64,000 nucleotides of DNA, from IMG/VR virus record IMGVR_UViG_3300019776_000296, positions 1 to 64,000 of that record. One strand, 5' to 3'. The translations under genes were made by a program, and so were the position numbers. Shown here piece by piece: positions 1 to 64,000 of the stretch; position 1 is the first letter of the stretch; every line of letters begins with the position of its first letter. The notes below the pieces were generated by a model, which had not been told where the DNA came from, did not search any database, and saw only the letters and a program-made list of their open reading frames with translations. This stretch comes from a virus.

Positions 1-200
1 ATGCCGGTTTCCCCCTAGCAGGGATTTTGGCCTGCACCTTTATCGAATTCGCAGGTGACAGCCATAAGCAGGCTTGAATTGTTGGGAGGTGAATTCAAGG
101 TTTATCGCTCAACCTTGAAATTGGCGAATTGGATGGTTGACGTTCGGCTTATTGACCGATTCCGGTGGGCGCGGAACGTCACCTTTTCCCGAATGAATCG
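1..200. other. Left edge, no gene recognised; one perfect hairpin
   Basis: I see no convincing coding region here. It lies downstream of the tmRNA-like RNA on the minus strand, so leftward transcripts would read through it. A perfect inverted repeat, arms TTCAAGGTT (94-102) and AACCTTGAA (111-119), encloses an 8-nt loop. No T-run follows it on either strand, so a terminator role is uncertain. Confidence 0.5.
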
Positions 201-283
201 TGGTGGAGCAGTAGGGAGTCGAACCCTAGTCCAATCCGTTCCAACTTGTGGGCTTGCGGATTGTCGAAACCATTCCCTGCCCC
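201..283 (-). ncRNA. tmRNA-like tRNA-like domain lacking a tag-peptide ORF
   Basis: Minus-strand RNA of 83 nt starting 9 nt after the stop of the esterase gene. The 5' end begins GGGGCAG and soon has GGTTTCGAC, the hallmark D-loop segment of tmRNA 5' ends. The 3' end has GGAC, then a T-arm with stem TAGGG/CCCTA and loop TTCGACT, then CTGCTCC and encoded ACCA. GGGGCAG pairs with CTGCTCC (7 bp, one G-U). The segment between GGTTTCGAC and GGAC forms a 7-bp helix CAATCCG/CGGATTG matching tmRNA helix P2. Its loop is only 18 nt, so the mRNA-like domain, tag codons and pseudoknots are absent. A normal tRNA is unlikely: there is no 5-bp/7-nt anticodon arm with T33. Resemblance is seen directly; function is unknown. 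Confidence 0.75.
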
Positions 284-292
284 TCTTGCGCC

Positions 293-880
293 CTATGGGA
301 TGAGGACGTAGGTGGTGTTGCCAGCGATCTTGAAGATGCTGGCTCTTACATCATATGGGTCACTGTTCCAGTAGTCGGTGTGTGTCCCGCCGAATAGTGC
401 CCGAATTCTGTTGGTGCCGTGTATTTCTGGGCTGTAGTCGGCCCAGTTGTCGTGCTTCCGGCTTACGTCCCTGACTGTGTACTGGGTGTTGTCGGGAGTT
501 TGCTTCTTCGTCCAGGGCTGTTGCCCGTATTTGCGTTCTGGGTTGCCAATTAGCAAGAAGGACAGTTCATTTGGTGATGGTGCGTCGGCGCGGTTGGCGT
601 ATCTGCGGAGCCATGTTCCGGCTACTTGGGCACCTTGGGAGTATCCGAATACGATTTTTGGCCCTGGTGTGGCTCGTATGAGCTTGTCGAGGTTGGTTGC
701 CCCGGTGTAGATCGACCCTTTGGTGTTGTCGCCTTCTGAAGGGTCAAGTGTTGCAGGGTATTTGACTTGTACTTGCTTGTTTCCTGGTTTTACTGCGTAG
801 CCTTTGCAGACTTTGCCCATGTAGTTGATGGCTTTGTCGATGCCCAGGTCAAGTGCGCTGATGGTGAGAATCGTTGTCAT
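293..880 (-). CDS. Cutinase/LysB-like serine esterase
   Basis: 195 residues of alpha/beta-hydrolase type. The nucleophile elbow GYSQGA sits near residue 98, followed by a helix as in cutinase and PE-PPE domains. A late HTDYW segment may carry the catalytic histidine. LysB-type esterases cleave the mycolic acid to arabinogalactan linkage of the mycobacterial-type outer membrane in the last lysis step. No signal peptide is evident. The ATG overlaps the stop of a membrane mini-gene (ATGA), which suggests translational coupling and a lysis role. It is unusual in lying far from the endolysin and on the other strand. The general fold call is firm, the substrate inferred. Confidence 0.8.
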   Translation of the reverse strand: MTTILTISALDLGIDKAINYMGKVCKGYAVKPGNKQVQVKYPATLDPSEGDNTKGSIYTGATNLDKLIRATPGPKIVFGYSQGAQVAGTWLRRYANRADAPSPNELSFLLIGNPERKYGQQPWTKKQTPDNTQYTVRDVSRKHDNWADYSPEIHGTNRIRALFGGTHTDYWNSDPYDVRASIFKIAGNTTYVLIP

Positions 881-981
881 GGCTTCTTTTTCAGCAGCAG
901 ATACCAGTAGTGGCCGAAATAGAGGAAGATGCTGGCACCGGCCCCGATTGCGGCTAGTAGTAGTACGAGGATGCCAATCAT
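877..981 (-). CDS. 34-residue membrane protein, possible holin
   Basis: A small ORF begins at the ATGA overlap with the upstream gene and ends in an ATGA overlap with the esterase gene. The first ~23 residues are a strongly hydrophobic segment rich in Leu, Ala, Gly and Ile. The tail is aromatic, then Lys-rich (KKKP). One transmembrane segment with a positive C-terminus just before a LysB-like gene fits a small holin or lysis accessory protein, but this is inference from context. Confidence 0.6.
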   Translation of the reverse strand: MIGILVLLLAAIGAGASIFLYFGHYWYLLLKKKP

Positions 982-1133
982 CTTGTGCTTTCTTGTTGTT
1001 GGTACATCTGTGGTGCTACGTCTGGGGCGCAGGCGGTGAAGGTGAACATGGTTCCGGCGAGGAATCCAAGGATGAAGAAGATGACGGCGTTTTCTTTGAC
1101 TCCTACGCCGACTCTCCAGAGCGGGTCATGCAT
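978..1133 (-). CDS. 51-residue single-pass membrane protein
   Basis: Starts at an ATG overlapping the end of the upstream gene by 8 nt and ends in ATGA with the next gene. It has a polar N-terminus, one hydrophobic segment (about residues 16-33, FFILGFLAG-type), and a Gln-rich polar C-terminus. The tight overlap chain supports real translation. Possibly a second lysis membrane protein; no family recognised. Confidence 0.6.
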   Translation of the reverse strand: MHDPLWRVGVGVKENAVIFFILGFLAGTMFTFTACAPDVAPQMYQQQESTR

Positions 1134-1254
1134 TGTTTCTCCCTAGGAGCATGTTGGTGAGCTTGTCGAGGAAGTCCATGCATGCTGGTTTGATGGTGAA
1201 TCCTGTTGGTAGGTCTGGGTATTCGCCTATGGGTTGGTCTTCTTCGTCGCTCAT
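1126..1254 (-). CDS. 42-residue acidic small protein
   Basis: The start was chosen at the ATG overlapping the upstream TGA, preceded by AGGACAG. A longer reading upstream would run through two neighbouring genes. The product is acidic at the N-terminus (SDEEDQ). Family unknown; support comes from the overlap chain. Confidence 0.55.
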   Translation of the reverse strand: MSDEEDQPIGEYPDLPTGFTIKPACMDFLDKLTNMLLGRNNA

Positions 1255-1346
1255 TTCTGTCCTCGTCGGCAGATGTCGCCCTTGTTGTGTGGGATGCCGC
1301 AGCGAAGGCAGTATTGCTTGTCTTGTTGTGGCTGTTCGGTTTTCAC
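1251..1346 (-). CDS. 31-residue zinc-ribbon mini-protein
   Basis: A GTG start overlaps the upstream stop (GTGA), and the stop overlaps the next ATG (ATGA). It contains CLRCG and a later C after an HNKGD stretch, a compact Cys/His cluster suggestive of metal binding. Function unknown. Confidence 0.5.
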   Translation of the reverse strand: MKTEQPQQDKQYCLRCGIPHNKGDICRRGQK

Positions 1347-1531
1347 AGGCCAAGTTCTTTGGTCATTTGCTTGAACCGCATGTCATAGACGGCTTGTTCT
1401 TTTTGTTCTGGTGTGGCGGGGCAGCAGTCATAGTGCGCGGTTGCTATGAGGTCTGCGTCTCTATCGACGTAGTCTTCGCTGTCGAGGATTCCGATCACGG
1501 TTCTGCATGCGGCACAGACGATGTGGATCAA
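1343..1531 (-). CDS. 62-residue Cys-containing protein, TTG start
   Basis: The same frame is open further upstream, but that would overlap the neighbouring gene by about 200 nt. The TTG at 1531 makes a TTGA overlap with the upstream stop and has AAGGAGACGAGG ahead of it at good spacing. It contains CAAC near the N-terminus and CC in the middle, a possible zinc-binding pattern. Role unknown. Confidence 0.55.
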   Translation of the reverse strand: MIHIVCAACRTVIGILDSEDYVDRDADLIATAHYDCCPATPEQKEQAVYDMRFKQMTKELGL

Positions 1532-1713
1532 TTCGTAGTCCTCGTCTCCTTGGTGTGGGATGGGCCGATCAGTGCGAATACGATGAAAGGCCATGCGTCG
1601 AAGGGATTCCCGCCCCACTTCTTGACCATGTCGGCAAAGATCGGCGTATTGGCGCACCATGAATCGTGCCGTGAAAAGTAAGCGTTGCAGCCACATTCGC
1701 GGGTATCGCTCAT
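1528..1713 (-). CDS. 61-residue Cys-rich protein
   Basis: The ATG overlaps the stop of the preceding gene (ATGA). The N-terminus has CGC and a later C (SWCANTP), followed by a WPFIVFALIG hydrophobic patch. Function unknown. Confidence 0.55.
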   Translation of the reverse strand: MSDTRECGCNAYFSRHDSWCANTPIFADMVKKWGGNPFDAWPFIVFALIGPSHTKETRTTN

Positions 1714-1943
1714 AGTTGGGCCTGTTCCCTGAAGTCTTGGGCATATTGCTTGCATTCTGCTTGGGTTTTGCCGACGAAGATGATGCGGAGTGGCTCTGTT
1801 GCCTTGTTGCGGAAGGCTAGTCGCCAGATTCCGCTTGCGTTTTGTTTTTTTTGGATGACGTAGCGGTGGCCTGGGTGTTCTTCGTCGTCTGAGTAGATGA
1901 CGCTGAAGCCGGGATTTTCGCTAGATGCGTTCTGCCACTTCAT
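1710..1943 (-). CDS. 77-residue hypothetical protein, first of the leftward operon
   Basis: The ATG is preceded by AGAAGG at 7-nt spacing. It is the promoter-proximal gene of the leftward cluster that ends with the esterase, and it diverges from the rightward late genes. The sequence is soluble with mixed charge (VIQKKQNASGIW region). I do not recognise the family. Confidence 0.65.
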   Translation of the reverse strand: MKWQNASSENPGFSVIYSDDEEHPGHRYVIQKKQNASGIWRLAFRNKATEPLRIIFVGKTQAECKQYAQDFREQAQL

Positions 1944-2043
1944 TTTTGGGCCTTCTGAGCCTTTCTATGCCGCTATCTACCTCTATTATGTACCAAAGTG
2001 TTGCTGTCAGAAGAGTTTTGGAGGGAAAAGTGCCAAATTTCGC

Positions 2044-2052
2044 TGATACAAT
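2044..2052 (+). promoter_or_regulatory. Putative extended -10 promoter for late genes
   Basis: TGATACAAT lies 20 nt before the first rightward start codon, in the AT-rich gap between divergent genes. TG plus TACAAT is an extended -10 pattern, and no clear -35 is visible. The leftward gene may use a TACATAAT element in the same gap (about 1988-1995). Confidence 0.4.
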
Positions 2053-2071
2053 GGATTTAGAGGAGTCTCGC

Positions 2072-2335
2072 ATGATGGCAACGGCAAAATATGAAGTGCC
2101 CGTTGACTTTTGGGGCAAGAAGCTGACCTTAAACGATGTCAAGGATATGTTGCGCCGTGACGTTGAGGAGTTGTCGGCTGCCCACGAGCTTCTGGAACAG
2201 GACGCTGCGAAGCGGCGAGAACTGGGTTCCCACATGAAGAATCGGCGTTTGTTGAATCTGGTGTCGATGTGGGAGACGGCCCATGATGTGCATTGGGCTT
2301 GGTACGGAGAGATGAAGGACGATGCGGCCACCTAA
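2072..2335 (+). CDS. Hypothetical protein upstream of terminase
   Basis: 87 residues. The start was chosen at the ATG after AGAGGAGTCTCGC; earlier in-frame ATGs lack a ribosome binding site and lie in the promoter. The product is helical and charged (residues ~25-60 rich in Glu, Arg, Leu). It overlaps the next gene by 14 nt, as in packaging operons. It could be a packaging accessory or HNH-less leader protein; function unknown. Confidence 0.7.
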   Translation: MMATAKYEVPVDFWGKKLTLNDVKDMLRRDVEELSAAHELLEQDAAKRRELGSHMKNRRLLNLVSMWETAHDVHWAWYGEMKDDAAT

Positions 2336-2699
2336 CGGGCTTGATCACCGGGGGAGGGAGCTTTGGGATGCCGTGACTGCGGTGTCTGAGCTTGATCCTG
2401 CGGGACTTTTGCTGCTTGGTGAAGCGTGCCGCACGGCTGACATCATTGAACGTCTCTCAGCGGCTCTCAGGGCCGGGTCGAATGAGTGGGTTCGGTTGGC
2501 TGAAGAGGCTGAGGAGACGGCTGAAGGGGCTGCAACGATCCATATCGTTGTGAATCCTCTTCTGGGCGAGGTGCGTCAGCAGCGTATTGCGTTGCGTACC
2601 ATGCTTTTTCATTTGAAACTCGGCAAGGTCGAGGAAGCTACTGGCGAAGACTCTCCCATTGCGAAGTTGATGGCAGCGTTCAGCCTGGATGACAACTGA
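2322..2699 (+). CDS. terS: Terminase small subunit
   Basis: 125 residues, mostly helical, just upstream of the large subunit. The start RPPNGLDHRGRELWDAV, followed by an ACRTADIIERL segment and a C-terminal oligomerisation-type helix, matches the P27/actinophage small terminase pattern. This protein would bind the packaging site and present DNA to the motor. Assignment rests on sequence pattern and position. Confidence 0.75.
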   Translation: MRPPNGLDHRGRELWDAVTAVSELDPAGLLLLGEACRTADIIERLSAALRAGSNEWVRLAEEAEETAEGAATIHIVVNPLLGEVRQQRIALRTMLFHLKLGKVEEATGEDSPIAKLMAAFSLDDN

Positions 2700-2713
2700 A
2701 GGACGGCTAGCCA

Positions 2714-4273
2714 GTGGGCACCAAGCCGGTGACCCGTAAGCAGTTCAAGCTTTCGCCAGATGACCTGAATAAGGTTGAGACACAACGTATTGGCGATCAG
2801 CAACCTACGAATTGCTGGGTTCCAGATTACCACCATACGGTGGGCGACAAGTGCATACAGTTTTTGTCTGCTGTTGGCATCAATCTTGATGTGTGGCAAC
2901 AGTTTTGCCTCAAAGAGTCTATGGGCCTTAAGGCCAATGGCCGGTGGAGTTCGAAGGAAGTGACCCTCCTGACTCCCCGCCAAAATGGTAAGACTCTGAT
3001 TACTGAGGCTAGGGAGATTGTCGGCTTATTCCTGTTGGGGGAGAAGCTGATTATTCATTCGGCGCAGTTGTTTCCAACGGCGCACGAGTCTTACTTGCGT
3101 ATGTGCCGCCTGATTGAGAACTGTCCTGATCTGGACAAGATGGTGCATAAGAAACGTAGTGGTAACAACAATGTTGGGATCGAACTCAAGAACGGTAGCC
3201 GTCTCCTCTACATGGCTCGTGGCCGCGATCCTGGGCGTGGCTTCTCTGGAGATTTGGTTGTTCTTGACGAGGCGTATTCCCTTGCGCCAGAGATGATTGG
3301 CGCGTTGATACCTGCGTTGTCTGCTAGACCGAATCCTCAAATCTGGTATGCGTCTTCGACCGGCCACGAGGACAGTGACGTTCTGCTGAAGGCACGGGAT
3401 AGAGGTTTGTCGCATGAACCGGGTATTGCGCTATTTGAGTTTTGCGCTGATCCTGGCTGCTCTCTTGATGATCGCAGTCAGTGGTACAAAGCGAATCCGG
3501 CGTTGGGCATCAGGCTTGAGGAAGAGTTCATTGAACTTGAGCGAAGGTCTATGTCGGACAAGGAATTTGCTCGCGAGCGTCTTGGATTGTGGGCTGACAC
3601 GCAAGTCCACTCCCCAATCGACGCAGACACTTGGCGAAACCTTTGCCGTTGCGGAGGAGAGGCTCACCCAGAGTGCAGGAAGCTTGGGCCAGCTTCCCAG
3701 ATTGCTTCGCGATACGTTGCTGCTATCGACGCGGCACCTGACAGGTCTTGGGCCACAATCGCTTTGGCGGGATACACAGAGGACGGTCACAAGCAGTTGG
3801 AGATCGTACAAGACGGCCCTGGACTGTCTTGGTGTGTCGATACCATCGAAAAGCTCTATTCCGCAGTGGATTCGCCGCCACCTTTAGGTGTGTGTGTTCA
3901 GTCCGGTGCCCGTGCTGGGGCATTGATTCCTGAGCTTGAGGCTCTTGGTGCGAAGATAATTCCTTTTGGCACAAGGGAAATCATGGGTTCTACTGGGTTT
4001 TTCTATGACTCATGCCATGATGAGTCTGTTGTGCATTTGGGGGATATGTCTCTGGCACAAGGGCTTTCGGGTGCTAGGCAGTACATGATCGGCGGCAAGG
4101 TTGGTGACGGCGAGTACAACGGGTGGGGTTGGTCGAGGGTTGATCCTACGGTCAATATCACTGGCGTTTGTGCTGTGACATATGCGCTTTGGGGTCTGAA
4201 CATGATGAGAACAGAAGCGTTGCAAGATCGTAAATCCTACGAAGGCAAGCCAAGAGGTGGCCGCATATGGTGA
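2714..4273 (+). CDS. terL: Terminase large subunit
   Basis: 519 residues, GTG start. The ATPase domain has a Walker A-like TPRQNGKT (about 87-94) and Walker B LVVLDEAY (about 181-188). The C-terminal half carries acidic nuclease-type motifs, including an AAIDAAPDRSW segment near residue 340. It powers DNA translocation into the prohead and cuts the concatemer. The 3' end overlaps the portal gene by 7 nt. Confidence 0.95.
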   Translation: MGTKPVTRKQFKLSPDDLNKVETQRIGDQQPTNCWVPDYHHTVGDKCIQFLSAVGINLDVWQQFCLKESMGLKANGRWSSKEVTLLTPRQNGKTLITEAREIVGLFLLGEKLIIHSAQLFPTAHESYLRMCRLIENCPDLDKMVHKKRSGNNNVGIELKNGSRLLYMARGRDPGRGFSGDLVVLDEAYSLAPEMIGALIPALSARPNPQIWYASSTGHEDSDVLLKARDRGLSHEPGIALFEFCADPGCSLDDRSQWYKANPALGIRLEEEFIELERRSMSDKEFARERLGLWADTQVHSPIDADTWRNLCRCGGEAHPECRKLGPASQIASRYVAAIDAAPDRSWATIALAGYTEDGHKQLEIVQDGPGLSWCVDTIEKLYSAVDSPPPLGVCVQSGARAGALIPELEALGAKIIPFGTREIMGSTGFFYDSCHDESVVHLGDMSLAQGLSGARQYMIGGKVGDGEYNGWGWSRVDPTVNITGVCAVTYALWGLNMMRTEALQDRKSYEGKPRGGRIW

Positions 4274-5760
4274 ATTACTACTCCGACGATATCTACATCG
4301 ATGCTCCAGGTGAGCCGGTGTCTTTCCCGCCTGATGGTGGGAATGCTCGTTCGTTGATCAAGTATCTGAACAACGATCTGTTCCCGGCGTTTGACCATGA
4401 GCGGCAACGGATTCGGCGGTTGGAGTCATGGGGTAACGGTAGGCAGCCTGAGGTGCGCCCGTTGAAGCGGAACACTGAGCGTGCGATCTTGCAGCGTCTT
4501 GCGCGTTCTCCGTGGATTCCGTTGATGGTCAGCACTTTTGCCCAGCAGATGGTTGTGGATGGTTACCGGCGCGAGGGTGACCTGGAGAACCAAGAGGCTT
4601 GGAAGACTTGGGAATTCAACGATATGAAGTCCCAGCAGTTGTCCCTGAACAGGGCGACGATGGTGACTGGGTATTCGTATCTGCGAGTCACGGATGGTGT
4701 TGGGCCTGAGGGTGAGTCGATGGCTGTGATGCGCGGTGTGTCACCGGCTCGTTGTTTCGCGTTGTATACCGATCCGTATGGCGACGAGTACCCAGAGTAT
4801 GTGCTGGAGAAGAGGTTTGACGGCACATACCGTTGGTGGTTCAACGGTGAGGGCTACCATGTGCTGTCTTTCGACGGGTCGAAGTTCAAGATGCTGGAGT
4901 CGAAGGATCACACTTACGGTGTGAATCCCTTTGTGCGGTATGTGAATCAGATCGATCTTGAGGGCCGCACCTATGGTGAGGTGGAGCCGATTATCGATCT
5001 CGCTGCCCGTATCGATAAGACGGCGTTTGACCGGCTTCTTGTGCAGCACTTCAATTCGTTCAAGGTTCGCTGGGCTACTGGCCTGGAGCAGCCGGATACG
5101 GAGGAGGAGGTGCAGCAGGACAAGATTCGAATTGCCAACGAGGACATCCTGATTGCCTCTGATGTGCAGGCTAAGTTCGGCACTCTTGATGAGACGAGCA
5201 TGAGCGGTTTCATTGAGGCTTACAAGAATGACCTGGAGACGTTCACTGCCGTTACGCAGTTGCCGCCCAACCTGATTAGTCAGGTTGTGAACGTGGCAGC
5301 GGATGCCTTGGACGGGGCACGCAGGCAGACGTACCAGAAGCTGTTTGAGAAGCAGACGATCTTTGGTGCGCGTCATGCCCAGGCTTTGCGGCTGGCCGCA
5401 CACATCGAAGGCCGACAAGACGATGCAAATGACTTCTCAGCCCGAATCCATTGGCAGGACGTGGAAGTCAGGTCTTTGGGGCAGTTCGCGGATGCCTGGG
5501 GCAAGATCGTGTCGCAGCTTGGCGTTCCCAAGTGGGCTACTTGGAATAAGATTCCTGGTATCGATCAGTCTGAGGTCAAGGAATGGAAAGAGCATTGGGA
5601 CGACAGCGATCCTCTCAGCTTGTATTTGAGGGACTTGAATGTGAAACCCGCTGCTGCCCAATCGGACTCTCCTGCTGGGTCTGCAATGGATGGCCGGGGT
5701 GGATCAACGTCAACGGCGAATCAGCCTCGCCTCAATAACAAGACTGGTATGTCGAATTGA
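4267..5760 (+). CDS. Portal protein
   Basis: 497 residues of the SPP1 gp6-like portal type by length, position and sequence texture. There is a conserved N-terminal segment before a DPYGDEYPEYV region and a helical C-terminal region with Leu/Arg-rich stem residues. It forms the dodecameric ring at the capsid vertex through which DNA passes. ATG at 4267 overlaps the terminase stop; the stop overlaps the next TTG (TTGA). Confidence 0.92.
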   Translation: MVNYYSDDIYIDAPGEPVSFPPDGGNARSLIKYLNNDLFPAFDHERQRIRRLESWGNGRQPEVRPLKRNTERAILQRLARSPWIPLMVSTFAQQMVVDGYRREGDLENQEAWKTWEFNDMKSQQLSLNRATMVTGYSYLRVTDGVGPEGESMAVMRGVSPARCFALYTDPYGDEYPEYVLEKRFDGTYRWWFNGEGYHVLSFDGSKFKMLESKDHTYGVNPFVRYVNQIDLEGRTYGEVEPIIDLAARIDKTAFDRLLVQHFNSFKVRWATGLEQPDTEEEVQQDKIRIANEDILIASDVQAKFGTLDETSMSGFIEAYKNDLETFTAVTQLPPNLISQVVNVAADALDGARRQTYQKLFEKQTIFGARHAQALRLAAHIEGRQDDANDFSARIHWQDVEVRSLGQFADAWGKIVSQLGVPKWATWNKIPGIDQSEVKEWKEHWDDSDPLSLYLRDLNVKPAAAQSDSPAGSAMDGRGGSTSTANQPRLNNKTGMSN

Positions 5761-6836
5761 CATCTCCCGTAACGGATTTGAAGCCACTCACGGCTGTGTC
5801 GTGGTGGCTCGCTCAGCGGCATGCTCAGGATCAGGAGTTGGTCGCTAACAACCTGATTCAGTCGCTGTATCCGCTGTGGGACATCATGCGGTATGACAAT
5901 CTTGATGCTTCGACGTTAAAGTATGTGAAGGCTGCTCTTCCTGAGGTTGAGCGTTCTTTTCTTCAGTCGCAACGTCTTTCGGCTGTGTTCAATGCAAATG
6001 TTCGTTTTGCTGAGTTGCCGGTTGATGATCCTTTGGTGATCGACTTTCCTGAGGTACAGCGTCCCAGTGGAGTGAGGGCTGCTTCGTTCCGCATGCCGGT
6101 GGTCAATGCCCGTGGTGTTGAGCAGGCCAGGGTTGCTTTAGATCAGTTTGACAAAGCTGATGTTGCGAAAACCATTACAATAGAAGCTAATTACATGACT
6201 AAGCGTGCCATGCCTGGGCCTGAGGACGAGGTGATGCGTAACGCTTCAGTTCGGGTTGCCGGTGCGTCGGTGCGCGAAGCCATGAATGGTGCGCGTGGCG
6301 TTACGAACAATGTTGTGAAGCGAGACAAGAAGATTAAAGGCTTTGCTCGCGTCACTGATGGTGACCCGTGCCCTCTGTGTGCGCTATTAGCTGCTCGCGG
6401 AGCGGTTTTCGGGAAAGGATCGTTCATTGGTAGCGACAAGAGGTGGGAGCCGCACCCTGACGTGGCGCGGGATGTTCCAGAAGGCTGGTCGAACATTGCG
6501 AAGGTGCATGACAACTGTAGATGTATGTTGCGCCCGGTGTACGCATACGAGGGGAGCCGTGATGCTGCTTCTCAGTACTGGCATAAGCTCTGGAGTGACA
6601 AGGTCTACAAAAAGGTAGACTCGCGGCTTAGTAGCCGCGCTAAGAAGCGAGCCGAAATCTCTTTGTGGCGTGAGGTTTTCAACGAATCAAAGGCTTTCGA
6701 TCAGAATCAGTTTGACATGGCGATCTTGCGTCGTGAGTTGCGTGATCGTGAGCTTGGTTTGCTTGATTCAGGGTTAGCTCCTGTTGCGCCGCAAGTACGT
6801 TGGGCCGCTGACATGCAAAACCAGCTTGTTGCATAG
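5757..6836 (+). CDS. MuF-like head morphogenesis protein
   Basis: 359 residues starting at a TTG that overlaps the portal stop. The C-terminal half has CPLCALLAARG, a GKGSF segment and HDNCRC, the Cys/His signature of Mu gpF-like proteins next to portals. These minor capsid proteins act in head assembly and may be injected. No toxin domain is visible beyond the core. Confidence 0.85.
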   Translation: MTSPVTDLKPLTAVSWWLAQRHAQDQELVANNLIQSLYPLWDIMRYDNLDASTLKYVKAALPEVERSFLQSQRLSAVFNANVRFAELPVDDPLVIDFPEVQRPSGVRAASFRMPVVNARGVEQARVALDQFDKADVAKTITIEANYMTKRAMPGPEDEVMRNASVRVAGASVREAMNGARGVTNNVVKRDKKIKGFARVTDGDPCPLCALLAARGAVFGKGSFIGSDKRWEPHPDVARDVPEGWSNIAKVHDNCRCMLRPVYAYEGSRDAASQYWHKLWSDKVYKKVDSRLSSRAKKRAEISLWREVFNESKAFDQNQFDMAILRRELRDRELGLLDSGLAPVAPQVRWAADMQNQLVA

Positions 6837-6901
6837 GTTTACGCGCACAGTGTGCGGAAGGCGAAACGTGCGGCCTTGAACAGTACGGAGAGTGAGTAAC
6901 G

Positions 6902-7582
6902 ATGTCCGACGAGGTTACCGGGTCTGAAGGTGTTGTGCCTGAAGGGGATTCGGTTGGAGATTCTGGCGACGATTTCGCCCCTCCTCCTTCCGGTTCTGAC
7001 TGGTGGAAGTTCGATACAAGGGATCGTGCAGAAGAGTGGGCCAACAACATGGTCACCAAAAGGCTTGCGCGAGAACGGAAGAAGTACGATCCAATTGTTG
7101 AAGAGCATGGTAAACTTAAGTCAGAAGTCGAAGAACTTCGCCCACTTAGGGCAGCTACGCAGACCGACTCTGAGCGTTGGGAAGCCAAGATTCAAGAGGT
7201 AACTCAAGAGCTTGAGCAGCTTCGCAGTTTCCGGTCTGCTCGCGAGCGTGATGACCTTGTCCGTGAACTTGCGGAAGACAAGGGACTCCCCACACGGTTT
7301 GTTAACCGTATCAAGGGAACTGACGCAGAAGAGATCGCTGCGGATATCGATGATCTACTCAACGTCCTGAGTCTTGAGGACGGGAAGGCCACCAGGAAGA
7401 AGCCTGGTTCTCGTAAGCCGAAAGAAGCTGACGAGGATGAAAGCTCTTCTGCCCGTGGGTATGGCGGCGGGGGTGGCAGCGACGATGACGAGGAGATCAC
7501 GGGTGATGCAGTCTTGAAGAGACTGCAAGAGCGTGGTTTCAATCGCAACGGACGTAACCCTTTCTCTCTGCGCGGCATGTGA
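6902..7582 (+). CDS. Capsid scaffolding protein
   Basis: 226 residues. The N-terminus is acidic. A long coiled coil spans about residues 60-115 (HGKLKSEVEELRPL onward). The C-terminus is Gly/Asp/Ser-rich, then basic. This composition between MuF and the major capsid gene is typical of scaffolds that bind the capsid protein through a basic tail. It begins after a 65-nt gap with GGAGAGTGAGTAACG before the ATG. Confidence 0.85.
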   Translation: MSDEVTGSEGVVPEGDSVGDSGDDFAPPPSGSDWWKFDTRDRAEEWANNMVTKRLARERKKYDPIVEEHGKLKSEVEELRPLRAATQTDSERWEAKIQEVTQELEQLRSFRSARERDDLVRELAEDKGLPTRFVNRIKGTDAEEIAADIDDLLNVLSLEDGKATRKKPGSRKPKEADEDESSSARGYGGGGGSDDDEEITGDAVLKRLQERGFNRNGRNPFSLRGM

Positions 7583-7618
7583 TTTCGCGCTCCAAGATAA
7601 CTAAGGAACACATCCAAA

Positions 7619-8551
7619 ATGGCAAATGCTTTCATCAAGCCCAACGCCATCGTTGATACCGTTCTTGGCATGCTGCAAGGTGAGATGGTTCTCACTTCGC
7701 TCGTGTGGAAAGACGGCATGGGCGATTTCGCTGGGAAATACAACGATACGATCACGGTTCGCATTCCCGTGCCGACTGACGCGAACTCTCGCGTTCTGCG
7801 TGGCACTGGTTCGCAGCGGAACCTGACCGTCAGCGATCTGACCGAAACGTCGGTGGATGTCAAGCTGACTGACGACGTGTACAACCTCGTCGTGCTGACC
7901 GACGAAGAGAAGACCCTCGACATCTATGACTTTGCGGGGCAGGTGCTTTCGCGTCAGGTCGATGCTGTCTCTCGCAAGCTGGAGCAGGGTCTGGCCGACA
8001 CCATCACTGGTGCCGACTACACCACTACTCATACCGCTGCTACCGACACCATCTACGATGCGATCATCCACGCTCGCCGCCAACTCAACGATGCATTCGT
8101 TCCTCGTCAGGGACGAGTTCTGGTGGTGGGCAGCGGAATCGAAGAGGCTCTGCTTCTGGATGACCGCTTCCTCCGGTTCGACTCGACGGGTGACGCTGGC
8201 AACTCTGCTCTGCGTGAGGCTCGTGTGGGCCGGATCGCGGGTCAGGACATCGTGGTGTCGGACTACATCCCGGCTGGCGAGGCGTACCTCTTCCATCCGA
8301 CCGCGTTCGTCATGGTGTCGCGTCCTCCGTCAGCACCCATGTCCGGTGCGGATCGCGTTGCGGCGGTTGGTTCTTCGAACGGTGTCGCCCTGCGTTGGCT
8401 GGGTGATTACGATCCGTCCGTGACCAGCGACCGCAGCCTGGTGGATACCTTCGTTGGCTACAAGGCCATCAAAGACCCGTCGCCGGAAGCTCCGAACGAT
8501 CCTGAGGCCAATGTCCTCGTTCGCGCCGCGAAGATCGCTCTAGACGACTAA
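7619..8551 (+). CDS. Major capsid protein, HK97-like
   Basis: 310 residues, ATG after AAGGAACACATCC. The start ANAFIKPNAIVDTVLGMLQ, the central VTDDVYNLVVLTDEE region and later FVMVSRPP and GVALRWLGDYD segments match the actinophage major capsid family near 300 residues. No separate protease gene lies upstream. Third positions are markedly GC-richer than in its neighbours, as in highly expressed genes. Confidence 0.92.
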   Translation: MANAFIKPNAIVDTVLGMLQGEMVLTSLVWKDGMGDFAGKYNDTITVRIPVPTDANSRVLRGTGSQRNLTVSDLTETSVDVKLTDDVYNLVVLTDEEKTLDIYDFAGQVLSRQVDAVSRKLEQGLADTITGADYTTTHTAATDTIYDAIIHARRQLNDAFVPRQGRVLVVGSGIEEALLLDDRFLRFDSTGDAGNSALREARVGRIAGQDIVVSDYIPAGEAYLFHPTAFVMVSRPPSAPMSGADRVAAVGSSNGVALRWLGDYDPSVTSDRSLVDTFVGYKAIKDPSPEAPNDPEANVLVRAAKIALDD

Positions 8552-8562
8552 GGGGTTTCGAG

Positions 8563-9042
8563 TTGGCAGAGCCTGTAGCTCTTGCCACGGTGGAACAGCT
8601 TCAGAGGTGGACTCAGTGGGAGTTCGAACAGGACTCCCCTGAGTCTGCCCAAGCTGAAGATGTGCTGCTGATGGCTTCAGAGTGGGCGCGTTCCATTGCT
8701 GGAAAGCTATGGGCTACAGCCGAATCCGCTCCTAGGACGGTTGTGGGGATTGTTCTCGCGGCTGCTCGTCGGGAGATCGAAAATCCGCGTCGTGCGACCT
8801 ACGAGGTCAAAGGGCCGGAAGCTGTTTCGTACAGCCAACAGAACTGTCCGACAGGGTTTTTCACTGAGGCAGAGAAGAAGTTTCTGTCGAAGTTCCGCAA
8901 ATCTGGTGCGCTGTGGTCACTTTCGTCCTACCGGGATTTGAAGGATGAGCAGATCGGCTACTTGTGGGCCGGTGATGGCAGCGAGCCTTTGCCCATGTAT
9001 TGGCCGGGTGATCCCGGTTGGGAGGAGTCGGCTCACCTGTGA
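8563..9042 (+). CDS. Head-to-tail connector (adaptor)
   Basis: 159 residues, TTG start after AAGGGG. A helical N-terminal half followed by an AAARREIENPRR segment is typical of gp6/gp15-type adaptor proteins that dock on the portal. First gene after the capsid, in conserved order. Confidence 0.75.
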   Translation: MAEPVALATVEQLQRWTQWEFEQDSPESAQAEDVLLMASEWARSIAGKLWATAESAPRTVVGIVLAAARREIENPRRATYEVKGPEAVSYSQQNCPTGFFTEAEKKFLSKFRKSGALWSLSSYRDLKDEQIGYLWAGDGSEPLPMYWPGDPGWEESAHL

Positions 9043-9407
9043 GAGGTCAAGTGGCTCAGGTGTTTCGGGCACCTAACCGTGACCGTCATGGTGACCCGAT
9101 TGACTCTGAGGGCAATCCGGTTGACATGCTTGACGAGGATGGAAACGCTTTCGTTGGTGAGATAAAGGGCATCATCATGGGTGGCCTTTCGGCTAGTCCT
9201 AAGATGAGTGGTGAGGAAGCGACTGATACTCGCGGCCAAATCGGTTGTCCAACTAAGTCTTCCATTAGAATAAAGGTTGGCGACAGGATAGAGTTGAACG
9301 GTGTTCGTTACCGTGTGATCTCTAACCCTGAGTGGGATTACCCCCACTACATGACGGGCACTAAGCCGTCACACTACTGGTTGGATGTGGAGGGCTACAT
9401 TGGCTGA
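9039..9407 (+). CDS. Head-tail stopper-like protein
   Basis: 122 residues from the GTG at 9039, which overlaps the upstream stop (GTGA) with GGGAGGAG ahead of it. The DGNAFVGEIKG, KVGDRIELNGVRYRV and WDYPH segments suggest a small beta-barrel, as in head-closure stoppers. Assignment by order and fold-like pattern. Confidence 0.7.
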   Translation: MRGQVAQVFRAPNRDRHGDPIDSEGNPVDMLDEDGNAFVGEIKGIIMGGLSASPKMSGEEATDTRGQIGCPTKSSIRIKVGDRIELNGVRYRVISNPEWDYPHYMTGTKPSHYWLDVEGYIG

Positions 9408-9789
9408 GGATCACGTCCACATCAGGGATGGTAAGTGGGACGTAAAGCTTTATGGCCCACCGAATAAGGTGCTTGGCGCGATCCTGATGGGCGACAAGGT
9501 TGCTGGCATTGTTGGTGATTACACCAAGAAGGTGGCGGCTTCTTACTCAGCTATGTTGGGTTCGCGTTCTACCGGAAAGTCCGGTGGCGGTTTGGTTTCC
9601 ACGATCCAGGCCGGTGTCCATCCGAATGACGGTTACAAGGGTGACCGTTGGATTGGCGAGGTGAGTGTAGGTTCAGAGTCGAATCCGTATGGCGCGGCTG
9701 ATGAGTATGGGCGTAATCGTTATGCTCCGTATCAGGGACGCAGCCAGCTTGAGGACGCTCTTCGAATGCACTTGCCGCACAAGCCATGA
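9400..9789 (+). CDS. Neck protein, HK97 gp10-like
   Basis: 129 residues from the TTG at 9400 preceded by GGAGGGCTACA. An earlier in-frame start would overlap the stopper gene more and has no binding site. The AADEYGRNRYAPYQG motif near the C-terminus is typical of tail-completion/neck proteins. Confidence 0.7.
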   Translation: MAEDHVHIRDGKWDVKLYGPPNKVLGAILMGDKVAGIVGDYTKKVAASYSAMLGSRSTGKSGGGLVSTIQAGVHPNDGYKGDRWIGEVSVGSESNPYGAADEYGRNRYAPYQGRSQLEDALRMHLPHKP

Positions 9790-10286
9790 CAGACTTTTTG
9801 CCAGACTGGTTTGATCCAGGTTTCCAAGACGTGGAAGACCTAGTCTGCGACTACTTTGACTGGATTACAGCCGGTTCTGTGAAGACATTCACTTGGCTTC
9901 CTCCAGGGTACTATGACCCAGCTACGGGGAAAGGTACGCAGCCTACTCTGCGGGTCTGGCGGCAGCCAGGACGGGCCGACAGTTCGCTCAGGACTGACGA
10001 CAGCCTCGTACAGATCGCGTGCATCACTCAAAGACGTTCTACCACTTGGGAACTCGTGGAGTTTGTTCGGAGGATGATGGACGACACGGTTATCGGAATG
10101 TTCCCGATTCCGCGAAAAGACGGGTCGAAGTCAAGGATTCTCTCTTCTGAGGAATGGCTTGGCCCACAACAGGTTCCTGAGCAGTTCATTGACGAGAAGT
10201 TTGTGCCGGTGACGTTCAAGCTCCGCACTCGCGAGGCGCGGAACCTTCCTGACTATCGTCAGATTCTGATGTCCCTTCCCACATAA
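9786..10286 (+). CDS. Tail terminator protein
   Basis: 166 residues. ATG overlaps the previous stop. Order (after the neck, before the tail tube) and size fit the ring-forming terminator that stops tail tube growth. It has a WLPPGYYDPATG segment and ends in a VTFKLRTREARNLPDYR stretch. Confidence 0.75.
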   Translation: MTDFLPDWFDPGFQDVEDLVCDYFDWITAGSVKTFTWLPPGYYDPATGKGTQPTLRVWRQPGRADSSLRTDDSLVQIACITQRRSTTWELVEFVRRMMDDTVIGMFPIPRKDGSKSRILSSEEWLGPQQVPEQFIDEKFVPVTFKLRTREARNLPDYRQILMSLPT

Positions 10287-10302
10287 AGAGGAAACGAGAA
10301 AG

Positions 10303-11220
10303 ATGCCCGATTTCGAAACCATTCGGGACGCGAAGAATGACCTGGTTCTCAGTAACCAGCACTTCGCTGTCCTGTTCGACAGCCAGTTGAATGCTGGTGT
10401 CACCACGCTCGAAAACCCTGCTGATGGAACGCTTCTGCTGCCGACTGGGGCGCAGTCTGCTGGCATCATCGAAAAGGGTGCTGGTGTTTCGCTGACTCAC
10501 GATATGAGCAGCAGCGACATCGAAGGATACGGCGAGGCTGATCCGGTTCGCACCATCATCTCCAAGCGCAGCATCAGCTTTGAGGCTGACTTCTTGGAGA
10601 CGAACAAGGTTGTGCTGGAGAAGTATTGGGGCACTGTGTTCGGTGCTGACAACTACGCTGTCACCGCGCAGGGTGGTCTGACCATCGAAGCTCCGACGCT
10701 TCCCAAGAACGTCTTCTACCGGGCGTACCTGGTGGGTCTGGACGATGTCAACGGCAACGATCTGTACACCTACTACATCATGCCTCGCGTGAAGCTGGTG
10801 AACGTCTCCAACCAGGATCAGAAGGATGACGGTGCGGTCAGCTACAAGATGACCTTCCGCGCTTTCCGTGATGCGGGACTTGGCTTTTCGGTCACGCAGG
10901 GCTGGTGTGGGCCGGGTTGGCGTTCGCTGGTTCACAAGACCGGCTTCGTCGCGGCTCCGACTTCGATCACTGGTGTTGCACTGACCGGCGTTACCGTCGC
11001 CGCTGGTGCAAGCCACACCAAGCAGATCGTGATCAGTGGCAGCAACGGCATCAACTACACGCCGGATTGCTCGTTCACCAGTGCCGATCCGACCAAGGCC
11101 ACCGTCTCTTCGACCGGCCTGGTGACTGGTGTTGCTGTCGGCACCACCACCATCAACGTCACCTACAACGGTGTCATGCCTTCCAAGACCACCACGGTTT
11201 CTGTCACCGTTGTTGCCTAA
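10303..11220 (+). CDS. Major tail tube protein with C-terminal Ig-like domain
   Basis: 305 residues. The first ~215 form the tube domain, including VNVSNQDQKDDGAVSYKMT before the domain boundary. The last ~85 (SITGVALTGVTVAAG onward, with STGLVTGVAVGTTTI) match a bacterial Ig-like group 2 (BIG2) fold, often displayed on phage tails for weak surface binding. GC-rich third positions suggest strong expression. Confidence 0.88.
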   Translation: MPDFETIRDAKNDLVLSNQHFAVLFDSQLNAGVTTLENPADGTLLLPTGAQSAGIIEKGAGVSLTHDMSSSDIEGYGEADPVRTIISKRSISFEADFLETNKVVLEKYWGTVFGADNYAVTAQGGLTIEAPTLPKNVFYRAYLVGLDDVNGNDLYTYYIMPRVKLVNVSNQDQKDDGAVSYKMTFRAFRDAGLGFSVTQGWCGPGWRSLVHKTGFVAAPTSITGVALTGVTVAAGASHTKQIVISGSNGINYTPDCSFTSADPTKATVSSTGLVTGVAVGTTTINVTYNGVMPSKTTTVSVTVVA

Positions 11221-11238
11221 GGGCACCTAGCTGATTTC

Positions 11239-11277
11239 CCCGGCCCGGTAGGCCGAATTGTCTACCGGGCACGGGGA
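11239..11277 (+). terminator. GC-rich hairpin after tail tube gene
   Basis: CCCCG and CCGGTAG arms pair with CTACCGG and CGGGG around an internal loop, just after the tail tube stop. The following bases (ATTT) are only weakly T-rich. It may terminate partially or protect the 3' end, giving high capsid/tube output over downstream genes. Confidence 0.5.
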
Positions 11278-11315
11278 TTTCGGTGCGTTCAAAACAAATC
11301 AAGAAGGAGCAGAGT

Positions 11316-11630
11316 ATGGCTACGGCAAAGAAAGCTGTTGACGCTGAGGGTCTGGATGAGGATGACATCTGGTCTGAGCTTGTCAGCGAAAACGCAGTTC
11401 CCCCAATGAAAGTCAAGGGGGTTGTTCTTCCTCAGCCTACGAAGGAGCAGGTTGACAAGTGGCGGCAGTCGCAGACCGCTGAGGATGGCGAGCGTGCCCT
11501 GTTCGGTGATCAGTACGATGCCATCCACTCAATCTTCAAAGATCAGCCCGAATATGTTTGGGAGAACTTCAATTTGAGGTATCTCAAGCACATGTTCGGC
11601 ACTGGTGACGACACCCAACTGGGAAAATAA
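11316..11630 (+). CDS. Tail assembly chaperone, short form
   Basis: 104 residues from the ATG after AAGGAGCAGAGT. It is acidic and helical, lies between the tail tube and tape measure, and ends in GGA AAA TAA at the frameshift site. The short form is the gpG-like chaperone that coats the tape measure during tube assembly. Confidence 0.85.
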   Translation: MATAKKAVDAEGLDEDDIWSELVSENAVPPMKVKGVVLPQPTKEQVDKWRQSQTAEDGERALFGDQYDAIHSIFKDQPEYVWENFNLRYLKHMFGTGDDTQLGK

Positions 11631-12073
11631 TCAAGGTAGTTAACCGCTACTGGGAACCCTTGTGTTGGGATTGTCAACACCTACTTAACTTTTCGGCCTA
11701 CGAGTACTTCCAGTGGGAACGTGTTGGCGCAAAGTGGAAGCGCAAACGTCCTTGGGATGAACTGTTGGGCTTCTTTGACCGCTTGATGAACATTGAGGGG
11801 TCTGCCGTTAACGAGGCGGTTCTGCTTGATCCTGAGACGGTCAAGTGGATGGCGAGTCAGGATTCTGATCGCGGCGTGTATCGGCCACCAATCTTTGGGC
11901 ATACCAAGGAAGTTAATCTGATGATGACTCAGATTGAGGTGGCTACTGGTAAGCCGTTGAAGCGTCCTTACATTCCCGGCCTTGAGCTACGGACGAGGCG
12001 CAAAGTCAACAAGACCAAGGACGCTATCGCTTCCGCTTTAGAGCGGAGCATACGTTTAGCTGAGGGGAACTAG
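11316..12073 (+). CDS. Tail assembly chaperone, -1 frameshift fusion
   Basis: The slippery heptamer GGGAAAA (11621-11627, read G GGA AAA) lies directly before the zero-frame stop. A -1 slip continues through ATA ATC AAG GTA with no stop to 12073, adding about 147 residues. This gives the gpGT-like fusion that recruits tail tube protein to the tape measure. It is listed as one span because both frames are needed. The downstream frame has no good start of its own, which supports frameshifting. Confidence 0.88.
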
Positions 12074-15000
12074 TGGCATCTATAGCTGGTGAGGCCGCAG
12101 TACGGATTGTCCCTTCGCTCAGGGGCTTTCACAGTGATGTCAAGCGGAAGCTTGAGGCCAAGCGCATTGATTTCGATGTCAATGCGAATGCGAAAATTGC
12201 TGGTGCGGAAGCGAAGATCGATGCTTTCCGTAAGCAGCAGGAAGCTCGTCCGGTCACTGTCCATGTCAAGACTGACTGGGATGGGCTTAAGCGTGATCTC
12301 GCTCAAGTTGAGCATATTTTCAAACGTAATTCGTTCTCCAGGGCACTGCGTCTTAACGTGGTTGTGTTGGGGTTGGATGCTCTTCCTGCTCTGGCTTACG
12401 GTGCTGCCGGTGCGGCTTCTTCTCTTGATGCTCTTGGTAAGGCCGCGTTTGCGCTGCCTGGTTTGCTTGGTGGAGCGTTAGCGTCTGTTGGGACGTTAGG
12501 TGTTGGCCTGCATGGTGTTTCGGATGCGTTTAAGGCTTTTGGGCAGTCGCAGAAGCAGGCGGCTCAGCAGGCTCGTCTGATTCAGGATGACAACCGGCAG
12601 CTTGCTAATTCGTATCGCGAGTACGGCTATGCGGTGCGGGACACGATCCGCGATATTCAGGATTTGAATGCGGAGAATCGCCGTTCTTCTCTCAATGTTG
12701 CTGATGCAATTCTTGGTGTGCAGGAAGCTGCCGACCGGCTGCGTACTGGTGGGCAGAAGACGATCCTTGATTTGCGCCGGGATCAACTGAGTTACCTTCA
12801 GGCAGTTGACCGTTTGGCTGAAGTTAATACCAAGGCTAAGCGTGTTTCGCAGGATGTTGCTGAGGCTAATAAGAAGGGTGTGCAGGGCAACGAGAAGGTT
12901 GTCGATGCGCTTGACCAGATCAACAAGAACCTTGAGAAGCTCAACACGGACAAGCTTGAAAAGGTTGATGAAGCGTTGGGCAAGGTTTCGCCCAACATGC
13001 GTGCTTTCATTGAGGCGACTCGTGGCCTGAAGGGTGAGTGGCGGCAGCTTCAGGATTCGGTGCAGGACAAGCTGTTTGACGGCTTGGATAAGACAATTGT
13101 CGATCTTGCACATAACACCATGCCCATGCTTGAGAATGGGATGGGCCGGGTTGCAACGAGTTACAACGGCTTGATCAAGAGTTTTGCTACTGAGATCGGC
13201 AGCAAGAACTCAACGTCCTTGATGGACAAGATTTTTGGGAACACGTCTGTCGGCGTGAACAAGCTCAGTGTCGGCATGAAACCGTTTGTCGATGGCATTT
13301 TGCGGCTGGTCAAAGAGTCTTCTGATTTCCTTCCTCGTCTTGGTGATGCTGGCGCGAAAGTTGGCAAACGCTTTGATGATTGGGTTACGAAGATTTCCCA
13401 GGATGGCCGCTTGGATAAGTGGATCGATAGGGGTCTAGACGCTTTCACTTCGCTGGGGAACATCGTTGTCAACGTCGGGTCGATGTTGTCTTCGATGTCT
13501 GGCGCGTTTGATTCCGCTACGGGTAACCAGGGCGGGTTCCTCAAGGGTATTGAGAACTTCACTAAGAAGTGGGCTGACCTTCTCAAGACACCGGAAAAGC
13601 AGACGGCACTTAGGGATTACTTCAAGAAGACTCAAGAGTTCATCCATGATCTGAAGGAGGCTTACCGCGACGTTAAGCCTTTGATCAAGGATGTGCTTGA
13701 GACTGCGCGTGAGTGGTCTTTGGTGTTGCTCAAGGGCATTGGCGGCATTGCTTCGCTGTCCAATGCCATTGAGAAGAACACTGGCCTTGTAAAGCCTTTG
13801 CTGATGCTGTATTTCGGCTATCGCACTACGAAGCCGGTTTGGGAGGTTCTCTCCAATTCGTTCAAGGCTTACACAACGCTGATCGAAAAGGCTTCTCAGA
13901 ACCAGACTTTGGGCAACCTTCCTGGTGTTCAGAGGACTGCCGATAATCTGAAGAAGTGGCGCGGAGAGGCCATCCAGGCTGCGAATGATGTTGCGGCAGC
14001 TACGAGCAAAGCGAATGCTTCAACAGCTAAGGGTGCCGCTAAGCCGGAATCTTCTGCATCTGTTTTTGCTCAGATGGACAATGAGAAGAAGCGTCGTGAT
14101 GCTGCTGGTATCGGCAGCAGCGGCAACATGTCGATTCTGGATCGGCAGTACATAGCGACTACCGCTTATCAGCAGCGTCAGCGTCAGCGTGCTAAGGATG
14201 CGTTGGCGCAGTGGAATCTTGATGAGCGTTCAAAAGCTGCTGCTATCAAAGCTTTTGAGGCTGCTAATCCTGCGTTCAGTGGTTCTCTTCCGAATCCCAA
14301 TGCTGATGTTTCGAATGCGCGTTCTTCTAAGGCGAAGTTACGCAAAGATGCCCAGCGGGAACTGCGTCGGCGTGCCGCAATGGAGAAGTTCATTGGTGGG
14401 ACACCGACTTCCAGCTTGAATGCTCCTATGCAGGGGCCAGCACTTCCTCCGCAGGTTCTTGATGAACTGAAGAACAAGGCCGACGATACGTCGAAGGCAA
14501 TCAAGTCTGTTGGAGATGAGTCTTCTAAGGCTGCTGCTGATGTGAAAGACCTTGGTAGCAAAGCTGATACGGCTGCTACTAGTGTCAACAAGACTGGCGA
14601 GAATTCAAAGAAGGCCAAGACTGAGGTCGCTGATGGTGGCAAGAAGGCTAAGCAGGCCGCGAAAGACAATGACGCTCTTAACAGTTCGGCTTCTAAGGCT
14701 GCGACTGCCGCCGACAATGTTGGCAACGCTTCTAAGACTGCCGCACCTAAGGTCAAGGAGATTGGCGATAAGGCCAAGGCTGCCGCTAACGAAGTTGGGG
14801 ATCAGCGTATTGGCTTGGGTGGCAGGCTTGTTGGCTTAGCTGGAATACTTGGGCCGCAGCTAGGGTTGATGGCACTTATCGCTGGTGTCTCGTGGGGCAT
14901 TCAGAAGATGGGTGAGGCGCACCGCGAGGCGGCTAATGCGGCGAAGGCCCAGGATGATGCGCTGAAGAATCTCGCTGGCACGCTTGATCAGGTGACTGGT

Positions 15001-18000
15001 GCGTTCACGGCGCAGAGCTACGATCAGATCGCAAAAGACCTCCAAAAGGTAACTCCTGGTGGTGGTTTCGGTTCGCAAGAGTTTAATGTGTTGTCGCTGT
15101 TGCCAAAGCTTGGTATGGATACTCAGCAGACGATCATTAATGCTGGCGATCCGACGAAAGCTGGTGCGTTCCAACAGGATTTGGGCAAGCTGACTGAATT
15201 GACCCGTCAAGAGGTTGAGAAGTCGGATGTGTACCAGCAGAACAAGACCAAGTTTGATAGGTACGGTCTTGATTCGAACACGCTGGCTAAGGCTTTGTTG
15301 AGTGATCCTGCTTCGTTGGCGAAGGTTGAGAACGCCAAGGGTGCTATGGAAACTGTTGGTAATCGCAGTGTTCCGGTTGTGATTCCCGATCTTGGCAAGT
15401 TGGCTACGTCGCTGCCTAACAAAGACCCGTTCCTTACTGGGTTTGCTTTGAACAACATTCAGATGAGTCAAGCGCAAACTGGCGCAGGCATTTTCGAGAG
15501 GAACCGTCAGGTTGGCGGTGCCATGCCTACGTCTGCTGGTGCTGGCTTGTTCGCCCCGTTTAATCCGAATCCTCAAGGCTTCTTTATTGATCCGGCTACT
15601 CTTGAGGGCCGCGCTCAGATCAATGTGAAGCCTGACCAGGCAACGCTTGATGCGTGGTCTGAGAAGGGTATTCGGTTCCAGAACAACATCACTGCCCCGT
15701 ATCAGGTCATCATTGATCCGCAGTACACGGATCAGTATTTGCAGAGGCTTCCCGGTTATGCTTCCGGCGGTTTGGTGCGTGGGCCTGGTGGGCCTACTGA
15801 TGACAAAGTGCTGGCACGGGTTTCGCCTGGTGAGCATGTGGCTAACGCTTCTGCGGTGAACTACTACGGTTCTGATGTTTTCAATGCTTTGAACGAGAAG
15901 AAGCTGCCTCGTTTCGCTCCTGGCGGTTGGCCGTTCCCGCTTAATCCTGCGAATCCTGCTGGGCCGCAGCCTGTTACGCCTCAGCCTTCTGCGGCTCCTG
16001 TTCTTCCGTTTGTTACGCAGCTTGTTCCGAATCAGTGGTCACATCCTCGCAATGTTCAGGGCGCAACTGTGCCTAACCCTGACGGCGGGATGATGACTGA
16101 CTACAACAACAACACGACATTGGCTGCTCCGGTGAAGCCGTCGCTCATTGCTCTGCATACGTCTGAGAGCAGTTTGGGTGCAGGCGATCTGGCTAGGTCG
16201 ATGCGTGATGAGGGCAAGTCTTATCACTACATTGTTGATAAAGACGGCAAGACTGTTATCTCTTCTGTGCCAACGTCTTTGGCTTCCAGGTCTGTGTTTG
16301 ATCCTGGTAACAACAAGACGATCAACATTGGTATGGCTGGGACGTTCACTGATGCTGCCGGGAACCAGCGTGCTTTCACTCGTGAGGACTGGTTGTCGCG
16401 TAGTGACCAGTTACGTTCGACTGCTGCTCTTGTTGCGCGAGAAGCGAAAGCAAACGGCATTCCGGCCAAGGTGTGGACTGGTGGTGCTGAGGGTGCTGCT
16501 GGAATCGTTGGGCACAACTGGATTTCGGACAATATTGGTGTAACTGATCACCGCGATCCTGGCCCGAATTTCCCGTGGGCTGAGTTCCAGGCAATGGTTG
16601 ACCAGGAAGCGGCGAAGCAGAACGCGGCCAATCTTGTTCCTGGTCTTCAGCAGAGTCCTGTGGCGCAGAATCCTATGCAGCCGCAAGCTATTACAACTGG
16701 GCCGAATGGTGTTGTAGCGGCTCCAGGTACACCGGCCACGCAGTTGCAGCAGGGTTACACGACACCTCATGCCGCGTATTCGCTTGCTGCACTGATGAAT
16801 GGCCGCACCAAGTACAAGATGGGCGGGTTCAGTCCTGCCGAAATTGATTGCAGCGGAATGGTTTCCGCAGTTGTCAACTCATATCTTGGTCAGAATCCGT
16901 TTGGTGAGCGGATGAACACGGTCATCGAAGGTGACTGGCTTGCCAAGCGCGGCTTCGTAAGTGGCAGAGGGCCGGAGGGTTCGCTGCGTGTTGGTTGGTA
17001 TGACCAGGGTGGTGGCGAGAACGGCCACACTGCTGTCACGCTTCCTGACGGCACTAACGTCGAGTCTTCTAGCGGTGTTGGTGTTCGGATGGGTGGCGGT
17101 GCGATTGGCGCAAATGCTGATCTGTTTGATCACCAGATGTGGCTTCCCGCAAGTGCTTTCAACGGTGTTGTTGATCCGTCGATGATGGGCATGGCCGGTG
17201 CTTTCATGCCCGGTATGCAGATGCCGCCTGGGTTTGGGCCGCTCCTCACGCCGGGTATGGATGGCCTGCTTCCTGGCGGGCTGTCTCCTGATTATCTGAC
17301 TGGTGATCAGATCACTTCGCAGCGTCCTGAGACTGAGCTTGACAAGATGCTGAAGGGTTGGCAGAACGATCCGAATCTGCCGCAATTCCTTAAGCCCAAA
17401 GAGCTTATGAGTTTCTTCTCCAGTCAGACTGGTCAAGTTGCGTCGAGCTTGCTTGGTATCGGAACGAACTTCTTGAGCGGTATCACCGGCATTGATTTCA
17501 ACTCAATTGTTGGGCTGGCTCAGAACATTGGCAATGCTGGCATGCAGGCCGCTCAGGGTTGGCTTCCTTCTTACATGACTAACCCGCAGTCGGGTGATGG
17601 AACTCAAAGTGCTGCTGGCACAACGCAAGGTCTGCTCGACAATCTTATTCCTGGCGGTATCGGGAACCTGCTTGGACTGGGCGGCTCCGGTGGCTCTGGT
17701 GTTGATGTGAGCGGTGCTTCTCCCGGCACTGACGTGGCCGGTGGAATGATCGACGGCTATGTCAATGGTCAGCTTCCGCTTGACGATCCTGCTGTGCAAA
17801 AAGCTATGGCAGACAACGGATTTAATCCTGGTCTTGTTGGCGGTGCTGACTCCGGTTCTGCCAGCATGTCTGAGGACGCGATTCGCGGTGCCATCGATTC
17901 GATGGGTTCTGCTCTAGGTATCAGCAAGAACCCTGAGGCTTGGGTTCAGGCCATGATGGGTGCTGCCTCTAGCGGCAGTGACTTGTTCACTCCTGAGGGC

Positions 18001-19077
18001 AACCCGAATTTGGGTACGCCAGTTCAGAAGGCTGGTGCTGCGCTTTCGAAAGCTGTTCGCAAGTGGGGCATTAACGCTGCGGGTGGCCCTGACAAGGTCA
18101 GCTTCGCCGCTGGAGGCGGCATGCTTGGCAATCTTGCTCTTCTGTCTAACGGTGAGTTCAGGACTAACGCTGACGCTACTTCGCATTATGGGTCTGCTCT
18201 CTTTGATGCGTTGAACTCCAAGGCAATTCCTCGTAATGCGATTCGCGGTTTCGCTGCCGGTGGTTGGCCGATCCCGATTCCCGATCCGATTTTGAATCCT
18301 CCTGCGGCACAAGGTGGTCAGGCTGCTGGGCCGTTGCCCATGACTCCTCCACCCCCGCCTGAGGCACCGACTGGGCCTGTTGGGCCTGATGGCGGTGCGC
18401 CACAACCGGAAATGAATTCTGCTGCGGCAGGGGCTGTTCCGGTTCCCTCGACCGGAGGTGCGCCGGGGCCGGGGGCGACTGCTCCCGCACCCGACCCCGG
18501 TGCCCTCCCCGGTGTGCAGGATGCGCTTTCAAGTATTGGTGGCATGGGTGCTTCGATTGGCGGCGGCGGCGTTGGTCTTGCCCAGCCGGGTGCTACTGGC
18601 ACTGAAGGCGGTGATGTTCGCGGAACCCTTGGTGCTGCACCGACTAATCAGGATCACAACAATCCTGCGTTGTCCGGTGCAGTGTCTGGTGCGGCTGCGA
18701 CTATCGGCGGTTTGATTTCGATGGCTGCTTCTGCGGCTTCTGCCGCTGGAGGGATGACTGCTCCCGGTGCGGGTGCTGGAGGTCAGGTTGCTTCCCAGTT
18801 CATTCAGGCCGGTTCCCAAATGGCTGGTACTGCAATCAATTCCGGCTTGAACATCCTGTCTTCGTTGCTGGTTGGTACTGCGACGAATGGCTCTACTGCG
18901 TCTGCGTCTGGCGTTCCTCTTCTGCCGCAACGTCAGCCAATGCAGAGTGGTGTTCCGGCCATCTCGCAGGGACGTGTTCATAACGGAGATGTTTACCTCA
19001 CTAACATGGATGAGTACCGGCGCACTCAGGAGCGTATGGATGCCCAGGCCGCTATGCCGTTCATTGGAAAGTACTGA
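12073..19077 (+). CDS. Tape measure protein with two peptidoglycan hydrolase domains
   Basis: 2,334 residues, GTG start overlapping the upstream stop by one base. Residues ~1-1000 are helical with coiled coils (SKAAADVKDLGSKAD repeats), and a hydrophobic segment lies near 915-935. Residues ~1355-1515 resemble an amidase_2/PGRP domain, with an ALHTSE His, a GHNWISDN His and a TDHRDPGP Asp as likely zinc ligands. Residues ~1570-1690 resemble NlpC/P60, with Cys in DCSGMV and His in GHTAV. The C-terminus is Pro/Gly-rich. It sets tail length, and the enzymes would open the wall for DNA entry. Two different hydrolases in one tape measure is notable. Confidence 0.93.
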   Translation: MASIAGEAAVRIVPSLRGFHSDVKRKLEAKRIDFDVNANAKIAGAEAKIDAFRKQQEARPVTVHVKTDWDGLKRDLAQVEHIFKRNSFSRALRLNVVVLGLDALPALAYGAAGAASSLDALGKAAFALPGLLGGALASVGTLGVGLHGVSDAFKAFGQSQKQAAQQARLIQDDNRQLANSYREYGYAVRDTIRDIQDLNAENRRSSLNVADAILGVQEAADRLRTGGQKTILDLRRDQLSYLQAVDRLAEVNTKAKRVSQDVAEANKKGVQGNEKVVDALDQINKNLEKLNTDKLEKVDEALGKVSPNMRAFIEATRGLKGEWRQLQDSVQDKLFDGLDKTIVDLAHNTMPMLENGMGRVATSYNGLIKSFATEIGSKNSTSLMDKIFGNTSVGVNKLSVGMKPFVDGILRLVKESSDFLPRLGDAGAKVGKRFDDWVTKISQDGRLDKWIDRGLDAFTSLGNIVVNVGSMLSSMSGAFDSATGNQGGFLKGIENFTKKWADLLKTPEKQTALRDYFKKTQEFIHDLKEAYRDVKPLIKDVLETAREWSLVLLKGIGGIASLSNAIEKNTGLVKPLLMLYFGYRTTKPVWEVLSNSFKAYTTLIEKASQNQTLGNLPGVQRTADNLKKWRGEAIQAANDVAAATSKANASTAKGAAKPESSASVFAQMDNEKKRRDAAGIGSSGNMSILDRQYIATTAYQQRQRQRAKDALAQWNLDERSKAAAIKAFEAANPAFSGSLPNPNADVSNARSSKAKLRKDAQRELRRRAAMEKFIGGTPTSSLNAPMQGPALPPQVLDELKNKADDTSKAIKSVGDESSKAAADVKDLGSKADTAATSVNKTGENSKKAKTEVADGGKKAKQAAKDNDALNSSASKAATAADNVGNASKTAAPKVKEIGDKAKAAANEVGDQRIGLGGRLVGLAGILGPQLGLMALIAGVSWGIQKMGEAHREAANAAKAQDDALKNLAGTLDQVTGAFTAQSYDQIAKDLQKVTPGGGFGSQEFNVLSLLPKLGMDTQQTIINAGDPTKAGAFQQDLGKLTELTRQEVEKSDVYQQNKTKFDRYGLDSNTLAKALLSDPASLAKVENAKGAMETVGNRSVPVVIPDLGKLATSLPNKDPFLTGFALNNIQMSQAQTGAGIFERNRQVGGAMPTSAGAGLFAPFNPNPQGFFIDPATLEGRAQINVKPDQATLDAWSEKGIRFQNNITAPYQVIIDPQYTDQYLQRLPGYASGGLVRGPGGPTDDKVLARVSPGEHVANASAVNYYGSDVFNALNEKKLPRFAPGGWPFPLNPANPAGPQPVTPQPSAAPVLPFVTQLVPNQWSHPRNVQGATVPNPDGGMMTDYNNNTTLAAPVKPSLIALHTSESSLGAGDLARSMRDEGKSYHYIVDKDGKTVISSVPTSLASRSVFDPGNNKTINIGMAGTFTDAAGNQRAFTREDWLSRSDQLRSTAALVAREAKANGIPAKVWTGGAEGAAGIVGHNWISDNIGVTDHRDPGPNFPWAEFQAMVDQEAAKQNAANLVPGLQQSPVAQNPMQPQAITTGPNGVVAAPGTPATQLQQGYTTPHAAYSLAALMNGRTKYKMGGFSPAEIDCSGMVSAVVNSYLGQNPFGERMNTVIEGDWLAKRGFVSGRGPEGSLRVGWYDQGGGENGHTAVTLPDGTNVESSSGVGVRMGGGAIGANADLFDHQMWLPASAFNGVVDPSMMGMAGAFMPGMQMPPGFGPLLTPGMDGLLPGGLSPDYLTGDQITSQRPETELDKMLKGWQNDPNLPQFLKPKELMSFFSSQTGQVASSLLGIGTNFLSGITGIDFNSIVGLAQNIGNAGMQAAQGWLPSYMTNPQSGDGTQSAAGTTQGLLDNLIPGGIGNLLGLGGSGGSGVDVSGASPGTDVAGGMIDGYVNGQLPLDDPAVQKAMADNGFNPGLVGGADSGSASMSEDAIRGAIDSMGSALGISKNPEAWVQAMMGAASSGSDLFTPEGNPNLGTPVQKAGAALSKAVRKWGINAAGGPDKVSFAAGGGMLGNLALLSNGEFRTNADATSHYGSALFDALNSKAIPRNAIRGFAAGGWPIPIPDPILNPPAAQGGQAAGPLPMTPPPPPEAPTGPVGPDGGAPQPEMNSAAAGAVPVPSTGGAPGPGATAPAPDPGALPGVQDALSSIGGMGASIGGGGVGLAQPGATGTEGGDVRGTLGAAPTNQDHNNPALSGAVSGAAATIGGLISMAASAASAAGGMTAPGAGAGGQVASQFIQAGSQMAGTAINSGLNILSSLLVGTATNGSTASASGVPLLPQRQPMQSGVPAISQGRVHNGDVYLTNMDEYRRTQERMDAQAAMPFIGKY

Positions 19078-19988
19078 TGGATACTATTGATTCGACCGCG
19101 AAGATCGAAGTGTTCGGTGTGCATGGCGAGTACTTCTGCATCTCCGGTGGAGGTTCCGGCATCGAAGGTGTGACTCTTCAGCCAAAGCTAAAAGGTGCGA
19201 TTGATGCGCCGGTCAAGTCTTTGTGGCTGCCTGGTGCATATGGTCAGACGTTTGTTGACTTCCGTTGGGAGCGAAGGGAAGTCATCTTTACGGTGACAGT
19301 GGCCGCTGACGATGGTGATGCTGAGACTTGGCATTCGCTTGATTCCAAGTGGAGGTTCGCTTGGGACTATGTCAAGGAAACAACGGTCAGGTTCACTACG
19401 TCTGATGGTTACCGTGATCTGAAATTGCGGATGATTGAGGAGCCTAAGTCTTACGAGGCTATGGACTGGGAGGGGAAAGACCCTCACTTGCATGCCGTTT
19501 CGACGGTGGTGATGACGTGCGCTTCTGAGCTTCCATTCTTCGTTGGGCCGTCAGACTTCTATGAGTGGGAGAGCATTACTGCTAAGGGCAGAACGCTTTT
19601 CAAGTTGAATGTTGACTGTGATGTGCCGGTGTGGCCTAAGTGGACGTTGTCCGATCAGGCTAGGTGGCGGCTTCCCGACTTCTCTTGGGGGAATGAGGAG
19701 TACGGCAGGGGCATCATGGATATCGGTCGAACTGTTGAGTTGCCTTTCTTGCCGAAAGGTGCTGGGTGCATTGCTGATTCCGATCCTCGCGTTCAGACGT
19801 TGTTAGCCGCAAACCGGATCAATCTTCAGGGTTTGTGGAAGGGCCAGGATTTGTTGTACCCCATTGCGGGAGGAACGTATTCGGAGATTCCTGTCGCGGT
19901 CAAGGAAGCTGTCGATGGGTTCGCGTGCCGACTTGAGGTTCCCAAGTGGTACACCCGTCCGTGGAGCCGTCCCGTTGGTGTTGTGTGA
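19077..19988 (+). CDS. Distal tail protein (Dit-like minor tail protein)
   Basis: 303 residues right after the tape measure, where phages of Gram-positives place Dit. It is Trp-rich, with a VKSLWLPGAYGQTFVDFRW region and a VWPKWTLSD segment typical of actinophage first minor tail proteins. It joins the tube to the baseplate. Confidence 0.82.
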   Translation: MDTIDSTAKIEVFGVHGEYFCISGGGSGIEGVTLQPKLKGAIDAPVKSLWLPGAYGQTFVDFRWERREVIFTVTVAADDGDAETWHSLDSKWRFAWDYVKETTVRFTTSDGYRDLKLRMIEEPKSYEAMDWEGKDPHLHAVSTVVMTCASELPFFVGPSDFYEWESITAKGRTLFKLNVDCDVPVWPKWTLSDQARWRLPDFSWGNEEYGRGIMDIGRTVELPFLPKGAGCIADSDPRVQTLLAANRINLQGLWKGQDLLYPIAGGTYSEIPVAVKEAVDGFACRLEVPKWYTRPWSRPVGVV

Positions 19989-20004
19989 AAGGTGTTGATT
20001 ACTA

Positions 20005-20754
20005 ATGGCTTATAGCCCGTCTCCGTATGATGTGACGGCTTCAATTTCGATTGCGGCTAACTCAACTTCGTCTGGATCGTGCGTCACCCAGACTGGCGGT
20101 TCTGCTACCTATACGTTCCAGTTGACCGGAACATGGACTGGTACTGTTCAGGTTCAGTTGACTCGTGATGGCACGAACTGGGTCAACGTGACCGGCTCAA
20201 CGATGGTGGTGAACGCCGCTACTGGCGCGTACCTCACGAGCGGCAGCATCACGGCTAATGGCTTGTATATGGTCAACGCTACGGGTTTCGCTGGGGCGCG
20301 GATCATTACAACGGCGTACACACTTGGGCCTATCACTGGGTCTGCTGTGCTGGCTATCAGCGAGGGAGTTGTTGCCGTCCAGGGCAGCATCAACGTGGTT
20401 TCCACTTCCACCACACCAGTTTCGCCAAGCACACATACTTCTGTTAGCACGGCATCGACTAACGCAGTGTCGATTAAGGCGACTGCCGGAAGCGTGTATT
20501 CCATTGTGCTGTCTAATGTTTCGGCTTCGCAAATCTTCTACAAGATTTACAACAAAGCCAGTGCGCCTACGGTTGGAACTGATGTTCCGATTGCTACCTT
20601 CCCCGTTCCTGCCGGTGCAACGATCTCTTATGAGTTTGGCGCAACTGGGTTCCGTTGCAGCACAGGGATTGCCGCTGCCGCGACGGCGGCTGCGGCAGCT
20701 ACGGATACCAATATTTCCGCTGCTGGCATGCAGATTGTTTTGGCCTACCTGTAA
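20005..20754 (+). CDS. Tail-associated beta-rich protein
   Basis: 249 residues, Ser/Thr/Ala/Val-rich. The first half reads as a beta-sandwich (YTFQLTGTWTGTVQVQLT). The second half (VSIKATAGSVYSIVLSNVS) resembles a domain often repeated in phage tail proteins. A surface or baseplate decoration role is inferred from position between Dit-like and baseplate genes. Confidence 0.65.
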   Translation: MAYSPSPYDVTASISIAANSTSSGSCVTQTGGSATYTFQLTGTWTGTVQVQLTRDGTNWVNVTGSTMVVNAATGAYLTSGSITANGLYMVNATGFAGARIITTAYTLGPITGSAVLAISEGVVAVQGSINVVSTSTTPVSPSTHTSVSTASTNAVSIKATAGSVYSIVLSNVSASQIFYKIYNKASAPTVGTDVPIATFPVPAGATISYEFGATGFRCSTGIAAAATAAAAATDTNISAAGMQIVLAYL

Positions 20755-20766
20755 AGGAATGCTGTT

Positions 20767-21120
20767 ATGGCTGTGAAGAATACCTGGATGAACGGTGAAA
20801 CCGTTCGGGCTGTTGATATGAATGCGCTTGCCACTGAAGCTAATTCGGGTATCAAGCGTATCGTCACCACATTCACCAACTCTGGTACTGTCGGGTCGAA
20901 GGCTAACACTGACTATGTCGCACTGATTTCTTCAGGGAATGTGACTTTGCCTACGGCTGTTGGCAATACGAGCAGAATCACTTTGAAGAACATCAGCAGT
21001 GTCAACCGCTTTGCGCTTGGCACGGGCGGTCAGACTATCGATGGCTCCGTGACGGTGGCGTTAACTCCCAACACTTCTATCGATGTTGTTTCGGATGGCA
21101 GTAACTGGGTTGTGATCTGA
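20767..21120 (+). CDS. Small tail protein with receptor-binding-like fold
   Basis: 117 residues. The N-terminus KNTWMNGETVRAVDMNALA is a common phage tail connector motif. The C-terminus (ITLKNISSVNRFALGTGGQTIDG) looks like a short beta-helix head of appendage proteins. ATG after AAAGGAATGCTGTT. Confidence 0.65.
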   Translation: MAVKNTWMNGETVRAVDMNALATEANSGIKRIVTTFTNSGTVGSKANTDYVALISSGNVTLPTAVGNTSRITLKNISSVNRFALGTGGQTIDGSVTVALTPNTSIDVVSDGSNWVVI

Positions 21121-21121
21121 A

Positions 21122-22876
21122 TTGTCCACTCTTCCTGTTGTACTTCCCTTTTCGCTTGAGAGTCTTCGTAACACTCAGCTTGACGATGTCGCAACCAATG
21201 TTGGTGCTTGGCAGGATCAGCTAAATTTCATGCGGCGTGCGAAGCCAATGATTTCGTTCTACCGCAACAGAACTGGCGGCGAGGCTGGGCTGGAGTACTA
21301 CGGCAGAGTTTCTTACCAGGACACTATCCGTGCCAGCTTCCCGTTCAAGAAGAACGTGTCTGCTCAAGGGATTCTTGAGCTACGGTTCGATCACTACATC
21401 AGTGAGTGGATGCGGTCGATCCCTAACGATGACACTGCACGCAAGAACATCGTTGTGCGCGTTGACTTTTTCGGCGGCAAGCTGCGGTGGACTGGTCTGC
21501 TGCACCACCATGCAGTGAAGACCCGTGACGGAATGCGTTACATGGAACTGACTTTCAATGATGATCTTCAGTTCTTGCAGTTCCTACTAGGACCGCCCAA
21601 TCCTGCGTTGCCCCTGGAGATTTTCCAGTGGCCTCGCGTGCTGCCAATTGTGGGGCCAGCTAAGTGGGCATGCTCAATTATGGTGCTAATCAACCTAATT
21701 CGCGTCGAGGGCAATCTCTACGAGCTACCGGACGATCCGTTTGATCTTGACTCGTGGGCCAACACTCTCAACTGGAATAACTGGCAGGTTCACATCAAGT
21801 GCAAGCCGCTGATGCTGGATGACAGTTCGCTGTGGACAGTCCTTGGAACGAGGATGAACCCAATCGATAGTGTTATTGGTGATGCTGTCGAGGACGCGCA
21901 GTTAACCATAAGGTGGAGAAGGGTTTTCAGCGACGAAGGCGAAACTGAAACTGGCCTTCTGTTCGGTGTCACACCGGCTAACGGTGCCCTCGTCTATGAG
22001 TTTGTTGATGACTCTGGCTACTACAGTCCGTTGACCGGCACGTTCCTTGGCGGCACGATCATCGAAGGAATGGTTCGTAGCGTTGTGCAGTATGCGGGTG
22101 GCTTGATTGAAGACACCGGCATGATGATCACTGACGATGAGACGTTGTATCCCGACGAGTATTACGGCCCAGGGTTTTTGGGCACGCTAGCTGAAGCACC
22201 GTGGCTAGTAATACGAGACACATCATGGTCACCAATAGAGACAAGTGAGTTGACATGGTCGCCAGCTACAGCAGTAAGAGTGGTGGTTGGTGGAGACAAT
22301 CCGGCGGCAGACGCGATAGCCAGGTTGATCATCGAAACAACCGGAAACATGTTGGGGTACTTCCTACTTGGAGGTTTCTCCAGCGCAGGCACTATCGCGG
22401 CAGATGTCGTGATGCCCTTCCTAGTCGGGACTATCGCCGCGTGGCTTGAGTGGAAGCATTACGGGCGTGCTGAGAACCTTGGGTGGGTTCACCTGTGGGA
22501 ACTGTATCAGCAAGGCGCAGAGAATAACTCGTGGTCTTTGAGTGCTATCGCTGCTTTGCGTGGTGGTTTCCTTGCGTCGAAATCGCAGACATCACATACC
22601 GTTTCGTTGCGTGGGAATACTTGGATCATCCCTGGAGTTCATTTCAACATTGGGAGCCGTATCGGTTCGACGTGTCGCGGCTATGACGACATTGTCTTTG
22701 TGGCTCAATGCGAGGAGATCATTCCTGCATGGGATCACTCCGGTGATGGTGCTTTGAATTTCCAGATCAAGATCGGTGAGAACAAGGCCGCTATGTCAAC
22801 TGGTGAACGTCTTGCCAGGTTGGTAAAGAAGACACGGGACATCTTGCAGAATATTGGTGTTCGCCTTGTCAGTTAA
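21122..22876 (+). CDS. Minor tail protein, Pepy6 Gp37-like
   Basis: 584 residues, TTG start 1 nt after the upstream stop. The architecture and the region LELRFDHYISEWMRS, MRYMELTFNDDLQFLQ and RVLPIVGPAKW are typical of the Siphovirus ReqiPepy6 Gp37-like baseplate family in actinophages. The C-terminus (WIIPGVHFNIGSRIGST) matches the same family. It is probably the baseplate hub (Tal-like). Confidence 0.8.
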   Translation: MSTLPVVLPFSLESLRNTQLDDVATNVGAWQDQLNFMRRAKPMISFYRNRTGGEAGLEYYGRVSYQDTIRASFPFKKNVSAQGILELRFDHYISEWMRSIPNDDTARKNIVVRVDFFGGKLRWTGLLHHHAVKTRDGMRYMELTFNDDLQFLQFLLGPPNPALPLEIFQWPRVLPIVGPAKWACSIMVLINLIRVEGNLYELPDDPFDLDSWANTLNWNNWQVHIKCKPLMLDDSSLWTVLGTRMNPIDSVIGDAVEDAQLTIRWRRVFSDEGETETGLLFGVTPANGALVYEFVDDSGYYSPLTGTFLGGTIIEGMVRSVVQYAGGLIEDTGMMITDDETLYPDEYYGPGFLGTLAEAPWLVIRDTSWSPIETSELTWSPATAVRVVVGGDNPAADAIARLIIETTGNMLGYFLLGGFSSAGTIAADVVMPFLVGTIAAWLEWKHYGRAENLGWVHLWELYQQGAENNSWSLSAIAALRGGFLASKSQTSHTVSLRGNTWIIPGVHFNIGSRIGSTCRGYDDIVFVAQCEEIIPAWDHSGDGALNFQIKIGENKAAMSTGERLARLVKKTRDILQNIGVRLVS

Positions 22877-22879
22877 AAT
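22874..22879 (+). promoter_or_regulatory. Possible -10 element before tail fibre genes
   Basis: TAAAAT overlaps the stop of the baseplate gene, 30 nt before the next start, with a TTGTGCGGCAA mini-hairpin in the leader. No good -35 is seen, so this is tentative. Confidence 0.3.
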
Positions 22880-22908
22880 GGTTGTGCGGCAATACATTAG
22901 GAGCAGAT

Positions 22909-23355
22909 GTGCGCGGAGTTATCCATCCACCAGACCCTAGTAATCCCAAGGGCATGGCATTCATCATGGGTGCCGGGTTCGTTGACCCTCGCGCCGGGAA
23001 GACGTGGGCTGATCGTGAGCCTATGGCACTTGTTCAATCGTGGGAGCCTACGTCTGAGTTGTGGTGGGAGCTTGGATTACGTTGGCACCCAGAGCTTGCC
23101 ACTAAGTGGCTTAAGGGTGGCGGTCAGTTTCAGGTTGCTGAAATAGTTTCGGAGAAGCCTGAAGAGCGAACGCTTGAGCAGGACGCTGAGGAAGTCATGG
23201 ATTTCCTTGCTAGCGAAAATCCTGAGTTTGCAAAGACTTTGAAGCGTGTGCGTGATTGCGGCTCCGACGAGGAGCGTGCTGCTCTGCTCCGCGAGTTTGA
23301 GCAGAACATCAAATCGATGACGAAGATGAGTGAATACATTAGGGGCGAAGAGTGA
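22909..23355 (+). CDS. Hypothetical tail-region protein
   Basis: 148 residues from the GTG at 22909 after TTAGGAGCAGAT. The in-frame GTG at 22882 lacks a binding site. The N-terminal half is Trp/Pro/Gly-rich, and the C-terminal half is acidic and helical (EERTLEQDAEEVMDFL). The stop overlaps the fibre GTG. It could be a fibre chaperone or connector; family not recognised. Confidence 0.7.
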   Translation: MRGVIHPPDPSNPKGMAFIMGAGFVDPRAGKTWADREPMALVQSWEPTSELWWELGLRWHPELATKWLKGGGQFQVAEIVSEKPEERTLEQDAEEVMDFLASENPEFAKTLKRVRDCGSDEERAALLREFEQNIKSMTKMSEYIRGEE

Positions 23356-26300
23356 CGATCCCGTTTGATCCAACGCCGACTGAGCCGACTCCTGCTATCA
23401 ATCAGCTTGATGGCACGGTGATGGGTGCTGCGCTGTCTGGGCTGTCTGGCCGCACTGAGGCAAATGTCAAGTCAACACTGAAATCCCAACTGCAAAACAA
23501 CAATACGTCTTCATGGTCAACACTGTGGGATCAGTTCAAGGAACAGATCAAGAGTCCGTTCACGTTCGACAATGTTTCGACCGGCGGTAACATCCTTGCG
23601 AATCCTGGTTTTGAGAACAGTGCTTTTGCTTTGGTTGGAGCGAATTCTCCTGCGTACAACACTGTTTCGGCTTATGTGCTTAACGGCACCCGATCTTGCC
23701 GGTTGGCCGGTGGCGGCTCGTCTCTAGTTGCCAAGGCTTACTTGTACTCCAATGCGACTACGAGCATTGCGATTCCGTGTTCGCAGTATGAGTGGTTTTA
23801 CCTGGAGTGCTATGTCAAGGGTGATGCCACTAACGTGCAGACCAGTGGTGGCACTGGTGGTGTGCGTATTGGTGTCGAGTGGTTCAATTCTTCAGGCACT
23901 GCAACGTATTTGAATGCTGGTTCGCTAGATGCGACTACGGCATTGAAGGCTGGTTGGACGAAGCTGTCGGGCTATGTGCAGATGCCGGTTGGTGCGGTGT
24001 CTTACAAGCCTATGGTGTCTTTGACAACTGGTGTTCCGGTCACTGAGAAGTACTACTTTGACCAGTGCGTGCTGAAGGAACACACTTGGGCGCAGGGGAT
24101 TATTGATCGGGTCGCCCAAGGGATCAAGGGCACTAATGCGCCGACTGGCAATACGCTGCAAACGATTTCGGAAAATTTGCAGGATGCCTGGTCGAATTTC
24201 TGGGACGGTTTGATGGGTAGTACTGGTACTACCGGCAAGCTTCCTACTGATGTGAAGACTGCCGCTGGTGGTGTTCGTTCGACAGCGAATACTGCTTCTA
24301 CCAATGCAAATACGGCCAACACTGGTGTGCAGGGGACGGTCGATGGAATCTTCCAGGGAGTCTTTGGTGGATCATCAACTGGTAACTCGCTCACGCAGAT
24401 TGGAGCTAACCTTCAATCTGGCTGGGCGAAGCTGTGGGATGGTTTGACTGGTGGAAGTGGTTCTAGCGCAAAGCTTCCTGGTGATGTTCAGACTGCTGCC
24501 GGGTCTGTCCGTTCGACGGCCAACACCGCGTCAACGAATGCGAACACGGCTAACACTAGTGTTCAGTCAACAGTTGATGGTATCCACCAAGCTGTACAAG
24601 GCGGTTCTGCTACTGGCAATGGTTTGACAACCATCAAAACCAATCTTGCTTCTGTGTGGAACAACTTGTGGGATGGTCTGAGCGGCAATGCAAGTCAGAC
24701 TTCCAGCGGTAAAATTTTTAGTGACCTGTTCACTGCTGGTGGGGCAGCCCGTAGTAGGGCTGAGCTTGGCGTGTCTAACGCGGCTACGGCGCAAAGCTCA
24801 GCTACTACCGCTGATGGTAAAGCCGTTACCGCACAGACAAACTTGCAAACAACCGTTGACGGTATCCATCAGGCTGTCCAGGGTGGTGCTGGAACTAACA
24901 ACAGTTTCACGTCGGTCAAAACCAACCTTGCCTCAGTATGGAATAACTTGTGGGATGGGTTGAGCGGCAACTCAACTCAAGCATCGACTGGCAAGATTTT
25001 CAGTGACTTGTTCACTGCTGGTGGTGCTGCCCGTAGCCGCGCAGAGTTGGGTGTGTCGAATGCTGCGACGGCCCAGAGTTCGGCTACTACGGCAGATGGG
25101 AAAGCTGTTACGGCACAAACGAATCTACAAACCACTGTCGATGGAATTCATCAGGCTGTTCAGGGTGGATCATCAACGAACAACGGTTTCACGTCGGTCA
25201 AGACGAACCTGGCTTCAGTGTGGAATAACCTTTGGGATGGCTTGAGCGGCAATGCAAGTCAGACTTCTAGCGGCAAGATTTTTAGTGATCTGTTTACTGC
25301 CGGTGGGGCTGCTCGCAGTAGGGCTGAGCTTGGTGTGTCTAACGCGGCCACAGCACAGACCGCTGCAACTACCGCTGATGGGAAAGCTGTTGCGGCTGAC
25401 GGCAAAGCCGTTGTTGCTCAAGGTCTTACATCAACATTGATGCTGACTGGCTCAAATATGTTGCCTAACGGCAGCTTTGAAAATAGCAGCTTCTTCCTAC
25501 AGAACGTGGGCGGCAGCTACTCGACTGAGCAAAAGAACTCTGGCACTCAGTCAGCGAAGGTCATATCCAATGCCAGTAGTGCTTACGTTTACGTCACCGC
25601 CGATACCACTGCGACGAAGCCAATCAGTGGAATTGTGGCGGGTGATGTTCTGTATCTTGAGTTTTGGGTATATGGCAAGTCTACAAACGTGCAGACAACT
25701 GGCGGCACTAATGCTATCCAGATGGTCATTGGCTGGCAGAATAGTTCCCTCACTAGTACCGGCTTCGCATTCCTTCAGCGCACCGCTTCGACTGCTCTCA
25801 ATAATGGGTGGACGAAGGTTAGCGGTTACACCACGGCGGCACCGGCAGGCACAACTAACTTTCGTGCCTATCTTGAACTGACCGGCAATGTTGCAACTGG
25901 TGAGACGTATTACTTCGATGATGTTGTTGTACAACGGGTTACGGAAGGTTACGTCGCTGATGGTAAAGCGGCCACCGCTCAGACTAATTTGCAGACCACA
26001 GTGGACGGTATTCACCAAGCGGTCCAGGGTGGTGCGGCAACCAATAACGGGTTCACGTCAGTCAAGACAAACCTTGCTGCTGTATGGAATAACTTGTGGG
26101 ATGGTTTGAGCGGCACTGGTTCTCAAACGTCAACAGGAAAAGTTGTAGGCGACCTATTCGCTGCTGGTTCTACTGCTAGGAGCCGTGCGGAGACAGGTAT
26201 AACGAACGCTGCGACAGCAGACGCGAAAGCTGTCACCGCTGACGGCAAAGCTGTTACAGCAGACGGGAAAGCTGTCACGGCAGATGGGAAAGCTGTCACG

Positions 26301-29300
26301 GCGCAGACGAATATCCAGACTACTGTCGATGGTATCCATCAGGCAGTGCAGGGAGGTGCAACAACAAACAACAGTTTTACGTCGGTCAAAACTAACCTTG
26401 CTTCAGTCTGGAATAATCTTTGGGATGGGTTGAGCGGCACAGGTTCTCAGACATCAACTGGCAAGGTTGTTGGTGATCTTTTCACTGCTGGCTCGACGGC
26501 CCGTAGTAGGGCTGAGACTGGCATTACGAACGCGGCTACCGCACAGTCTTCTGCCACTACTGCTGATGGTAAAGCTGTTACTGCACAAACTAATTTGCAG
26601 ACAACTGTCGATGGTATTCACCAAGCTGTTCAAGGTGGTGCTACCACAAACAACACGTTTGGTTCTGTCAAGACGAACCTTGCTTCTGTCTGGAATAACC
26701 TATGGGATGGGTTGAGCGGCACCGGCTCTCAAACTTCAACAGGTAAAGTTGTTGGTGATCTGTTTGCCGCCGGTTCTACCGCTAGGAGCCGCGCTGAGAC
26801 TGGTATCACTAACGCTGCGACAGCAGACGCGAAAGCTGTTACGGCAGATGGCAAAGCTGTCACAGCAGATGGGAAGGCGGTCACTGCCCAGAATGTGATC
26901 AATGCTGTTGCGTCTAGCGCAAACCTGGTGATTAGTCCCAACTTTGAAGATTCTACGATTACGCGGATTGCCTATGGTTCTCCGACGATTTCGTATGACA
27001 CGTCTCAAAAGTTTCAGGGCACAAGGAGTTTGAAGTTCACGACGACGGCTGCTTCCTGGCAGGGCATATATCTTGCGCCGACGACAACGGTGTATCGGTA
27101 CAACGTGAAGGTTGGCGACACGTTCAGTGTGAGTCTCCGCATTAAGCCGGATGCCAACAACAACGTGACCGTTGGTTATGTGCGGTTGTTCATGCGTTGG
27201 TGGAACACTACGTCTAGCACTTTGACGGATAACGGTGTGTCGATTAACAATTCGGCCATGTCTACTAACTGGCAAGAGATGAGCGTGTCGGCATCTTGCC
27301 CTTCCGGCTATGACGCTTTGGATATCTTTGTGATAGCCGATCCGACTACCACTGTCGGCAATGACTACTACATCGATGCCGTGTCTGTGCGTGAAGAAAC
27401 TGTTGCCAGGGCGGCTCTTGCTGATGCTGCGACTGCTGATGGGAAAGCTGTTACGGCGCAGGGCGCGGCGACTACCGCTGACGGCAAAGCTGTTACGGCG
27501 CAGACGAATCTACAAACTACAGTGGACGGTATCCATCAGGCTGTCCAGGGTGGTGCGGCAACCAATAATGGGTTCACTTCTGTTAAGACGAACCTTGCTG
27601 CTGTGTGGAACAACATATGGGATGGGTTGAACGGCACTGGTTCTCCGACATCAAGCGGCAAGGTTGTTGGCGATCTGTATACCGCTAGCTCAACGGCTCG
27701 TAGTCGCGCAGAGACAGGTATAACGAACGCTGCGACAGCACAGTCGGCTGCAACTACCGCTGACGGTAAAGCGGTCACAGCACAAACTGCTGCGGCCACC
27801 GCTGACGGCAAAGCAGTCACAGCGGATGGCAAAGCTGTTACAGCACAAACAACTGCGAACAAGTCGATTGACTATGTGCAGTCTGGTACGAACCTTGTTC
27901 CCGATCCAGGATTTGAGAATTCTTCTAGGGACGCTGAGCGTTTGGCGTTGGCTACTGCTGGTGGAACGTACAGCCATGACAGCACCGCTGCGACGAAGAG
28001 GAGCGGTACACGCTCGCTGAAGTGTGTGTGGACTTCCGGCCAGCCGGGTATGTACTTTGGGCCGACGCTTTCTTTGAATGAAACTATTCCTACGAAAGGT
28101 GGTGCGGTATTTAGGCTTTCGCAGTATGCGTATGCGTCAACGATAAACGGCGGCACCAACAAAGTCGGAATGTACTTGTACTGCACTGACTCGACCGGCG
28201 TGAATGCTGGTGTATTCGTTGGCAACGATAAGACGCTTCCTAGTGAGGGTGTTTGGCATTTGCATGACGTATACCTAACTGTCCCAACGGGATACGACAG
28301 GGTGCGCCTGTACTTTGCTTCGATTCGTACTGGTGCTGTTCTCAACGATACGATCTGGTTTGATGAGCTTTCTGCTTATGAGGTTAGCGAGGCCATTCAG
28401 GCTGTCGATGGGATTGTTCAGGCTGTCGATGGTTCTACTGGTACTGGTAACTCTCCTGCTACGGCTAAGACGAAGTTGCAGTCTGTGTGGAATAGCTTGT
28501 GGGACGGGCTAAATGGCACTGGAACGCAGACGGCAAGTGGCAAGGTTGTTGGCGATCTTTACACGGTTGGTTCGACGGCTCGTAGCCGTGCCGAAACTGG
28601 TATAGCCAATGCGGCCACGGCGCAAAGCGCAGCTACCACTGCTGATGGCAAAGCTGTTACAGCACAAACGAATGTACAGACAACGGTGGATAGTATTCAT
28701 CAGGCTGTGCAGGGAGGAACCAGTACTAACAACACGTTTGGTTCCGTTAAGACGAACCTGGCTTCTGTGTGGAATAACCTGTGGGACGGGCTGAATGGCT
28801 CACTTACACAGACATCGACTGGCAAAGTTGTAGGTGATCTTTACACTATTGGGTCTACTGCTCGCGGTAGGGCAGAGACGGGTATCAGTAACGCTGCGAC
28901 AGCCCAGAGTTCAGCTAATACTGTTGACACGCGGGTCGATAGCTATGTTTCCGGCGGTAGTGGAAACCTTTGCAGTAACCCAGGTTTCGAAGATTCAACC
29001 CAGTATCTTGGCGACGGAACATATGCCACTACACCGGCCAGGATCGGTTCACGTTCCTTGAAGATGATTGGTGATGGAACCCAGAACTATGCATATCTGT
29101 CAACCAATAAGACTGCTGGCGTTGACGTTATCGGTGGCGGCAGTAGAACTTACTACATTGAATACTATGTATACGGGGATGCAGCGAACACTCTGACTGG
29201 CACGACAAGCATTCTTGGAGTTGGTGTTTGGGGTTACACAACTGCCAATGTTTATGTGTCAGCAGCAGTTCTCTACACGACGGCCAACGCTGTCGGAAAG

Positions 29301-32168
29301 AGCAACTGGATTCAGGTCAGCGGCACCGTAACGATGGCAACTGATTCAACAATTGCGCGTCTTCGTCCACTCGTTTACATGACTACTGGTGTGCCAGCAG
29401 GCAACTCATTTTATTTCGATAGCATTTTGATCAGAGATATCACTGAGGCTGCTACGGCTGATGCTAAAGCTGTTACTGCTGACGGCAAGGCTGTTACTGC
29501 TGACGGCAAAGCTGTTACAGCAGATGGCAAAGCCGTTGCGGCACAGACCGCTGCCGCTACAGCAGACGGGAAAGCCGTCACGGCAGACGGCAAAGCGGTA
29601 GCGGCTCAGACCGCTGCTGCCACTGCTGACGGTAAGGCTGTTACTGCTGACGGTAAGGCAGTTGCGGCCCAGTCTTCTGCGACTACTGCTGACGGCAAAG
29701 CTGTTACGGCGCAGACGAGTGCGAACAGGGCAACGAGCCTTGCTAAAGATGCGAGCTTGAGCGGCAGCAACATCTGTACTAACGCCGGGTTCGAAGACAA
29801 CAACTACTGGGCTTCTGCAACGTACTTTGTTACTGATCAAAAGCGTACTGGCGCACAGTCTTTGAAGATGACTGGTAATGGTGCAAACCAGGATTACTTC
29901 ATCATCAATGATGGCACGGCGCAGATAGGAAGAATCCCGGCTTCTCCTGGTGATGTGTTCCAGGTTGAGTTCTGGGTGTATGGCGGCGCATCGAATGTTG
30001 GTGGCGGCCAAATCATTTTGTACATGACTGCGTACAACAATGCTCTTGGAACTCTTGGTTCACCGGCCATCACCTACTCGCCTACAACTGCGAATAACAG
30101 TGTGTGGACGAAGGTTACCGGCACAATCACGTTCCCTTCCAATGCAACGTACAACGGTGGAACAACCGCTACAACGATGGCTTCTGTCGGCGCACGCATC
30201 CGGCTTGCTTCTACTGTTCCGCTTACTGATTCGTACTACTTCGATGACGTGATTATTCGTGAAATAACATCTGCTACTGCGGCAAGTGCTGCTGCTGCTA
30301 CGGCAGATGGGAAAGCTGTCACGGCAGATGGCAAAGCTGTCACAGCAGACGGGAAAGCCGTTACTGCACAGACGAACTTGCAGACAACTGTCGATGGCAT
30401 TCATCAGGCGGTAAACGGCGGTACTGCTGCTGGCACGTTTGCATCAGTGAAGACGAACCTCGCCTCCGTGTGGAATAACTTGTGGGATGGGTTGAACGGC
30501 AACCTAACTCAGACAGCTACCGGCAAGGTTGTTGGTGACTTGTTCACCGTTAGTGGTGCGGCCCGTGGACGTGCAGAGCTTGGTGTTAGTAACGCAAGCA
30601 ATGCTGATACGAAGGCGCAGAACACATTGAATAATGTGGCTGCGGCATTCAGCGGTGCGGATGTCATACCGGCTGACACGCTTCCCGCAGAAGCACTTTC
30701 GGCTATGCAGAAAGCGTATGAAACGCTTGGTGACCACACTCAGGCCATCAATGAGCTTCAGGCAAACAAGACAAACGGTTCTGTCAAGGGCGCGGTCTAC
30801 AACGTCAATTTCAAGAACTACGCTGACGGTGCTATGCCGTCTGACTGGACTGTAACCTACAGCGGCGCAGGCACTTCCACTATTGGCATCACTGGTGGGT
30901 TGGCGTGTTGGCGAACCATTAACAACGCTAACCGTGACGCGAAGATCATCTATAACTTTGCCACTAACACTGACTATCAGTTGTTAAAGGGCACGATGTC
31001 TTCGCCGCCTGAGCAAGCGAAAGCTGGGGGCACTGCACCAAAGTTCAGTGCTATCGGACGTATCAGTGCTGACGGCAACAGCTATGTGTGGGCCAGGGCT
31101 TATGCCAGTGGGTTCCTACAGTTCACTGGAGAGATGGGCTACACACTCAACGGTGTTGAGACTGTGTGGGCTTCTGGCATTCCGTTGACGTGGAGCTTGG
31201 ACATGACGTTCAAGGTTGGCAACGGTACGAATTCACGTCAGTACCAAGTGTATTCGGGTTCCACTCTGGTCAAGGAGTGGGACGAGACTTACGTCAATGG
31301 TGTTAGCGGAACGATCAACGAGTCGCGGAGTTTGATGAATGGCGACTGGTTGGTCAGCCGTGGTGCTGCAACTGCTGGCACATTCACGCTTACTTATGAC
31401 GGTGTGACTACTGCTGCCATTGCTTACAACGCAAGTGCCGCAACGGTTAAGGCCGCACTGAACACGGCACGATCTACTGGCGGTAAGGCGGCAGTATCGT
31501 TCTTTGTCAACGCGACGACGAACGGTTGGTACATCGACACGCCGGATTCGACGCTTGCTATGACCGGAACTGGAACTCTTACCGGCGGTACGCTGACGTT
31601 GACTCAGCAGACCGCCCGTAAATGGGGTTCTATTGCCCAGATTCGCGGCGGCACAAGCACATACGCCATATCGGGCAAGGTTGGTGCATGTTCGATTGCC
31701 GACAACCCGACACCGGATGTTAATGGTTCAGTTGCCAGGATGGTTCGCGTATCAACAAGCACCACAACGTATACCGGCGGCAGCGCAGAAACATTCATTG
31801 GCAACGGGTTCTTCGACACCGTTGTGCATGAGAGCCTTGATGTCGATGCTAACACCGCTGACAGCACGTTCACTGTGGTCGAGGGTAAGCCGTACATCAT
31901 CACAGCAAGGGTGCTGACTGGAAACGTATCTGCTTGGGGCAGTTTGATTTTGCAGGTTTACAGGAGCGGCTCGTGGCAGAGCATGCAGTACGGAAACCCA
32001 ATACAAACCAACGATGCTGAAGCAGCTATATCCGGCAACTGGATTCAGTATCTGAATGCCGGTGAGAAGGTTCGGCTCGCTTACACCAGGGCTGGTATCA
32101 CTACAACCTCTCTGACTGGGGAGAGTTCTGGAAAGAAAACATTTTTTGCCATTACCGGGGCCGGTTAA
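23352..32168 (+). CDS. Giant repeat-built tail fibre with carbohydrate-binding modules
   Basis: 2,938 residues, GTG start. It is built from about eleven modules around VDGIHQAVQGG and VWNNLWDGL (about 60 residues), heptad-like linkers with at least 25 copies of ADGKAV, and six jelly-roll modules. Each jelly-roll starts with an N-x-x-FE(N/D) motif and ends in YYFDxVxxRE, as in CBM_4_9-like domains. The last ~450 residues form a different C-terminal region with LamG-like texture (YADGAMPSDWTVTYS). It probably binds host envelope glycans. The repeats share protein sequence but differ at many synonymous sites. Confidence 0.85.
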   Translation: MTIPFDPTPTEPTPAINQLDGTVMGAALSGLSGRTEANVKSTLKSQLQNNNTSSWSTLWDQFKEQIKSPFTFDNVSTGGNILANPGFENSAFALVGANSPAYNTVSAYVLNGTRSCRLAGGGSSLVAKAYLYSNATTSIAIPCSQYEWFYLECYVKGDATNVQTSGGTGGVRIGVEWFNSSGTATYLNAGSLDATTALKAGWTKLSGYVQMPVGAVSYKPMVSLTTGVPVTEKYYFDQCVLKEHTWAQGIIDRVAQGIKGTNAPTGNTLQTISENLQDAWSNFWDGLMGSTGTTGKLPTDVKTAAGGVRSTANTASTNANTANTGVQGTVDGIFQGVFGGSSTGNSLTQIGANLQSGWAKLWDGLTGGSGSSAKLPGDVQTAAGSVRSTANTASTNANTANTSVQSTVDGIHQAVQGGSATGNGLTTIKTNLASVWNNLWDGLSGNASQTSSGKIFSDLFTAGGAARSRAELGVSNAATAQSSATTADGKAVTAQTNLQTTVDGIHQAVQGGAGTNNSFTSVKTNLASVWNNLWDGLSGNSTQASTGKIFSDLFTAGGAARSRAELGVSNAATAQSSATTADGKAVTAQTNLQTTVDGIHQAVQGGSSTNNGFTSVKTNLASVWNNLWDGLSGNASQTSSGKIFSDLFTAGGAARSRAELGVSNAATAQTAATTADGKAVAADGKAVVAQGLTSTLMLTGSNMLPNGSFENSSFFLQNVGGSYSTEQKNSGTQSAKVISNASSAYVYVTADTTATKPISGIVAGDVLYLEFWVYGKSTNVQTTGGTNAIQMVIGWQNSSLTSTGFAFLQRTASTALNNGWTKVSGYTTAAPAGTTNFRAYLELTGNVATGETYYFDDVVVQRVTEGYVADGKAATAQTNLQTTVDGIHQAVQGGAATNNGFTSVKTNLAAVWNNLWDGLSGTGSQTSTGKVVGDLFAAGSTARSRAETGITNAATADAKAVTADGKAVTADGKAVTADGKAVTAQTNIQTTVDGIHQAVQGGATTNNSFTSVKTNLASVWNNLWDGLSGTGSQTSTGKVVGDLFTAGSTARSRAETGITNAATAQSSATTADGKAVTAQTNLQTTVDGIHQAVQGGATTNNTFGSVKTNLASVWNNLWDGLSGTGSQTSTGKVVGDLFAAGSTARSRAETGITNAATADAKAVTADGKAVTADGKAVTAQNVINAVASSANLVISPNFEDSTITRIAYGSPTISYDTSQKFQGTRSLKFTTTAASWQGIYLAPTTTVYRYNVKVGDTFSVSLRIKPDANNNVTVGYVRLFMRWWNTTSSTLTDNGVSINNSAMSTNWQEMSVSASCPSGYDALDIFVIADPTTTVGNDYYIDAVSVREETVARAALADAATADGKAVTAQGAATTADGKAVTAQTNLQTTVDGIHQAVQGGAATNNGFTSVKTNLAAVWNNIWDGLNGTGSPTSSGKVVGDLYTASSTARSRAETGITNAATAQSAATTADGKAVTAQTAAATADGKAVTADGKAVTAQTTANKSIDYVQSGTNLVPDPGFENSSRDAERLALATAGGTYSHDSTAATKRSGTRSLKCVWTSGQPGMYFGPTLSLNETIPTKGGAVFRLSQYAYASTINGGTNKVGMYLYCTDSTGVNAGVFVGNDKTLPSEGVWHLHDVYLTVPTGYDRVRLYFASIRTGAVLNDTIWFDELSAYEVSEAIQAVDGIVQAVDGSTGTGNSPATAKTKLQSVWNSLWDGLNGTGTQTASGKVVGDLYTVGSTARSRAETGIANAATAQSAATTADGKAVTAQTNVQTTVDSIHQAVQGGTSTNNTFGSVKTNLASVWNNLWDGLNGSLTQTSTGKVVGDLYTIGSTARGRAETGISNAATAQSSANTVDTRVDSYVSGGSGNLCSNPGFEDSTQYLGDGTYATTPARIGSRSLKMIGDGTQNYAYLSTNKTAGVDVIGGGSRTYYIEYYVYGDAANTLTGTTSILGVGVWGYTTANVYVSAAVLYTTANAVGKSNWIQVSGTVTMATDSTIARLRPLVYMTTGVPAGNSFYFDSILIRDITEAATADAKAVTADGKAVTADGKAVTADGKAVAAQTAAATADGKAVTADGKAVAAQTAAATADGKAVTADGKAVAAQSSATTADGKAVTAQTSANRATSLAKDASLSGSNICTNAGFEDNNYWASATYFVTDQKRTGAQSLKMTGNGANQDYFIINDGTAQIGRIPASPGDVFQVEFWVYGGASNVGGGQIILYMTAYNNALGTLGSPAITYSPTTANNSVWTKVTGTITFPSNATYNGGTTATTMASVGARIRLASTVPLTDSYYFDDVIIREITSATAASAAAATADGKAVTADGKAVTADGKAVTAQTNLQTTVDGIHQAVNGGTAAGTFASVKTNLASVWNNLWDGLNGNLTQTATGKVVGDLFTVSGAARGRAELGVSNASNADTKAQNTLNNVAAAFSGADVIPADTLPAEALSAMQKAYETLGDHTQAINELQANKTNGSVKGAVYNVNFKNYADGAMPSDWTVTYSGAGTSTIGITGGLACWRTINNANRDAKIIYNFATNTDYQLLKGTMSSPPEQAKAGGTAPKFSAIGRISADGNSYVWARAYASGFLQFTGEMGYTLNGVETVWASGIPLTWSLDMTFKVGNGTNSRQYQVYSGSTLVKEWDETYVNGVSGTINESRSLMNGDWLVSRGAATAGTFTLTYDGVTTAAIAYNASAATVKAALNTARSTGGKAAVSFFVNATTNGWYIDTPDSTLAMTGTGTLTGGTLTLTQQTARKWGSIAQIRGGTSTYAISGKVGACSIADNPTPDVNGSVARMVRVSTSTTTYTGGSAETFIGNGFFDTVVHESLDVDANTADSTFTVVEGKPYIITARVLTGNVSAWGSLILQVYRSGSWQSMQYGNPIQTNDAEAAISGNWIQYLNAGEKVRLAYTRAGITTTSLTGESSGKKTFFAITGAG
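24580..30600 (+). repeat. In-gene tandem modules of the tail fibre
   Basis: Coding repeats of roughly 200-400 bp, unevenly spaced because carbohydrate-binding modules are inserted between them. The protein modules are highly similar, yet the DNA copies use different synonymous codons (for example GGCAAGATTTTTAGT versus GGTAAAATTTTTAGT). That should lower recombinational loss. This is not a CRISPR array: no short palindromic repeats with unique spacers. Confidence 0.8.
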
Positions 32169-32182
32169 ACAAAAGGTCGCGG

Positions 32183-32205
32183 TATACTAAATGTGCTGCG
32201 GCACA
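32183..32205 (+). promoter_or_regulatory. Promoter -10 with 5'-end hairpin
   Basis: TATACT (32183-32188) follows the fibre stop. A perfect hairpin TGTGC/GCACA with loop TGCG (32192-32205) follows where the RNA would begin, then AAAGGAACAAACT and the ATG at 32228. The hairpin at the likely 5' end could stabilise the transcript. No strong -35 is visible. Confidence 0.45.
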
Positions 32206-32227
32206 ACTATTTTGAAAGGAACAAACT

Positions 32228-32470
32228 ATGCCTCCTTCAGCACCTAAGGTGTATGAGACGGGACACATTCGGCGCAACACCGAAACTGGTGAGGTCGCTC
32301 TTCGTACCATCTTCCCTGAGGATCAAGGGCCACAGATGGCGAACATGGCGTGGCTGATCGCCACCAAGAACGTCGGCGCACGGAACTGCCCCACCACTGA
32401 GGTCGAGCAGACCGGGTGGGTCGATCTGTTTGCTCCTACTCCGGTCGAATCACCCACTCCCGCTGAGTGA
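32228..32470 (+). CDS. Small hypothetical protein
   Basis: 80 residues, ATG after AAAGGAACAAACT. It has its own promoter-like region. The C-terminus is Pro-rich and low-complexity (PTPVESPTPAE). It may be a tail or virion accessory; family unknown. Confidence 0.7.
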   Translation: MPPSAPKVYETGHIRRNTETGEVALRTIFPEDQGPQMANMAWLIATKNVGARNCPTTEVEQTGWVDLFAPTPVESPTPAE

Positions 32471-32475
32471 TTCAC

Positions 32476-32505
32476 TGGTAAAATTGAAGTAGGAGAACTC
32501 TCTCC
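32476..32505 (+). promoter_or_regulatory. Extended -10 promoter with start-proximal hairpin
   Basis: TGGTAAAAT (32476-32484) is an extended -10 box. The RNA would begin near AAGTAGG and fold GGAGA/TCTCC with loop ACTC at 32492-32505. A near copy of the segment (CACTGGTAMAATYRAAGTAG) occurs before the small gene at 49,719, which argues for a shared phage promoter type. Confidence 0.5.
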
Positions 32506-32564
32506 TCTTCTTTTCATTCTTCGTCGGGGCAGTCGGCGTTCCCTATCTGGAGATGCCTTGCCCC

Positions 32565-32942
32565 ATGAACATCACCGAATGGCCCAATCCAGAGAACTGG
32601 ATGGACATACTTGATCATGTCCTTGTTGCCTTATTTATGTTGGCGATTGCTGTTGTGCCGTCATGGATTTCGATACGAGGAAACAAGGGGATCAAGGCCA
32701 TCAAGGATCAAGTGGTAAACGGTCATACGAGTGCGCTGCGTGATGATCTAGACAAGGCTTTGCAGGCCATTGCCATTCTTGGTGATGACTTGGCGAACTT
32801 TCGTCATGCGATCACTAAGGACGTAAGTCATTTGCGCCGTGAGCTTTCCGACGAGGAAGAGCGCAGGCGTAGCAATATTTCTGATATACGTTCGGAGTAT
32901 GACCGGCGTTTCTCTAACATCGATGATCGTTTGGATGGGTGA
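32565..32942 (+). CDS. Membrane-anchored coiled-coil protein
   Basis: 125 residues from ATG 32565; ATG 32553 is also possible but abuts the GGAG. One transmembrane segment (about residues 18-36, LVALFMLAIAVVP) is followed by a long charged coiled coil to the C-terminus. The pattern matches DUF2746-like proteins near actinophage lysis genes. It may act with the holin; role inferred. Confidence 0.65.
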   Translation: MNITEWPNPENWMDILDHVLVALFMLAIAVVPSWISIRGNKGIKAIKDQVVNGHTSALRDDLDKALQAIAILGDDLANFRHAITKDVSHLRRELSDEEERRRSNISDIRSEYDRRFSNIDDRLDG

Positions 32943-33955
32943 TGACAACTTCTTGGCTGCCTAACACTAAGGTTGAAAACAATCGTGTCATCGATCTGAA
33001 TCGCGGTAACCAGGCGACGTGGGTGTATTCGCTTGGTGGCAATAAGTCTTTCCCTGCTGGCACTACTGCGACTCTGGTGTTTACCAATAGCTACGGCCAG
33101 ACGTTGGCGACGTGGGTTGGGACTGTTGCGGTGTCTGCCGGGACGATCACCTTCGATCAGCCGTCGAGTGATGCGGATGCGATTGCCCGTGGTTCTAACT
33201 GGCAGTTGTTTGCGACGATCAGTGGTGTGAATCGTCTTCTGTCACAAGGGCTTGTGATTCGCAACGAGGCTCCGTACCCAGATGCGCCGCCGCTGTCTTC
33301 TGAGTATGACGGTGCGCGTTATCAGTACTCGTTCGGAACTCCAGGCTATCTGTCTGACCCAGCATGGCGTGTATTAAATGGCCTGCCAACGGTTTACGAT
33401 AACTCTGCTCGTAGCCTTCCGAATGCTTGTGGTGCTGGTTCGATTGTTGGCGGCACGCTTTCGATCTACGGTAAGGCTTCGATGCTGTGGTATGCACCGC
33501 TGCGTACTGACGCAGTTCGGTTGACGTACACCACAATTCGTAGCGGCATCTATTCGAACGGTGATCTGTTTTCTGTTATCTGTTCGAACTATGACATGAC
33601 GAACTGGGTTGGGTTCAGGCATCGTCAGGTGTGGGGTGCCGGTGCTAGCGGATTCCTTGGTGGCTGGGCGCAGGACGAGTTGTCGGTTGTTGTTGGCAGC
33701 GGCCCGATTACCTACACGGTGAAGGTAAGTAATCCTGGCGACACTGAGAACAACAGTTACTACACAGCGGAGTACAACCCATTCTCCAATACCTACACGC
33801 TGTGGCAGGGAACAACTGTCAAGGTTCAGTGGACTGATTCAACAAATCTTGTGGATCATGGTCTGGGAGAACGGTATGTAGGCTTCTCGTTCAAGGGTGA
33901 CGTGCTTGAGGCCGGTGTTCAGGTGTCCGATTGGCTGATTGGTGATGCGCCTTAA
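32942..33955 (+). CDS. Minor tail/appendage protein
   Basis: 337 residues, TGATG overlap with the previous gene. The N-terminal ~110 residues resemble an actinophage beta-sandwich (WVYSLGGNKSFPAGTTATLVF), followed by a larger LamG-like beta domain. It sits between the coiled-coil protein and endolysin. A tail appendage is likely; a cell-binding role is inferred. Confidence 0.65.
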   Translation: MTTSWLPNTKVENNRVIDLNRGNQATWVYSLGGNKSFPAGTTATLVFTNSYGQTLATWVGTVAVSAGTITFDQPSSDADAIARGSNWQLFATISGVNRLLSQGLVIRNEAPYPDAPPLSSEYDGARYQYSFGTPGYLSDPAWRVLNGLPTVYDNSARSLPNACGAGSIVGGTLSIYGKASMLWYAPLRTDAVRLTYTTIRSGIYSNGDLFSVICSNYDMTNWVGFRHRQVWGAGASGFLGGWAQDELSVVVGSGPITYTVKVSNPGDTENNSYYTAEYNPFSNTYTLWQGTTVKVQWTDSTNLVDHGLGERYVGFSFKGDVLEAGVQVSDWLIGDAP

Positions 33956-35257
33956 ATGACTGAGAAGATTCTCCCGTATGACAAATCCATTGTGCCGCAA
34001 GAGCGTTACTGGGATTGCGGCCCAGCTTCTACTCAGGTTCTGTTATCTGGCTTGGGAATTCAAGTTTCGGAGAATGATCTCATTCGCGAGATCGGAACAG
34101 ATGAAGATGGAACAGATTTCGTCGGCCTGATCGAAAATTATTTAGACCGCAGGCTTCCGAATGCCAGGTACACCAGCGTCTACCTTGAGAGCGATCCTCC
34201 AACTCAGGCGCAGAAAGATGCGTTGTGGCGCAACGTAACTCAGTCAATTGATGCAGGGTACGGCGTTATTATGAACTGGGTTTCGCCGCCTGGTAACAGG
34301 CCGCGTGCAATCAAGGGTTCAGAGCAGCCGTGGTACGGCAACAATACTGTGTTCCACTATGTGGCCTGTATGGGTTACTCCGACAATGACGGTCGCGCTT
34401 ACTGGATACCAGACCCAGGTTTTAAACCGTTCGGGTACTGGGTTCCCCATGATGGTCAGGGTTCTGCGTCTTCTTTGATCCCGCCAAAGGGTTACTGCTA
34501 CGCGAATGTTGTTGCCGCGCAACCGAAAAAAGAAACTCTTTCTCGCGATCAGTATGCGGCTGCGATCATCAGCGAGGGGCAGCGTGCCCGTTCCGGTGAG
34601 GGTAAGCTTGATCATCCTGTGATGACTGAGCGTGGTATCACGATAGCTTTGGCTACAGCGTTGGTGGAGTCGAACCTCCGCATGTATGCGAACAACGGTG
34701 ATCCAGAAAGCTTGAACTTTCCTTATGACGCAATATCTTCCGACTTCAACTCCACCGGCCTGTTCCAGCAGAGGGCGCAGTGGTGGGGAACTATTGCAGA
34801 CAGAATGGACGCATCACGTTCTGCCGCAATGTTTTACAACGCTTTGTCAAAACTGCCGTACAACGATACGTCGAAGTCGCCTGGATCGTGGGCGCAGGCT
34901 GTTCAGCGGTCTGCGTTCCCGTCTCGCTATGACGAGAAGTATGCGGAAGCTGAAAAGCTTTATGGCAGTTTGGTAAAGAAGCCAGAGCCGACTCCTCCTC
35001 CTGCTCCAGTGCCTCAGCCGAATCCGGTGCCGCCGGTTGTTCCGACTGTTGATACGAGCATCAAGGTTCGTCCAAATGTTGTGGTACTCAAGACTCTTGC
35101 TGAGTTGGGTGACAGGGATTGCTTGTCGCTTCTGTCAGCTATTGCTGGCCTTGATGTTTCGGATCGATCAGATGACGTGTACCTGGCGAGAAAGATTCTG
35201 TCCCATGTCGAGTCAACCAGACCTTCTGTGTTGACCGACTTCCTGAAAGGTGTTTGA
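33956..35257 (+). CDS. Endolysin: C39-like peptidase plus lysozyme-like domain
   Basis: 433 residues. The N-terminal domain has WDCGPAS with catalytic-type Cys21 and a VFHYVACMGY His near residue 135, as in C39_2 peptidases. The middle domain (~200-340) has ALVESNLRMYAN and STGLFQQRAQWWG, the pattern of transglycosylase/lysozyme-like domains in actinophage LysA. A Pro-rich linker leads to a C-terminal domain (~370-433), probably wall-binding. It cuts peptidoglycan at lysis. The holin follows. Confidence 0.88.
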   Translation: MTEKILPYDKSIVPQERYWDCGPASTQVLLSGLGIQVSENDLIREIGTDEDGTDFVGLIENYLDRRLPNARYTSVYLESDPPTQAQKDALWRNVTQSIDAGYGVIMNWVSPPGNRPRAIKGSEQPWYGNNTVFHYVACMGYSDNDGRAYWIPDPGFKPFGYWVPHDGQGSASSLIPPKGYCYANVVAAQPKKETLSRDQYAAAIISEGQRARSGEGKLDHPVMTERGITIALATALVESNLRMYANNGDPESLNFPYDAISSDFNSTGLFQQRAQWWGTIADRMDASRSAAMFYNALSKLPYNDTSKSPGSWAQAVQRSAFPSRYDEKYAEAEKLYGSLVKKPEPTPPPAPVPQPNPVPPVVPTVDTSIKVRPNVVVLKTLAELGDRDCLSLLSAIAGLDVSDRSDDVYLARKILSHVESTRPSVLTDFLKGV

Positions 35258-35263
35258 TCGCAG

Positions 35264-35659
35264 ATGAATTCAAAGTTTCGCCAGACCGCTTACCTTGTCG
35301 GCACTATCGCTACCGGCCTGATCACACTGTTCTCTGTGTGGAACGGAATCTCCGGTGAGGCGGCAACAGCGTTGTCTAACACCGTGACTGCCCTGCTGGG
35401 CCTGCTTGGTGTTGGTGCTACGGCTACGGCTACCGCTGTGGTTTCGAAGCAGCGTAAGGATGGCGTGTTCTCCGACAAGCCTTCTCTCACACCGGCAGAG
35501 CAGGCGATCACTGGTATCCAGGCGACGGTAGCTCAGGCAGAGAACGCTGCCGACGAGATGCGGAAGCTTCAGGATGCTGTCAGCGGTGCGCTGGGTAGCG
35601 TGCCGATTGTTGGCCCGTTGACTCAGCAGGTAATCGACTCTCTAAAATTTGGGAAGTAG
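35264..35659 (+). CDS. Holin
   Basis: 131 residues with two hydrophobic segments (about 9-27 and 38-60) and a charged helical C-terminus. It lies 6 nt after the endolysin. Layout and composition (ALSNTVTALLGLLGVGATATATAV) match r1t-type holins. It would form membrane lesions that trigger lysis. Confidence 0.85.
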   Translation: MNSKFRQTAYLVGTIATGLITLFSVWNGISGEAATALSNTVTALLGLLGVGATATATAVVSKQRKDGVFSDKPSLTPAEQAITGIQATVAQAENAADEMRKLQDAVSGALGSVPIVGPLTQQVIDSLKFGK

Positions 35660-35677
35660 CTTCCCGCTCAAGCTGGT

Positions 35678-35702
35678 GATGTTTTGATGTTTTCAAAACA
35701 TC
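35678..35702 (+). terminator. AT-rich hairpin after holin
   Basis: Perfect 10-bp stem GATGTTTTGA/TCAAAACATC with a 5-nt loop, followed by ATCAGTTTGCTTT. It may be a weak terminator for late transcripts or an operator for the redoxin gene promoter. Confidence 0.45.
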
Positions 35703-35717
35703 ATCAGTTTGCTTTGT

Positions 35718-35740
35718 GCTGCAACGATTTTCGATAGGAT
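35718..35740 (+). promoter_or_regulatory. GYTGCAACGA-N7-TANNNT motif before NrdH-like gene
   Basis: GCTGCAACGA, 7 nt, then TAGGAT. The same word at the same 7-nt spacing precedes TA-box-like hexamers at 36,866 and 42,826, and with one base changed (GCAACGG) at 47,575. It could be a promoter or activator site. TAGGA here may also serve as the ribosome binding site. Confidence 0.4.
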
Positions 35741-35747
35741 AGGAGCT

Positions 35748-36008
35748 ATGTCAGTTACCGTTTTCACCACCGGCCCCGGTTGTCATCTGTGTCTCACCAC
35801 AAAGATTCACATGAAGCGACGAGGCATTGCGTTCGATGAAGTTCGTCTTGACCAGAATCCTGTTCTGGCAGAGAAGGTTCGGGAGCTTGGTTTCGTTACC
35901 GCTCCCGTGGTTCTGATCGATGACTGGGATGATGTGTGGGAGGGCTACTCGTCCGACTCCATCGATGAACTGGCCGCTGAAGTGTCTGAGACTGCCGCAG
36001 TAGCTTAG
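35748..36008 (+). CDS. nrdH: NrdH-like glutaredoxin
   Basis: 86 residues from the ATG after GGATAGGAGCT. It has a thioredoxin fold with active site CHLC (residues 12-15) and TAPVV cis-Pro region near residue 50. NrdH normally feeds electrons to ribonucleotide reductase; here the usual CxxC is CHLC. No reductase gene is in the window, so host enzymes are the likely partners. A strong terminator follows. Confidence 0.88.
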   Translation: MSVTVFTTGPGCHLCLTTKIHMKRRGIAFDEVRLDQNPVLAEKVRELGFVTAPVVLIDDWDDVWEGYSSDSIDELAAEVSETAAVA

Positions 36009-36020
36009 CCAGCGCAAAAG

Positions 36021-36060
36021 GAAACCCCCCCTGCATGTTTCGCTGGGGGGGTTTCTCTTT
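36021..36060 (+). terminator. Strong intrinsic terminator after NrdH-like gene
   Basis: GAAACCCCCC pairs with GGGGGGTTTC (11 bp with the inner C-G), followed by TCTTT. It closes the late transcription unit. The mirrored AAA side could also act on leftward RNA. Confidence 0.88.
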
Positions 36061-36150
36061 GGGCCGATTTAGCGATTGGCTTCAGGACGGGGGAGTTCAG
36101 TCCAATGCTTAATCGGCTCTGGCTTGTATTCGCTTGCCGCTCTGGGTATG

Positions 36151-36441
36151 TCAGGTTTCTCCAGTGGCTTCTTCGAACTGCTCCGCGAATTCTCCATCTG
36201 TGATCACTTCGACTTTCCCGCTGGGATACCGGATTATCCAGTCTCCTTCATGCGCTCTGTTTCTCCCTTCCGGCGCGTCGATGAGCCGGATGTAGTGGAG
36301 TCTGCCGGATGGCCGGTCTGTTTGGTGAGAGCGAGGAAAGGCACGCGACACGTTGCGAAATGGCCGTTTGACTTGCATTGCTTCTACTTGAATTGCGTTG
36401 CGCTGGTAGGTCTTCAAGATTTTCCTTCCAGGTTCCGGCAT
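36151..36441 (-). CDS. Conserved phage hypothetical protein (PGDWI type)
   Basis: 96 residues from ATG 36441 (36444 also possible) after GGGAGA. The architecture YQRNAIQVEAMQV, then EGDWIIRYPSGKVEVITDGEFAEQFEE, matches a small phage family with a GDWI core and a final F-E motif. Function unknown. It lies on the minus strand, in a short leftward unit facing the late terminator. Confidence 0.75.
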   Translation of the reverse strand: MPEPGRKILKTYQRNAIQVEAMQVKRPFRNVSRAFPRSHQTDRPSGRLHYIRLIDAPEGRNRAHEGDWIIRYPSGKVEVITDGEFAEQFEEATGET

Positions 36442-36457
36442 CATTCTCCCACGGATC

Positions 36458-36478
36458 GTTGCAACTCGTAGTTGCAAC
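36458..36478. promoter_or_regulatory. Tandem GTTGCAAC palindromes
   Basis: Two copies of the self-complementary octamer GTTGCAAC (36458-36465 and 36471-36478) spaced 13 bp centre to centre, just upstream of the leftward gene. The octamer recurs at 36,866 and 42,826 in promoter-like settings. Possibly an operator for a phage or host regulator. Confidence 0.45.
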
Positions 36479-36556
36479 AGTTGGTGGTAGAACTGTGTTC
36501 AAGTTCCTCCAGCTTGGGGGTCAGCCGGGTTTAGCCACCCAGGCCAGTGTCGCCCT

Positions 36557-36679
36557 TCAGATGGGCTGTGGTTCCGCGTTAGTAGGCAGAGCATGTGGAG
36601 GCTGCTGAACATGCGCGAGTGTGGTCGCTGTGGTGGCGGCTGCCTTTGGTGAAACCTCTGGCCGCAGTGTGGATTTCAT
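36557..36679 (-). CDS. 40-residue hypothetical protein
   Basis: The ATG is preceded by AAAGGTAGGTGAAAC, a good ribosome binding site. It is rich in Ala, Thr, Pro and His, without membrane segments. First gene of the short leftward unit. Function unknown. Confidence 0.5.
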   Translation of the reverse strand: MKSTLRPEVSPKAAATTATTLAHVQQPPHALPTNAEPQPI

Positions 36680-36832
36680 GTTTCACCTACCTTTCAGATC
36701 ATCACGCGAGGACTATCCATATCGGTGCCTGAGTAGTCGCAAGAGTTCGCGGTTGAGTGCGTGCCCCGACCCCTAGGGGCGCAAGACTTCTTTGGACGTA
36801 ACCGACACGGGCAGGCGACTTTTAAAGCATGT

Positions 36833-36850
36833 ACAGGTAAAAGTACCTGT
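36833..36850. promoter_or_regulatory. Palindromic operator candidate
   Basis: ACAGGTA-AAAG-TACCTGT, perfect 7-bp arms, 16 bp upstream of the rightward GTTGCAACGA element. Size and place suit a dimeric repressor or activator. No matching regulator was identified. Confidence 0.45.
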
Positions 36851-36865
36851 GTATCAATTGGTTTC

Positions 36866-36888
36866 GTTGCAACGATTGAGGGTATCCT
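36866..36888 (+). promoter_or_regulatory. Rightward GTTGCAACGA-N7-TATCCT element
   Basis: Same arrangement as at 35718 and 42826. A TTGGTTTC tract precedes it as at 35718 (TTGCTTTG). It is the best candidate for the early rightward promoter of the replication genes. Confidence 0.45.
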
Positions 36889-36965
36889 TGATGCGGGACG
36901 CTACGCAGGGTACGGACTTCCCTTCCCGACCTGAGTTAGCTGCCGCACCGTTGCAGCGTGTGCGC

Positions 36966-37010
36966 CACCCCCCGGTGTCGTGGCCGGGGGGTGTCCCTTT
37001 TATCTGGGCA
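36966..37010 (+). terminator. Leader terminator / attenuator
   Basis: CACCCCCCGG pairs with CCGGGGGGTG around TGTCGTGG, followed by TCCCTTTTAT. It lies about 80 nt downstream of the putative early promoter and ahead of all replication genes. Read-through would need antitermination or incomplete termination. Confidence 0.8.
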
Positions 37011-37059
37011 ATACTCCCGTCGCAGCTTGAGTGCCACTTACGCAAGAATGTATTGCTTA

Positions 37060-37268
37060 TGGGGTATTACGCAGACATGTTAGAGGCAAGGGTCGCAGTG
37101 GCTTTGACGTTGCGGCAGTTCGATGACGATGCTAGACGGCTGGGTATTACAAAGATGGTTGGTTCCCCAGCGAAGGAGCGCAGATACATCTGCGAATCTC
37201 TCTCAGCTTTCGGTGGATCACCCTGGCCGTACTCCTCTACAGCCGACAACAGTTGGGTTCGCAAATGA
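37060..37268 (+). CDS. Possible ORF in the leader
   Basis: 69 codons starting at an ATG without a clear ribosome binding site. Composition is protein-like (ADMLEARVAVALTLRQFDDD), but the frame also stays open upstream through the terminator, where it is surely not coding. Low confidence. Confidence 0.3.
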
Positions 37269-37438
37269 TGAAATGTGTTGCGTGCCAACGCATTTGGTGT
37301 GTCAACTACGGATGCTCCAACACGGTCGAACCCTGGCACGGAAGGGCGCATGAGATGGAACAGATTGAGGCACAATATGTTTGTGACCAAACGAATCCAG
37401 AGACTCAAGCGCAAGCTGGGAGTCAAAGCAACGAGTGA
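37265..37438 (+). CDS. Possible Cys-rich small ORF
   Basis: 57 residues with CVACQRIWC and a later C, a zinc-ribbon-like start. It overlaps the next, better supported gene by 62 nt, and no binding site is seen. It may be real only in its first half or not at all. Confidence 0.3.
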   Translation: MMKCVACQRIWCVNYGCSNTVEPWHGRAHEMEQIEAQYVCDQTNPETQAQAGSQSNE

Positions 37439-37733
37439 TCCTGACGGCGTGCTGGCTTCGCTCCAGATCGCACGCCGCCTCGTCAACGAAGGCGATACCG
37501 CCGTCTACAGCGTCATGGACGACGCAACCAGGCTGGCCGCACCGAAAGACCACGCAATCGCGTGGTGGGCTGCACACCACGCTCTCACCTCCGCTCTCCC
37601 GGCTGATGCTAAATCGTTGGGCGACTTCACCATCCGCGCCTCGCATGAGGAACTGGTCGCTCTCTTCGACACTGCCATCAAGAACCAGGGAAAGATGAAC
37701 GCAGCAATGCTGAAAGGGAAGTGGGCCAAGTGA
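37377..37733 (+). CDS. Hypothetical protein at start of recombination operon
   Basis: 118 residues from the ATG after GAGGCACAAT. Basic N-terminus (KRIQRLKRK), then helical. From here on, third positions become GC-rich. The stop overlaps the ERF gene GTG. Possibly a recombination accessory; family unknown. Confidence 0.65.
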   Translation: MFVTKRIQRLKRKLGVKATSDPDGVLASLQIARRLVNEGDTAVYSVMDDATRLAAPKDHAIAWWAAHHALTSALPADAKSLGDFTIRASHEELVALFDTAIKNQGKMNAAMLKGKWAK

Positions 37734-38353
37734 ATACGGAAAGCAGCAGGGAGCATTCGGAGTCGCTCGACAAGCTTCTCCCGGCACTGATCGTCGCGAA
37801 GGCGCAGTTCCCGTCCGTGAAGAAGGACGGCTACAACCCGCACTTCAAGAGCAAGTTCGCCACCCTCAAGGCTGTGCAGGAAGCCACCGCAGATGTGTTG
37901 ACCCAGAACGGGTTAACGATCATCCAGTTCCCGGCCAGCGTTGACGGCAGGCCCGGTCTGACTACCTGGCTGGCTCACCTGTCCGGTCAATACATCGTGG
38001 AGACAACGGTTCTCGCTCTGGCGAAGAACGATCCGCAAGCGCAGGGTTCGGGCATCACCTACCTGCGCCGCTACGGCTGGTCTTCCGTGCTGGGTCTGGT
38101 GACCGACGAGGACGACGACGACGGCAACATTGCCACCATCGTTGCGCCGCAAGCCAAGTCGCTTCCGCAGAACAACGCGGAGATGGCACGTCTGGTTGCC
38201 GCCGCGAAGCGCACCGGCAAGGCAAAGGACGATGTCGATTCCCTGTGCAAGAAGAAGTACGGTGTCGATCTCGCCAAGGCATCCAACGAGCAGATCACTG
38301 AGATGGCCGACTTCCTCACTGAGGCTGCCGTCGCCAAGGAGATGAAGCCTTGA
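37730..38353 (+). CDS. ERF-family single-strand annealing protein
   Basis: 207 residues from the GTG overlapping the previous stop, with AAGGGAAG at 8-nt spacing. The motif ITYLRRYGWSSVLGLVTDEDDDD (about 107-129) is the ERF signature. A charged linker and small C-terminal helical domain follow. It anneals complementary single strands in phage recombination, with the exonuclease two genes on. Confidence 0.9.
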   Translation: MNTESSREHSESLDKLLPALIVAKAQFPSVKKDGYNPHFKSKFATLKAVQEATADVLTQNGLTIIQFPASVDGRPGLTTWLAHLSGQYIVETTVLALAKNDPQAQGSGITYLRRYGWSSVLGLVTDEDDDDGNIATIVAPQAKSLPQNNAEMARLVAAAKRTGKAKDDVDSLCKKKYGVDLAKASNEQITEMADFLTEAAVAKEMKP

Positions 38354-38688
38354 GCGGCAAGGAGATCGGGCAGGCACTGCTCCTCGTAGGGTTCCTGTTG
38401 TCCGTGGCCGGGATCGTTGAGCCGTCGTGGGGAACGTCTTCTGCCGTAGCGGTTTTCGTCCTCGTCGGCTTCATGGTCTGGGTTACCCGCAGCCACGACG
38501 AGTGGCGCAAGGGCTACGAGCAGGGACGTGTCGATGCAGGCAAGAAGCTGCTCGACTACAACCGCATGATCGAAAGCGAGCGCGAGGCCCGTGTCGCTTC
38601 CCTGACATCATCTCCGCTGTGGAAGTGCGGAATGGAAGGCTGCTACTGCGCCAACGATTCTCGCTACAAGGAGTACGAAGATGACTGA
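38350..38688 (+). CDS. Two-pass membrane protein inside recombination operon
   Basis: 112 residues, TTG start overlapping the ERF stop. Two hydrophobic segments (about 6-24 and 30-48) are followed by a charged helix and a C-terminal CGMEGCYC cluster. It is odd between ERF and its exonuclease. A role at the membrane, for example in superinfection control, is speculation. Confidence 0.65.
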   Translation: MSGKEIGQALLLVGFLLSVAGIVEPSWGTSSAVAVFVLVGFMVWVTRSHDEWRKGYEQGRVDAGKKLLDYNRMIESEREARVASLTSSPLWKCGMEGCYCANDSRYKEYEDD

Positions 38689-39634
38689 CTACCAGGTGAA
38701 GCGGAACTACCGTGGTCAGGTTCTGATCTCCCCGCCGGGTGCGGAACCCATGACGGGAGAATGGGTTACGGCCAAGAACCAGAAGCGTTACTTCAAGCCG
38801 GATCAGTCCGACGTGAAGGGTTACGGACGTACCAGCAAGGCCGGTGAGAACCTGAAGGGCGGCGGCGAAGGACTAGCCAACTTCAAGGGTGCTATGGCTG
38901 CTATCGGCACTGTGATGTCGAAGACGGTGCAGGCCGAAATTGCCACTCTCATCAACGAATACAACGGCGATCCGTACTACGCCGGGGATGACGGCGGCTG
39001 GCGTTCCGGCAAGAAGCGTCTGTTGGAAGCGGTGGACAAGGCCGCTGAGTTGGCCGGTTCAAACTCTGCTTCCTCCAGGGGAACTGAGTTCCACAAGCTT
39101 GGTGAACTGGTCAACAAGGGGCAGACACCGACCATCGTCCGTGACGAACTTGTTGAGCCGCTTAAGCATTACGCAGAGCGTGTCGCCAACGTGAAGTTCC
39201 TGCACCAGGAAATCCTCATCGTGAACGATGAACTGGAGCGTGCCGGTTCCATCGACTACCTCATGGAGATTCCGGTGGGAACCATTGGGCCATACGGCTT
39301 CCCGCTGTTTGAGCCGTGGGTTGTTGCCGGTGACCTGAAGACCGGCAAGTGGGACTACCACTACCCGGCTGGGATGTTCGCACAGTTGGCCGGTTACGGT
39401 AAGGGCCAGCGGTACGAGCAGGAGACGAACACCCGTACTCCGTTGCACCCCAACATGAATACCGATTGGGGAGTGCTGGTTCACTACCCTCTCGCGGCGA
39501 AAGACCCTGAGGTCAAGTTCTATTGGGTTGACCTCAACGTCGGTATGCGTGCCGCCAAGCTCAACAACGATCTGTCCAACATGATCGCCTTCTTCCAGTC
39601 AGTGAAGGGCAAGCCCGTGGAGTTCCAACTGTGA
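38681..39634 (+). CDS. PD-(D/E)XK recombination exonuclease
   Basis: 317 residues. The GSIDYLMEIP and VAGDLKTGK motifs (about 188-230) form the D...(D/E)xK core of the RecB/Cas4-like fold. An FHKLGE helix lies upstream. With ERF it would form a RecET/Red-like pair that resects double-strand ends. Confidence 0.85.
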   Translation: MTDYQVKRNYRGQVLISPPGAEPMTGEWVTAKNQKRYFKPDQSDVKGYGRTSKAGENLKGGGEGLANFKGAMAAIGTVMSKTVQAEIATLINEYNGDPYYAGDDGGWRSGKKRLLEAVDKAAELAGSNSASSRGTEFHKLGELVNKGQTPTIVRDELVEPLKHYAERVANVKFLHQEILIVNDELERAGSIDYLMEIPVGTIGPYGFPLFEPWVVAGDLKTGKWDYHYPAGMFAQLAGYGKGQRYEQETNTRTPLHPNMNTDWGVLVHYPLAAKDPEVKFYWVDLNVGMRAAKLNNDLSNMIAFFQSVKGKPVEFQL

Positions 39635-40197
39635 TCGAACTGTTCGAAGATCAAGAAGAAGAGGATATTCAGTATCTGAATATCCAGCGGTTCAACATCT
39701 TTGGCTACATCGATGCTGAGTTCGCAGCCGCCTTCATTGCTGCGCTGTGGGACAAGGACAACGAGGACACCACTGATGTGTGGGAGATCGTCATCAACAG
39801 CGAGGGTGGTGATATGGAAGCTGGCACAGCGATTTACAGCGAGATCGCCGCCTACAGCGAGCGTTGTGGCGGCAGCCACTATGTGATGACGAAGGTGCGC
39901 GGTCAGGCAGCCTCGTGCGCCTCGCTGATCTTGCAGGCCGGTGATCACCGTTCCGCTGGAGTGATGGACTACATCATGTCCCATCAGCCGCTGCTGTCCT
40001 TTGAGGACGCGACGATGCAGCGTGTGAAAGATGAACTGGCGCAAGCTGAATCGTGGACGGAGAACTTCCTCAACATCCTCACTGAGCGAGGTGGGAAGGA
40101 GCGCGACTACTACAAGGGCCAACTGGCCTTTGGGCGTGACTGGTGGCTGTCCTCGCAGGAAGCGTTGGAGTGCGGCATGATTGATGAGATCGCATGA
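39631..40197 (+). CDS. ClpP-like serine protease
   Basis: 188 residues, GTG start overlapping the exonuclease stop. It has INSEGGDMEAG near 56, GQAASCAS with Ser95, SHQP with His118 and FGRDWW with Asp170, the full Ser-His-Asp set of the ClpP/crotonase-like family. Head-maturation ClpP proteases sit beside capsid genes, but this one is 30 kb away in the recombination operon, so another substrate is likely. Confidence 0.88.
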   Translation: MIELFEDQEEEDIQYLNIQRFNIFGYIDAEFAAAFIAALWDKDNEDTTDVWEIVINSEGGDMEAGTAIYSEIAAYSERCGGSHYVMTKVRGQAASCASLILQAGDHRSAGVMDYIMSHQPLLSFEDATMQRVKDELAQAESWTENFLNILTERGGKERDYYKGQLAFGRDWWLSSQEALECGMIDEIA

Positions 40198-40367
40198 TGA
40201 TCGACATCGTCTTCCAGGCGATCTATGACAGCACCAACCTCCCTGAGTACAGGTGCATGGAGGTGGCGGCTGCTGTGATGGAGAAGCTGGAGGTTGGAGT
40301 ACCTTGCGCCGCAACAGGTTGCAGAGTTAGGGCAATCATCAAGAACAAGCTGTCCGACGATGAGTGA
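40194..40367 (+). CDS. 57-residue hypothetical protein
   Basis: ATG overlaps the protease stop (ATGA), and the stop overlaps the next gene. Helical with two late Cys (CAATGCRV). Kept because of the unbroken overlap chain. Confidence 0.55.
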   Translation: MMIDIVFQAIYDSTNLPEYRCMEVAAAVMEKLEVGVPCAATGCRVRAIIKNKLSDDE

Positions 40368-40569
40368 CCTCCGCACCCGTATCGCCCAGGTCATCCACCG
40401 CATGGACGGCGTGAAGTGCTGCGACGAATGCCAGCACCACGACATGCCCTCGCTGTGGGCGCTCGACGCAGCCGACGCGGTGATGAAAGAACTGCATCTT
40501 CATGTGGAACATGGAACGCTGAAAGTTATTCGCTACGTTAGCGATTGGGAGATCAATGACAACTCCTAA
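40360..40569 (+). CDS. 69-residue hypothetical protein
   Basis: ATG 40360 sits in the overlap with the previous stop. KCCDECQHH near residue 20 suggests metal binding, followed by a helix. Its stop falls inside the next gene's start region. Confidence 0.6.
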   Translation: MSDLRTRIAQVIHRMDGVKCCDECQHHDMPSLWALDAADAVMKELHLHVEHGTLKVIRYVSDWEINDNS

Positions 40570-40948
40570 CGAGATCAATAACCTGCTTATCGAAACGGAC
40601 GACAAGATCAAGCAGTACAGCGAGATGTGCGTATGGTTCAAAGCGCAGCGAGACTACTGGCGGCACCGGCTGGAGATCGACCAGAAGATGGAAGAGATGC
40701 GCTTCTCCGGTCCCGCCACCAAGGCCAAAGCTCACGGCGTACTCAATGGTGGATGGGATATCATGGTTGACATGCATTGGGTGCCAACGAAACTCGAACT
40801 CCCAGACGCAGTGATGGTGTTTGACGCTGCCTACGATCTTGTGCAGTCACGCAACCAGTACCTGCATGACCATCTGACAACGCTGATGGTTCGCAACAAG
40901 AATGTGATGCTGGAGTACAACAGCATGAACGGAAGGTATGGCGCATGA
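40556..40948 (+). CDS. Helical hypothetical protein
   Basis: 130 residues, ATG overlapping the upstream gene by 14 nt. Long charged helices with an aromatic centre (WFKAQRDYWRHRLE). Operon partner of replication genes; function unknown. Confidence 0.65.
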   Translation: MTTPNEINNLLIETDDKIKQYSEMCVWFKAQRDYWRHRLEIDQKMEEMRFSGPATKAKAHGVLNGGWDIMVDMHWVPTKLELPDAVMVFDAAYDLVQSRNQYLHDHLTTLMVRNKNVMLEYNSMNGRYGA

Positions 40949-41298
40949 GTGACGACGACATCCCACCTCCGCTCAGCCCAAAGCCCAAGGGCGGCAAGCC
41001 CGACGATCTGATGCTTCCGTGGCGGCTGGCCGACGCTCCACGCTTGCAGCTTGAATTCCTTGCTCGCAGTGAAGCTTTGAACGAGAAAGACCGCGAATCG
41101 GTAAGGGCTTGGCTGAACAGCTACAACGTATACATTGCCCAGTGGCTGTACGCGGAATACGGTGCCGACGCGGTGCGGGAAGCTAACGGAATCTCTCGTG
41201 CAACAGCGCAAAGGATGAACGAAAACCAGTCCACCGCAAGGGAACAGGCTGAGCGTGATCTGTTCCGCAAGCTGGAAGAGGACTTCAGAAGTGAGTGA
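40945..41298 (+). CDS. Hypothetical protein, possible HTH
   Basis: 117 residues. Pro-rich N-terminus, then helices; the segment GADAVREANGISRATAQRMNE reads like a helix-turn-helix. It may bind DNA, but the motif is only suggestive. Confidence 0.6.
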   Translation: MSDDDIPPPLSPKPKGGKPDDLMLPWRLADAPRLQLEFLARSEALNEKDRESVRAWLNSYNVYIAQWLYAEYGADAVREANGISRATAQRMNENQSTAREQAERDLFRKLEEDFRSE

Positions 41299-41602
41299 GC
41301 CGACGATCCCACTGAAGTACTCTGAGCTACTGCACGTCGCCATGTGTACGGTGATCCACGTCATCGAAACAACAACTGACTACCCGACGACGAACATGCA
41401 GCAAGTTGTTGCGGCGTATACGGTTTCGCGGGACAAGCACCTCACCGGCCAGGGATTCACCAAAGATCAGATCAAGCTCTTCACTGAAGCAGCAACCGAT
41501 TCACTCGTTGCCTGGTTGGAGGAGCGTCACGTTAAGTCAAGGGAACTGGACGCTGACTTCAACCGTTGGGCCAGCGAGATGAGGGACGATGGGACTGTTT
41601 AA
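41291..41602 (+). CDS. Hypothetical protein
   Basis: 103 residues from the GTG at 41291 with GAGG at 9-nt spacing; the same frame is open earlier but inside the previous gene. Helical and acidic C-terminus. Function unknown. Confidence 0.6.
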   Translation: MSEPTIPLKYSELLHVAMCTVIHVIETTTDYPTTNMQQVVAAYTVSRDKHLTGQGFTKDQIKLFTEAATDSLVAWLEERHVKSRELDADFNRWASEMRDDGTV

Positions 41603-41909
41603 TTGGATAAAACACGACAAGAAGCCGAAACCGTTGCGTGACTTCATCGTTACACCTGGGCCTTGGTTCAAGAAGTACATGAATGACTGGATGGAAGCGT
41701 TCGACATTGACGACAGGCAGCAATGCACGTCGGGCATTGTGACTGGAGAAGACTCCGGCCAGTACATCTGGGTCACCGCGACACCTGAGTGGGATGTGTT
41801 GTGGTTTAAGGAACATGGCTTCCGCTTCCCGCGAAAATGGGTGCCGTACAAGTGCATGGATTTAGTGGTGGGCGAAGATGGTGGCCCTGCCATGATGCCC
41901 GGTCTGTAG
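41589..41909 (+). CDS. Hypothetical protein
   Basis: 106 residues, ATG overlapping the upstream gene. Trp/aromatic-rich centre (VTATPEWDVLWFKEHGF). No family recognised. Confidence 0.6.
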   Translation: MGLFNWIKHDKKPKPLRDFIVTPGPWFKKYMNDWMEAFDIDDRQQCTSGIVTGEDSGQYIWVTATPEWDVLWFKEHGFRFPRKWVPYKCMDLVVGEDGGPAMMPGL

Positions 41910-41921
41910 GAAGGTGATTCA

Positions 41922-42056
41922 GTGATCGACTGCACATGCAGTCACCCAGATTTTCAGCACGACGAATTCGGTTGCACATCACTCGTCTGCTGTGACCAGT
42001 ACCCGCAGCTTGTCCACTCAGCTATCCAGTGCCAATGCCTTGGTGTTCATGTCTAA
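41922..42056 (+). CDS. 44-residue Cys/His-rich mini-protein
   Basis: GTG start after AGGAAGGTGATTCA. Contains CTCSH, FGC, VCC and CQC, seven Cys plus several His, so probably zinc-binding. Overlaps the next gene by 8 nt. Confidence 0.55.
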   Translation: MIDCTCSHPDFQHDEFGCTSLVCCDQYPQLVHSAIQCQCLGVHV

Positions 42057-42537
42057 TCCGCGAATCACGTTGGCAGACTACGAATTAGAGAACGCAGCCT
42101 TCGTCGGTATGCGTCGGCAGGCCAGCGCACGCATCAACCAGAGGGTTGCTCGCGGCGGCATGTCCGAACAAGACGGTTGGGGTAATCACGTCGAGGGTGC
42201 GTGCGGAGAATACGCTGCCGCAAGGTTTCTCAACGTCTGCTGGACGGGATCGGTTGGCACGTTTGGAGAAGACCTCAAGCCCAACATCGAAGTGAAGACT
42301 AGGTCTAACCATTCCTACGATCTGCTTATCCGTAACAACGAAGACTTAGACAAAATCTTCATCCTGGTGACCGGCACCGCACCACACTTCTGGGTACGCG
42401 GCTGGGCTGTAGGTAAACACGTTGTCTCAGACAAGTGGATTAAGTACTACGGCAACAGGCCGGGAGCATGGTTCATCCCAGTCAGTGAACTGAGTACCGA
42501 TTGGCTTGAACTGAAAAAGACATACATCTGGAAGTGA
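42049..42537 (+). CDS. PD-(D/E)XK-like nuclease
   Basis: 162 residues from ATG 42049. HVEGACGEYAAARFL supplies an acidic helix, and KPNIEVKTR matches the E-x-K strand of this nuclease fold; a D lies just before. Could be a Holliday junction resolvase or restriction-like enzyme. Fold likely, role inferred. Confidence 0.65.
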   Translation: MSNPRITLADYELENAAFVGMRRQASARINQRVARGGMSEQDGWGNHVEGACGEYAAARFLNVCWTGSVGTFGEDLKPNIEVKTRSNHSYDLLIRNNEDLDKIFILVTGTAPHFWVRGWAVGKHVVSDKWIKYYGNRPGAWFIPVSELSTDWLELKKTYIWK

Positions 42538-42941
42538 GACTCAGTGAAAAGCGTTGCCGCAAAATGGTTTACGAACGCAGCGGTGGTCTGTGTGAACGGT
42601 GCGGCATGGGCGGTCACTCGTATCACCACCGAAAGAACAGGAGTGCCGGTGGTGAATGGTCTTGTGCGAACATCGTTTACCTGTGCGGCGACGGTGTACG
42701 AGGCTGTCATGGTTGGGTCACTACACACCCTCGCGAGGCTGAACGAGAAGGTTTCCACGTCCCGCAATGGCTCGACCCAGCCGACGTTCCAATCCTCCTC
42801 CACAGGCGGCTGACCTGCGGTTTGAGTTGCAACGAACCGTCATACACTAGTACTGCACAACCAACACACGACAAGCACAGAGAGACACAAGAAATTGACT
42901 GGACTTCCGCAGACCACAATCGTTGGGACGCTGACTGGTGA
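42534..42941 (+). CDS. HNH endonuclease
   Basis: 135 residues, GTG start overlapping the upstream stop. CERCGMGG, SYHHRKNRS, NIVYLCGDG and CHGWV form a zinc-bound HNH core (about 20-62). The last ~40 residues look poorly conserved and overlap the SSB promoter and start, so the functional protein may end near residue 95 in relatives. Confidence 0.75.
   Translation: MRLSEKRCRKMVYERSGGLCERCGMGGHSYHHRKNRSAGGEWSCANIVYLCGDGVRGCHGWVTTHPREAEREGFHVPQWLDPADVPILLHRRLTCGLSCNEPSYTSTAQPTHDKHRETQEIDWTSADHNRWDADW
42826..42848 (+). promoter_or_regulatory. GTTGCAACGA-N7-TACACT element before ssb
   Basis: Third member of the motif set, with TTTGA just upstream. It lies within the end of the HNH frame, 47 nt before the SSB start, and may give an internal promoter for replication genes. 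Confidence 0.4.
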
Positions 42942-43290
42942 TCCCGAAATCAAAGCTCTCCCTTCAGGTTTGTTCGTCGCCACGGTGAACATTGCGTGCA
43001 ACGAGCGCAAGTACAACAAGGACACGCAGTCCTACGAGAACGGCGATCCGACCTACCTCCGTGGCACCGTCTGGCGTGAGTACGCAGAGAACGTGGCGAA
43101 CTCACTTCGCAAGGGCGACAAGGTGATTGCCACCGGCAAGCTCCGCATGCGCTCGTGGGAGAAGGACGGCCAGAAGCGCACCAGCTTCGAACTCGACATC
43201 GAAGAGATCGGGCCGACGCTGCGCTTCGTCGCCGTCGCTCCTCTCGCAGCCGCATCGACCGGCGGTGCCGACGACGAGCCGGGTTGGTGA
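42895..43290 (+). CDS. ssb: Single-stranded DNA-binding protein
   Basis: 131 residues, TTG start. OB-fold pattern: TTIVGTLTGDPEIK, VATVNIACNERKY, LRGTVWREYAENVANSL and VIATGKLRMRSWEKDG. It ends in an acidic DDEPGW tip, as in SSBs that recruit partners. It coats ssDNA at the fork. Confidence 0.93.
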   Translation: MTGLPQTTIVGTLTGDPEIKALPSGLFVATVNIACNERKYNKDTQSYENGDPTYLRGTVWREYAENVANSLRKGDKVIATGKLRMRSWEKDGQKRTSFELDIEEIGPTLRFVAVAPLAAASTGGADDEPGW

Positions 43291-43796
43291 CACTCACCTC
43301 CGGTGAGGCGCGAAAGAAGAACCGGGCAGCCTTCGATCTGTTCTGGAAGGCATACCCCAAAAAGATCGCGCCGACAGAAGCGGAGCGGGTCTTCAGTGAA
43401 GTGGTCGAAAAAGGTGCTGACCCAGACCATTTGATCAAGAAGGCACGAGCTTATGCGCTCACTGTTGACCCGAATGATCTGAAGTACGTTCCCTCGCCGC
43501 ACTCTTGGCTGAAGCAGGGTCGCTATGACGACGCAGACCTGTTCACCAATCAGCTTGAGGCAGAGAAGGAATGGCTCAGGGAGTGCTGGCGCACAGCGAA
43601 CGTCAAGGCGGTTGAAAACCGTTACCACGTCACGTTCGACAAGCAATATCCACCGGACGAAATGACTGATCCCAAGGCAATCAAGCTGTGGTATCAGGAA
43701 ACGGCACGGGCTTGGATATCCAAAATCGTTGAGGAGCAAGTAATTTGCCGGGAAGAAGAGAGCCAGCCCACGATGCTCTCGCAGAGCAATCAGTAA
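43287..43796 (+). CDS. Replisome organiser / helicase loader-like protein
   Basis: 169 residues from the GTG overlapping the SSB stop. The region FDLFWKAYPKKIAPTEAERVF and later VPSPHSWLKQGRYDD is a conserved C-terminal pattern of phage replication initiation proteins. It probably loads the DnaB helicase encoded next. Overlaps that gene by 52 nt. Confidence 0.75.
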   Translation: MTLTSGEARKKNRAAFDLFWKAYPKKIAPTEAERVFSEVVEKGADPDHLIKKARAYALTVDPNDLKYVPSPHSWLKQGRYDDADLFTNQLEAEKEWLRECWRTANVKAVENRYHVTFDKQYPPDEMTDPKAIKLWYQETARAWISKIVEEQVICREEESQPTMLSQSNQ

Positions 43797-45061
43797 TTGG
43801 AGCCTTGCTTCACAACGCAACAGCGTTCGCAGACCTGGGCGGGTTGAAGCCGGAACACTTCTACCGGCCCGTTCACGAGAAGCTATTCAACACAATCCAG
43901 CAGATGTACAACGATGGCGAGGCCATCGACGCGGCAACGGTTTTCGCCAAGCTGGAGAAGATAAAGGAACTCCAGAAGATCGGCGGCGCAAGCTATTTGG
44001 GCACGCTGCTGGAAGCTCCGCTGGCACTGAACAACGTCGGCACCTATTCCAAGATCATCCAAGACAAGTGGAAGATCAGGAAGGTCAATGAGTTTGGCAT
44101 CAAGTGCCAGGGCATTGATGCCGATCCTGATGACGTTGACATGGCATTGGAGTCGGTGCGCCAGTTCCTCGACAACGTCGATGAGGAGCGTTCCCACGAG
44201 GCCATCGATTTCCCCGGCCTGTACGAGGCGTGGACGGCAGCGCAGAACGATGACCGGCCTTCCATCGAAACACCTTGGCTTGCAGTCAATGACAAGCTGA
44301 CAGGTGGGTTGCAGCGTCAGCGTCTGTATGTGGTTGGCGCACGGCCAGGTTGCGGCAAGACAGTGTTGGCTGCACAGCTAGGTCTGTATGCCGCACTGTC
44401 ACACCAGCGGGTGTTGTTCTTCTCACTGGAACTATCGAAGGAAGACTTGATGGGCCGCATATTGGCTTGCGGCGCAAGGGTTCCCTACACGGAGATCACG
44501 GCGAAGAGGCTGACTGCTGAATCGTCAGGCAAGATCAGCACCTGGGTTGCGGCCAGCGCAGAGCTACGGATCGAAGTGGACGACACACCCGATCTCAACA
44601 TCGAAGAGATCACTCAGAGGGCGCGAATCCACAAGCAGCGCAAGGGACTTGATCTTGTGTTGATTGACTACCTCCAACTGATGGAGGAGTCTCCTAGTTC
44701 CGGCGAGTCCCGCGTCCAGCGTGTTGACCACATGGCTAAGAGGGCGAGAGCCATTGCAAGGAACCTGGATTGCGCCGTAGTTGTCTGCGCCCAACTGAAT
44801 CGCAACATCGAAGATCACGGTGGAAGGCCAAGGCTCCCAACGAAAGCCGACTTCCGCGAGTCTGGCGGCATCGAACAGACAGCAGACGCTGCCTTCATCC
44901 TTTCCCGTCCACCGGACGATAACGGTGAGGAGTCGAAGATTCCCATGATGAACCTGACGGTGGTGAAGAACCGGCAGGGCACGGAGGGAACGCTGAAACT
45001 CATTGAGCGGTTTGACTTTCAGCGGTTCGACAACGTCCACGCTTATAGCGGAATGGAGTAG
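43745..45061 (+). CDS. dnaB: Replicative DNA helicase, DnaB-like
   Basis: 438 residues, TTG start giving the family start PAHDALAEQSVIGALL. N-terminal domain ~1-110, then RecA-like domain with Walker A GARPGCGKT (about 198-206) and Walker B LVLIDYLQ near 305. It unwinds DNA at the phage fork. Confidence 0.94.
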   Translation: MPGRREPAHDALAEQSVIGALLHNATAFADLGGLKPEHFYRPVHEKLFNTIQQMYNDGEAIDAATVFAKLEKIKELQKIGGASYLGTLLEAPLALNNVGTYSKIIQDKWKIRKVNEFGIKCQGIDADPDDVDMALESVRQFLDNVDEERSHEAIDFPGLYEAWTAAQNDDRPSIETPWLAVNDKLTGGLQRQRLYVVGARPGCGKTVLAAQLGLYAALSHQRVLFFSLELSKEDLMGRILACGARVPYTEITAKRLTAESSGKISTWVAASAELRIEVDDTPDLNIEEITQRARIHKQRKGLDLVLIDYLQLMEESPSSGESRVQRVDHMAKRARAIARNLDCAVVVCAQLNRNIEDHGGRPRLPTKADFRESGGIEQTADAAFILSRPPDDNGEESKIPMMNLTVVKNRQGTEGTLKLIERFDFQRFDNVHAYSGME

Positions 45062-45063
45062 AG

Positions 45064-45180
45064 ATGCTGTACTGGCTGAAGCTGCGGATGTGGCACACGT
45101 TTCGCTGCGGTGGATCGTGGGTTTCCTTCTGCGGCAGCGAGTCCTGCTCGTCATGCGGAGTGTGGAGGAACTGGAGGTGA
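45064..45180 (+). CDS. 38-residue Cys/Trp-rich mini-protein
   Basis: ATG after GGAGTAGAG. Five Cys (one in FRCGG, one in FCGS, then CSSCG) and many Trp. Metal binding likely. Its stop overlaps the next GTG. Confidence 0.5.
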   Translation: MLYWLKLRMWHTFRCGGSWVSFCGSESCSSCGVWRNWR

Positions 45181-45446
45181 GTAAGATCGCGATTCCGGTG
45201 CAGTGGTTGAAGTTTTCGAATACCCATGAGTTGCAAGCCATTTGCCTACAGGGCTGCGTGATCCATCACCGCACGGCGCATCACATGCAGTGGTGGCCTC
45301 TGCATTGGCGCAGTGACCGTTCGATATTCGAACGCATCTGTGAGCATGGGATTGGGCATCCCGATCCAGATCAGTACCCGTACTGGCGGGAGATAAACGA
45401 TATGGCGCAAGCCGTACATGGTTGCGACGGCTGCTGCATTCCATGA
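45177..45446 (+). CDS. Hypothetical His/Trp-rich protein
   Basis: 89 residues from the GTG at 45177 with GGAGG at 8-nt spacing. Rich in His, Trp and Cys, ending CDGCCIP. Function unknown; lies between helicase and WhiB genes. Confidence 0.6.
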   Translation: MSKIAIPVQWLKFSNTHELQAICLQGCVIHHRTAHHMQWWPLHWRSDRSIFERICEHGIGHPDPDQYPYWREINDMAQAVHGCDGCCIP

Positions 45447-45757
45447 AGTTTTGGTCACGCAAGGATGAATGGTTTGAATACGCAGCATGTTTCGGCTCTG
45501 TCGATCACACGCTGCCTCCCGTGCGTGACGATGCTGGGCCAGTCGCTGACTCTCTGCATGTGTGGGCAGTGTGCCTGGAGTGCCGGGTTCGACCTGAGTG
45601 TGCCCGTTGGGCTTTCGAGGGCAGCGAGAGCGGCGTATGGGTTTGTGGTGTATGGATACCGGGCCATGACGAAGACAAGCGGCAGGCCAGGGAACTACGC
45701 ATGAAGTTGTACGAGTCGGTAGAAGAAGAGAGTCAGCAGCGGGGCGAGGATGTGTAG
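45443..45757 (+). CDS. WhiB-family iron-sulfur regulator (first copy)
   Basis: 104 residues from the ATG overlapping the upstream stop. An AACFG Cys, then CLECRVRPEC, then the turn GVWVCGVWIPG, the WhiB pattern with four cluster Cys and a G-x-W turn, plus a basic C-terminus. Phage WhiB proteins can block host WhiB regulators or superinfection. It has an extra Cys in the turn. Confidence 0.85.
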   Translation: MKFWSRKDEWFEYAACFGSVDHTLPPVRDDAGPVADSLHVWAVCLECRVRPECARWAFEGSESGVWVCGVWIPGHDEDKRQARELRMKLYESVEEESQQRGEDV

Positions 45758-45877
45758 CCGCGCTAGCAGGAGCAAGCGGAGTCTTAGCGAATTGAATTGG
45801 CAAACAAGGCGATTCGCCACGCTAGCTGCGGTTATTACGTCAGCGTCATAAAATGACACGCGAGCAGGGAGCTAGCA
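45758..45877 (+). promoter_or_regulatory. Intergenic regulatory region with GCTAGC repeats
   Basis: 120 bp with three GCTAGC palindromes, an inverted repeat GTCAT-AAA-ATGAC that contains a -10-like TAAAAT, and a GGCGA/TCGCC palindrome. A likely promoter for the resolvase/WhiB set, perhaps autoregulated by a neighbouring WhiB. Confidence 0.4.
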
Positions 45878-46267
45878 GTGGCCCGTAATAGACAGTCAGC
45901 CAAGAAAGCTGGCACGGCTTTCGAATCACTGATCGCCAAGGGTCTGCGAGAAGCGTTGGGCGACAACACGATTGAGCGTGCCCCGCGCTGGGGAAGTGTT
46001 GATAAGGGAGACATTATCAATGTGACCATCGACACACACCCAATCGTTATACAAGCTAAAGACGTTGCTAGATTGGCACTTCCATCTTGGACTGAACAAG
46101 CTAGAGTTCAAGCGGCTAATGCTCGTGCGCTCGTCGGCCTGGTTGTACACAAGCGAGTAGGTACAACCGATCCCATGAAGCAATGGGTTAGCTGCACAGT
46201 AGAAGACCTGGTTGCTCTTATCACGAAGACACCAGTTACGAAGGGAAGCAACACAATTGACGATTAA
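45878..46267 (+). CDS. Holliday junction resolvase-like PD-(D/E)XK nuclease
   Basis: 129 residues, GTG start after GGGAG. GTAFESLIAKGLRE, RAPRWGSVDKGDI and VIQAKDV give the E...D...(Q)xK layout of Hjc/Hjr-type resolvases and related nucleases. Would resolve recombination or replication branches before packaging. Confidence 0.7.
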   Translation: MARNRQSAKKAGTAFESLIAKGLREALGDNTIERAPRWGSVDKGDIINVTIDTHPIVIQAKDVARLALPSWTEQARVQAANARALVGLVVHKRVGTTDPMKQWVSCTVEDLVALITKTPVTKGSNTIDD

Positions 46268-46844
46268 CCATGCCTTCAGCGACTTCGACGTAGCAGTTGC
46301 TGGAGAAGAACCGGACTGGCGTATCGGCGCACCATGCAGCACCGTGAACCCTGACCTCTTCTTCGATGACAGCGAAGATGATCCGCTCGTAGAAGAACAG
46401 GCAAAACTCATTTGCATGGGATGTCCCGTTGCTGCCGAATGCCTCGACACAGCCATGCTGGCCCGTGAGGAATACGGCATATGGGGAGGAATGACACCGG
46501 CAGAACGCAAGCGATACCAGGCCACCTGGATGCGACTCAAGGGTGGCCGTAACACCGTCAAGAGCATGCGTGAGAGCAACGGAATCATCTCTGCCGCACC
46601 ACATATCGACCGCAAGTACCACGCACGCCGTGAAGCGGCCACACAGTGCCGCGAAAAGCTATCCCAGGAAACCTCTTACAGCGAACGCCGCGACGAGTAC
46701 CTGATGGTGCTGGACATGATCATTGCCAACCCTGCTGAGGTCAGCACCAAGCTCGCCCAGCGAATCGGGCGCAGCGCAACGTGGTTCAACACGATGAAGC
46801 GAGAAGTGTACGGGCTGTTCGGAATTAGCGAGAAGGGTAAGTGA
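46257..46844 (+). CDS. WhiB-family regulator (second copy) with C-terminal extension
   Basis: 195 residues from a TTG overlapping the previous gene by 11 nt, AAGGGAAG at 8-nt spacing. APCSTVNPDLFF, CMGCPVAAEC and YGIWGGMTPAER give the full WhiB signature (about 25-85). The extra ~100 residues hold a basic helix-turn-helix-like region (STKLAQRIGRSATWF). This may act directly on DNA. Confidence 0.9.
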   Translation: MTINHAFSDFDVAVAGEEPDWRIGAPCSTVNPDLFFDDSEDDPLVEEQAKLICMGCPVAAECLDTAMLAREEYGIWGGMTPAERKRYQATWMRLKGGRNTVKSMRESNGIISAAPHIDRKYHARREAATQCREKLSQETSYSERRDEYLMVLDMIIANPAEVSTKLAQRIGRSATWFNTMKREVYGLFGISEKGK

Positions 46845-47071
46845 TGGACTACGAGTCGATCAGAGAAGAAGGCCAGTTCGATGACGTGGGAACCGTGCGG
46901 GTCTGCGATCAGTTCGGGACCATAGCCGTCTACATCAAGGTAGACGAAAACTCTTGGAAGACTGTGTATGTCGATCCAATTCGCGGCACCGTACTCATCC
47001 CAGATAGGACGCTGTCAAACGCCGTGGCGTGCAGCCACCCAATAGTCTACGCACCGAAAAGCGTTGTGTAG
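46844..47071 (+). CDS. Hypothetical protein
   Basis: 75 residues, ATG overlapping the WhiB stop (TGATG). Beta-rich (VGTVRVCDQFGTIAVYIKV). Function unknown. Confidence 0.6.
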   Translation: MDYESIREEGQFDDVGTVRVCDQFGTIAVYIKVDENSWKTVYVDPIRGTVLIPDRTLSNAVACSHPIVYAPKSVV

Positions 47072-47075
47072 CAAT

Positions 47076-47402
47076 ATGAATGATAGAATTAAACCGGAGG
47101 AAGCCAGCGCGGTTGAGGACTCTCCCGCGCTCACCCCCCGGTCTGATCTGCCGCAGTCTCCCGCGAGCCGACCGGGGGGTTCTCCATATCGCGACAACAT
47201 CGATGACCTGGTCGATGCGTCACTGAAGAGAGGGCCATACGGGAGTACCGGATGGGTTCCGTGCCCAAACTGTAGTAAGGAATGGCACGGCTTCCAGAAC
47301 GGTATCTACTGTCCCGGCTCTCATGTGCGAGAAGGCAAGGGTGCCAATGCGATACGGGAACCAAGCATGGGTGGGACTGGGGATTTATCTTGCAGTAGTT
47401 GA
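47076..47402 (+). CDS. Small zinc-ribbon protein (WHG...CPG type)
   Basis: 108 residues from ATG 47076; the true start may be later. CPNCSKEWHGFQNGIYCPGS matches a short actinophage family with this pattern. Its first part overlies an 11-bp GC hairpin that looks like a terminator. It overlaps the next gene by 56 nt. Confidence 0.5.
   Translation: MNDRIKPEEASAVEDSPALTPRSDLPQSPASRPGGSPYRDNIDDLVDASLKRGPYGSTGWVPCPNCSKEWHGFQNGIYCPGSHVREGKGANAIREPSMGGTGDLSCSS
47133..47180 (+). terminator. Terminator-like hairpin within a reading frame
   Basis: ACCCCCCGGTC pairs perfectly with GACCGGGGGGT over a 26-nt loop, followed by TCTCC. It resembles the hairpin at 36,966. If it terminates, it would lower expression of the exonuclease and HNH genes downstream. 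Confidence 0.5.
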
Positions 47403-47607
47403 ACTACTGGCACCACCCGGCGAGACACTGTCTGAAGCAATGGACAGTTGGCTGGAACGTCACCCAGGAAAAGCCTTGTGCTACATGGCAGTTGGCGTAA
47501 CAGCACTACATCTGGTCAACGCGATACCTCAGCGTTATGACCCTATACACCAAGCCTTTTCGTCCCGCCACTACTTGCAACGGATCGCGATAAGCTTTCT
47601 TGCATGA
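47347..47607 (+). CDS. Actinophage membrane protein
   Basis: 86 residues from the ATG after AAGGGTGCCA. N-terminal hydrophobic segment with RYGNQAWVGLGIYLAVVE and a second around residues 44-60; a final IPQRYDP motif. This arrangement is common in small actinophage membrane proteins of unknown role. Confidence 0.7.
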   Translation: MRYGNQAWVGLGIYLAVVELLAPPGETLSEAMDSWLERHPGKALCYMAVGVTALHLVNAIPQRYDPIHQAFSSRHYLQRIAISFLA

Positions 47608-48362
47608 AAGCAAAGATCGCCGTCCTCGACATTGAGCGGCAAGCCGGTGTGGCAGACGGCATTTGGGAACTGCGCCAGAACGGATGGCTGCACCCAGGAC
47701 AGGTTGTTGAACGGCCACGCACAATCTGCTTTGCATACAAGTGGCTGGGCGGCGACGAGACACTCTTCCACGCCGAATGGGACAAAGGCCCAAAGGCAAT
47801 GGTGAAGAAAGCCCATGACGTTCTCGAAAAGGCCGACTATGTAATCGGCTGGAACTCAAAGAGATTCGACATCCCGCACCTCCGCACGGAGATGATCGTC
47901 CACGAGCTACCGCCGCCTGCCCCGCACAAAGACATCGACCTCATGTTGCAGGCCAAGCGCAACTTCGCATTCATGTCCAACCGCATGGCTGAAGTAGCAA
48001 AGCTGTTGGACCGCAAGGGCAAAATGGATACCGGCGGCGGCGACCTCTGGCGCAAGCTCCGCTACTCAAAAGGCGAAGAGCTATGGGAAGCAAGGCATCT
48101 CATGGCTGAGTACAACATGCGAGACGTGGAACTCACGGAAGAGTTGTACCACCTCATGCTCCCCTGGTGCAGCGGAATGAACGTCGGAGCGTACCAAGAT
48201 GGAGTCGGCCCATTCTGCCCCAACTGCGCCTCAGACCACGTCCAATTCCGTGGAACCGCAGTAACTTCCACCAGAACGTACCGACGCTTCCAGTGCCAGG
48301 ACTGCGGTAAGTGGGGCAGGGAAGCAAAGTCAATCGCATCGACAGATGGAGTATCGCTGTGA
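47604..48362 (+). CDS. DEDD 3'-5' exonuclease with C-terminal zinc ribbon
   Basis: 252 residues. Motif I LDIE (8-11), GWNSKRFDIPHL near 86, and YNMRDVELTEEL near 173 carry the acidic residues of the RNase H-like exonuclease fold. CPNC and CQDC near 205-240 form a zinc ribbon. Probably a proofreading or end-trimming nuclease. It starts next to a GCAACGG-N7-TAAGCT element, so the transcript could begin at or near the ATG. Confidence 0.82.
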   Translation: MKAKIAVLDIERQAGVADGIWELRQNGWLHPGQVVERPRTICFAYKWLGGDETLFHAEWDKGPKAMVKKAHDVLEKADYVIGWNSKRFDIPHLRTEMIVHELPPPAPHKDIDLMLQAKRNFAFMSNRMAEVAKLLDRKGKMDTGGGDLWRKLRYSKGEELWEARHLMAEYNMRDVELTEELYHLMLPWCSGMNVGAYQDGVGPFCPNCASDHVQFRGTAVTSTRTYRRFQCQDCGKWGREAKSIASTDGVSL

Positions 48363-48583
48363 CGAATCCCAAAGTGCGCGTTGAGGATTACCCGCTCATC
48401 TCTGAGTTGGAGGAAGTCTTCTGGCACGAGATCGACCGTCAGTTCATGGACGATGAAATCGAACCCGGCACAATGGAATCCGTGTACGTCGATCCGGTTC
48501 TTGGTGAGATACAAGGGATTCCAGACATCACCAAGGCGATCATCAAAGTACTTGAGGCTTACTGGATCGAAGAAGGCCGCTGA
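48359..48583 (+). CDS. Hypothetical acidic protein
   Basis: 74 residues from a GTG overlapping the exonuclease stop. Acidic, helical; central MESVYVDPVLGEIQG. Function unknown. Confidence 0.6.
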   Translation: MTNPKVRVEDYPLISELEEVFWHEIDRQFMDDEIEPGTMESVYVDPVLGEIQGIPDITKAIIKVLEAYWIEEGR

Positions 48584-48816
48584 TGATGGGCAACCGCTGG
48601 AGCATTCGCAAGGTTGATCGCAAGTGGCGTGTGTATGACCACAACTCATGGCAGGACGTGTTCGACACATTGCCTGAAGCACACACCTACGCAACACAAT
48701 TGGCAGTTGCCGACGATCTGTTCTCGCCGGGTGGTCTGACATACCTGAGTAGCCTCAAGAAGTCTTTTGTTGCGCTGCAACGTGTTAGATACCAAGAGGG
48801 AGTTTTGTCACAGTGA
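48583..48816 (+). CDS. Hypothetical protein
   Basis: 77 residues; ATG 48583 overlaps the previous stop (48586 is also possible). N-terminal W-rich beta part (WSIRKVDRKWRVYD) resembles arm-type DNA-binding domains, but it is too short to judge. Stop overlaps the next GTG. Confidence 0.6.
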   Translation: MMGNRWSIRKVDRKWRVYDHNSWQDVFDTLPEAHTYATQLAVADDLFSPGGLTYLSSLKKSFVALQRVRYQEGVLSQ

Positions 48817-49373
48817 CGGAATGGCAGAAGATACCCGGCCTACCGCCTCGCTTCGAAGCATCTTCTCATGGAGAAATCCGTTCTCTCCCATACGAAGTCA
48901 AAGTCTTAGCCAAGAACGGAACAGTCAAGGTTCGGCGCATTGCCGGTAAGACGCTGCTCCCCCGCGTCACTGATCGCGGCAAGTCACGCGGCCACCCAAT
49001 CGTCTCCATCTCCAGCACCACATCTGCTGGCACATTCGCTGGGGAACAACGTGTTTCACTACTAGTGGCACGCGCATTCCACGGATGCCCTTACGAAGTA
49101 GGCGATCTTGCCTCATCGAACAAGTGGAGAATCCTGCACCTCGACGGCGACATCACCAACACCGCTGCCGACAACCTGGAATGGATCACATCCAACGGCG
49201 GCTCGCCATCGTCAGCCTCGTACAAGCTGTACGAAGAAAACCTCCGCAAGCTGAGGCAGCAGAGCAAAGAACCGTTCATCCTTTGGGCCAAAAGGATTTT
49301 CGGTGATGACTTCGAATTCGAATCGGAAGATCAAGAATGCCTACAACCTCAAAGAACGGGCCAAGATCACTAG
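48813..49373 (+). CDS. NUMOD4/HNH homing-type endonuclease
   Basis: 186 residues, GTG start. The start WQKIPGLPPRFEASSHGEIRS is the NUMOD4 DNA-binding motif; LLVARAFHG, ILHLDGDITNTAADNLEW is the HNH_3 core. A mobile nuclease; possibly domesticated. The tail overlaps the next HNH gene. Confidence 0.85.
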   Translation: MTEWQKIPGLPPRFEASSHGEIRSLPYEVKVLAKNGTVKVRRIAGKTLLPRVTDRGKSRGHPIVSISSTTSAGTFAGEQRVSLLVARAFHGCPYEVGDLASSNKWRILHLDGDITNTAADNLEWITSNGGSPSSASYKLYEENLRKLRQQSKEPFILWAKRIFGDDFEFESEDQECLQPQRTGQDH

Positions 49374-49654
49374 GGCGCAAAGGAATTCGCTTTCAGAAAG
49401 CGAAACAGCGTGTGCTTAGGGCCAACCAGATATGCGACGAGTGCGGGGAATTCATTGACCTGCAACTGAAGTGGCCTGATCCTCTGTCTCCCACAGTGGA
49501 TCACATCATCCCGGTCAACCAGCTTGAGTGGAATGACCCACTCAACTATGACGTAAACAACCTCGTCCCTTGCCATCTCGTGTGCAATCAAAGACGCGGA
49601 GCGAAAAAGAAAAAGCCGCAACAACACCCACAGTCACGCGACTGGTTCTCCTAA
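49337..49654 (+). CDS. HNH endonuclease
   Basis: 105 residues. CDECGEF, VDHIIPVNQ, DVNNLVPCHLVCNQRRG match the McrA-type HNH core with two zinc Cys pairs. Basic C-terminus. Such small HNH proteins often act in packaging, but this one is not beside terminase. Confidence 0.85.
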   Translation: MPTTSKNGPRSLGRKGIRFQKAKQRVLRANQICDECGEFIDLQLKWPDPLSPTVDHIIPVNQLEWNDPLNYDVNNLVPCHLVCNQRRGAKKKKPQQHPQSRDWFS

Positions 49655-49659
49655 TCCAC

Positions 49660-49685
49660 TGGTACAATCAAAGTAGGGAAATCCC
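49660..49685 (+). promoter_or_regulatory. Extended -10 promoter with start-proximal hairpin
   Basis: TGGTACAAT (49660-49668) and GGGA/TCCC hairpin (49676-49685) just after the likely start site. It closely resembles the promoter at 32,476, including flanking CACTGGTA and AAGTAGG. Confidence 0.5.
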
Positions 49686-49718
49686 CTGTGCCCCAAACGA
49701 TCTGAGGATTCTGAAACA

Positions 49719-49883
49719 ATGACCGTGAAGAAGGAAGAGGCTGGCGAGGCTCTCGCCAAGGTGACTCAGCCCGTCGAGACTTCAGCCAAGCCCAAGCCGC
49801 AGACCGACGCTGAACTCAACCACCGCTTCAGCCACGTCGCCCCGTCTGGCGCGAAGAAACCGGACTTCCCCACCAAGCAGTGA
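49719..49883 (+). CDS. 54-residue small protein
   Basis: ATG after CTGAGGATTCTGAAACA, downstream of a dedicated promoter. The C-terminus LNHRFSHVAPSG recalls the L-x-x-RF-x-x-H-x-P motif of short actinophage proteins, some of which sponge immune cyclic nucleotides (Acb2-like); here the following helix is missing, so this link is weak. Confidence 0.6.
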   Translation: MTVKKEEAGEALAKVTQPVETSAKPKPQTDAELNHRFSHVAPSGAKKPDFPTKQ

Positions 49884-49918
49884 CATCCTGAGATCAGTAC
49901 TACCGCAAGGGGATTCGT

Positions 49919-50170
49919 ATGGTTGCCGGTAAAGAGGCATCACCAAAAGATGTCAAGAACACTGAGCAGCTAAAGCGGTACTGGTCGAGGGGAATGGGCG
50001 CAGCCAAAATAAATTGGGGAACTGAGGGCGACTTCTCAAGGTGCGTAACGAATTTGAGTCGGCACCTGAAAGACCCTGAGGGCTACTGCGCCCAACTGCA
50101 CCATGACGTTCTGGGTTACTGGCCTGCAACGCATGCCAAGATGGACAAGGCCAAGAAGGGCAAGAAGTAA
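49919..50170 (+). CDS. Conserved small actinophage protein
   Basis: 83 residues. LKRYWSRGMGAAKINWGTEGDF, then CVTNLSRHL and GYCAQLHHDVLGYWP match a widespread actinophage family of unknown function. Basic C-terminus (KKGKK). Confidence 0.78.
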   Translation: MVAGKEASPKDVKNTEQLKRYWSRGMGAAKINWGTEGDFSRCVTNLSRHLKDPEGYCAQLHHDVLGYWPATHAKMDKAKKGKK

Positions 50171-50196
50171 GTGGGATTCAGGCGTGATACAACCGA

Positions 50197-50225
50197 TTCG
50201 CTTGAGTTCCTACGGTTAGTAATAT
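50197..50225 (+). promoter_or_regulatory. Promoter candidate
   Basis: TTCGCT, 17 nt, TAATAT. It lies 50 nt before the start chosen for the next gene and supports that start over an upstream GTG. Confidence 0.45.
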
Positions 50226-50275
50226 GGGACGTGCTGCGTGAAACACACAGCATCACAAGACAATTAAGGATCGTT

Positions 50276-50614
50276 ATGTCAAATCAAGAAGTGTTCGATG
50301 CATACGCGGAGAGAGTCTCTGAGCAGAACAGCCAGATTCGCGAGGCTGTCACCGTCATCCTTCAGGAGATCGGCAGGCTTCAGGGAGATTCCCTTGCGAC
50401 AAACGAGAAGCCGCTGGACACCGCGAAGATGGAGCAGGCTCTTCAGCAGTTGACTGCTTCTGTCGATGAGGTGGAAGCCATCCATACCGTCGAGGCTCCC
50501 GTCGAGGAAGCTGCGCCGGTCGAAGCTGAGGTCGAAGCTGCCGACGACGAGCCGGTCGAAGTTGTTGAAGAGGCAACTACCGACGCTGCCGACGAGGACT
50601 CCGACGAGGAGTAA
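50276..50614 (+). CDS. Acidic coiled-coil protein
   Basis: 112 residues from the ATG after AAGGATCGTT. Helical N-terminal ~70 residues, then a very acidic Glu/Val/Ala tail. Last rightward gene before the bidirectional terminator. Could be a DNA mimic or virion protein; unknown. Confidence 0.65.
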   Translation: MSNQEVFDAYAERVSEQNSQIREAVTVILQEIGRLQGDSLATNEKPLDTAKMEQALQQLTASVDEVEAIHTVEAPVEEAAPVEAEVEAADDEPVEVVEEATTDAADEDSDEE

Positions 50615-50635
50615 ACTCGCAGGTCAGAGCCTTAA

Positions 50636-50652
50636 TTAGTTAGACTAACTAA
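50636..50652. promoter_or_regulatory. Perfect 17-bp palindrome
   Basis: TTAGTTAG-A-CTAACTAA between the last rightward gene and the terminator. Size fits a dimeric regulator site; it also adds stop codons in several frames on both strands. Confidence 0.4.
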
Positions 50653-50669
50653 CTAATTTTAGACAAGAA

Positions 50670-50710
50670 AAATCCCCCGATCCGGTTCTCACCGGGCGGG
50701 GGATTTCTCT
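50670..50710. terminator. Bidirectional terminator between convergent blocks
   Basis: AAATCCCCC (50670-50678) pairs with GGGGGATTT (50698-50706), with an inner CCGG/CCGG helix. T-rich bases follow on the plus strand, and TTTTTCTTG on the minus strand. It serves both converging operons. Confidence 0.88.
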
Positions 50711-50739
50711 GTCTCTCTCTCCAATTCCCTTGGGGCACA

Positions 50740-50952
50740 CTACTTTTGAGTAAGCATTCCCCTCCGCGTCACGAGATGATAACCGCGACAAGAGCATTCG
50801 TAGATAGCAGGAGTTCTCCTGGTAACACGCTTACCCTTGCCCCGGCCTGTCCGACGCTTGTCAGCAATGCGCTCAGAGATTTCGAGTGCCGCTTTCCTTG
50901 CCTCCCACCGTGATTCAAAACGTAGCTTGAAAGGTGTTGGGCAGTAAAGCAT
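50740..50952 (-). CDS. Small zinc-binding-like protein
   Basis: 70 residues from ATG 50952, set by AGGAGGTGA at 8-nt spacing; a GTG at 50961 lies on top of that site. The C-terminus YECSCRGYHLVTRR matches the C-x-C...H pattern of a small phage family. Basic middle. Last gene of the leftward block. Confidence 0.7.
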   Translation of the reverse strand: MLYCPTPFKLRFESRWEARKAALEISERIADKRRTGRGKGKRVTRRTPAIYECSCRGYHLVTRRGMLTQK

Positions 50953-50957
50953 TTCGT

Positions 50958-51194
50958 TCACCTCCTTAACAGCGTATTGCGGTGAACCTGACGTACCTGA
51001 TCAGGGTAGAACGAACGCATCAACTCGTGGCCTGACCGGCCACCAACGAAGTTCAGCACCAGCTTCCCCTCGTTGGTCAAGTTCGCATGCATGAAACGAA
51101 ACCTGCCGCGCTTCTTGACAATTGACACCTCGACACCAGGAACGATCCGGCGACGATTGACGTAGACCTCGTAGATCAGACCCTCGTCAGTCAT
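50958..51194 (-). CDS. Hypothetical basic protein
   Basis: 78 residues; beta-rich N-terminus (EGLIYEVYVNRRRIVPG). Its last codons form the ribosome binding site of the following gene. Function unknown. Confidence 0.65.
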   Translation of the reverse strand: MTDEGLIYEVYVNRRRIVPGVEVSIVKKRGRFRFMHANLTNEGKLVLNFVGGRSGHELMRSFYPDQVRQVHRNTLLRR

Positions 51195-51291
51195 CGTAGT
51201 AATCGCAGCTTTCGCTATGAACGCACCGCGTTACGCCATCCAGTTCGTAGGTGTGATTCCATGCCTCGCAAGTGCATTGCTTGCTACTCAT
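51187..51291 (-). CDS. 34-residue Cys-rich mini-protein
   Basis: Start chosen at the ATG overlapping the upstream stop (GATGAGTAG). Contains CTCEAW, TRCVHSESC: four Cys and His, zinc-like. Longer upstream reading would overlap the previous gene fully. Confidence 0.5.
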   Translation of the reverse strand: MSSKQCTCEAWNHTYELDGVTRCVHSESCDYYDD

Positions 51292-51613
51292 CACCGCTCC
51301 CCCAGATGTAGTCGGCATCCCTTGCGTACATCTGTGCCTCGTACTTGATCTCGTTAAGGCAAGAGCCGCAATACATTTCGCCGCAGTACTCCAGGCACAT
51401 AGCAGTCTTCTCGCACTCCTTGCACTCGTTGACCGTGGCAGCGAGAGCAGCACGCAGAGAGGCAACCTCCCTCTCTAGCTGTGCAATACGGTCATACTTC
51501 TCCTGCTCCCAGACAACCTGCATGACTTCCATCTCGTCTTGATCAGACGGGTCGAAGTCAACACCTGGAACCCAGCCACCACCTGGTTCGTAGTGGTCTT
51601 CAAACATGGGCAT
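51284..51613 (-). CDS. Coiled-coil zinc protein
   Basis: 109 residues from ATG 51613, GGGAAGGG at 7-nt spacing. Coiled coil ~40-62 (YDRIAQLEREVASLRAAL), then CKEC, CLEYC and CGSC pairs. Function unknown. Confidence 0.65.
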   Translation of the reverse strand: MPMFEDHYEPGGGWVPGVDFDPSDQDEMEVMQVVWEQEKYDRIAQLEREVASLRAALAATVNECKECEKTAMCLEYCGEMYCGSCLNEIKYEAQMYARDADYIWGSGDE

Positions 51614-51721
51614 AATTTTTCCCTTCCCAATTGTGTTGTGCGAGATACAGTCTCGCGGCTGGCCTTGGCAGGCAAAAGGGAGAACAGCAATGCTGCTCTC
51701 CCCCCAACCGGCCAAGCACGG
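51614..51721 (-). ncRNA. Structured gap RNA (hairpins, no T-arm)
   Basis: After the upstream stop a 10-bp hairpin GGGAGAGCAG/CTGTTCTCCC is followed by TTTT; CTTGGC and GCCAAG enclose it. A leader hairpin GCGAGA/TCTCGC with loop CTGTA and the AACACAATTGGGAAGGG tract follow. No tRNA-like or hammerhead core. It could be a partial terminator. Confidence 0.5.
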
Positions 51722-51907
51722 TTACTCGTTCAGCAGGTTCTCCGCACGCTCAAGCTCTTCAAGCTCAGTCATGGCCGCAGCCAATTGCACTGCGCGAGAA
51801 TTGATTTCGCGCTTCAGCGTTTCGATCCTCTGCTTCTTTGCACGCATCTGCTGATCCAGCATCACGCGCAACTGGGCTACCGAATAGCCACCAATGTTCT
51901 TAACCAT
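51722..51907 (-). CDS. Small coiled-coil protein
   Basis: 61 residues from the ATG at 51907 after AGAGGTTCCCGA. Almost entirely one charged helix (LDQQMRAKKQRIETLKREI). ATG overlaps the end of the upstream gene. Unknown. Confidence 0.6.
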   Translation of the reverse strand: MVKNIGGYSVAQLRVMLDQQMRAKKQRIETLKREINSRAVQLAAAMTELEELERAENLLNE

Positions 51908-52052
51908 TCGGGAACCTCTCGTTGATGACTGCACCGATCTTGCTGGCAAGCCTGGTGGCTGCCTCGACTTCCTGTAAAGCTCTGTGCAACCAACCATTGG
52001 CCGCACTCAGTTCATCGATTAACTCCTCAAACGTCATGTGTTCCAACGTCAT
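51900..52052 (-). CDS. 50-residue helical protein
   Basis: ATG overlaps the upstream stop (ATGA) with GGAAGGTGA ahead; the stop overlaps the next gene by 8 nt. Helical (MTFEELINELSA-like text, ALQEVEAATRLASKIG). Unknown function. Confidence 0.55.
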   Translation of the reverse strand: MTLEHMTFEELIDELSAANGWLHRALQEVEAATRLASKIGAVINERFPNG

Positions 52053-52207
52053 TCACCTTCCGTGTAATGCATCATGGGGCAGTTCAGCGAACCAGGCGTG
52101 TGGTAGTAGCCGCACAGATCGTGGTAGTTGGCAGCATCATCGTCTGCCACATCCCACCGGCCACCAGTTTCTAGTGCCCAGTTGTACTGGTGATCGTCAT
52201 TCCACAT
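52049..52207 (-). CDS. 52-residue hypothetical protein
   Basis: Start at the ATG lying in the end of the upstream gene. Aromatic/His-rich (YHDLCGYYHTPG). Unknown function. Confidence 0.55.
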   Translation of the reverse strand: MWNDDHQYNWALETGGRWDVADDDAANYHDLCGYYHTPGSLNCPMMHYTEGE

Positions 52208-52607
52208 AGCTTGTGCCCCAACCACTTGCCTCGACATTCCAGTCATCAGCAGTCATCACGGCCAAGCCAATCAGCGGCCCTTCATCACCGAACTCCTCAG
52301 AGAAACGGCGAAACCTGTTGGCACGCTTGATGTTCACCGGGCACAACAGTTCGTTAGCTGGCATCTGATACAGCTTCACCTCACCCTCCAGCACATCATC
52401 CAAGATGATGTAGTGGAAGTCAGACGTGGTAGCCACAATGGCACGCTTCATGCCATTGAGAGGCGAAAACTCCAGCGGCTCAAGCTCTTTGTAGCAATCG
52501 CCAACTCTGAAGTTCAGGTCGATCCACGTCATCTCGCCGCGTTCACGGCTGGTGACCCACTGCACTTTTCTACCATCTTCGAATTCGATGGTGATAGTTG
52601 CACTCAT
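52197..52607 (-). CDS. Hypothetical protein
   Basis: 136 residues from ATG 52607 after GGGAAGAGGACGT. Beta-rich first half (ATITIEFEDGRKVQW), mixed second half. Leader hairpin and tRNA-like element lie directly upstream. Family unknown. Confidence 0.65.
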   Translation of the reverse strand: MSATITIEFEDGRKVQWVTSRERGEMTWIDLNFRVGDCYKELEPLEFSPLNGMKRAIVATTSDFHYIILDDVLEGEVKLYQMPANELLCPVNIKRANRFRRFSEEFGDEGPLIGLAVMTADDWNVEASGWGTSYVE

Positions 52608-52660
52608 ACGTCCTCTTCCCTTGTGTTGTGTTGTGCCCCAACAGAATTGCTGGGACAGCG

Positions 52661-52724
52661 TGTGCATGGCGGGAGTCGAACCCGCAGCACCAGGACGAAT
52701 CCTGTTGCAGCCCAATGCATGCAC
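52661..52724 (-). ncRNA. tRNA-like intergenic element A1
   Basis: Starts 8 nt after the TAA of the DUF932-like gene. Acceptor GTGCATG/CATGCAC, discriminator A. T-arm GCGGG/CCCGC with loop TTCGACT. D-like hairpin GCA-TTGGGC-TGC with a GG loop. In place of the anticodon arm, CAGGA/TCCTG with a TTCG tetraloop. A 10-bp leader hairpin with loop ATTC follows, then AACACAAGGGAAGAGG. No anticodon is possible. Confidence 0.82.
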
Positions 52725-52732
52725 CCCCGGCG

Positions 52733-53812
52733 TTAGCCGATAGCGATCAGTTCAGGACGATCCAGAACCTTCGCCACCGCAGTCAGCATGGTGCTGTCAG
52801 CGGCTGCGAATTCACCACGGATGGCGCGGTCATAGACCCGCTCCAACCGCGACACCGAACGAACGGGTGCGTAGTGATGCTGGTAGGTATTGAAAGCCTG
52901 CACAGCACCAAACACGGTGCCCTTCCACTGCTCCGACATTGGATCGGACATGTAGACGGCATCGATTGCCTCCCTACGGTTTTCGGTCTTGGTGACCTTC
53001 GCCTTGGTTGAACCTTCCGGCGCGGGAGGTTCGATGATGTCCAGCACCTCAATCCATTTGGGGCGCGACAGCTTGATGCCCAACAACTCGTGGACGTAGT
53101 CGGTCATGTCATTGGCCGACTTGTCCAGAATTGAAAGTGCCTGCCGCACACCGGAAATGGTGTCAACGGACATCGACTGAGACGTGTGCTTGACCTTGAA
53201 CTGCCGGTTAGCAGCCCGTGCCTCTGCCTTCAGTGCGGTGAACATGTTGTCGCACTTCAGGATTCGATTGAAGGCACTGTAGCTAGTAGCTATGGAGCCA
53301 TCCATCGATGTTGTGCAGAGGAGGAACGGCCAGAAATCCAGGCCGCTCCTGCCGTCGTGCATCGTTTCCTCAAGACCGATCTCGACGGCAGCCTGTGCGC
53401 CGTTCTTCAGGGTCAGTGCCGACAGGACTCTTAGCGTGTCCTGCAACACATTTGAGATGTAACGAATGAGCCACGTCTTGTAGTCATGGATACGGTAGGA
53501 CGATTTGTGCCTACCCAGTTCCGTGCCATCGTCGGAACGCACAATGCCTTGGGCACCATGTGTCACAACAACTTTCACCGGAGTCATCACGCCGTCCTTG
53601 CCAATCGGGATGTAGATGTCTGCATCCTTCTTGCTGCACGGGATGAAGTTCCCGGTGGGAACTGAGATCGCTTCGAAGTTGAACAGCAGTCGCTCGACTT
53701 CGCCTACCGGGATCGGGCCAGGGAACGTCGGGAGTGACCCGTCTGTCTGTCCGATCCAACCGTTGCGCTTCTCAGTGTTGCCAATGATTGCGCGTGCGAT
53801 TTGTGTACCCAC
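52733..53812 (-). CDS. DUF932 / phage-plasmid-like protein
   Basis: 359 residues from the GTG at 53812 after GAAGGGA; earlier frame lies in the leader. Features of the TIGR03299/DUF932 family: PGPIPVGEVERLLFNFEAI near the start, a central IRYISNVLQDTLRVLSALTLKNGAQAAVEIGLEE, and a C-terminal FNTYQHHYAPVRS. Relatives occur on phages and plasmids; role unsettled, possibly replication or anti-defence. Confidence 0.82.
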   Translation of the reverse strand: MGTQIARAIIGNTEKRNGWIGQTDGSLPTFPGPIPVGEVERLLFNFEAISVPTGNFIPCSKKDADIYIPIGKDGVMTPVKVVVTHGAQGIVRSDDGTELGRHKSSYRIHDYKTWLIRYISNVLQDTLRVLSALTLKNGAQAAVEIGLEETMHDGRSGLDFWPFLLCTTSMDGSIATSYSAFNRILKCDNMFTALKAEARAANRQFKVKHTSQSMSVDTISGVRQALSILDKSANDMTDYVHELLGIKLSRPKWIEVLDIIEPPAPEGSTKAKVTKTENRREAIDAVYMSDPMSEQWKGTVFGAVQAFNTYQHHYAPVRSVSRLERVYDRAIRGEFAAADSTMLTAVAKVLDRPELIAIG

Positions 53813-54016
53813 TTTAGTGGATTCCCTTCTCTTCCTTGTGTTTTGGTGCAAACCCTGCACCGGGGGTACTGCAACTGGCGACTGAGCCAGCAGGACACGG
53901 CACCGTGCTGTCACCACGGTGCCGTGCTACAACCCGCTCAGTCATACCCCCAATTTACAGAGGGGGTGAGTCTTGCTCAGACGAGCAACACTCAAGGGTT
54001 GTTGTGGGACAACGGA
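53813..54016 (-). ncRNA. 204-nt structured gap with nested hairpins
   Basis: In order after the stop: GTTGT/ACAAC; TGAGT plus TTGCTC / GAGCAA plus ACTCA; ACCCCC/GGGGGT; then an 8-bp helix GACTGAGC/GCTCAGTC enclosing a perfect 12-bp hairpin CACGGCACCGTG/CACGGTGCCGTG; then leader hairpin GGTGCA/TGCACC and AACACAAGG. No T-arm and no hammerhead core. Confidence 0.6.
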
Positions 54017-54649
54017 TTACGCCTCTTCGATGTTGTCGATGTTGTAATCCTCGTAGTACGAGATATCGATTTTGTCGTAGATGTAATCCGACAGGTTGTT
54101 GTCGATCTCTTCTCGCGCATTGTCTTCCGACGTTGCCTCGACTTCGACCTCAACAACGTAGGTGACGTTCACGACAGCAGTGAAAGATCGCTTAATCCCT
54201 TCCAGGCCAAGCTCTTCCATCACCTCGCTGAGTTCTTTGCGCTTGTCGTCATCATCCAAATGGGTGACGGCCCACTCAGCGAGTGCATCCTGGGCATCTC
54301 GCTTGAAAGCGTTGAACTGATCTTCCAAGTTAGAGCACCTACGATTCGCGCTTTGGTAGCTGATCCGTTCTGCGCCAACAGCTTCCACGAGCAACTGGCT
54401 CACACCAGTCAGTGTCATGGGAGTGTTGGTGCTGTCCAAACGGATTCTCCAATCCGTTTCTTGATCAGCGCGAACTGGTTGCACCATCTTCGCGCTGCTG
54501 TTGAAGACGTAGGTCATAACGAGAGAGTTATGGGTGTCGGTCTTACCCGTCCAGATACCAAACTCCTCTTCGCCCCTCCATGAGGTGCGAGCCAACTCGA
54601 CTCCAGCGACAGCATTTTCGACCAGATTGGCGAAAGTGATTGTCTCCAC
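54017..54649 (-). CDS. Hypothetical protein with acidic C-terminus
   Basis: 210 residues, GTG start with AAGGGA at 7-nt spacing. The N-terminus (METITFANLVENAVAG) and central coiled coil lead to a C-terminal beta part (FTAVVNVTYVVEVEVEA) and a Glu/Asp/Tyr-rich tail. The tail pattern resembles proteins with a predicted DNA-mimic surface. Unknown. Confidence 0.65.
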   Translation of the reverse strand: METITFANLVENAVAGVELARTSWRGEEEFGIWTGKTDTHNSLVMTYVFNSSAKMVQPVRADQETDWRIRLDSTNTPMTLTGVSQLLVEAVGAERISYQSANRRCSNLEDQFNAFKRDAQDALAEWAVTHLDDDDKRKELSEVMEELGLEGIKRSFTAVVNVTYVVEVEVEATSEDNAREEIDNNLSDYIYDKIDISYYEDYNIDNIEEA

Positions 54650-54775
54650 GGTGATTTCCCTTCATTGTGTGCCGCAATTGAACCCGCTTGCGGTGAGCGG
54701 TACTGCTGTTGACTATCTGAGCCAACAAGAAAGCGACAGTGCGAAACATGCACTGCCGCAATCCAATCGGTTCAG
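54650..54775 (-). ncRNA. Structured gap RNA, possible decayed tRNA-like element
   Basis: Hairpins CAGTGC/GCACTG, TGTTG/CAACA and CCGCAA/TTGCGG. The last loop holds GGGTTCAA, and the stem runs into GCGGCAC-A-CAATG like elements A4 and A7, but the T-stem does not pair. It may be an eroded copy that keeps the leader hairpin. Confidence 0.45.
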
Positions 54776-54976
54776 CTAGCGGAGTCGATCACGGAACAGT
54801 GCGTGCCACCTGATCCACTCCTCTAAGCCTCTTGCATCCCACAACGGCATGCCATCGATGACGCTATGCGTCGGCGGCGGCGTGCCATCGTAACGTCTGC
54901 GCCAGTTCGCAACTGCCGCAGGAGTAACACCCAGGACATCCGCGATATGGGCACCGCCCCAAAGCATTTCGCTCAT
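54776..54976 (-). CDS. Helix-turn-helix DNA-binding protein
   Basis: 66 residues from the ATG overlapping the upstream stop. HIADVLGVTPAAVANWRRRYDG is a clear HTH (about 8-29), then a wing-like PLWDARGLEEWI. MerR/AlpA-like arrangement. Candidate regulator or excisionase-type protein, the only plain HTH in this block. Confidence 0.75.
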   Translation of the reverse strand: MSEMLWGGAHIADVLGVTPAAVANWRRRYDGTPPPTHSVIDGMPLWDARGLEEWIRWHALFRDRLR

Positions 54977-55200
54977 GGCTGCGCCCAACCAACACATCTG
55001 GTTGTTACCGGATTGCACTGCACCGGGCCGTTAGTCCACCCTCCGTAGTAGCCGGGGATATTCCAGGTGTCCTGCAACTGCCCGTTCCACGGAGCAGGCT
55101 GACAGCCACTCTGGTTCATCACCCCCTGGCACGGAGAAGCAGAACTGACCGGCGCACAAACAAACGCCAAAAGCATTGCAACACAAACGATTACACGCAT
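54973..55200 (-). CDS. Small secreted protein
   Basis: 75 residues. N-terminal signal peptide (VIVCVAMLLAFVCAPVSSA, cleavage near SASP). Mature part is Cys/Pro/Trp-rich with four Cys, so likely disulfide-bonded outside the membrane. May alter the host envelope. Starts in a TGATG overlap. Confidence 0.68.
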   Translation of the reverse strand: MRVIVCVAMLLAFVCAPVSSASPCQGVMNQSGCQPAPWNGQLQDTWNIPGYYGGWTNGPVQCNPVTTRCVGWAQP

Positions 55201-55355
55201 CAGTAACCCACCTCATCAAGCAACGCTTCCGCTTTGCGGATCAGGTACTGGATCGCCTCACGCTCGTCTGCGCTGTTCCCGTTGCGCGACATCTCCCTGA
55301 CATCGTCAAGGGCTGTACGCAAAGAGATCAATGCATCTTCGCTGACTTCCTCCAT
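55200..55355 (-). CDS. 51-residue helical protein
   Basis: ATG after AAGGGAAGATC. Charged helix throughout (LRTALDDVREMSRNGNSADE). First cistron after tRNA-like element A2. Unknown. Confidence 0.58.
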   Translation of the reverse strand: MEEVSEDALISLRTALDDVREMSRNGNSADEREAIQYLIRKAEALLDEVGY

Positions 55356-55408
55356 GATCTTCCCTTCCAATTATGTTGCGCCACACCATGATTGGTATGA
55401 CATCAACG

Positions 55409-55473
55409 TGTGCCAACTGGGAGTCGAACCCAGAGCAATCAACCCGAAAGTTGTTGCAGCCCAATGCAAGCAC
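55409..55473 (-). ncRNA. tRNA-like intergenic element A2
   Basis: Starts 7 nt after a TAG. Acceptor GTGCTTG/TTGGCAC (one mismatch, G-U pairs), discriminator A. T-arm CTGGG/CCCAG with TTCGACT. The D-like GCATTGGGCTGC is identical to A1. Hairpin CAACT/GGTTG with TTCG loop. Leader hairpin CATACCA/TGGTGTG follows. Confidence 0.78.
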
Positions 55474-55480
55474 CCAATGA

Positions 55481-55708
55481 CTAGACCCGACGCGGCTCAG
55501 CCGAATCGATCCAGTCCAACCGCCACGGGAACAAATCCCGGTAGCAGTCAGCGCACACATCAAACTTCACACGATGCGAGGCATGCGTGACGTAGATGAT
55601 GTGGTCAACCTGTAACTCGTAACGATCACACGGATCGCACTTGTCACCACAGTTCATGCAGACCAGGTAGTCGGCATCGAACTGAATTTCGTTGGGAGTC
55701 TTACTCAT
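55481..55708 (-). CDS. Zinc-binding hypothetical protein
   Basis: 75 residues, ATG after GGGAGGTGAATGA. CMNCGDKCDPC, then CADC: a treble-clef-like Cys pattern; DHIIYVTHASH in between. Might be a degenerate HNH-like fold, but the catalytic layout is incomplete. Unknown. Confidence 0.65.
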   Translation of the reverse strand: MSKTPNEIQFDADYLVCMNCGDKCDPCDRYELQVDHIIYVTHASHRVKFDVCADCYRDLFPWRLDWIDSAEPRRV

Positions 55709-56008
55709 TCATTCACCTCCCTTCGACTTGATCATGTTGGCAACAGCCAGAGCCAGCTTCACTGGCCCTTCCTTGACTGTCATCAGATGAAGACCTGACT
55801 CGTGGTCAATCCACCAATGCCCGTTGTCGGACAAGCGAATTCGGTGATCTGGATTCTCCAGGTCAGCCTCGCCACGATGAGCAGCACTCCACACCAGCAG
55901 CACCGGATCGCCAGTGCCACCGTTGTCACGCACCGGCCTGCAATACAGGCCATGCTGCTGACGCAACAGATGGGTGGTGTTCATCAGGATGTTCAAATCG
56001 TTTCTCAT
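55709..56008 (-). CDS. Hypothetical protein
   Basis: 99 residues from ATG 56008 after GGAAGGGAACCA. N-terminal helix (LNILMNTTHLLRQQHGL), beta middle (GHWWIDHESGLHLMTV), C-terminal helix. First cistron after A3. Unknown. Confidence 0.62.
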   Translation of the reverse strand: MRNDLNILMNTTHLLRQQHGLYCRPVRDNGGTGDPVLLVWSAAHRGEADLENPDHRIRLSDNGHWWIDHESGLHLMTVKEGPVKLALAVANMIKSKGGE

Positions 56009-56057
56009 TGGTTCCCTTCCAATTGTGTTGCACCCCAACGGTGTTGGGGTATCAACG

Positions 56058-56123
56058 TGTGCATGGTGGGAGTCGAACCCACAGCAAAAACTTTTGAAAG
56101 TCATTGCAGCCCAATGCATGCAC
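56058..56123 (-). ncRNA. tRNA-like intergenic element A3
   Basis: Starts 6 nt after a TAG. Acceptor GTGCATG/CATGCAC, discriminator A. T-arm GTGGG/CCCAC with TTCGACT. D-like hairpin as in A1. Hairpin GACTT/AAGTT with TCAA loop, so the stem sequence differs from A1 and A2 while the fold is kept. Leader hairpin ACCCCAAC/GTTGGGGT follows. Confidence 0.82.
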
Positions 56124-56129
56124 TACCAC

Positions 56130-56327
56130 CTAGTCGGGATCGCGACGAGGCGGCTCACCAGCCCACTCAGCAGGAGTCATGCTCCACCTCCACGCCAAAG
56201 GGTTAGGAGGCAGGTCACAGCCCTGCACAGGGCCAAGCCGTACCGCCTCATCCTGACAGGCAAGGCAGCACGGATTCCCTTGTGGGCCATACAGTCTCGC
56301 AAACAATGAATTCATCTTGCGAGCCAT
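56130..56327 (-). CDS. Cys-containing small protein
   Basis: 65 residues, TGATG overlap with the upstream gene. CCLACQ and later GC with a W-rich C-terminus. Metal binding possible. Unknown. Confidence 0.6.
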   Translation of the reverse strand: MARKMNSLFARLYGPQGNPCCLACQDEAVRLGPVQGCDLPPNPLAWRWSMTPAEWAGEPPRRDPD

Positions 56328-56620
56328 CAGTTGCTCCGCGAGGTGACTGCGTGATGGATCAGTTCAGCCAATCGCGTTGCGTCACACCAGTATCTGTGAA
56401 CATCCTCCGCAGCACGCTGCTCGTAGCCGACGTGCATGATGCGAAAGCCATCGTCCAGGTCATTGACGGCATCCCAGATGACTGCCGTCTCGTACTTGAC
56501 CTTGGTGTCCACATACCAGGGAGGCAGAGCGATTGTCGAAACAGTCACTGTGCCAATGGATTCCAGTTCAAACTCGTTGTGCCGAATCTTGACCGGCATA
56601 ACGGATTCGTAATCAAACAT
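56327..56620 (-). CDS. Hypothetical protein
   Basis: 97 residues, ATG after GGGAAGCACACACC. Mixed alpha/beta; helical C-terminus (CDATRLAELIHHAV). Unknown. Confidence 0.63.
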   Translation of the reverse strand: MFDYESVMPVKIRHNEFELESIGTVTVSTIALPPWYVDTKVKYETAVIWDAVNDLDDGFRIMHVGYEQRAAEDVHRYWCDATRLAELIHHAVTSRSN

Positions 56621-56693
56621 GGTGTGTGCTTCCCTTCACTGTGTTGTGTATTGCATTGCTGCACAACGGAATTCAATTCGGACAATCGAAAAG

Positions 56694-56718
56694 CCTTGGA
56701 AACTGTGAAGTTCCAAGG
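56694..56718 (-). terminator. Terminator-like hairpin in the long gap
   Basis: CCTTGGAA/TTCCAAGG 8-bp stem followed on the minus strand by CTTTTCG. Could end the RNA that starts in this gap. Confidence 0.45.
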
Positions 56719-56732
56719 TTGTTATAACCCAC

Positions 56733-56853
56733 TGCCGTCGCGAGACAGGGGGGGTCGGACTCACGAATCCGGCTTCCGGTATGGCAACCGTCAACCACAG
56801 GTCGAGGTGGGTAGGAAGCTGGGCTAACTACCCGCCCCGAATTGGTGACGGCA
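56733..56853 (-). ncRNA. Candidate 121-nt multibranched RNA
   Basis: TGCCGTC at the 5' end pairs with GACGGCA at the 3' end (7 bp). Inside lie GGGTAG/CTACCC, CCGG/CCGG, and GGA-TTCGTGAG-TCC, the last with a T-loop-like segment. Larger than the tRNA-like elements. Folding judged by eye only. Confidence 0.45.
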
Positions 56854-57042
56854 GACATAGTCCACCCCCTGGTTAGGTGGCCTAACTACCACCTGGAAGT
56901 AGACAGACTGATCCCCTAAATCGAATGGCGAAATTTTCGAATCCCGTTGCGCCGGTTGTCGATTCAACCGTGACCGGGCACGCGCACCGCATGCCCAGAC
57001 ATGGACGAACCGAATCACGTTGTGCCACAAGAGAATTGAAAT

Positions 57043-57081
57043 GTGGTGGGGCGCAACCACTTTCGCGGCACGCCCCACCAC
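57043..57081 (-). terminator. 11-bp hairpin after stop codon
   Basis: GTGGTGGGGCG pairs perfectly with CGCCCCACCAC, 4 nt after the upstream TGA. The following minus-strand bases are moderately T-rich (ATTTCAATTCTCTT). It could terminate or protect the 3' end. Confidence 0.6.
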
Positions 57082-57085
57082 CACG

Positions 57086-57286
57086 TCAGCACCTAGCGGT
57101 ATCACCAGAGATGTTGTGCGACAACGCATTCCGTGTTACCGCCTGTGAAAGGTGGTGGCACAGTTCATACGTTGCCTCATACAACGCTTCAGAAGTCGCG
57201 TCACCATCTGAGGTGACGTGAGCGTCAGCGTATCCCTGGTGGCATTCGATGGCACGATTGAGCGCATCGATGAGTGCCTGAGACAT
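57086..57286 (-). CDS. Hypothetical His-rich helical protein
   Basis: 66 residues from ATG 57286 after AAGGGAGAGAAC. Helices with several His (ATYELCHHLSQAV). Unknown. Confidence 0.6.
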   Translation of the reverse strand: MSQALIDALNRAIECHQGYADAHVTSDGDATSEALYEATYELCHHLSQAVTRNALSHNISGDTARC

Positions 57287-57329
57287 GTTCTCTCCCTTGT
57301 GTTTTCAACTGCCCCAACATGGGACATGG

Positions 57330-57395
57330 TGTGCCGCAGTGGAATTGAACCACCGTCACCCTGAAGGGTGATACGCACCAATTGCGTTGCGGCAC
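57330..57395 (-). ncRNA. tRNA-like intergenic element A4
   Basis: Starts 7 nt after a TAA. Acceptor GTGCCGC/GCGGCAC, discriminator A then encoded CCA (57327-57329). T-stem GTGG/CCAC with loop TTCAATT. D-arm ACGCA/TGCGT with loop ATTGG. Hairpin TCACCC/GGGTGA with TTCA loop replaces the anticodon arm. Among the set this has the best D-arm. Leader hairpin TGTCCC/GGGGCA follows. Confidence 0.85.
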
Positions 57396-57402
57396 TACAC
57401 GA

Positions 57403-57801
57403 TTACTTGGACTTCGACGGGTGGTAGTCGCCACCGTCCCAGTGACCGCGCTTCATCATGGCATCTGCCATGACCCGAATGACCTTGTGCGCCTTGACAT
57501 TTCGCTTAACCAGGTGGCCTTCACCCTGGTTGTCCAGCGTGTAAACGTCATACCGTCCCGGTGCCACGTCAGTGACCACCAGGTCGAACACGCCGTCATA
57601 GTATTCACGCTGCGAAATGCCTTGCGTCACAACAACTTTGCCGCTCTTGCCGGGGATGCATGCCCTGGAAAGTGTTGCGACAGTTGCGGTTTCGCCACGG
57701 AAGTCCGTCACCGTATCGCCGGGGAAGACCTGCTTGCCGGTCTTCTCGTTGAAGGCGAACAGAGCGGGACGCTTGACGAAAGTGATTGCGTTGCTTGCCA
57801 T
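57403..57801 (-). CDS. Hypothetical beta-rich protein
   Basis: 132 residues from ATG 57801 after AGGGAATCTGAA. PGDTVTDFRGETATVATL reads like a KOW/SH3-type small barrel; lysine/His-rich C-terminus. Might bind nucleic acid; speculation. Confidence 0.65.
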   Translation of the reverse strand: MASNAITFVKRPALFAFNEKTGKQVFPGDTVTDFRGETATVATLSRACIPGKSGKVVVTQGISQREYYDGVFDLVVTDVAPGRYDVYTLDNQGEGHLVKRNVKAHKVIRVMADAMMKRGHWDGGDYHPSKSK

Positions 57802-57880
57802 TTCAGATTCCCTATCATGTGTTGTGTTGTGCCACACCAGGATTGGTGCAGCCTGCTCCAGCCGGATGGCCGGGGCATTG

Positions 57881-57941
57881 TGGACTGTGGGACGTTTGAA
57901 GCCCTACCCCACAACAGCCGAAAGCTGTTGCGGCACAGTCC
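57881..57941 (-). ncRNA. tRNA-like intergenic element A5
   Basis: Starts 15 nt after a TAG, preceded by TCGAAT. Acceptor GGACTGT/ACAGTCC, discriminator A. T-stem GGGC/GTCC with loop TTCAAAC. One extended 10-bp hairpin CCGCAACAGC/GCTGTTGTGG replaces D and anticodon arms. Leader hairpin GCTGCACCA/TGGTGTGGC follows. Confidence 0.75.
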
Positions 57942-57956
57942 ATTCGAGATGTAGTG

Positions 57957-58274
57957 CTAGATGCGGTACTGGCTACCGGCTTCGAAATCGCCTGCCAGCC
58001 AACGGATTACGGTCTCCCGCTTACGGGCCGTCTTGCCGTCGAGCATCGTCCACTCGCCACCAGACCAGCGGTCTGCGCCGGATGGCCTGACGTGCAACCA
58101 TGCGGCAGTGATGCCGCACCGGCTGCTGTAGACAACCGTCACCCGGTATCGCGCCAGCTTTGTGGTCTGGTCGAAGGTGACCTCCATGCCGCCACGGAAT
58201 TCGGTTGTGTCCCAACCGTTTTCGTTGGCGGTGCTGTTGATCATGGCCGGGGTGAAGTTAGCCAATGCACTCAT
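57957..58274 (-). CDS. Hypothetical protein
   Basis: 105 residues from ATG 58274 after GGGAGACAAGAGAA. Beta-rich middle (RYRVTVVYSSRCGITAAWL). Unknown. Confidence 0.63.
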   Translation of the reverse strand: MSALANFTPAMINSTANENGWDTTEFRGGMEVTFDQTTKLARYRVTVVYSSRCGITAAWLHVRPSGADRWSGGEWTMLDGKTARKRETVIRWLAGDFEAGSQYRI

Positions 58275-58335
58275 TTCTCTTGTCTCCCATGCGTTTTGAA
58301 TCATCAACTGCCACACCGGAATTGGTGCGGCATGG

Positions 58336-58407
58336 TGTGGCTGGAGGAATCGAACCTCACCAGCATGACGCTGGCACCTCACCCCAAACACGTTGGGGCG
58401 CAACCAC
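58336..58407 (-). ncRNA. tRNA-like intergenic element A6
   Basis: Starts 10 nt after a TAG. Acceptor GTGGTTG/CAGCCAC, discriminator A then CCA (58333-58335). T-stem GAGG/CCTC with TTCGATT. Two inner hairpins: CCCCAA/TTGGGG and CCAGC/GCTGG with loop GTCAT. At 72 nt it has tRNA length, but neither inner loop has T33 in a 7-nt anticodon loop. Leader hairpin has loop AATTC. Confidence 0.78.
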
Positions 58408-58417
58408 ATTCGAAGAG

Positions 58418-59140
58418 CTACTTGCTCTTCTTCTCCTTCTTCACGGAGAACAGCACAGACTTCCGACCGTAGATGCACAAACCGCAACGGGCACAAGCAC
58501 TTCCGCGCTGATCGATCAGCGGCAGTGCCCCGTTATTCTCCGGACACCTTGTGGCACCAGGGAATTCGGCCTGAGCATCAGCGAAAGTCTCGCCAACGTA
58601 GGCGACGTTAATGCCTTGCGCCGCAAGGTGTTTCGCCGCTGTGATGTTGTCGCGGTCACCGCTGAAGTACAGCCCAAGGTTGGGCAGGTTCAGCTTGTGC
58701 AGGTACACGGCAGAACCGGGCACCCTGGTGTACACCCAGAACTGTGTGTCCTGGTGTGCCGCAACAACTTTCGACCAGGCAATCATGTAGTCGGTGCTGA
58801 AGAAGTCACCGTCCCAATGGATTCGGAAAAGCTTTGGCGCAGAACGCTTCTCGCATTCGGCCTCGAAATCCGTGATCATCTGGTCGAGCATGTCGAACAT
58901 CTCGCTGCGTGAAATGCCTTGCAGTGCATCCCAATTGCGCTTCAGCAGTGCGGAGACTGCGGGGCGCAACCGTTCAAGCTTGCCTGCGTAGCAGATCAGC
59001 GCACAGAACGCGGTCTGTGCAATGCACGAGAACGCTTCACCGGAGGGGATGCCAAAGCTGTTGGCTACCAACGGCTTTGTGCCAGCCTTGTTCACGGCAG
59101 AAGCGACCTTAGTGTCATTACTGCGCTGGAGATTGGACAT
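58418..59140 (-). CDS. Gene product 88-like protein
   Basis: 240 residues. Matches the gp88-like mycobacteriophage family: N-terminal CIAQTAFCALICYAG cluster, middle HWDGDFFSTDYMIAWSKVV, VYTRVPGS and GLYFSGDRDN, and C-terminal CARCGLC. The Cys clusters and barrel-like strands suggest an iron-sulfur or radical-SAM-like enzyme, but no CxxxCxxC core is exact. Function unknown. ATG after GGGAAGAGG. Confidence 0.8.
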   Translation of the reverse strand: MSNLQRSNDTKVASAVNKAGTKPLVANSFGIPSGEAFSCIAQTAFCALICYAGKLERLRPAVSALLKRNWDALQGISRSEMFDMLDQMITDFEAECEKRSAPKLFRIHWDGDFFSTDYMIAWSKVVAAHQDTQFWVYTRVPGSAVYLHKLNLPNLGLYFSGDRDNITAAKHLAAQGINVAYVGETFADAQAEFPGATRCPENNGALPLIDQRGSACARCGLCIYGRKSVLFSVKKEKKSK

Positions 59141-59203
59141 GTTGTCTTACCTCTTCCCTTGTGTGTATCTTCAACTGCCGCAACGGGATTCGTTACAGCA
59201 TGG

Positions 59204-59258
59204 TGTGCCGCAGAGGTTTCGAACCTCAGCGTCACGCTAGCCAAAAGGCTTGCGGCAC
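59204..59258 (-). ncRNA. tRNA-like intergenic element A7
   Basis: Starts 12 nt after a TAA. Acceptor GTGCCGC/GCGGCAC, discriminator A then CCA (59201-59203). T-stem GAGG/CCTC with TTCGAAA. Minimal inner hairpins AGCC-TTTT-GGCT and AGCG-TGA-CGCT. At 55 nt it is one of the smallest. Leader: 10-bp hairpin TGCTGTAACG/CGTTGCGGCA. Confidence 0.8.
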
Positions 59259-59270
59259 TAGTGGTTTGGC

Positions 59271-59597
59271 TTAGAGGTAGGTGAATTCGTAACGGATGCC
59301 ACGAGATTCGGTGTCGTCCAAGCCGGTGTTGATGTAGAACTCGATCAGCCTGTCGTCATCGATGGCAGCCGAAAAGTATTCGGCCACAGTGCTTTTCGTA
59401 CCGGACAGGTAGTTCATGCACGTCCACAGCAGCGACTCGTAGTCGCTGGTGTAGCTGTGTTCGTAATACCTTGCGCCGCAATCGATGTCGATGCCACAGG
59501 CGAACTCTTGCATGGTCACGATGCCACGCCGCACGGTGTCGTGCAGCGCAACAACGTAGCCAAGGGCATCGTTGCCGTGAAGAATCTTTGTGATCAT
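59271..59597 (-). CDS. Hypothetical protein
   Basis: 108 residues from ATG 59597 after AAGGGAGAGAACG. Aromatic-rich (YYEHSYTSDYESLLW). Size near other unknowns of the block. Unknown. Confidence 0.63.
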   Translation of the reverse strand: MITKILHGNDALGYVVALHDTVRRGIVTMQEFACGIDIDCGARYYEHSYTSDYESLLWTCMNYLSGTKSTVAEYFSAAIDDDRLIEFYINTGLDDTESRGIRYEFTYL

Positions 59598-59643
59598 CGT
59601 TCTCTCCCTTGTGTTTACAACCTGCACCCGGTCGGATGCATTG

Positions 59644-59721
59644 TGCGACTGGAGGATTCGAACCTCACCGCCACCAGGACGGCACCTCACTGCATCACGA
59701 GATGTGTTGCAGCGCAGTCGC
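59644..59721 (-). ncRNA. tRNA-like intergenic element A8
   Basis: Starts 7 nt after a TAG (CTCGAAA between). Acceptor GCGACTG/CAGTCGC, discriminator A. T-stem GAGG/CCTC with TTCGAAT. Inner hairpins CATC/GATG (loop TCGT) and GCCG/TGGC. Leader hairpin TGCATCC/GGGTGCA with loop GACC. Confidence 0.8.
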
Positions 59722-59728
59722 TTTCGAG

Positions 59729-59971
59729 CTAGACCACCTTGCCGTTACGGATGTTGGCGTACCACTTGCGGTTCGTCCACGGGTTCGGCCCGACGATCAC
59801 GTCAGACGACGTGAGTTGCGGGTCATCGATGCCGTAGAACGTGCCGCGATTGTTGATCGCCGACGTGTCTTCCAGACGCACGGAATCCGGTGCGTAGCTT
59901 ACGAATTCGCGGAATGCCTTCTTGCTTGCGAACTCGCCGCCGGATGCGTCGGTAGCGTAAAGGTTTGACAT
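59729..59971 (-). CDS. Hypothetical protein
   Basis: 80 residues from ATG 59971 after TTGGGAGATACC. Ends WTNRKWYANIRNGKVV. Unknown. Confidence 0.62.
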   Translation of the reverse strand: MSNLYATDASGGEFASKKAFREFVSYAPDSVRLEDTSAINNRGTFYGIDDPQLTSSDVIVGPNPWTNRKWYANIRNGKVV

Positions 59972-60018
59972 GGTATCTCCCAATTGTGTTGCGCCACATA
60001 CCGTGTGGCCCGGCCTGC

Positions 60019-60077
60019 CCAGTAAGGCAAGGACACAGCCAGACGAATCTGGCTGTGCCCCAACGTCACTGGACGTT
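60019..60077 (-). ncRNA. Long-hairpin intergenic element C1
   Basis: Overlaps the upstream TAA. CCAGT pairs with a distal ACTGG and encloses a 13-bp hairpin GGGCACAGCCAGA/TCTGGCTGTGTCC closed by a TTCG loop. Sister of C2, where CCAATG/CATTGG covaries. A leader hairpin CCACA/TGTGG (loop CGGTA) and AACACAATTGGGAG follow. No T-arm. Confidence 0.65.
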
Positions 60078-60315
60078 ACTTGCGTCGGAGAACAGGGTTG
60101 ACGTTAGGCACATGTGCCACAACGATTTTCAGCTCCACGCAATACCCTTCAGGGCAAAGGGATTGCATGTGGTCAACAGCGTTGCGAATGTGTAATGCGG
60201 TGTCGCGCTGCCGTTTTGCCACGCCGGTCATACCCTCACGCTCAGCCCGGTCTGCCTCGCATTCAAATGCGACGACAGTGTCCATCGAATTGATGTGGAT
60301 TGAGTACTCAGACAT
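60076..60315 (-). CDS. Hypothetical protein
   Basis: 79 residues from ATG 60315 after TTGGGAGACAAC. Alpha/beta (VVAFECEADRAEREG). The stop lies inside element C1. Unknown. Confidence 0.62.
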   Translation of the reverse strand: MSEYSIHINSMDTVVAFECEADRAEREGMTGVAKRQRDTALHIRNAVDHMQSLCPEGYCVELKIVVAHVPNVNPVLRRK

Positions 60316-60365
60316 GTTGTCTCCCAATGTGATTCACTACTGCGCTACCAGGTAGCAGCGCATGG

Positions 60366-60428
60366 TGGGTTGCCGGGGATCGAACCCGTCACAGTGTGAG
60401 CCGCCCGTAATACGTTGCGACACAACCC
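60366..60428 (-). ncRNA. tRNA-like intergenic element A9
   Basis: Starts 6 nt after a TAA. Acceptor GGGTTGT/GCAACCC, discriminator A then CCA (60363-60365). T-stem CGGG/CCCG with TTCGATC. Inner hairpins CGC..CGT-ATT-ACG..GCG and TCAC-ACT-GTGA. Confidence 0.75.
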
Positions 60429-60434
60429 ATTTTG

Positions 60435-60593
60435 TTACCGGCGTGCCCAGTCGAGCCACCACAAGGTGGCCCACGAGTACGGCCCGATAAGCAGGACGAA
60501 CAGTGCGCCGTTCCAGATCACAGCGAGGTTGGCAAGGCCAACGAACGCCGTAATGGCAAGCAGCACAACAAGTATCAACTTGAGTGTGTTCAT
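60435..60593 (-). CDS. 52-residue two-pass membrane protein
   Basis: ATG after GGAGAAACGAAAG. Two hydrophobic segments: LKLILVVLLAITAFVGLANL and ALFVLLIGPYSWATLWW; C-terminal Arg pair. Short, so absent from long-ORF searches. Unknown; possible superinfection or membrane-stress role. Confidence 0.65.
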   Translation of the reverse strand: MNTLKLILVVLLAITAFVGLANLAVIWNGALFVLLIGPYSWATLWWLDWARR

Positions 60594-60639
60594 CTTTCGT
60601 TTCTCCATCCTTACTGCTGCACCGTGATTCGATGCATGG

Positions 60640-60693
60640 TGCTACTGCGGGAGTCGAACCCTTGCCGCCCGTAATACGTTGCGGCACAGTAGC
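60640..60693 (-). ncRNA. tRNA-like intergenic element A10
   Basis: Starts 8 nt after a TAA (TCTCGAAA between). Acceptor GCTACTG/CAGTAGC, discriminator A then CCA (60637-60639). T-stem GGG/CCC with TTCGACT. One long hairpin TGCCGC..CGT-ATT-ACG..GCGGCA. 54 nt. Leader hairpin TGCATCG/CGGTGCA with loop AATCA. Confidence 0.8.
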
Positions 60694-60701
60694 TTTCGAG
60701 A

Positions 60702-61001
60702 TTAGACGAGATCGTGGTGCAGGTACTCTTCGTCGTGCCCTTCACCGTCGAGGAACTGAACCCGAATGCGGGTATCGATGGTCACCTTGCGGCTGTCGAG
60801 CAGGCTGAAAAGCGTTGCGGCACAGTCACTGTCGAGGTGGCTCTGGAAGATGACCCACTCACGGTTGAAGTAGGCGATCTCGTGGTATTGCGTTGCCCCG
60901 TAACGTGATTCGGGGCTGCCTACCTGAATGAAGCTGTGCGACAACGCACGCTCCACACCATCGACCACGACAGTTCCTGTGCTGATCTGTGTTGCCTTCA
61001 T
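60702..61001 (-). CDS. Hypothetical protein
   Basis: 99 residues from ATG 61001 after TTGGGAGACAAGAG. Beta-rich with His-rich C-terminus (GHDEEYLHHDLV). Unknown. Confidence 0.62.
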   Translation of the reverse strand: MKATQISTGTVVVDGVERALSHSFIQVGSPESRYGATQYHEIAYFNREWVIFQSHLDSDCAATLFSLLDSRKVTIDTRIRVQFLDGEGHDEEYLHHDLV

Positions 61002-61048
61002 CTCTTGTCTCCCAACTACTTTCGCTGCATGCCGTGCAGCACGGTCTG

Positions 61049-61115
61049 CCAATGAGGCAAGGACACAGGCAGGTACATTGCTGTAACTGCCTGTGCCCCA
61101 ACGCCATTGGACGTT
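61049..61115 (-). ncRNA. Long-hairpin intergenic element C2
   Basis: Overlaps the upstream TAA. CCAATG/CATTGG encloses a 12-bp hairpin GGGCACAGGCAG/CTGCCTGTGTCC with an inner TACA-GCAA-TGTA cap (GNRA loop). Leader hairpins CCGTG/CACGG and CTGCA/TGCAG (loop CGGCA) follow. Confidence 0.65.
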
Positions 61116-61353
61116 AGAGATAGCTTGCGGAGTAGACGAACCCGTCGCTGAACGCATCACCGGCGACCTTGCCATGCTTGCGTTCGTAGTTCTGTTCGTC
61201 GCGCTCCAGGTCATACCCGTCACGCCACGCCGCATTCACACCAGCTTTGAAGTGCCGCAACAGGTTTCGGTCTTCCAGGTACTGGGCGTAGCCGCCGTCG
61301 TCACCGGGGAATTCCTCCAGCATGCGCTGCACATCTGCGATTGTGTATGCCAT
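61114..61353 (-). CDS. Hypothetical protein
   Basis: 79 residues from ATG 61353 after GGGAGATAACGGAA. DVQRMLEEFPGDDGGYAQYLEDR, then AAWRDGYDLER; helical, acidic. First cistron after hammerhead B1. Unknown. Confidence 0.62.
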   Translation of the reverse strand: MAYTIADVQRMLEEFPGDDGGYAQYLEDRNLLRHFKAGVNAAWRDGYDLERDEQNYERKHGKVAGDAFSDGFVYSASYL

Positions 61354-61374
61354 TTCCGTTATCTCCCTTTGTGT

Positions 61375-61444
61375 TTGGCTTGTCTCTTCAGTGGGTAGGT
61401 AGCCAACCTGTCCCAGACCCGTTGCAACGCAACGGGTTTCGACA
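61375..61444 (-). ncRNA. Type II hammerhead ribozyme B1
   Basis: Begins 4 nt after a TAG. Stem II TGTC/GACA is open to the flanks. Then GAAA, stem III CCCGTTGC-GTT-GCAACGGG closed by A15.1-U16.1, cleavage triplet GUC, stem I TGGG/CCCA plus AGGT/ACCT with loop I TGGCT, and core CTGAAGA. Loop I (TTGGCT) can pair with AGCCAA just 3' of stem II, the known type II pseudoknot. Predicted cut between 61416 and 61415. The core matches CUGANGA...GAAA fully. Confidence 0.88.
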
Positions 61445-61448
61445 TTAT

Positions 61449-61736
61449 CTAGTGGCCGCAATCCTCAGCGGGTTGCAGCCAGACGCTCACCATGTCGCGG
61501 TGGATGCCCTCCGTGCTGCCGTTGTCAACCGTCAACATGCCGTTGACGAAAAGGCTTGCACTGGAAGGGATTCCGAACATCTCCAGCACCGTGGTGACAA
61601 CGTCATTGGCAGACATGGCCTGTCCCGCAACGCCGCCAATGATGAAGGACGGCGTGTCGAGAATGGTTTTCTGCCAACCGTTTTCGATCACGGTGCGAAG
61701 GATGCCCACGACATGGTTTCCGTAGTAAGTGGTCAT
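61449..61736 (-). CDS. Hypothetical protein
   Basis: 95 residues from ATG 61736 after AGGGAGAGAACAGAA. Sequence such as VLEMFGIPSSASLFVNGMLT recalls small beta-grasp folds, but no motif is decisive. Lies between hammerheads B1 and B2. Unknown. Confidence 0.62.
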   Translation of the reverse strand: MTTYYGNHVVGILRTVIENGWQKTILDTPSFIIGGVAGQAMSANDVVTTVLEMFGIPSSASLFVNGMLTVDNGSTEGIHRDMVSVWLQPAEDCGH

Positions 61737-61757
61737 TTCTGTTCTCTCCCTTTGTGA

Positions 61758-61827
61758 TTGGCTTGTCTCGTCAGTACGGCGGGAGCCACCCAACCGCAGT
61801 CCCGGTGCGTTGCACCGGGATTCGACA
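61758..61827 (-). ncRNA. Type II hammerhead ribozyme B2
   Basis: Begins 4 nt after a TAG. Stem II TGTC/GACA, GAAT, stem III CCCGGTGC-AAC-GCACCGGG closed by U15.1-A16.1, triplet GAC, stem I TGCGG/CCGTA plus GGG/CCC with loop TGGCT, core CTGACGA. AGCCAA 3' of stem II pairs with loop I. Covaries with B1 and B3 in stems I and III. Predicted cut between 61799 and 61798. The triplet is not GUC but obeys the broader NHH rule. Confidence 0.85.
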
Positions 61828-61831
61828 GCTA

Positions 61832-62161
61832 CTAGCTGTAGTAGCGTCCGACCACAACCCGCTCGTAATCCGGTGTGGTGCAACCGAATTCGATGGGCCA
61901 CCGCACCAGGACACCGCTGAAGAACGAGTCGGTCTGGATGCCGTCCCAACGCTGCAACGAATCCGGCACGCCAGCCGCGAAATGCGTTGGCACATAGCTG
62001 AATTCGTTCACGTCGTAGAAGCTGCCCAGGTACTGGAAGATACGCGGCGAGAAACGATCCTCGCCCTCGACGTAGTCGAACCAGTGCTGCTCAGCGACCG
62101 GCACCTGATCAACCGAAATCAGTTCGCGGGGAACATTATTGGTGATGATGGTGATGGACAT
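61832..62161 (-). CDS. Hypothetical protein
   Basis: 109 residues from ATG 62161 after AGGGAGAGAACA. DYVEGEDRFSPRIFQYLGSFYDVNEF; acidic and aromatic-rich, an anti-restriction-like composition without clear family. Unknown. Confidence 0.62.
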   Translation of the reverse strand: MSITIITNNVPRELISVDQVPVAEQHWFDYVEGEDRFSPRIFQYLGSFYDVNEFSYVPTHFAAGVPDSLQRWDGIQTDSFFSGVLVRWPIEFGCTTPDYERVVVGRYYS

Positions 62162-62211
62162 TGTTCTCTCCCTTTGTGTTTGGGTCTGCCTCACCGGACG
62201 GTGAAGCATTG

Positions 62212-62266
62212 TGCGACTGCGGGATTCGAACCCACGCTGCCCGGTAATGCGTTGCAGCACAGTCGC
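62212..62266 (-). ncRNA. tRNA-like intergenic element A11
   Basis: Starts 7 nt after a TAG (ATCGAAA between). Acceptor GCGACTG/CAGTCGC, discriminator A. T-stem GGG/CCC with TTCGAAT. One hairpin GCTGC/GCAGC with inner CG-CATTAC-CG. Leader hairpin GCTTCACCG/CGGTGAGGC. 55 nt. Confidence 0.8.
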
Positions 62267-62273
62267 TTTCGAT

Positions 62274-62597
62274 CTAGGCCGAACGTGTCACCAGGTACAG
62301 CCTGCCCTGGTGGCGCGAGGTGGTGACGGAGTACTTAACCGGCGGGATTGTCCACTGCCCGTTGGCATGCCACGCAATTGGCGTGGCGTAGCTGTAGACA
62401 GCGAAGAAATCCGTTGCCGCAGAAGCGGTTTCGAAGTCGCCGTGGTACTCGTCAGGCAGCTTGCCGACGCTGGTCGGATGCGACCAACCACCACCAGTGA
62501 AGATGGGGCGAGTCGAACCGAAAACCGTTCCGTTGCAATTGAATTCGCGACGGTCACGGATCAGCGTGGGGATGCTGCTGAGGGTTGCCTTGATCAT
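62274..62597 (-). CDS. Hypothetical protein
   Basis: 107 residues, ATG after GGGAGGTAAGAGAA. Beta-rich, Trp/Thr-rich (GQWTIPPVKYSVTTS). First cistron after hammerhead B3. Unknown. Confidence 0.62.
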   Translation of the reverse strand: MIKATLSSIPTLIRDRREFNCNGTVFGSTRPIFTGGGWSHPTSVGKLPDEYHGDFETASAATDFFAVYSYATPIAWHANGQWTIPPVKYSVTTSRHQGRLYLVTRSA

Positions 62598-62618
62598 TTC
62601 TCTTACCTCCCAATAGGT

Positions 62619-62688
62619 TTGGCTTGTCTCGTCAGTACGCCGGGAGCCACCCGAACGTAGTCCCGTTGCTAGGCAACGGGATTCGACA
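62619..62688 (-). ncRNA. Type II hammerhead ribozyme B3
   Basis: Begins 2 nt after a TAG. Stem II TGTC/GACA, GAAT, stem III CCCGTTGC-CTA-GCAACGGG with U15.1-A16.1, triplet GAC, stem I TACG/CGTA plus CGGG/CCCG with loop TGGCT, core CTGACGA, pseudoknot partner AGCCAA. Predicted cut between 62660 and 62659. Confidence 0.85.
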
Positions 62689-62690
62689 AA

Positions 62691-63095
62691 CTAGTCGAGC
62701 TTCAGATCAGCGGGGAACGTGAACCCGCCGACATCACTCAAGCAGTCGGACATGAAGATCAGCGAGTCGAGGTCATCGAAGTCGGGATGGTCACTGAAGT
62801 CGAAATCGATTATCTCGCTTACGTTTTCGCCATCCGTGCTGTACCAGAAGTCATCGTCGCGGTCTGCTGTGGCGAGGTCGATATCCTGTTGGATACCTTG
62901 CATCTCATCCATTGCCGCGACGAAAGCCTCTGTGTGAGCAGTGATTTCGTTCTCGTCAACGTCGATCTCGTCTTCCTTGTAACCAACCAGCGTGACCAGT
63001 TCTTCGATGGCGAAGATTGCCGCCTGAAGGGCTGTCTCCCAACGCATTTCAGCAGTTGCTGGCATGCCGTTGATGTAGCCGCTGTTGTTGATCAT
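62691..63095 (-). CDS. Acidic hypothetical protein
   Basis: 134 residues from ATG 63095 after TTGGGAGACAAC. Very acidic C-terminal half (DFDFSDHPDFDDLDSL), helical first half. Could be a DNA mimic; unknown. Confidence 0.65.
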   Translation of the reverse strand: MINNSGYINGMPATAEMRWETALQAAIFAIEELVTLVGYKEDEIDVDENEITAHTEAFVAAMDEMQGIQQDIDLATADRDDDFWYSTDGENVSEIIDFDFSDHPDFDDLDSLIFMSDCLSDVGGFTFPADLKLD

Positions 63096-63153
63096 GTTGT
63101 CTCCCAATGTGTTACACGGAACCGCCGTGCCGGTCTGCCTCAGTGAGGCAACG

Positions 63154-63210
63154 TGGACTGTGGGACGTTCGAAGCCCTACTCCCCAACGAATTACGTTGG
63201 GGCACAGTCC
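63154..63210 (-). ncRNA. tRNA-like intergenic element A12
   Basis: Starts 12 nt after a TGA. Acceptor GGACTGT/ACAGTCC, discriminator A. T-stem GGGC/GTCC with TTCGAAC. One 8-bp hairpin CCCCAACG-TAATT-CGTTGGGG. Leader hairpins TGCCTC/GAGGCA and CACGG/CCGTG (loop CGGTT). Shares acceptor and T-stem with A5 while the central hairpin differs. Confidence 0.8.
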
Positions 63211-63222
63211 CTTTTGAACTAG

Positions 63223-63549
63223 TCAGCACCTAGCGTCGTGCCAGCCTTGAGCGAGTTTCTCTGCTGCCGCAAGGGTTTTCACCGTGCGCTGGTGCAGAAT
63301 GATTGTCTTGCCGTGATGCTTGCCTGCCACCTTGTTCTGACGGCGGCGTGCCTGTCGTCCGTACCGTGCATTCGGATCACCGAAATGCGCTGTGAGAGAG
63401 CGACTTTGGAGGTACTCACGGGCAGCCTTGGGGTCGCTGATACGTTCCAGCACGGTGAATGTCTCACCGCAGTAGATGATGTAATCGACGTTGTGCCCCT
63501 TGGCATCTCGCACAATGCCCTGGACGCGCCAGTTCAATGTGTTTGACAT
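63223..63549 (-). CDS. Hypothetical basic protein
   Basis: 108 residues from ATG 63549 after AAGGGAGAGAACAC. GKHHGKTIILHQRTVKTLAAAEKLAQGWHDARC; basic middle (RYGRQARRRQNK). May bind nucleic acid. Unknown. Confidence 0.63.
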   Translation of the reverse strand: MSNTLNWRVQGIVRDAKGHNVDYIIYCGETFTVLERISDPKAAREYLQSRSLTAHFGDPNARYGRQARRRQNKVAGKHHGKTIILHQRTVKTLAAAEKLAQGWHDARC

Positions 63550-63890
63550 GTGTTCTCTCCCTTTGTGTTTGGGGTGGTTACCTGCCGGGTAGCAGGACAG
63601 GAAACAGGGTGCATTGCTGCACCCTGTATCCCGCTCAGACACCCGAAAGTGCCCGAAACACAATGGAATTGGGAAAGAGAGTACGCAGACAACATGAACC
63701 CGCCGCCAGTGGTATCACCGCACCTAAGCAAGCGTTTGGGAGAGCATGACGTACCGGCAGTTCAGCGGTTATCTGCGTTCGAATCACCTTGTCGCACACG
63801 GCTTTTGCTACTGCGCCTACTTAAACCAGCGGGTACAAACTTGCTGGCACCACGTTGCGTTGCAACGGGTTTCGGGTATCTGCCAAGCAG
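63550..63890 (-). other. 341-bp gap: GNRA hairpin and hammerhead-like remnant
   Basis: No convincing gene. Near the downstream gene: a 13-bp hairpin GGA..ACAGGGTGCA-GCAA-TGCACCCTGT..TCC (63600-63631), leader hairpin CCTGC/GCAGG (63581-63596), AACACAAAGGGAG. Near the upstream stop (about 63845-63873): GAAACCCGTTGC-AAC-GCAACG resembles hammerhead stem III with a CCAGC/GCTGG stem after it, but CUGANGA is absent. Confidence 0.5.
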
Positions 63891-64000
63891 CTACTTACCT
63901 GGGTGATTCTCTCTGTTTTGGATTGCCTGCCAACGCTTTTGGGCGTTCTGGGCTGATTCGCTGGAAGAGGCGGGCTGCATGTACTCGTAGTATCTCCCGT
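63891..64000 (-). CDS. C-terminal part of a gene cut by the window edge
   Basis: 36 codons remain, ending RENHPGK and TAG at 63891. Text such as RYYEYMQPASSSESAQNAQK reads as real protein, and orientation fits the block. Shows the leftward operon begins beyond the window. Family cannot be judged. Confidence 0.5.
   Translation of the reverse strand, partial: GRYYEYMQPASSSESAQNAQKRWQAIQNRENHPGK

Follow-up and report, generated by a model that had tools for sequence, protein, structure and literature searches.

Hammerhead ribozymes, tRNA-like structures and long stem-loops as candidate mRNA-processing elements in the early-gene gaps of an actinophage

The early region and its intergenic RNAs

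The stretch of DNA analysed here (hereafter the window; 64,000 nucleotides, positions 1 to 64,000 of IMG/VR record IMGVR_UViG_3300019776_000296) belongs to a virus record of 67,761 bases and comes from an actinophage whose nearest named relatives are the cluster M mycobacteriophages, to which it is related through a DUF932 protein that is 62-66% identical and portal DNA that is 76% identical. Between ~52.6 and 63.6 kb a single structured RNA occupies nearly every gap that separates the early genes of the minus strand, and the inventory of these gaps comprises three hammerheads, 12 tRNA-like structures (TLS) and about four long stem-loops. The first-pass annotation of this DNA had drawn attention to the hammerheads and overlooked the TLS and stem-loops in the neighboring gaps, among which the hammerheads are the minority element. 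Pfam assigns no family to 8 of 10 early proteins. Searches of IMG/VR found no relatives of those encoded at 61832-62161 and 58418-59140, and for the DUF932 protein returned a single contig, L059, as the sole relative; the protein of 62691-63095 has no match in phages. The product of 58418-59140, on the minus strand, is a Gene product 88 family protein (PF17338), a family common to cluster A mycobacteriophages and Streptomyces phages. The idea that each gap contains an intrinsic terminator or its own promoter was rejected, as promoter- and terminator-like sites show no excess in 52-64 kb, a result that fits one long transcript. To the right of the window, at 65.0-67.0 kb of the record, long non-coding stretches contain numerous short palindromes resembling CGTTGYGGCRCAACG, which may be repeats that serve a regulator or replication.

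Three type II hammerhead ribozymes

Three minus-strand RNAs, in the same orientation as the early genes, had been proposed to be type II hammerhead ribozymes, and each was recovered at its proposed place with a complete core, three stems, the H17 cleavage nucleotide, a possible pseudoknot and covarying homologues. Hammerhead B1 (61373..61444) opens with one side of stem II (61441-61444, paired with 61381-61384), and continues with GAA (61438-61440), stem III (61429-61437/61417-61425), C17 at 61416 in a GUC site, stem I starting at 61415, and the core CTGAAGA (61385-61391); cleavage is predicted between 61416 and 61415, and TGGCT (61401-61405) can form a pseudoknot with AGCCA (61376-61380). Hammerhead B2 (61756..61827) has C17 at 61799 in a GAC site, a predicted cut between 61799 and 61798, and a pseudoknot of 61784-61788 with 61759-61763, while hammerhead B3 (62617..62688) has C17 at 62660, likewise in a GAC site, a predicted cut between 62660 and 62659, and a pseudoknot of 62645-62649 with 62620-62624. 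The three read TGTC-GAA-ACCCGTTGC/GCAACGGGT-C-TGGG...CCCA-CTGAAGA-GACA-AGCCA (B1), TGTC-GAA-TCCCGGTGC/GCACCGGGA-C-TGCGGT...GCCGTA-CTGACGA-GACA-AGCCA (B2) and TGTC-GAA-TCCCGTTGC/GCAACGGGA-C-TACGTT...GGCGTA-CTGACGA-GACA-AGCCA (B3). The core CUGANGA ... GAA is complete in each, present as the CTGAAGA or CTGACGA plus GAA that had been described as intact; stems I, II and III are ordered as in an open-stem-II hammerhead, and the H17 nucleotide is C throughout. The pair 15.1-16.1 is A-U in B1, giving an NUH site, and U-A in B2 and B3. The GUC and GAC sites are thus as first read, and the suggestion that B2 and B3 may cut more slowly agrees with the behavior of the U15.1-A16.1 variant, which is active but slow and self-cleaves less efficiently (PMC3088659). 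The hammerheads start 4, 4 and 2 nt past a stop codon (B1, B2 and B3, respectively), within the 2-4 nt first given. Their description as lying in consecutive or near gaps also stands, with B1 and B2 in consecutive gaps and a single gap, occupied by a TLS (62213..62266, minus strand; followed by a hairpin and a Shine-Dalgarno sequence), intervening before B3.

A chance origin of these structures was ruled out by shuffles and by an independent covariance model. When the 67.8-kb record was dinucleotide-shuffled 30 times and searched on both strands, a hammerhead descriptor gave 5 matches in total and 0 with a score of at least 17, as against 3 matches at that score in the real record. The dedicated covariance model, built with a hand-set structure from 12 IMG/VR hammerheads to the exclusion of the window sequence, scored B1 at 55.2 bits (E 1.2e-10), B2 at 49.8 bits (E 2.7e-9) and B3 at 53.0 bits (E 4.2e-10) in a 0.75-Mb search. 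The Rfam model RF02276 reports B2 at 25.9 bits and B3 at 26.7 bits, both below its gathering score of 37, and does not list B1; this reflects a curated cut-off rather than a functional feature, given the E-values of 1e-10 to 3e-9 with the dedicated model. Among 14 related named phages the dedicated model found 0 matches (some phages being covered in part), and RF02276 found 0 across the whole records of the same 14.

Searches of IMG/VR with the 17-base pattern ACTGANGAGACAAGCCAA recovered 55 stretches, most of which contain a complete type II hammerhead, with arrays of nine on one contig and five or six in successive gaps on others. A loop-I/3' pseudoknot of at least 4 pairs is possible in 75 of 79 distinct hammerheads, including those of the window, and its pairs compensate across the collection (TGGCT/AGCCA, TGCCC/GGGCA, TGGGTT/AACCCA, TAGCCT/AGGCTA and others). 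In a gap-free subset of 12 hammerheads 99.3% of the cells are paired, and both sides have changed in 17 of 23 pairs. Two further proposals can be placed against this background: the compensating changes reported in stem III, the 15.1-16.1 pair and stem I are few within B1-B3 and match the covariation of the wider family, and the proposed pairing of loop I TGGCT with AGCCA is possible in all three and covaries in the homologues. Among the 79, the U15.1-A16.1 pair is confined to B2 and B3. By every sequence criterion testable here, then, the assignment of B1-B3 to the type II hammerheads is supported.

Clusters of type II hammerheads between the genes of prophages have been described before, with a proposed role in mRNA processing, and cleavage of tandem prophage hammerheads has been observed in E. 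coli as well as in vitro (Perreault et al. 2011, PMC3088659). The clustering, the pseudoknot and the U15.1-A16.1 variant are all part of the published record, and B1-B3 join this known kind. They resemble the prophage hammerheads (PMC3088659; RF02276) in architecture, core, pseudoknot, intergenic position and number per genome, and differ from those of PMC3088659, among which the U15.1-A16.1 variant is also described, in that they share their slot with TLS and stem-loops; in the collection of 79 made here, that variant occurs in B2 and B3 only. A cultured relative in this respect is the Streptomyces phage Hank144, in which about 8 type II hammerheads, unannotated in its record, occupy early gaps of the region 38000-50547 on the minus strand. 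Like the window phage it has several in consecutive early gaps; unlike the window phage it showed no TLS in the stretch read.

One conceivable fate of the cut ends is religation to circular or spliced RNAs, as the 2',3'-cyclic phosphate and 5'-OH left by hammerheads are substrates of RtcB and cluster M phages encode this ligase. However, we consider this highly improbable: RtcB was not found in the 67.8-kb record of the window phage, the cluster M phages that do possess it are without hammerheads, and a search by Perreault et al. for spliced or circular RNAs arising from prophage hammerheads was negative (PMC3088659).

tRNA-like structures of the window

The most frequent element in the early gaps is a TLS that consists of an acceptor and T-arm helix of ~12 bp and has no decoding arm; on folding, most of the gaps reveal one. 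These RNAs have neither the anticodon arm of a decoding tRNA nor the recognition by gene finders that goes with one: ARAGORN reports 0 tRNAs in the window and the Rfam tRNA model gives one match at threshold. They do have the shape of an RNase P-type substrate, with a coaxial acceptor/T helix of ~12 bp, a T loop and an RCC(A) end. The first true acceptor position is G, the acceptor is followed by A and then C, and a complete CCA is present in about half of the window copies. The sequence GGTTCGANTCC occurs in nine copies on the minus strand and in none on the plus strand. A descriptor specifying a TTCRANN loop closed by 12 bp of acceptor plus T helix, the helix being interrupted on its 5' side only, matched 9 times on the minus strand, 0 times on the plus strand and 0.1 times per shuffle, with 8 of the 9 matches in early gaps; as the descriptor was built after the first examples, the real tests are the plus strand, the shuffles and other phages. 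A further 3-4 early-gap TLS were identified by a looser test or by eye, bringing the total to twelve, and mismatches occur in 2 of the 12.

All lie on the minus strand. Apart from the copy between B2 and B3, they are, from the right, 63155..63210 (acceptor of 8 and T stem of 4 bp, T loop TTCGAAC); 60641..60693 (acceptor of 7 bp, weak T stem with one mismatch, 3' ACCA; found by eye and under the descriptor threshold); 60366..60429 (8+4 bp, upstream of the gene 60076-60315); 59645..59721 (7+4 bp, two internal arms); 59205..59258 (8+4 bp, 3' ACCA); 58336..58408 (8+4 bp, two internal arms, weak Rfam tRNA-Sec match); 57881..57942 (9+4 bp); 57331..57395 (acceptor plus T helix of 12 bp, 3' ACCA); 56059..56123 (7+5 bp); 55410..55473 (by eye; imperfect acceptor with one mismatch and two wobbles); and 52662..52724 (7+5 bp, downstream of the DUF932 gene, Rfam tRNA 29.2 bits).

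The ninth descriptor match, at 205-283, belongs to a tmRNA-like element on the minus strand (201-283; RF00023, 59.8 bits), which comprises the tRNA-like domain alone and has no room for a tag-coding part. Similarly shrunken tmRNA-like elements occur in contigs with hammerhead arrays (L105:1689-1766 and L106:7478-7554). Cluster M phages combine a full tmRNA with the RtcB RNA ligase (Bongo 14448-15680) and have no hammerheads, the window phage being the reverse with respect to hammerheads and RtcB.

Mini tRNA mimics and exchange of elements among related phages

In Papyrus, Fowlmouth and Indlulamithi most gaps of the small-gene region hold a 40-nt mini tRNA mimic (mini-TLS). Across 34 mini-TLS with an 11-nt insert, 374 of 374 cells are paired (100%) and both sides have changed in 10 of 11 pairs; their covariation score (n=34; from these three phages and others) is 1.02, compared to 0.19 for shuffles, and slid registers do not exceed 0.23. 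The insert conserves GG at the position of the tRNA D-loop G18-G19, and the loop is TTCGANT, as if the elbow of a tRNA had been kept and the decoding half dropped. In three annotated stretches, which are 76-86% coding, 34 of 42 mini-TLS descriptor matches fall in annotated gaps, and a scan of bacterial genomes gave just three, unrelated-looking matches. The 40-nt model has no match in the window, because the inserts of the window TLS are longer; the two groups have the tRNA top half in common, and their membership in one family is not proven. Weak mascRNA matches were seen in Indlulamithi. On contig L139 a hammerhead and a possible mini-TLS occur on the plus strand (4658-4715 and 9874), which perhaps makes it a second mixing phage, although this is too little to count it as one. 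The open-access literature searched, which does not include the main cluster M paper, gave no account of intergenic tRNA mimics in these phages.

Other early gaps hold long imperfect duplexes, which are predicted from their shape to be RNase III sites. In the window they occur on the minus strand at 63587..63644 (a long imperfect stem-loop and candidate RNase III site), at 61049..61110, in the gap adjoining that of B1, and at 60019..60072, both followed by a second hairpin, and at 53880..53943, upstream of the DUF932 gene, a position where Bongo has one too. The corresponding early region of Bongo and Rey contains long stem-loops, and the early-gene stem-loops of cluster M lie upstream of CR3/CR4 repeats (PMC7953290 and its reference 15). 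The two systems agree in having a homologous right-arm early region in which each gap carries one element and, after it, a conserved ribosome-binding repeat, whereas cluster M (PMC7953290) has stem-loops only and most window gaps hold TLS or hammerheads.

Comparison of homologous gaps showed that one kind of element can stand in place of another. In the gap below the DUF932 gene, the window and L059 carry a TLS, Papyrus and Indlulamithi a mini-TLS, and Bongo and Rey a stem-loop; in the gap above it, Papyrus and Fowlmouth carry a TLS, and the window and Bongo a stem-loop. A TLS lies upstream of the gene 60076-60315 in the window and also upstream of its homologue in Indlulamithi, which is 70% identical. 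The exchange observed is of TLS for stem-loop; no direct swap of a hammerhead for a TLS at one homologous gap was found, since the available close relatives do not cover 60-63 kb.

These observations bear on the view that the hammerheads cut early mRNA as in Perreault 2011, with the TLS being unrelated to this, either as leftovers of tRNA genes or as RNAs with a different function, for instance to bind translation factors or to act as decoys for defences that target tRNAs. tRNA genes are frequent in phages, those of cluster M carry 20 or more in addition to tmRNA, and EF-Tu and tRNA-modifying enzymes bind the T-loop and acceptor. However, decay of tRNA genes would not spare every acceptor/T-helix pair in dozens of copies while losing the anticodon arm, RNAs without an anticodon cannot decoy anticodon-cutting defences, and the TLS stand one per gap in the same slot as the other processing elements. 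Hence, we regard a separate origin or role of the TLS as unlikely, though it is the strongest of the alternatives. Less probable still is that all these RNAs act mainly as uncut structural roadblocks against ribosome run-on or as shields of mRNA ends: all are strongly folded and lie between a stop codon and a Shine-Dalgarno sequence, but an invariant catalytic core, a covarying pseudoknot and a tRNA top half of fixed length would be superfluous in a simple barrier.

A proposed common slot for mRNA-processing elements

We accordingly favor, with a probability of roughly 0.7, the reading that B1-B3 self-cleave the early transcript and that hammerheads, TLS and long stem-loops are interchangeable mRNA-processing sites in one slot. 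Under this proposal, the hammerheads would cut the long leftward early transcript just past a stop codon; the TLS, to judge from their shape, may be substrates of host RNase P on the 5' side and of a tRNA 3'-end nuclease on the 3' side; and the long stem-loops, on similar grounds, may be those of RNase III. Each cut would free the upstream message and leave the downstream one with a new 5' hairpin, namely stem I of the ribozyme or a hairpin after the TLS, followed by the Shine-Dalgarno sequence and start codon, the probable outcome being stable single-gene mRNAs. The distribution of hairpins is consistent with such an arrangement. In the window one precedes the Shine-Dalgarno sequence in 11 of 12 TLS gaps, the exception being a mis-entered coordinate, as opposed to 0 of 3 hammerhead gaps, and elsewhere the figures are 39 of 50 for mini-TLS and 7 of 70 for IMG/VR hammerheads; the tails past hammerheads are short, and the comparison therefore concerns the presence of a hairpin rather than its strength. 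This is the pattern expected if cutting is the purpose: stem I already leaves a 5' hairpin after hammerhead cleavage, while removal of a TLS would give a bare 5' end unless another hairpin came next. Points against this explanation are that B2 and B3 carry the pair known to slow cleavage, that 2 of the 12 TLS contain mismatches, and that the exchange seen between phages involves TLS and stem-loops rather than hammerheads.

Two known systems offer parallels. In phage T7, RNase III processes the early mRNA into single messages at elements between genes; the window phage would likewise have its polycistronic transcript cut at one element between early genes, though T7 uses a single kind of element and a protein enzyme. 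In the tRNA punctuation of mitochondrial transcripts and in the MALAT1 mascRNA, a tRNA or mimic inside a long transcript marks an RNase P cut. The window TLS share this setting, and differ in having no decoding arm, in belonging to a phage operon and in alternating with ribozymes.

Somewhat more tentatively, but still as the better bet, we propose that any of three chemically different cutting elements can occupy an RNA-processing slot between actinophage genes, among them undescribed minimal tRNA mimics (a fixed-length acceptor plus T-arm helix that has a D-loop-like insert and lacks the decoding arm) as RNase P sites, and that the window phage has all three side by side. The unusual feature is this openness of one early-gene slot to three cuttable kinds of RNA, all found in the window phage, the hammerheads themselves being of a known kind. 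If true, it would extend the 2011 suggestion that polycistronic mRNA is cut by prophage hammerheads to a general rule that can be tested, namely that phages punctuate early operons with any RNA that is cut, be the agent the RNA itself, RNase P or RNase III. Minimal tRNA mimics, missed by gene finders, would be recognized as a widespread family in phages grown on laboratory Mycobacterium smegmatis and Streptomyces, and the window phage would provide a natural side-by-side comparison of self-cleavage and host-enzyme cleavage in one transcript.
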